NCBI GenBank assembly: GCA_020432595.1 | Contig: JAGQGA010000038.1 | Coordinates: 1 to 17,324 of the forward strand | Length of the DNA stretch: 17,324 nt | DNA from: Anaerolineales bacterium | Lineage (GTDB): Bacteria > Chloroflexota > Anaerolineae > Promineifilales > Promineifilaceae | Direction of reading: 5' to 3' | Part shown: positions 1 through 17,324 of the stretch, piece after piece | Position numbering within the stretch: position 1 is the first letter of the stretch | How the letters are laid out: the number at the start of each line of letters is the position of its first letter | Notes under the pieces: model-generated | Told to the model about the DNA's origin: nothing | Database searches by the model: none | The model's input: the letters and a program-made list of their open reading frames with translations, nothing else | Translations under genes and position numbers: made by a program

Positions 1-1
1 T

Positions 2-376
2 CTCACCGTCACCAGCATTTCGGTGAAGGAACCAATTGATAATTTGCTGCTGTCGAATGTGATTCGGCCGGCGGTGGTGGGGTTAACCAAGTCGCTTTCC
101 AAAGAGCTGGGCGGCGAAGGGATTCGCGTCAACTCCATTTTGCCCGGCTGGACTAAGACCGAGCGCATTGATTACATCCTCAACTTTTTGGCCGAAGAAA
201 AAGGCACCACCCCCGAAATCGAAGAAGCCAAAATTGTTGCCAACGTCCCCTCCGGCCGCATGGGGCGGCCAGACGAGTTTGGTCGTGTGGCAGCCTTCCT
301 CGTTTCCCCCGCCGCCAGCTACGTTTCCGGCATGATGATGCTAGTAGATGGTGGGGCGTATGTGGGGTTGATGTAA
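2..376 (+). CDS. SDR-family oxidoreductase, C-terminal part (5' end outside window)
   Basis: The open frame enters from the left edge; about 124 residues are visible. The stretch GIRVNSILPGW followed by a GRMGRPDEFG segment, an AAFLVSPAASYVSG segment and a terminal VDGGAYVG is the classical C-terminal half of a short-chain dehydrogenase/reductase, a Rossmann-fold NAD(P)-dependent enzyme of the cytoplasm. The usual YxxxK catalytic pair should fall in the segment LLLSNVIRPAVVGLTK, where by alignment Tyr is replaced by Ser and Lys by Arg. From memory, a FabG-like SDR subgroup carries exactly this S-x-x-x-R variant, so this is probably a subfamily trait and not decay. The substrate cannot be named. 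A 12-bp hairpin follows the stop codon. Confidence 0.85.
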   Translation, partial: LTVTSISVKEPIDNLLLSNVIRPAVVGLTKSLSKELGGEGIRVNSILPGWTKTERIDYILNFLAEEKGTTPEIEEAKIVANVPSGRMGRPDEFGRVAAFLVSPAASYVSGMMMLVDGGAYVGLM

Positions 377-382
377 AAGACG

Positions 383-417
383 TGGTGCGTGGTGCGTGAT
401 TGACACACCACGCACCA
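383..417. terminator. 12-bp inverted repeat after the SDR gene
   Basis: TGGTGCGTGGTG at 383-394 pairs perfectly with CACCACGCACCA at 406-417 around an 11-base loop. It starts 7 bases after the SDR stop and has no T-run after it, so it may be a weak terminator or an RNA-stabilising hairpin. It overlaps the upstream GTG (396) candidate start of the next gene, which argues against that start. Confidence 0.45.
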
Positions 418-428
418 TACCCTTAAAC

Positions 429-1058
429 ATGCTCCTTTTCTTTCTTCAAGGGATGGCTCTGGCCTTCCCCAATATTCCCCTACCCAGCCCATTCAAGCTC
501 TTTTTGATTTCGCAGGCACTGCAGAAGGGGTGGCGCAAGACGCTGCCTGTCTGTTTTGCCCCCTGGCTCACCGATGGGTTTATTGTGGCGTTGGCACTTT
601 TTATGCTGAGTCAAATTCCCCCCTGGTTTGTCAGCGTGCTGCGGCTGGCAGGCGGGCTGTTTATACTCTTTCTGGCATGGAAGGCGATCTTACGACTGCG
701 GCAGGGTGGGGTGCGATGGGAGGTGAGCGAGGAGGCAGCGCAGCGCAGCTTTTGGCAGGCGGTAGGAATCAACATCCTCAACCCCAATCCCTATATTTTG
801 TGGGGAGTGGTGGCGGGGCCGATTGTGCTGCAAGCGTGGCGGGAGCAGTCGCTGGTCGTCGGGCTGAGCTTTGTCGTTGGTTTTTACCTGATGTTTGTGC
901 TGGGGTTGGTGGGGCTGACCATTTTGTTTGGCACGGTGGGGCAAATGAGCGAGCGGCTGAACCGAGCGTTGAGCGTGCTGGCGGCGGTGGCACTGCTGCT
1001 GTTTGGATTGTACCAGTTGTGGGTGGGTGGTGCGGCATTTTTAGCGTTGATGGGGTAA
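429..1058 (+). CDS. LysE/RhtB-like multi-spanning membrane protein
   Basis: About 209 residues, the usual length for LysE/RhtB-type exporters of amino acids and other small molecules. It shows about six hydrophobic segments: the N-terminal FFLQGMALAF segment, then after a basic QKGWRKT loop a long hydrophobic hairpin, a segment around RLAGGLFILFLAWKAIL, and three more toward the C-terminus. The pattern 'LxxSQALQKGWRK' followed by a helix beginning 'DGFIVALALF' and later 'NILNPNPYILWGVV' matches the family; the NPNPYxxW motif is typical of the second half. The canonical GPN motif near the N-terminus is replaced by PSP. ATG 429 is chosen. GTG 396 is in frame but lies inside the hairpin that follows the SDR gene, and neither has a clear ribosome-binding site. 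The transported substrate is unknown. Confidence 0.75.
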   Translation: MLLFFLQGMALAFPNIPLPSPFKLFLISQALQKGWRKTLPVCFAPWLTDGFIVALALFMLSQIPPWFVSVLRLAGGLFILFLAWKAILRLRQGGVRWEVSEEAAQRSFWQAVGINILNPNPYILWGVVAGPIVLQAWREQSLVVGLSFVVGFYLMFVLGLVGLTILFGTVGQMSERLNRALSVLAAVALLLFGLYQLWVGGAAFLALMG

Positions 1059-1087
1059 AAAACGGCCGTTTTTCCCACCATTCCCCC

Positions 1088-1118
1088 TTGACTCGTCCCT
1101 TGGGGCAAGCCCTATACT
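1088..1118 (+). promoter_or_regulatory. MerR-type promoter with 19-bp spacer; probable leaderless start
   Basis: TTGACT at 1088-1093 and TATACT at 1113-1118 are separated by 19 bases. This over-long spacer is the hallmark of promoters activated by MerR-family proteins through DNA untwisting. The spacer contains the dyad CTTG-GGG-CAAG (around 1099-1109), a plausible operator. It lies directly before the MerR-family gene, so autoregulation is likely. The ATG of that gene starts 7 bases after the -10 element, so the transcript would have almost no leader. Confidence 0.75.
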
Positions 1119-1125
1119 TCTGGGC

Positions 1126-1940
1126 ATGGAGAAATCACAACCCACCTACCTCTCAATTGGCGACTTCGCCGAAGCCTCGCGGCTGTCGCGCAAGGCACTG
1201 CGGCTCTACGAGGAACGCGACATCCTGCGTCCCGCCTACGTAGACCCCGAATCTGGCTACCGCTACTACCAGCCTGATCAACTGGCCGCCGCCCGCCTGA
1301 TTCGCGCCCTGCGGCAGATCGAGATGCCGCTGGCCGCCATCCAGCAGTTGATTGCCGCCCGCCAGAGCAGCATGAGGCACTCGTCCTGGCCTATGAAAGG
1401 CGATACGCCGCCCGTGTGGAGCAGGTGAAACAAGCGATTCACTCCGTTCTATTAACCCTACGTCATAAGGAGCAAACCATGTCATTTACAGCACAGCAAA
1501 TTATGCTGGAACCCCAGATGGTGGCAACGATTACCCGTCGTCCACTGGTCAACGAGTTGGATGAGGCCATTCGCACGGCGTTGACGCAATTGCAGCAAGT
1601 CGTAGAGGCTCAGGGCGGCGAATTGTGCGGCGCACCGCTGGGCATTTATCACGGGCAAATTAATGAGGAAGAAAATGGGCCGATTGAGATTTGCTGGCCG
1701 GTGCGGGGCAATTTGACACCGCAGGGTGAAGTTGCTTTGCGGATGTTGGCGGGCGGAACGGCCGTTTGCGTCAACGCCCACGGTGATGATTGCAACTTCC
1801 CCGCCATTCTCGGTGCCTACGACGCCGCCTACGACTGGATCAAAGCCAACGGCCACGACATGGCCGAACCACCCCGCGAAATTTGGCACACCGCCCCCGG
1901 TGCCGACGCCCATATGCAGATTGTCTGGCTGTACAAATAA
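1126..1940 (+). pseudogene. MerR-family regulator with GyrI-like effector domain, interrupted by a 1-base frameshift
   Basis: Frame 1 from ATG 1126 encodes a winged-helix MerR DNA-binding domain (YLSIGDFAEASRLSRKALRLYE, then GYRYYQPDQL and a helix ending IQQLIAAR), then meets a stop at 1426-1428. From about 1362 another frame continues the same protein: PEQHEALVLAYERR, a coiled-coil linker, then about 150 residues resembling a GyrI-like/AraC effector-binding domain that reads to 1940. Restoring one C in the run near 1360-1363 (CGC-CCA instead of CGCCA) rejoins both halves into about 272 residues, the normal length for this two-domain type. Such proteins bind small hydrophobic ligands and activate 19-bp-spacer promoters; exactly such a promoter lies upstream. 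Either a recent loss-of-function mutation or a sequencing/assembly error in a C-rich stretch. The second half could still be made from ATG 1479. Confidence 0.85.
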
Positions 1941-1959
1941 GCAAAGAATCGAGATTAGA

Positions 1960-1994
1960 GATTGGAGATTGTAAACCTTCATCAATCTCCAATC
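1960..1994. terminator. 12-bp inverted repeat between convergent genes
   Basis: GATTGGAGATTG (1960-1971) pairs with CAATCTCCAATC (1983-1994) around an 11-base loop. Related GAGATT/AATCTC units flank it on both sides. It lies between the MerR-type gene (plus) and the aldo/keto reductase (minus), so it could end both transcripts. There is no strong T-run. Confidence 0.5.
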
Positions 1995-2018
1995 CCCAAT
2001 CTCACAAAACGACCCCAC

Positions 2019-2954
2019 TCAGTTCCCCAACAGCTTTTCCACTTCCGCCACCTCATCGGTGGTCAGCTCCCAATCCGCTGCCTTGGCGTTCGCTTCCAGG
2101 TGCGACAGCTTGGTGAGGCCGGAGATGACGGAGCAGACGGTGGGTTGAGCCAGCAGCCAGGCGTGGGCGAGTTCCGCCATTGTGTGGTCGCGCTCCTCCG
2201 CCCAGGCAGTGAGTGCCTCCACCCGGTCATAGTTGGCATCAGTCATGTACCCCTGCACATAGGGGCTGCGTTCGCCCCGCGTGCCGGCCGGTGCCCCCTC
2301 CCCACGCTTGTATTTGCCCGTCAAAAAGCCACCCGCCAGCGGAAAAAACGGGATGAACCCCACGCCATGCGCCTGGCAGAACGGAATCACCTCTTTTTCC
2401 ACCTCCCGCTCCAGCATGTGGTAGTGAGACTGGATGGTGACAAACGACGACCAGCCGCGAAATTCGGCCAGCGTGTTGGCCCGCGCCATTTGCCAGGCGG
2501 CGTAGTTGGAAGCCCCGATGTAGCGCACCTTACCGCTGCGAACCAAATCATCCAGCGCCCGCATCGTTTCTTCAACGGGGGTTGTGGCATCCCAACGGTG
2601 CATTTGGTACAGGTCAATGTGGTCGCTTTGCAGACGGCGCAGGCTGGCCTCCACCCCGTGCATGATGTGGTAGCGGGAGGTACCAATGTCGTTGGGGCCG
2701 TCACCCATCTTCATACACACCTTGGTCGCCACCACAAAGCGATCCCACCGCCCCTTGAGCGCCTCACCCAGCGTTATTTCTGACTGCGTGCCAGCGTAGA
2801 TGTCGGCCGTATCAATAAAGTTGATGCCCAAATCCTGGGCGGCGGCGATGATCTCGTTGACTCCGGCTTGGTCAACCACACCGCCAAACTGATTGGTGCC
2901 TAGCCCAATGGTAGACACGCGAACACCGGAATTTCCTAATTGTCTGTATTTCAT
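2019..2954 (-). CDS. Aldo/keto reductase
   Basis: 311 residues, a normal length for the NADPH-dependent aldo/keto reductase (TIM-barrel) superfamily, which reduces aldehydes or ketones in the cytoplasm. It opens with MKYRQLGNSGVRVSTIGLG, the typical N-terminal strand. The catalytic tetrad is visible: D48 and Y53 in FIDTADIY, K78 in VVATKV, and H119 in DLYQMHRWD. Later signatures include VRYIGASNY, a segment around VIPFCQAHGVGFIPFFPLAGG, and the C-terminal coenzyme-phosphate region VCSVISGLTKLSHLEAN. The physiological substrate cannot be told from sequence. The gene follows the malic enzyme on the same strand, but a long inverted repeat separates them, so it is probably a separate transcription unit. 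No clear ribosome-binding site precedes the ATG. Confidence 0.92.
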   Translation of the reverse strand: MKYRQLGNSGVRVSTIGLGTNQFGGVVDQAGVNEIIAAAQDLGINFIDTADIYAGTQSEITLGEALKGRWDRFVVATKVCMKMGDGPNDIGTSRYHIMHGVEASLRRLQSDHIDLYQMHRWDATTPVEETMRALDDLVRSGKVRYIGASNYAAWQMARANTLAEFRGWSSFVTIQSHYHMLEREVEKEVIPFCQAHGVGFIPFFPLAGGFLTGKYKRGEGAPAGTRGERSPYVQGYMTDANYDRVEALTAWAEERDHTMAELAHAWLLAQPTVCSVISGLTKLSHLEANAKAADWELTTDEVAEVEKLLGN

Positions 2955-2967
2955 GGTATTTAATGGG

Positions 2968-3041
2968 ACGCAGATTTGCCTGATTCACCTGATTTTTAGC
3001 CGCCCAATGCCCCATATCAGGAAAATCAGGTAAATCTGCGT
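2968..3041. repeat. Long imperfect inverted repeat, probable terminator of the malic enzyme gene
   Basis: A 26-base left arm starting ACGCAGATTTGCCTGATT (2968-2993) pairs with a right arm at 3016-3041 with 23 of 26 positions complementary, around a 22-base centre. It fills most of the 92-base gap between the malic enzyme stop and the aldo/keto reductase start. Its ACGCAGAT ends recall the repeat at 12256-12319, suggesting a family of dispersed intergenic palindromes. Confidence 0.7.
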
Positions 3042-3046
3042 TCTAT

Positions 3047-5533
3047 TTACTCTTCATAAATAAAACGGCGCACCCGCTCAGCGATGGCGGCGGGGTCGGC
3101 GGGGGTACGGGCTGCGCCGGTTTCAATGGCTTTGCGGGCCACCGCTTCGGCGACGGCGGGAGCGACGGAGAAGTCGGTGCCTTTGGGGATAATCCAGTCG
3201 GGGCGCAGGTCACGGTCGGGAACCAGCCCAGCAATGGCTTGGGCGGCGGCGATTTTCATGGCATCGGTGATGTTGCGCACGCGGGTATCGAGGGCACCGC
3301 GAAAGATGCCGGGGAAGGCGAGCGAGTTATTGACCTGGTTGGGCAAGTCGCTGCGCCCGGTGGCAACGATACTGGCTCCAGCGGCCAACGCCTCATCGGG
3401 CATGATTTCGGGGGTGGGGTTGGCGAGGGCGAAGATCATGGGGTCTTTTGCCATCGTGCGCACCATGTCGCCGCTGAGAACGCCGGGGGCGGAGAGGCCG
3501 ATGAATACGTCGCGTCCTTTAACGGCCGTTGCCAAATCTCCCTTCAGCTTATCCTGGTTCGTCAGGTTCGCCATCTCCTCCTTAATCCAGTTCATCCCCT
3601 TGCGCCCCTTGTAGAGTGCTCCCCGACTGTCCAGCATCACCACATCCTCCACCCCCATCGCCATCAGCAGCTTGGTCACGGCCACCGCCGATGCGCCCGC
3701 GCCGTTGACGGTAATCGTCAGGTCGCCCGGATGTTTGCCCGTCAGCCGACAAGCGTTCATAATGCCCGCAAGGACAACAACGGCCGTTCCGTGCTGGTCA
3801 TCGTGGAAAATCGGGATGTCGGTCAGCTCGCGCAGCTTGTTTTCGATGTAAAAACAGCGCGGCGCACTGATGTCCTCCAGATTGATGCCGCCAAACGTTG
3901 GCTCAAGCTGCAGCACCACATCAATAATTTCATCCGGGTCCTGGGTGCTGAGGCAAATGGGGAACGCTTCGACCCCGGCAAAGGTGTGGAACAAAATCGC
4001 CTTGCCTTCCATGACGGGCATTGCCGCCCGGCCGCCAATGTTGCCCAGCCCCAGCACCGCGCTGCCGTCGCTGACCACCCCCACCAGGTTGCCGCGTGGG
4101 GTCAGGGCAAACACCTCTTCCATCTTCTCGCGGATGAGGCGCGATGGTTCCATCGCCCCCGGCACCAGGTAGAACATTTTGAGGATGTGGTCATCTCTGA
4201 CCGGAATTTTGGAGTAGACCTCCAGCAACCCGGTAAACCGCTCGTGCAGCTCTAGCGACTCCTCGGCGACGGTCATCTTTTCCTGGCTCTTGGCTGGCAC
4301 AGGCAGTTTGCCTTCGTAAACAAAGCGGCGGGTGCGGTCAAAAATTTTCTCTGGGTCTACCCCGGCGCGGCGGGCGGTGCCATGCTGAATGCTGGCGGCG
4401 GCCACGGCTCTGGCAACGACGGGCGCAACGCTGAAATCAATGACGCGGGGGTAGATGTAGTCGGCGTGGCGCTGGTCGTCGGGGATGATGGCGGCGATGG
4501 CTTCGGCGGCGGCGATTTGGGCGCGGATGTGGAAGTGGCTGGCGCGAACGTCGAGCAGACCACGGAACACGCCGGGAATAACGGCCGTTATATCCATCTG
4601 GTTTGGGTAGGTCGAATGCCCCGTTGCCACCACCGCCGCCCCTGCCGCCCGCGCCTCCGGCGGCGTAATGCACAGCGGCATGGCAAAAGTGAACAAAATT
4701 GGGTCAGAAGCCATGCTTTTGATCTGCTCCGGCGTAATCGTCGTCGAGGCAAAATCAATCAGCGCGTCGGCTCCCTTGATCATTTCGGCTAGGTCGCCCT
4801 TGGCGTTGTAGGTATTGCTCACCTGGGCAATTTCCCACTTGGCCCAGTTCATCCCCAGCGGCCGATATTCATAAATCGCCCCCAGTTCGTCGCAGACAAT
4901 GACCTGTTCCGCCCCATAGCGGTGCAAAATAAACGCCGTCCCCAGCCCGGCCAGCCCCGCCCCGTTAACGATAATCCGCATTTGGCGCAAATCCTTGCCC
5001 ACCACTTTGGCCGCATTGAGCAGCCCGGCCAGCACGCCAATAGCCACCCCTTCGCGGTGGTTGTTAACCACGGGGATGCTCATCGCCTTTTCCAGCCGGT
5101 CGGTGACGGCCGGCCCGGTGGGGGAGGCGATGTCTTCGAGGCTGACAGCACCAAAGGTGGGGCTGAGCCGCAGCAGGGTTTCAACGATGTGTTCGGCATC
5201 TTGGGCTTTGATGGCGATGGGCATGGCATCCACCCCGGCAAACTCTTTCATGATGACCGATTTGCTTTCCAGCACGGGGAGAATGGCTTCGGGGCCGATG
5301 TTGCCTAACCCAAAAGCGGCCGTTCCGTTGGAAACAATCGCCACCATGTTGCCGCGACAGGTGACATCAAACGAGCGGTACGGGTCGCGGGCCACTTCCA
5401 GACATGGCTCGGCCACGCCGGGGGTGTAGACCAAACTCAGCATGGTGCTGTCGCGCACCTGCACCTTGCTCCGCACCCCAATCAAGCCGCGATAGCGGCG
5501 GCGGTATTTAATGCCTTCATTTTCTTGGGTCAT
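3047..5533 (-). CDS. Tandem malic enzyme: degenerate N-terminal copy fused to a C-terminal copy
   Basis: 828 residues, about twice a small bacterial malic enzyme (oxidative decarboxylation of malate to pyruvate and CO2 with NAD(P)+). Unit 1 is roughly residues 1-405 and unit 2 roughly 426-828; each has its own malic and NAD-binding parts (VNGAGLAGLG at 189-198, VNGAGASAVA at 609-618). Unit 1 keeps a Tyr in VYTPGVAEP (Y36), K91 and E133/D134, but the metal-site stretch that reads FHDDQHGT in unit 2 (576-583) is VNNHREGV (156-163), and ANPTPE (704-709) is AMPLCITPPE. Unit 2 keeps E553/D554/D579 and K511, but the residue aligned with Y36 is L456, with a Tyr one position earlier (Y455). The units are thus degenerate in complementary ways. 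A GGAG ribosome-binding site lies about 10 bases before ATG. Three AACGGCCGTT motifs occur inside. No PTA domain is present. Confidence 0.92.
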   Translation of the reverse strand: MTQENEGIKYRRRYRGLIGVRSKVQVRDSTMLSLVYTPGVAEPCLEVARDPYRSFDVTCRGNMVAIVSNGTAAFGLGNIGPEAILPVLESKSVIMKEFAGVDAMPIAIKAQDAEHIVETLLRLSPTFGAVSLEDIASPTGPAVTDRLEKAMSIPVVNNHREGVAIGVLAGLLNAAKVVGKDLRQMRIIVNGAGLAGLGTAFILHRYGAEQVIVCDELGAIYEYRPLGMNWAKWEIAQVSNTYNAKGDLAEMIKGADALIDFASTTITPEQIKSMASDPILFTFAMPLCITPPEARAAGAAVVATGHSTYPNQMDITAVIPGVFRGLLDVRASHFHIRAQIAAAEAIAAIIPDDQRHADYIYPRVIDFSVAPVVARAVAAASIQHGTARRAGVDPEKIFDRTRRFVYEGKLPVPAKSQEKMTVAEESLELHERFTGLLEVYSKIPVRDDHILKMFYLVPGAMEPSRLIREKMEEVFALTPRGNLVGVVSDGSAVLGLGNIGGRAAMPVMEGKAILFHTFAGVEAFPICLSTQDPDEIIDVVLQLEPTFGGINLEDISAPRCFYIENKLRELTDIPIFHDDQHGTAVVVLAGIMNACRLTGKHPGDLTITVNGAGASAVAVTKLLMAMGVEDVVMLDSRGALYKGRKGMNWIKEEMANLTNQDKLKGDLATAVKGRDVFIGLSAPGVLSGDMVRTMAKDPMIFALANPTPEIMPDEALAAGASIVATGRSDLPNQVNNSLAFPGIFRGALDTRVRNITDAMKIAAAQAIAGLVPDRDLRPDWIIPKGTDFSVAPAVAEAVARKAIETGAARTPADPAAIAERVRRFIYEE

Positions 5534-5573
5534 TGGTAACTGCTCCAGTTGCTTATAGCGTAAATGAGGGTAA

Positions 5574-5601
5574 GTATCGGTTTGCTTGGGGGGACTGTCA
5601 A
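5574..5601 (-). promoter_or_regulatory. Candidate promoter of the malic enzyme gene
   Basis: On the minus strand TTGACA (5596-5601) is followed after 16 bases by GATACT (5574-5579), in the 83-base gap between the end of the STAND gene and the malic enzyme start. A perfect -35 element and near-standard spacing suggest the malic enzyme is transcribed independently of the upstream STAND gene. Confidence 0.55.
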
Positions 5602-5616
5602 GGAAAAGGGGTGAAA

Positions 5617-7383
5617 TTACGGCCGTTGCCAGCGCAAAAAGTGAACCGTGCCATTGTCGTCGCCAACCACAATCGTTTGGCCGTTAGGCGTCATTGCTAC
5701 ACGGTACAATCTAGCACCCAAATCAAGTTCCATCTCAACCTTGCCGTTAGCGAGATTCAAGACCTTGAGAGCTTGGTCGTAGGAGGCAGAGATAGCACGC
5801 CCACCATCGGGAGTGATGGTGTTAGCAGTGATAAAAACTTTATGGTCGTAGAGGGAGCGTTCAATCTGTCCTGTTTGTAGGTTCCAGACTTTAAGGGTTT
5901 TGTCGTCGGAGGCGGAGATGGCGCGTCTGCCGTCGGGGGTGATGGTGATAGCCCTGACTCCTCCTGAATGGCCGAGGAGGGTGCGTTCAACCTGTCCTGT
6001 TTGCAGGTTCCAGACCTTAAGGGTTTTGTCGTCGGAGGCGGAGACAGCGTGCCCACCGCCTGGGGTGATGGCCACGTCAGTGACAAAACCTTTGTGGCCG
6101 GAGAGGGTGTGCTCAGTTTGCCCCGTTTGTAGGTTCCAGACTTCGAGGGTTTTGTTGTCGGACATGGAAACAGCGCGTCTGCTGTCGGGGGTGATGGCGA
6201 CGGCTCTGCCCCATCCTGAATGGCCGGAGAGGGTGCGTTCAGCCTGTCCCGTTCGCAGGTTCCAGACCTTGAAAGTGTAGTCGTCGGAGGCGGAGACAGC
6301 GTGCCAACCGTCTGGGGTGATGGTCACGCCCCAGACCCTTCCTGAATGGCCGGAGAGGGTGTGTTCAGCCTCTCTGGTTTGCAAGTTCCAGACCTTAAGG
6401 GTTTTGTCGTCGGAGGCGGAGACAGCGCGTCTGCCGTCGGGGGTGATGGCGATGGCATTAACAAAACCTGCATGGCGGGAGAGGTCACGTTCAGCCTGTC
6501 TAGTTGGCGCATCTGCGGTCAGGTTCCAGACCTTGAGGGTTTTGTCGTAGGAGGCAGAGATAGCACGCCCACCGTCAGAGGTGATGGCTACAGCCATGAC
6601 CCAATCTTCATGGCCGGAGAGGGTGTGTTCAACCTGTCCCGTTTGCAGGTTCCAGACCTTAAGGGTGTGATCCCAGGAAGCGGAGACAGCATGCCTACCG
6701 TCGAGGGTAATGGCGACGGCCCTGACCCCTCCTGAATGGCCGAATAGGGTGCGTTCAGCCTGTCCGGTTGGCGCATCTGCGCTTAGGTTCCAGACCTTAA
6801 GGGTTTTATCGTCGGAGGCGGAGACAGCATGGCCACCGTCTGGGGTGATGGCGACGGCAGTGACAAAACCTGCATGGCCAGAGAAGGTGCGTTCAGCCTG
6901 TCCTGTTTGCAGGTTCCAGACCTTGAGGGTTTTGTCGTCGGAGGCGGAGACAGCGCGTCTGCCGTCAGGGGTAATGGCGATGGCCCAGACCCTTCCTGAA
7001 TGGCCGGAGAGGGTGCGTTCAGCCTGTCCGGTTTGCAGGTTCCAGAACTTAAGGGTTTTGTCCCCGGAAGCGGAGACAACATGTCTGCCATCGGGGGTAA
7101 TGGCAACAGCCAAGACCCATCCTGAATGGCCGGAGAGGGTGCGTTCAGCCTGTCCGGTTTGCAAGTTCCAGACCCTGAGGGTTTTGTCGTCGGAGGCAGA
7201 GACAGCACGTTTACCGTCGGGGGTGATGGCAACGGCCCAGACCCTTCCTAGATGGCCGGAGAGGGTGCGTTCAGCCTGTCCGGTTTGCAGATTCCAGACC
7301 TTGAGAGTTTTGTCGTCGGAGGCGGAGACAGCATGCCTATCGTCAGGGGTAATGGCGACGGCCAAGACCCTTCCTAAACGACT
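5617..7383 (-). repeat. 14-unit WD40-coding repeat array (about 126 bp per unit)
   Basis: Blades 1-12 are nearly identical in both protein and DNA; the core is AVAITPDGxxAVSASDDKT followed by LKVWNLQTGQAERTLSGH. Two blades carry a 4-residue insertion (SADAPTGQ or TADAPTRQ), and blades 13-14 are divergent. Differences cluster at fixed positions: the residues either side of the Val in SGxVxA, the two after PDG, and the one before D-K-T. High DNA identity marks recent amplification or homogenisation and makes the copy number prone to change or to assembly error. Confidence 0.9.
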
Positions 7384-8973
7384 GAAGAGTGTTATGAGCA
7401 GGGAGTTGTGTGGAGAAGGTAACGTGGGTGTTGTAGGAATGAGATAGCCTGAGGAAGCGCAAAAATCGCGCCCTTCGGCTAGCATCGCTTGAATAGCGGA
7501 TGAAGGTTGGTCAAGCAGCCGACCGTGCAGTTGTCCCAGCAGTTGCCCCTTGTAGCGCGTCAAAAACGGTGCCGCCATTTGCAAGGCCAGCTTTACCGTT
7601 TGTACATCAGGGTCTGCGGGCAGGTAATCGTAGTCAGCCAGTAGTTCGGCCATGTCGCTACTGCCTAGCTTGCCCTGCATCCAGCCCACGTTCAACAGTT
7701 GTTGCCGCAGAACTTCCATTTGCCCTGCCCCATGTAGATGGTAAATCATATACCGCCGCAGATATGGCTCAATCATCAATTCTTTGAGAGAACCAGCATA
7801 AATATCGCTACGGAACAATTGATAGTGGATGTTGGCAGCCGTTTTACCCAACTGCCCCAGAAAATAGCCGCGCAACACATCGTGTAGTTGGATTGATTGG
7901 GGGATCCGTGGCTGGTATTTTAGTAGTAGCGACAAATCAAAAAGCTGCTGACACAGCTCCTCGCTCTCAAACGCATCTAGCCCACCTGTTGCCTGCCACA
8001 GCTTTTGTACCACCAGGAGCGGAATCGCCACGTCTTCGGGAAAAATTGCCAGCTCCGCCAGCCGCTGCTGTTCGTCGGCCGTCAACAGCTCCAAACTCAC
8101 GCCAATTGTCTGCGCCACCGCCTGGTGACGTGCGGCGGCATGGCGCTGGTCAAAAGCAGTCAGCCCCCGCCTGTCCAGCGCCTCATTGACATAGGCCACC
8201 GCCTGTGCCAACGGCTGCTGCTGGCTGCGCCGCTGCAGCACGCGGTTAATCAGCTTCAGCAGCGTCGGCCACTCCCCCAGCCGCTGCGCCAGCTTTTGCA
8301 GCGGCCACCGCAGCGGCGCGGTTTCGCTGGCGGGCAGGTTGGCACTCAGCAGGGCGACGGCTTCGTTTTGCTGCATCGCGTCCACGTCCACCATCTGCAC
8401 CGCTGGCGGCAGCGTTTCCCGGTTGCGGGTGGTAATCAGCCGCGTGCAGCCGCTGCCGTCGCGCAAAAAGGGGTGCAAGTGCGCCTCATTCCATACGTCA
8501 TCCACCACCAGCAAACAGCGGCGTTCTCCCCACGCCTGCGCCAGCGTTGCCGCCGCCGCGTTCAAATCCACAAATCCCGGCCGCTCCCCCGTCAGCGCAT
8601 AGACCACATCCTCCACCAGCCCCGGCAGGTTGGTGGGGTTTTCCCCCAGCGTAATCCACAAAATCCCCTGCGGAAAAGCGTCGCGCACCCGCTGGTCGTG
8701 GCACAGTGCCGCCGCCAACGTCGTTTTGCCATACCCTCCCGCCCCGCGCAGCGCCGTCGTAATCGCCACCGGCCCTTGTCCCGCCGCCCCCAGCAGGTAG
8801 CCCAGCAGTTGCTCAAATTCCTGCGGGCGCGGCACAAAGTCATCTGGAGGTTCGGGTGCCATCCAGGGGATAGGGATTTCCTTTGGTTCCGCACCAACGG
8901 TTGATTTGACAATGATTGTCGAATCTCGAACGTTTTTGATTTTGATGTTATCGCCGCTGTTCTGCTCTGTCAT
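5617..8973 (-). CDS. Apaf-1-like STAND NTPase: NB-ARC, helical region, 14 WD40 blades
   Basis: 1118 residues, no signal peptide or membrane segment. Order: a 30-residue N-terminus with the strand-like motif GDNIKIKNVRDSTIIVKST (7-25); NB-ARC ATPase with P-loop GAGGYGKTT (77-85), Walker B LLVVDDVW (154-161), an LITTRNR segment (179-185) and an MHD-like LHD (363-365); an Apaf-1-type helical region (about 375-530); then 14 WD40 repeats of about 42 residues (531-1118), enough for two seven-bladed propellers. Known STAND proteins of this design are ATP-dependent switches: the sensor region detects a trigger, the NB-ARC oligomerises and an N-terminal element recruits or activates an effector. This one carries no effector domain of its own. 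The gene 141 bases upstream encodes a protein with a matching N-terminal-type motif and is the likely partner. No clear ribosome-binding site precedes ATG 8973, and the gene lacks the AACGGCCGTT signature. Confidence 0.92.
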   Translation of the reverse strand: MTEQNSGDNIKIKNVRDSTIIVKSTVGAEPKEIPIPWMAPEPPDDFVPRPQEFEQLLGYLLGAAGQGPVAITTALRGAGGYGKTTLAAALCHDQRVRDAFPQGILWITLGENPTNLPGLVEDVVYALTGERPGFVDLNAAAATLAQAWGERRCLLVVDDVWNEAHLHPFLRDGSGCTRLITTRNRETLPPAVQMVDVDAMQQNEAVALLSANLPASETAPLRWPLQKLAQRLGEWPTLLKLINRVLQRRSQQQPLAQAVAYVNEALDRRGLTAFDQRHAAARHQAVAQTIGVSLELLTADEQQRLAELAIFPEDVAIPLLVVQKLWQATGGLDAFESEELCQQLFDLSLLLKYQPRIPQSIQLHDVLRGYFLGQLGKTAANIHYQLFRSDIYAGSLKELMIEPYLRRYMIYHLHGAGQMEVLRQQLLNVGWMQGKLGSSDMAELLADYDYLPADPDVQTVKLALQMAAPFLTRYKGQLLGQLHGRLLDQPSSAIQAMLAEGRDFCASSGYLIPTTPTLPSPHNSLLITLFSRLGRVLAVAITPDDRHAVSASDDKTLKVWNLQTGQAERTLSGHLGRVWAVAITPDGKRAVSASDDKTLRVWNLQTGQAERTLSGHSGWVLAVAITPDGRHVVSASGDKTLKFWNLQTGQAERTLSGHSGRVWAIAITPDGRRAVSASDDKTLKVWNLQTGQAERTFSGHAGFVTAVAITPDGGHAVSASDDKTLKVWNLSADAPTGQAERTLFGHSGGVRAVAITLDGRHAVSASWDHTLKVWNLQTGQVEHTLSGHEDWVMAVAITSDGGRAISASYDKTLKVWNLTADAPTRQAERDLSRHAGFVNAIAITPDGRRAVSASDDKTLKVWNLQTREAEHTLSGHSGRVWGVTITPDGWHAVSASDDYTFKVWNLRTGQAERTLSGHSGWGRAVAITPDSRRAVSMSDNKTLEVWNLQTGQTEHTLSGHKGFVTDVAITPGGGHAVSASDDKTLKVWNLQTGQVERTLLGHSGGVRAITITPDGRRAISASDDKTLKVWNLQTGQIERSLYDHKVFITANTITPDGGRAISASYDQALKVLNLANGKVEMELDLGARLYRVAMTPNGQTIVVGDDNGTVHFLRWQRP

Positions 8974-9020
8974 CGTTACAACCAGTTATGAGGGGATTGG
9001 ATAATACAACGCCTGCAAAA

Positions 9021-9096
9021 AGTGTCTCATACCCGCGTAGGCGGGTATCCAGCCTGATGGTGAAGATGGATACCCGCTTTCGCGGGTATGACACTT
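9021..9096. repeat. Nested palindromic repeat between the effector-type and STAND genes
   Basis: The left arm 9021-9051 and the right arm 9068-9096 are complementary over nearly their whole length (ends AGTGTC and GACACT). Each arm is itself a small palindrome: ATACCCGC-GTAG-GCGGGTAT on the left, ATACCCGC-TTTC-GCGGGTAT on the right. It can fold as one long hairpin or two short ones. It sits in the gap between two co-directional genes. The CCCGC/GCGGG arms resemble intergenic palindromic repeats seen in many bacteria; a role as attenuator or RNA-processing site is possible. Confidence 0.75.
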
Positions 9097-9114
9097 GAAT
9101 GGTTCACTAACGTT

Positions 9115-9834
9115 TTAACCAGCTAGGCCGACAATTCGCCCAATCGTGGCAACAACTTGTATTGCAATTTGCAGTACAGTTGGCATGACATCTTTAATGT
9201 CTTCAGCTGCCTGTTTTAAGTTCTCCCCGAATCGTTTAACAGATTTTTGATTCGGGTTTTCCTTGTTGGCTGCATCAACAACAGCCTCAACTGCATCCGC
9301 TATCGCTTCGGCATCCTCTTTTTTACCCTCAGGTGCTTTTGCAAGCTCCTGGCTCAATTGATCAATCAATGACTTAAGGGTTTCTTTATCTGACTCCGTG
9401 CCATTTGGCATGGTTCCAATATTTTGCGAAACGTTTGTCAGAGTTGACTTGATAGCCACAGTTGAATTGGTCACATTACTAACGGTTATAGTATCGCCCA
9501 TGTTTATATCTCCTTGCCCCTGGTGAACAGTAGCGGGGCCACTAAATTGGTTGACAATGGTTGGTTTGCTGGCGGCAGAAACGGCCGTTTCCAAATCCAC
9601 CTGCGGAATATCCGGCCAAACCACATGCTGCCGCTGCTCCCGCACCAGGGTCAACAGGTCTGGCATTCGACTCGTGCGCCCCAGGTGGACAATCAGGGAT
9701 TCAACCAGAGCCGGTTTGTTGCTCGTCTCCAAACTTTCATGATCAATACGGAGATCAAAACAGATCGTTTTGAGTTCCCCCAAGCTAAAATAACGGTTTA
9801 GTTTTTCCCGCAAATCGGTCAATTCATTTGACAT
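9115..9834 (-). CDS. STAND-associated protein with effector-associated-type N-terminus, shared strand motif and hydrophobic C-terminal helix
   Basis: 239 residues from ATG 9834, chosen over an upstream in-frame start because AAGGAG (9842-9847) lies 7 bases before it. Residues 1-75 (LREKLNRYFSLGELKTICFD, then a VESLIVHLGRTSRMPDLLTLV helix) form a compact helical domain resembling the death-like effector-associated domains (EADs) of bacterial conflict systems; the subtype is not certain. Residues 92-140 are rich in short strands (TIVNQFSGPATVHQGQGDI, then GDTITVSNVTNSTVAIKST at 113-131). The latter matches the N-terminus of the next gene product at 10 of 19 positions. Residues 147-210 are charged helices, and 217-239 (MPTVLQIAIQVVATIGRIVG) form a hydrophobic helix that may act at membranes. 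Inference: this is an adaptor or effector switched on by the STAND protein. One AACGGCCGTT lies in the gene. Confidence 0.75.
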   Translation of the reverse strand: MSNELTDLREKLNRYFSLGELKTICFDLRIDHESLETSNKPALVESLIVHLGRTSRMPDLLTLVREQRQHVVWPDIPQVDLETAVSAASKPTIVNQFSGPATVHQGQGDINMGDTITVSNVTNSTVAIKSTLTNVSQNIGTMPNGTESDKETLKSLIDQLSQELAKAPEGKKEDAEAIADAVEAVVDAANKENPNQKSVKRFGENLKQAAEDIKDVMPTVLQIAIQVVATIGRIVGLAG

Positions 9835-9883
9835 GTACACGCTCCTTGTCTGTGGAAGCTTTGCCATTACGCAACTGGCTGCA

Positions 9884-9912
9884 ATCATACACAATTAAAC
9901 GGCATAACTCAA
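9884..9912 (-). promoter_or_regulatory. Promoter of the effector-type/STAND unit
   Basis: On the minus strand TTGAGT (9907-9912) and TATGAT (9884-9889) are separated by 17 bases, an ideal housekeeping-type arrangement. It would start transcription near 9877, giving a leader of about 40 bases with a good ribosome-binding site. It is only about 30 bases from the opposing promoter of the actin cassette. Confidence 0.65.
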
Positions 9913-9942
9913 TGCTTGCCCAAACCGGCCTAGGCAGATTGC

Positions 9943-9974
9943 TTGACAAACAGTGCCTATTTATTTAGTATAAT
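9943..9974 (+). promoter_or_regulatory. Promoter of the GNAT-profilin-actin cassette
   Basis: TTGACA (9943-9948) and TATAAT (9969-9974) are both perfect consensus elements, but the spacer is 20 bases, longer than the usual 17. Such spacing often implies a need for an activator, or use of a shifted -10 (TAGTAT, 9966-9971, at 17 bases). Transcription would begin near 9981. A five-codon ATG frame (9990-10007) precedes the acetyltransferase start and could be a leader peptide, though nothing supports this beyond position. Confidence 0.65.
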
Positions 9975-10023
9975 CCTCACTTAATTTGGATGGACAACAA
10001 TTCATAGCAATTCAAAGGTCCTG

Positions 10024-10467
10024 TTGATAGACATCCTTCCCCCTAAACAAAAGCACATTATTCCATTTTCCCTGGTTAAGCAGGGCAGCATTATCAGCCG
10101 TGCTGATGTCGTGTGGACTGGTTTAACCCATTGCGGTGATCGTCTTACGGTTTGTGGCGTGAGCAATGTGGTGACTATTCCAAAATGGCAACGCCAAGGG
10201 TATGGAACACAGCTTATCCAGCGGATAACAGCCTACATCTTAAACCAAAAAGTTGATTTGGGACTTCTTTTTTGCCAGTCCATGCTACTACCTTTCTACA
10301 GTGCCTGTGGTTGGGAAGCGGAACCGCACGCCATTACCCGGATTGGTACGCCAATGCAGTACGAACCTTATCCGGCTATGAGAATGATTTTATTGGTGTC
10401 GGCCAAAAGCCGACTTTATCAAGGGACGTTAGCAACGCAACCAGCATATGTAGACGCTATTTGGTAG
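10024..10467 (+). CDS. GNAT-family N-acetyltransferase
   Basis: 147 residues from TTG 10024; no ATG is available in the open frame, and AAAGG (10014-10018) sits 5 bases upstream. The acetyl-CoA-binding motif A is clear: VVTIPKWQRQGYGTQLIQRI, with the Q/R-x-x-G-x-G loop at residues 56-61. It is followed by DLGLLFC and PFYSACGWE (90-98), where Tyr-92 is in the position of the usual general acid. The fold begins close to strand 2; the first strand and helices of a typical 170-190-residue member appear missing or very short. The substrate is unknown. Similar PFYxxxGW proteins include aminoglycoside-2'-acetyltransferase-like enzymes. The stop is 30 bases before profilin, so it is in one operon with profilin and probably actin. 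In eukaryotes actin is N-acetylated by a GNAT enzyme (NAA80) that works with profilin; this gene could be an analogue, but only context suggests it. Confidence 0.8.
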   Translation: MIDILPPKQKHIIPFSLVKQGSIISRADVVWTGLTHCGDRLTVCGVSNVVTIPKWQRQGYGTQLIQRITAYILNQKVDLGLLFCQSMLLPFYSACGWEAEPHAITRIGTPMQYEPYPAMRMILLVSAKSRLYQGTLATQPAYVDAIW

Positions 10468-10497
10468 CCAGCTTACTTCCATTAGGAGAACACAACA

Positions 10498-10899
10498 ATG
10501 TCATGGGATAGCTATATTGATAATTTAATAGGCCACACTGGGGGTGCTTGTGACAAAGCAGCCATTATTGGGAAAGATGGTTCAAAATGGACAACAGATG
10601 GTCATCCAGAGGCGCTTAAAGTCACGCCATCAGAAGCGGCTGCCATTGGACGGGTTATGACTTCACAGGATTACACGTCTTTTCAGGCTAATGGGATCGT
10701 TGTTGAAGGTGTTAAATATCAGTTTTTACGAGCAGATGAAGTGGTGGCCTTAGGCAAAAAGAAGGATTATGGGGCTATTACGCTTCAGGCATCAGGAACG
10801 GCCGTTGTCATCGGCCATACTAAAGAAGGGATGAGCCAAGGAAACACCAACAAGGGCGTTGCGGTTATTGCTGAATACCTCACGTCTATGGGTATGTAG
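10498..10899 (+). CDS. Profilin
   Basis: 133 residues, the family's usual length, beginning MSWDSYIDNLIG; the MSWxxYxDN opening is diagnostic of profilin, the small actin-monomer-binding protein of eukaryotes. Other matching segments are KAAIIGKDGSKWTT, VTPSEAAAI, GVKYQFLRAD, a GKK-D-YGAITL stretch and the terminal helix VAVIAEYLTSMGM. The aromatic residues that bind poly-proline in eukaryotic profilins are partly kept (W3, Y6, W31, Y127). AGGAGAA (10484-10490) lies 7 bases before ATG. It is followed by a strong terminator-like hairpin and then actin. The AACGGCCGTT motif at 10797 encodes TAV in a surface-loop region near the C-terminal third, so the gene has been in this genome lineage for some time. 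Base composition is more A+T-rich than the flanking metabolic genes. Confidence 0.93.
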   Translation: MSWDSYIDNLIGHTGGACDKAAIIGKDGSKWTTDGHPEALKVTPSEAAAIGRVMTSQDYTSFQANGIVVEGVKYQFLRADEVVALGKKKDYGAITLQASGTAVVIGHTKEGMSQGNTNKGVAVIAEYLTSMGM

Positions 10900-10952
10900 C
10901 CATAAGCCAACTCTTTGTTCCGTCATATCATATTATATTGCGATTTTTAGGG

Positions 10953-10987
10953 AAAAGTTCAACTTCTTCGGAGAAGTTGAACTTTTT
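10953..10987 (+). terminator. Intrinsic terminator/attenuator between profilin and actin
   Basis: A perfect 15-bp stem (10953-10967 with 10972-10986) closes on a 4-base TCGG loop inside CTTCGG, and the descending strand ends in a run of five T (10983-10987). This is a textbook Rho-independent terminator located 54 bases after the profilin stop and 45 bases before the actin start. No convincing promoter is visible between it and actin, so it may limit read-through and set the profilin-to-actin ratio. Confidence 0.85.
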
Positions 10988-11031
10988 CTACGTATCATTT
11001 AGGAAAACGATAGTCTACATAGGAGATAAAC

Positions 11032-12129
11032 ATGGATAACCCAGCTGTTGTAATAGACAATGGTAGTGACTTGATAAAAATAGGCTTTGCCGGTGAGGAT
11101 GAACCCCGCGCTGTTTTTCCGGCCATTGTGGGGCGACCCCGTTCGGGACGAATGCGTTATATCGGTGACGAGGCTCTATTTCAACGAACCAGCTTGACTC
11201 TGAATTATCCAATCAAGCATGGCATCGTTACCAATTGGGAAGATATGGAGGCTATTTGGCGCCACGTCTTTTACAATGAACTGGGAGTGGCACCAGAAGA
11301 ACAGCCGATCATCCTGACAGAGGCTCCGCTTAATCCCAAGGCCAATCGGGAGAGGATGACCCAAATCCTTTTTGAGACCTTCAATGTCCCAGCTATGTAT
11401 GTGGTGTCCCAAGCTGCGGCGGCCATCTATAGCACGCAGCGTACTACAGGCATTGTGCTTGATATAGGTGATCATGTAACCCACGCAGTACCGATCTATG
11501 AGGGATATGCCTTGCCCCACGCCACTATTCGCCTTGATCTGGCTGGGGTCGATCTAACCGACTACTTGATGAAGATTCTAACCGAAGGAGGGTACAGTTT
11601 TACCACTACAGCCGAGCGCGACATTGTACGCGATATCAAAGAGAAGCTGTGCTATGTTGCCCTTGATTTTGAACAGGAGATGCAAACGGCCGTTAATGGC
11701 GACTCGTTAGAGAAGTCATACGAACTCCCTGATGGTCAAGTGGCTACCATTGGCAATGAGCGTTTCCGCTGCCCAGAGGCACTTTTCCAGCCTGCCTTCA
11801 TTGGCCTGGAATCAGCCGGGATTCATGAAACCATCTATAATGCTATCATGAAGTGCGACGTTGACATTCGCAAAGATCTATACGCCAATATTGTGCTTGC
11901 TGGAGGTTCATCCCTGTTTACCGGTATGGCCGATAGGTTACAGAAAGAGATCAGCAACCTTGCCCCACCCACCACAAGAATCAAAGTTATTCAGGAGACT
12001 AGGCAGCAATATGCCACTTGGCAGGGTGCTTCTCGGTTAGCATCGTTGCCGACTTTCGAACAGATGTGGATATCAAAAGGGGAATACGATGAGGAAGGCC
12101 CCACTATTGTGCATCGCAAATGCTTTTAA
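11032..12129 (+). CDS. Actin (eukaryotic-type) with shortened D-loop
   Basis: 365 residues against about 375 for conventional actin. From memory the two align end to end at roughly 70 percent identity by eye, far above MreB, ParM or crenactin. Hallmarks: [20 protein letters not shown] (19-38), [93 protein letters not shown] and the C-terminal IVHRKCF. The catalytic Gln (Q127, Q137 in muscle actin) and H151 are kept. Changes: the D-loop between GRPR and YIGDEA is 5 residues (SGRMR) instead of about 13; the first phosphate loop is DNGSD, not DNGSG; the second is DIGDHVTH, not DSGDGVTH. The acidic N-terminus is short (MDN). The C-terminal profilin-contact region looks intact. AGGAG lies 6 bases before ATG. 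AACGGCCGTT at 11685 encodes TAV in a variable loop. Confidence 0.97.
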
Positions 12130-12149
12130 GGACACAGGCCGTTAATATC

Positions 12150-12229
12150 CTCACTTGAGAATGGCCGACGATTTGGGTGACAATTGTGAGGACGGTGGGC
12201 AGCAGTTTATCTGTATCCTTTTGTAGTTG
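12150..12229 (-). pseudogene. Possible remnant of an effector-type C-terminal helix
   Basis: On the minus strand, just after actin, one frame reads LQKDTDKLLPTVLTIVTQIV. The C-terminus of the effector-type protein at 9115-9834 reads MPTVLQIAIQVV at the matching place; P-T-V-L, the following I, Q and final V coincide in the same order. There is no start codon, and the frame runs on into the antisense of actin. I read it as a decayed fragment of a related gene, but the similarity is short. Confidence 0.35.
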
Positions 12230-12255
12230 TCGGGCGGGGAAAACGGCCGTTTTTT

Positions 12256-12319
12256 AACCACAGATGAACGCAGATGCACACGGATAAAAATCTGTATGCA
12301 TCCGTGTTTATCTGTGGTT
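12256..12319. repeat. Dispersed-type inverted repeat with AACCACAGAT ends
   Basis: AACCACAGAT (12256-12265) pairs with ATCTGTGGTT (12310-12319), and ACACGGAT (12278-12285) with ATCCGTGT (12300-12307), leaving an internal loop on one side. The following 12331-12369 bases repeat ATCCGCG-like units. Sequences of the type ACCACAGATxAACxCAGAT recur as intergenic repeats in many environmental bacteria; here one end shares ACGCAGAT with the repeat at 2968-3041. Confidence 0.7.
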
Positions 12320-12458
12320 TTGTTTCAAAAAATCCGCGCTAATCCGTCCCAATCCGCGTCATCCGCGCATCCCTTTTTTGTGGGCAAAAACGGCCGTTTT
12401 CCCCGCACCCACCACGCATCCAATTTGTTAACCCCACCAGATCCAAGAAACCATTATC

Positions 12459-12486
12459 TTGCTCCCCACCCACAATCAGATACAAC
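12459..12486 (+). promoter_or_regulatory. Weak candidate promoter of thpR, near-leaderless
   Basis: TTGCTC (12459-12464) and TACAAC (12481-12486) are spaced by 16 bases, and ATG follows the -10 by 7 bases, the same distance as in the MerR-type gene. The elements are poor matches, so this rests mainly on the repeated geometry. Confidence 0.3.
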
Positions 12487-12493
12487 AGGGCGC

Positions 12494-13063
12494 ATGGACA
12501 CAATTCGCACCTTTATCGCCCTGCATCTGCCCGCTGCCGTCGAGCAAACGCTGTTAGACACCATCAGCCAATTTCGCCTGCGCTTTCCTGCTGCAAGCGT
12601 GCGCTGGGTGCGGCAGGAACAACTGCATCTGACGCTGCGCTTTTTGGGGGAAACGGCCGTTTCCCATCTCCCCGCCCTACAACAAGGGTTAGACCACATT
12701 GCTACGCGCCATGCGCCACTCACGCTGCGGCTTGGCAGCCTGGGTTGTTTTCCCAACTGCCAGCGACCACGTGTTTTTTGGGTTGGTTTAGAAGGGGAAT
12801 TGGAACGGCTGCACGCGCTCCAGCAGGAAATTGAGGGGTTGGTTAATCAGTCAGGGTGGGCGCGGGAAAAACGGCCGTTTTCCCCCCACCTCACCCTCGG
12901 TCGGATCAAAGATGCCCGCCAGCTACAGGGCAACATTTGGTACGGTACCCCAACCAGCGGCGAAAAGCAGATGCCACTAACAAAAGTTGCCCTCGTCGAA
13001 AGCCAGTTGCGCCCCGACGGAGCCGTCTACACGATACGCCACGTCAGTCGGCTGACGCTGTAG
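12494..13063 (+). CDS. thpR: RNA 2',3'-cyclic phosphodiesterase (2'-5' RNA ligase family)
   Basis: 189 residues, the usual size of the ThpR/LigT branch of the 2H phosphoesterase superfamily. These cytoplasmic enzymes open 2',3'-cyclic phosphates on RNA and can join tRNA halves in vitro. Both catalytic HxTx motifs are present: HLTL at 45-48 (in QLHLTLRFLGE) and HLTL at 132-135 (in PFSPHLTLGR). The opening RTFIALHLP and the RPRVFWVGL segment are also typical. ATG 12494 is chosen; an upstream in-frame extension into the repeat region has no family similarity. Two AACGGCCGTT palindromes encode TAV and RPF inside the gene. The 3' end overlaps the convergent FlaR-like gene by 87 bases. Confidence 0.92.
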   Translation: MDTIRTFIALHLPAAVEQTLLDTISQFRLRFPAASVRWVRQEQLHLTLRFLGETAVSHLPALQQGLDHIATRHAPLTLRLGSLGCFPNCQRPRVFWVGLEGELERLHALQQEIEGLVNQSGWAREKRPFSPHLTLGRIKDARQLQGNIWYGTPTSGEKQMPLTKVALVESQLRPDGAVYTIRHVSRLTL

Positions 13064-13594
13064 TCCGGCAGGATAGCACCACGGGTCGGCGAGGAATTGA
13101 GAAACGGCCGTTTGTGAAGTCAAATGAACCACCCGCTTTTGCTTCTGCACCACCACCAGCCGCGCCAACATTTGCGCCCTGGCACGGTGCGGATATGCCC
13201 AAATACGGCGCACAAACTGCGGGTACTGCGGGTCAAACAACCGTTCCTGGCATCCCGACGCAATATCCGGGCGCACTTTCCAGGCATATTGCACCCGCCG
13301 CTTTGTGGCTTGCAGCACACACAGCCAGCGCGGCAAATCGAGAAAAACAACCGTATCAGCCACCGCCAGCCGCATTTCCAGTGTGCTGCGGTAGTTACCA
13401 TCCATAATCCACGCTTCTCCAGCGGTCAGGCTTCTCACCCGGCTTTGCCATTCCAAAGAGGGGGTTTCTTGCCACCCTGCCTGCCAAAAGTGGCGATCTA
13501 GGTGGATAACGGGCACGTGCAGCACGCCCCCCAGTTGGCGCGACAAGGTAGATTTACCCGACCCGCTGGAGCCAACAACCAAAATTCGCCGCAT
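12977..13594 (-). CDS. FlaR-like P-loop nucleoside-kinase-type protein
   Basis: About 205 residues from ATG 13594. It begins MRRILVVGSSGSGKSTLSRQ, with the P-loop GSSGSGKST. It continues with IHLDRHFWQAGW, then WIMDGNYRSTLEMRL and VVFLDLPRWLCVLQATKRR. These are the marks of adenylate-kinase-like small P-loop proteins often annotated as topology modulation protein FlaR; the true reaction is unknown. An in-frame extension to 13732 exists, but the family starts at the MRRIL strand. The last 30 residues run antisense through the thpR 3' end and are not conserved in type, suggesting a lost stop codon. One AACGGCCGTT lies inside and another directly upstream of the start (13601). Confidence 0.8.
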   Translation of the reverse strand: MRRILVVGSSGSGKSTLSRQLGGVLHVPVIHLDRHFWQAGWQETPSLEWQSRVRSLTAGEAWIMDGNYRSTLEMRLAVADTVVFLDLPRWLCVLQATKRRVQYAWKVRPDIASGCQERLFDPQYPQFVRRIWAYPHRARAQMLARLVVVQKQKRVVHLTSQTAVSQFLADPWCYPAGLQRQPTDVAYRVDGSVGAQLAFDEGNFC

Positions 13595-13940
13595 CGTGGG
13601 AACGGCCGTTTGTATCCCCCCAAAAAACAGGCGCGGCATCTGGTCAATTGCTGTCTCTATGGCATAATTACTTTGCGGCAGCATTGACGGTAAATCAATT
13701 TCAAAACAAGGTGCTGTTTGCGGAATCATCATGGTTTTACAATGCTCACATCTTTGGCATAACGTACACCGAATCGAACCCCATCAGGGTAAGACAGGTT
13801 ACTTCCTGGCTGTACAGCGCCAAACCTTCACCCGGCTTTCACCTCAACAACAGTGGTCTCATCCCACCGCATCCACATTCCATCATAAACTTATGTGCAA
13901 CCAAGTGAACAGCCCCATCCTATGACACAGGACAACTATC
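13595..13940. other. Divergent intergenic gap without supported gene
   Basis: 346 bases between the FlaR-like gene (minus) and the ABC exporter (plus). It contains one AACGGCCGTT palindrome at 13601 and no convincing promoter pair, RNA gene or conserved reading frame that I can recognise. The nine-codon frame beginning ATG 13922 overlaps the start of the exporter. Confidence 0.6.
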
Positions 13941-15701
13941 TTGAGTGAATTTGACGTAAAAACAACCTACTACTCCGACCAAAGTACCAGTGGCCGCTGG
14001 GTCTTCTCCCATCTCAAACGCCACTGGCTGCTCATCGTCGTCTTGTTTATCGGCGCCTTTGGCAACGCTGCCCTGGCTGCCGCCGTACCCGTCTTCATTG
14101 GCAACGCCTTTGATGCCGCCCTGGAAACACCCGCCAATCTAGCTGCCATCGGTGGTGCCGCCATCGGCCTCATCATCAGCCAGGCCATTCGCGCCGTCCT
14201 CCAGCTAGGGCGCAACTTCTCCAGCGCCGTCATTGGCGAACGGCTAGAACGCGACATGCGCGAAGAGCTATACTTGAACCTGCTAGGCAAAAGCATGGCC
14301 TTCCACGATCTACAGCCCGTCGGCGACACCATGGCCCGCGCCACCAACGATGTTCATGAGATCAACCTCATGTTCAATCCCGGCATCAACCTCGTCGTTG
14401 GCTCAGCCAACTTTCTTGTCATGCCGCTGCTCTTTGCCCCACGCTACCATTGGCAACTTATGGCCGCCCCACTCGCCTTTATCATCCTCTATATCATTGC
14501 CCTGACTCGCTACATGAACGTGCTGCGCGGCATTGCCGACCGGGTGCGCCGTGCCTTTGGCACCATGAACAGCCGCTTGGCCGAAGCACTGGACGGCATT
14601 GAGCTGGTTAAAGGGGCTGCACGGGAAACCGAAGAAATTGACCTATTCAGCCAAAACGCCGGTGAATATCGCGCTGGGGCTGTGGAACAGGGGCGGGTTG
14701 AGGCACGCTTTCTGCCGCTACTCTTTTTGGGACTGGCGCAGGCGGGCGGCTTTGCCCACGCTCTCTATCTATTTAGCCAAGGAGCGATTGCCGTGGGCGA
14801 CGTGGTGGCCTACATGGGGCTACTGGCACTCTTTGGCTTTCCCACTTTTACTTCCCTCATGGCCTACTCCCGCGTCTCGCTGGGGATGGCGGGTGCGCGC
14901 CGCGTGCTGGAAATGATGCACATGGAAACCCATTTGGATGAGAACGTCAGCGGCCATGATGCACCCATTAAAGGCAAAATCAGCTTTAAAAACGTCTCGT
15001 TCGGCCACATTCCCAACAGCCCGGTACTCAAAAATATCAGCTTTGAGGTGCAGCCGGGGCAGACCGTGGCTCTGGTGGGGCAAACGGGTTCGGGCAAAAG
15101 CAGCCTTGCCAAGCTCATTAACCGCATTTATGACGTGGATGAAGGGTGTGTGGAAATTGATGGGGTGGACGTGCGCGATTGGAAACTGGCCTCGCTGCGC
15201 CACCAAATCTCGATCATTGAGCAAGACATCTTTCTCTTTTCGCGCACCCTAAGCGAAAACATTGCCTTTGGGAACCCAGAAGCCACGCAGGCAATGGTGG
15301 AAAAAGCGGCCAAGGCAGCGCAAGCCCATGACTTTATCATGCGCTTTAAGGATGGATATGAGACGGTGGTGGGCGAACGAGGGGTCACGCTTTCTGGCGG
15401 GCAGCGGCAGCGGCTGGCACTGGCGCGGGCGTTCCTCACCAACCCGCGCATTTTGATTTTGGATGATTCCACCAGCGCGGTGGATAGTGCCACCGAAGAC
15501 CAAATTCAGCGGGCAATTCAAGAGGCGGCATCCAACCGCACAACCTTTTTGATTACCCACCGGCTATCGCAAATCCGCTGGGCGGATCAGGTGGTGGTGT
15601 TGCGGAAGGGGCGGCTGGAAGCGGTGGGCAACCATGAATCGCTGATGCAGCAGTCAGCGGCGTATCGGCGGATTTTTGAGCAGTATGAGGCGTTGAATTA
15701 G
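13941..15701 (+). CDS. ABC exporter half-transporter (TMD-NBD) with degenerate Walker B glutamate
   Basis: 586 residues. An N-terminal domain of about six membrane segments (residues 28-315) precedes the nucleotide-binding domain (347-586), the layout of type-IV ABC exporters of the MsbA/BmrC/TM287 kind in the inner membrane. NBD motifs: Walker [10 protein letters not shown] (380-388), Q-loop IIEQD, signature LSGGQ (484-488), Walker [12 protein letters not shown] (505-515) and H540 in LITHRL. The catalytic glutamate after Walker B is Asp-509, and the A-loop aromatic is His (VSFGH). LDDSTSAVD is typical of the degenerate partner in heterodimeric exporters, yet no second half lies beside it in the window. 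The start is TTG 13941 with AGGA (13929-13932) 8 bases upstream; an in-frame stop at 13923 rules out extension. An ATG at 13922 in another frame (stop 13946) leaves open a small start-region frameshift. The substrate is unknown. Confidence 0.93.
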
Positions 15702-15703
15702 CG

Positions 15704-15922
15704 ATGGGACCCCTTGTGTATTATTGTCGCTGGCAGGGAGCGAAGCTGCGGCTACGGGGGCGAGATGAAACGGCCGTTTGGGGGCACCTCGTCTTCCACG
15801 AAAACAACCAGGAACGCACCCAGTTCTTCCGCTACCAACTGGCCGAACAACTGCTAACGATCACCAAAGCAACGGGAGAAGAGACAATTCAGCTTGATAA
15901 AATGGGAGTGGCCGTCACTTAA
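15704..15922 (+). CDS. Small protein of unknown function
   Basis: 72 residues, starting 2 bases after the ABC exporter stop and therefore probably translated from the same mRNA. I do not recognise a family. It is rich in aromatic and charged residues (MGPLVYYCRWQGAKLRLRG at the start), with alternating polar/hydrophobic stretches that suggest a small beta-rich fold; no signal peptide, membrane segment or Cys pair. AACGGCCGTT at 15769 encodes the TAV in DETAVWGHLVF. It ends 10 bases before the stop of the convergent ATPase gene. Confidence 0.55.
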   Translation: MGPLVYYCRWQGAKLRLRGRDETAVWGHLVFHENNQERTQFFRYQLAEQLLTITKATGEETIQLDKMGVAVT

Positions 15923-15932
15923 AGCCGAACCT

Positions 15933-17324
15933 TTATTTGGGAGACGGTGCGACCCGCAGCGTCCGCAGCCGGTTCAGCGCTGCCCCCAGTTCAAACGGCC
16001 GAAAATAAGCCAAGTCTCCCACCGGGTAGCGAAAGTCAGACACGACCGTTAGCCCTTGTTCGGCAATGTCGGCCATGATGCAGTGGATGATGTCGGCTAA
16101 CGGCCGTTTGCCATCCACATACTTCTCCAGCCCATACACCAGCGCATCGGCAATGGCCCGCGTTTGGCTGCTGTTCACCAACTGCGCCACCGCCCCCAGG
16201 TCAATATTGTCCTCGCCAAACTGAATGGCCGAAAGCCCCCGCGTCTTCACATTCACATCCCGCCGCCCCTTGCTGGGGTCCAAGCTGTTGGGCAAGGGCG
16301 CACGCGGTGTCAACTGCCCAAACGATTGCCCCCCTTCGGCGTGGCGCTGCTGCCGGTTGGCCTCGGCAATCGCCTGAGCCGCCGCCGTCACCTCCTGCGG
16401 CACATAGCTATCCAGCGCAATCACCCGGTCAGCCACCTCAAAATAGTCGCCGCTGCCGCCAATCACCAAAATCGTCGAAACGCCAAGCTCATCATAAAGC
16501 TGGCGCACCTTGTCAATAAACGGTGTAATTGGCTCCTTGTCCTTGGCAATCAATGCCTGCATCCGCTGGTCGCGGATCATAAAGTTGGTCGCCGCTGTGT
16601 CTTCGTCAATCAGCAGTAGCTCCGTCCCCAACTCCAACGCTTCCAAAATATTGGCCGCTTGCGAGGTGGAGCCAGAGGCATTGTCGGTGGAGAAGGCGGT
16701 GGTGGCTTGCCCAAAGGGGAGGTTGTTGATAAAGGGGGAAATGTTGACCCCAGCCACATAACGGCCGTCTTCGGCGCGAATCTTCACCGCTGTGTCGTTT
16801 GTCACCACAAACTCCCGCCCATCGCCGGGGCGATGGTTGTACACGCCGCGCTCCAAAGCGTTGAGCAGGGTGGATTTGCCGTGAAAACCGCCGCCAACAA
16901 TGAGCGTCACCCCAGCGGGAATGCCCATGCCGGTCACTTCGCCCTGGTTGGGCAGGGTGAAGGAGACGTGCAGGCTGTCGGGGGATTGGAAGGGGATGAC
17001 GTTGTTGCCCGATAACGGCCGTTCATCCACCCCCGACCGGCGCGGCAAAATGGCTCCGTCGGCCACAAACGCCACCAGCCCCGCCGCCGCCAACTGCGCC
17101 CGCAGGGCGTCGGCATCCTCGTTCACCGCCACATACCGCTGCACGGCGGCTGGTTTGCGGTTTTTGTAGAGCAGTGCCGCCTGCACCATTTCGGGAACGG
17201 CTTCGCACAGCATGTCGGTGGCGGCGTAGCCCAAGACGGTGCGGCCACGGGCGGGCAAGCCCACGCGAAACCGAGCTTCAACATAGCTGGGGGTGACAGA
17301 AACGGCCGTTTGTTCCAGCACTTC
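15933..17324 (-). CDS. Predicted ABC-class ATPase (COG3044 type), 5' end outside window
   Basis: About 464 residues are visible; the frame is still open at the right edge, and complete members of this family are about 100 residues longer. Walker A is VGGGFHGKSTLL, the signature-like segment is TDNASGSTSQAANILEALE, and Walker B is LLLIDEDTAATNFM; these are the marks of the stand-alone soluble 'predicted ATPase of the ABC class', whose cellular role is not established. Downstream conserved parts include STILVIGGSGDYFEVAD and a SALVYGLEKY-like segment (ALVYGLEKYVDG). Three AACGGCCGTT motifs lie inside (16099, 17014, 17301). Confidence 0.88.
   Translation of the reverse strand, partial: EVLEQTAVSVTPSYVEARFRVGLPARGRTVLGYAATDMLCEAVPEMVQAALLYKNRKPAAVQRYVAVNEDADALRAQLAAAGLVAFVADGAILPRRSGVDERPLSGNNVIPFQSPDSLHVSFTLPNQGEVTGMGIPAGVTLIVGGGFHGKSTLLNALERGVYNHRPGDGREFVVTNDTAVKIRAEDGRYVAGVNISPFINNLPFGQATTAFSTDNASGSTSQAANILEALELGTELLLIDEDTAATNFMIRDQRMQALIAKDKEPITPFIDKVRQLYDELGVSTILVIGGSGDYFEVADRVIALDSYVPQEVTAAAQAIAEANRQQRHAEGGQSFGQLTPRAPLPNSLDPSKGRRDVNVKTRGLSAIQFGEDNIDLGAVAQLVNSSQTRAIADALVYGLEKYVDGKRPLADIIHCIMADIAEQGLTVVSDFRYPVGDLAYFRPFELGAALNRLRTLRVAPSPK

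Follow-up and report, generated by a model that had tools for sequence, protein, structure and literature searches.

Known bacterial actins and profilins

There is a published precedent for an actin and a profilin acting together in a bacterium. In the available passages of the study on Microcystis aeruginosa PCC 7806, the profilin PfnM is described as binding the actin ActM, which forms ribbon-shaped polymers, and as driving their bundling into sheets; PfnM stabilises these sheets and also binds rabbit G-actin (PMC3254629). Two Microcystis genome papers, in the portions available, mention the actin–profilin pair in passing (PMC2442094, PMC3741299). The window, that is, the whole stretch of 17,324 nucleotides analysed here, carries a pair of the same type, a eukaryote-type actin adjoining a profilin on an island. 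Profilins and actins of Asgard archaea are archaeal and much more divergent. In the part of the report available, these archaea are credited with prokaryotic profilins and actins as well (PMC8410842). BARP of Haliangium ochraceum and the actin of Candidatus Uab amorphum are likewise bacterial actin-family proteins; the passages devoted to them mention neither a profilin nor a GNAT acetyltransferase beside the actin (PMC3035250, PMC6906331), the word profilin having 0 occurrences in PMC6906331. In animals, according to the available text of PMC7864067, NAA80 binds profilin 2 and the two together acetylate actin. The window also encodes a GNAT, a profilin and an actin, and the animal trio offers a functional parallel.

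The Microcystis sequences compared below are those of strain LEGE 91341 (locus L007), the published ActM/PfnM being from PCC 7806. The window actin is 58% identical to the L007 actin and has, like it, a shortened D-loop region, and the two loci have their genes in opposite order. The window has an intact GNAT, whereas only a GNAT remnant lies between actin and profilin in L007. In Planktothrix sp. PCC 11201 (L004), actin, GNAT and profilin also form one cluster. Unlike the window, this cluster has a mini-actin of 257 aa (8698-9471) without most of subdomains 2 and 4, which adjoins a GNAT interrupted by an in-frame TGA and an intact profilin.

The profilin and actin genes

The profilin gene (10498..10899, forward strand) encodes 133 residues and the actin gene (11032..12129, forward strand) 365 residues, with a gap of 132 bp between them. 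Both reading frames are free of internal stops and introns, and Shine-Dalgarno-like sequences, AGGAGA for profilin and AGGAGAT for actin, precede them. An earlier note on this DNA had described a co-directional, intron-free pair with a bacterial ribosome-binding site at each gene, and its coordinates and strand are confirmed. PF00235 covers the profilin at full model length (E 8.9e-31; 107.1 bits versus the Pfam cut-off of 25) and PF00022 covers residues 3-365 of the actin (E 2.5e-133; 445.1 bits versus a cut-off of 27), whereas the MreB model (PF06723) gives 23.1 bits on the actin, under its 27-bit cut-off. The claim of a eukaryotic-grade actin and a profilin side by side in bacterial DNA is borne out. 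By sequence, the best solved structure for the profilin is 1f2k (E 6.3e-16), whose chain is named profilin II and which is presumably the Acanthamoeba profilin, and the best matches for the actin are actins (E 9e-184). W3, Y6 and W31, which we take to be the aromatic polyproline-binding residues, are all present in the window profilin and invariant in the alignment of 16 profilins. Residue comparison shows that the actin is without 8 residues of the D-loop and that its C-terminus, IVHRKCF, is intact. The syringactin model (NCBIfam) matches just the C-terminal 100 residues of this actin, below cut-off, and the word syringactin was not found in the literature searched, which is poor in subscription journals. 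A Nocardia genome record (P0206) contains an annotated profilin with 62% identity to the window profilin.

Composition, surroundings and residency

The pair lies on a low-GC island (9000..12300; GC 0.47 versus 0.58 outside) that includes the gene of an EAD7 effector-associated-domain protein (9115-9837, reverse strand). As is characteristic of an ActM/PfnM-type pair, actin and profilin are thus adjacent and compositionally distinct. GC3 is 0.40-0.51 in the EAD7, GNAT, profilin and actin genes versus 0.61-0.79 in ten other genes measured. The flanking genes are bacterial and encode a malic enzyme, a WD40-repeat protein, the EAD7 protein, a LigT-like phosphoesterase, an ABC transporter and an ABC-class ATPase. 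The WD40 protein (5617-8973, reverse strand; 1118 aa) has 11 WD40 stretches and, by eye, a P-loop-like N-terminal part. Together, the WD40 and EAD7 genes, which adjoin the cassette, look like a pair with a role in bacterial conflict or defence; the matches that PADLOC returns are to candidate models only. The EAD7 protein seems to have a motif in common with the adjoining WD40 protein. An 828-aa protein (3047-5533, reverse strand) resembles two malic-enzyme units within a single ORF.

The fall in GC across 9000-12300 is what eukaryotic contamination or chimeric assembly might produce as the source of profilin and actin, although this origin is extremely improbable. The palindrome AACGGCCGTT occurs in 18 exact copies in the window (1061-17310), and in 21 copies with at most one mismatch versus 0.7 in shuffled sequences; this host genome signature, which might point to the lineage, sits within the profilin (10797) and within the actin (11685). 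Near-copies of all three proteins are found in other assemblies, for the profilin P0121 (99%, on 3 contigs), for the actin P0025 (99%, 11 member sequences) and for the GNAT P0242 (96%, 15 members). Because the palindrome lies in both genes and near-identical proteins recur in other assemblies, a scrap of eukaryotic assembly is unlikely; the absence of introns, the Shine-Dalgarno-like sites and the bacterial neighbours also argue against it. So does the distance to other actins: with P0025 left aside, identity between the window actin and six others in an alignment is 73-76%, and no actin among the best 120 of 7980 matches exceeds 76%. The best reading is that the profilin–actin module is resident in a bacterial host and was horizontally acquired.

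A third gene and the transcription layout

The earlier note overlooked a GNAT gene upstream of profilin and a hairpin before actin, as well as the low GC of 9000-12300. The GNAT gene (10024..10467, forward strand) encodes a short acetyltransferase-fold protein of 147 aa, starts with TTG, has AAAGG upstream and stops 30 bp before the profilin gene. PF13527 and PF13508 match it above cut-off, and its AlphaFold2 model, built from 37 sequences, has a pLDDT of 92.4. Residues 56-61, QRQGYG, fit the motif Q/R-x-x-G-x-G/A, which we take to be the acetyl-CoA-binding motif of the GNAT superfamily.

A sigma-70-like promoter candidate, TTGACA-17-TAGTAT (9943..9971, forward strand; 10/12 matches in a consensus scan), lies upstream of the GNAT gene and is only suggestive, since the scanned region contains 6 such sites versus 4.3 expected. 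Between profilin and actin stands a terminator-like hairpin (10950..10989, forward strand) with an 18-bp stem, a TTCG loop, an A-rich 5' arm and a T-rich 3' arm. The RNA fold of the gap (10900-11030) has -30.4 kcal/mol and a z of -3.0; by eye the hairpin is a two-way terminator, and it is not among the calls of a consensus terminator scan. As this hairpin separates profilin from actin, GNAT and profilin are probably co-transcribed, with actin predicted to be on a transcript of its own.

Linkage of GNAT and profilin

Of 11 bacterial profilin loci, 5 have the GNAT immediately before the profilin gene (those of the window, of two Calothrix, of Planktothrix and of Microcystis), and in 3 of the 11 actin adjoins profilin. 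The earlier note named repetition of the actin–profilin pair in other genomes as support; this is seen in Microcystis and Planktothrix, but the more frequent neighbour of profilin is GNAT, not actin. The gap from GNAT to profilin is 63 bp in the two Calothrix and 45 bp in Planktothrix. Gene order is GNAT–profilin–actin in the window, actin–GNAT–profilin in Planktothrix and actin–GNAT remnant–profilin in Microcystis, where only the C-terminal part of the GNAT is left. Among 386 cyanobacterial genomes, with at most 10 candidates per genome scored, the GNAT is found in 2, both times beside profilin. In a tree the short GNAT subfamily forms one clade (support 99/97), comprising the GNATs of the window, two Calothrix, Planktothrix and Microcystis together with ten relatives, few of them with genomic context. 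One of the metagenomic relatives, P0248, is intact and has an N-terminal extension that by eye resembles the out-of-frame 3' end of the Planktothrix actin, so this GNAT, too, probably lies next to an actin gene. Only for the P0238/P0241 pair at 12,090 bp does linkage look real; size coincidence between records was dropped as a proof of linkage, because short sizes coincide by chance. Two long-form GNAT relatives come from Anaerolineae and Herpetosiphonaceae MAGs, which is the sole hint at a Chloroflexota origin of the window.

Does the GNAT belong to the system? It is possible, at less than even chance, that the locus is a plain structural pair of the ActM/PfnM type, a static actin–profilin sheet or shell in which the GNAT is a hitch-hiking neighbour on the island. 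The biochemistry of ActM/PfnM, in the passages available, works without a GNAT (PMC3254629), and the gene is broken in both Planktothrix and Microcystis. Yet the adjacency of GNAT and profilin survives the change in gene order and is found also in Calothrix, where actin was not detected, and the profilin-linked GNATs all fall in one clade. That GNAT and profilin are by themselves the functional unit, with the GNAT perhaps a toxin that profilin keeps in check, or else an enzyme using profilin as a docking subunit, and with actin an optional later partner, seems unlikely.

The GNAT differs from NAA80 in being without the polyproline-rich beta6-beta7 loop; its 147 residues include 10 prolines, with no run of more than 2. 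Insect NAA80, according to the available text, is also without polyprolines (PMC7864067). Homology of the window GNAT with NAA80 is not favoured, and NAA80 does not appear to be its closest fold. The first ~42-64 residues of solved AAC(2')-I chains are without a counterpart in the window GNAT, which, unlike these aminoglycoside 2'-N-acetyltransferases, is linked to profilin. A GNAT beside a bacterial profilin is unreported in the titles and abstract openings of the papers listed from the literature searched, in which few subscription journals are covered, and the word acetyltransferase is absent from the main text of the Microcystis biochemical study (PMC3254629).

Anatomy of the actin

Ten bacterial eukaryote-type actins, the window actin and nine others, were compared with sea-urchin actin as reference. 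On a list of 18 profilin-face residues, taken to be the contacts in the bovine profilin–actin complex, the window actin is identical at 18/18, versus 72% at other positions (random P 0.005). This full conservation of the face supports, at the level of sequence, the earlier claim that actin and profilin are likely partners. The actins of G005, G754 and G598 also score 18 and that of G566 scores 17, followed by Planktothrix with 15, Microcystis L007 with 13, G112 and G650 with 9 each, and G607 with 4. Scores in genomes with a profilin are 18, 13, 18, 15 and 18, and in those without a detected profilin 9, 17, 9, 18 and 4, so that conservation of the face leans towards the presence of profilin and does not track it strictly.

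Q137, D154 and H161, presumably the ATPase residues, are all present in the window actin alone among the ten; Q137, for instance, is G in L007. Its phosphate loops are altered (GSG to GSD, GDG to GDH) and K336 is Q. Four full-length actins without Q137 (P0082, P0089, P0102 and P0108), one of them named as a Microcoleus MAG with a 6.3-Mb contig, are possibly further bacterial actins. The D-loop of the window actin (residues 38-52) is incomplete, with 8 of 15 positions missing versus 3 residues in L007. Losses elsewhere are larger: in each of G005, G754 and G598, subdomain 2 is short of 30 residues and subdomain 4 of 12; 33 of 37 positions of subdomain 2 and 82 of 89 of subdomain 4 in Planktothrix; 29 and 81 residues in G112; and, in G607, 10 residues of subdomain 2 plus the whole of subdomain 4 (89 positions) in the reading frame used. 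In G566 and G650, subdomain 2 is complete and 0-2 residues of subdomain 4 are missing. Most of subdomain 2 is gone in 5 of the 10 actins and most of subdomain 4 in 3, the window actin being in neither group. The G112 protein is a cyanobacterial mini-actin of 265 aa (L032, 8331-9128, reverse strand) from a genome in which no profilin was found.

Five of the ten bacterial actins have a profilin face of 17-18/18, and three of the five are without most of subdomain 2; this would suit mimics that target eukaryotic predators or hosts by binding foreign actin or profilin, as would the binding of PfnM to rabbit G-actin reported in the available text of PMC3254629. Such a role is nevertheless very unlikely for the window pair, whose actin keeps the ATPase residues; among the nine window proteins scanned with Pfam, none was named as an export or injection protein.

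Distribution and descent

Profilin matches exceed the cut-off in 3 genomes out of 386 from cyanobacteria and in 2 out of 377 from the phylum of G005; two more cyanobacterial matches, below cut-off and in frames of more than 1000 aa (G306, G334), were left uncounted. The earlier note was therefore right that profilin is rare in bacteria, and its view of the actin–profilin pair as exceptional stands in this respect, but not as regards novelty, given ActM/PfnM of Microcystis (PMC3254629). Eukaryote-type actin (E 1e-15) is found in 3 of 386 cyanobacterial genomes and in 6 of the 377 genomes from the G005 phylum, where at most 5 candidates per genome were scored. Profilin and actin occur together in two cyanobacteria and two genomes of the G005 phylum. 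With the two centre genomes left out, the co-occurrence has P values of 0.010 and 0.013 (combined 0.0014), which are descriptive only because G006 and G007 had likewise already come up in the search for profilin. Values of 1.2e-4 and 2.1e-4 that include the centre genomes were set aside, those genomes having been chosen for their profilin.

Among seven searched profilin genomes without an adjacent actin, two members of the same phylum, G005 (L011, L006) and G754 (L041, L042), have actin and profilin on different contigs. No eukaryote-type actin was detected in the profilin genomes G001, G002, G003, G007 and G008, several of which are MAGs and may be incomplete; the same query does find actin in G004, G005, G006 and G754. 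A run of the Pfam actin model over eight genomes gave nothing for G008 and a single match for each of the other four of these five, at 23-34 bits and at most 35 bits with frame neighbours; these matches are taken for MreB. The Planktothrix profilin looks constrained from its omega of 0.10 versus Methylococcaceae and 0.16 versus Microcystis.

One transfer event, as inferred in the earlier note, is no more than possible: a single bacterial profilin clade, with P0122 and P0123 counted as bacterial, is not rejected (AU p 0.126), but the best profilin tree, a weak one of 134 columns, intermixes bacterial and animal rows. The actin tree has long bacterial branches and is poorly resolved. No relative of profilin, GNAT or actin was confirmed in viral contigs, and neither profilin nor actin was found in plasmids and phages. 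Two plasmid records, of Thermomicrobium and Herpetosiphon, yielded no profilin, which carries little weight. For two proteins encoded beside the cassette, tblastn against plasmids produced only distant matches (Nonomuraea 47.7%, Staphylococcus 50.5%), which speak neither for nor against a Chloroflexota host. For the GNAT, plasmids gave just 27-30% matches, in two Streptomyces plasmids.

A possible mechanism

We put at about even the chance that GNAT, profilin and actin form a single module resident in a bacterium, with profilin predicted to bind actin and the GNAT predicted to dock on profilin and acetylate either profilin itself or the actin that it holds. From the kept profilin face, profilin would very likely bind the window actin. 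This actin would be expected to polymerise, since it retains its ATPase residues and the majority of its subunit contacts. Ordinary F-actin is an improbable product, though, as a large part of the D-loop, which extends into the adjoining subunit, is missing. By analogy with the polymers measured for ActM/PfnM, ribbons or sheets with profilin attached may be expected. The profilin-linked GNATs are without the N-terminal segment of their long relatives, so that the acceptor site would be open at that end; profilin, or a protein bound to it, may complete the site. Since the GNAT stays beside profilin despite changes of order and where no actin was detected, its predicted target is profilin or profilin's cargo. 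NAA80–profilin 2 of animals shows an arrangement of three such parts to be workable.

A more specific version can be offered tentatively and is rather improbable as a whole: the stripped-down GNAT would use profilin as a docking or acceptor-site subunit to modify the bound actin, in convergence with NAA80–profilin 2–actin, and GNAT–profilin would be an ancient mobile core which eukaryote-type actins, freed from F-actin contacts, joined or were lost from.

Significance

A bacterial actin–profilin pair is already known from ActM/PfnM. Eukaryotic actin is nearly unchanged and is held so by many partners. Bacterial actins are natural experiments in which most of these partners were left behind and profilin was maybe kept. 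The window actin, with Q137, D154 and H161 all in place, is a good subject for finding out which demands profilin by itself makes on actin. The five profilin genomes without a detected eukaryote-type actin raise the question of what role profilin has without actin, and the GNAT beside a bacterial profilin would allow a direct test of whether profilin-guided acetylation of actin arose twice.
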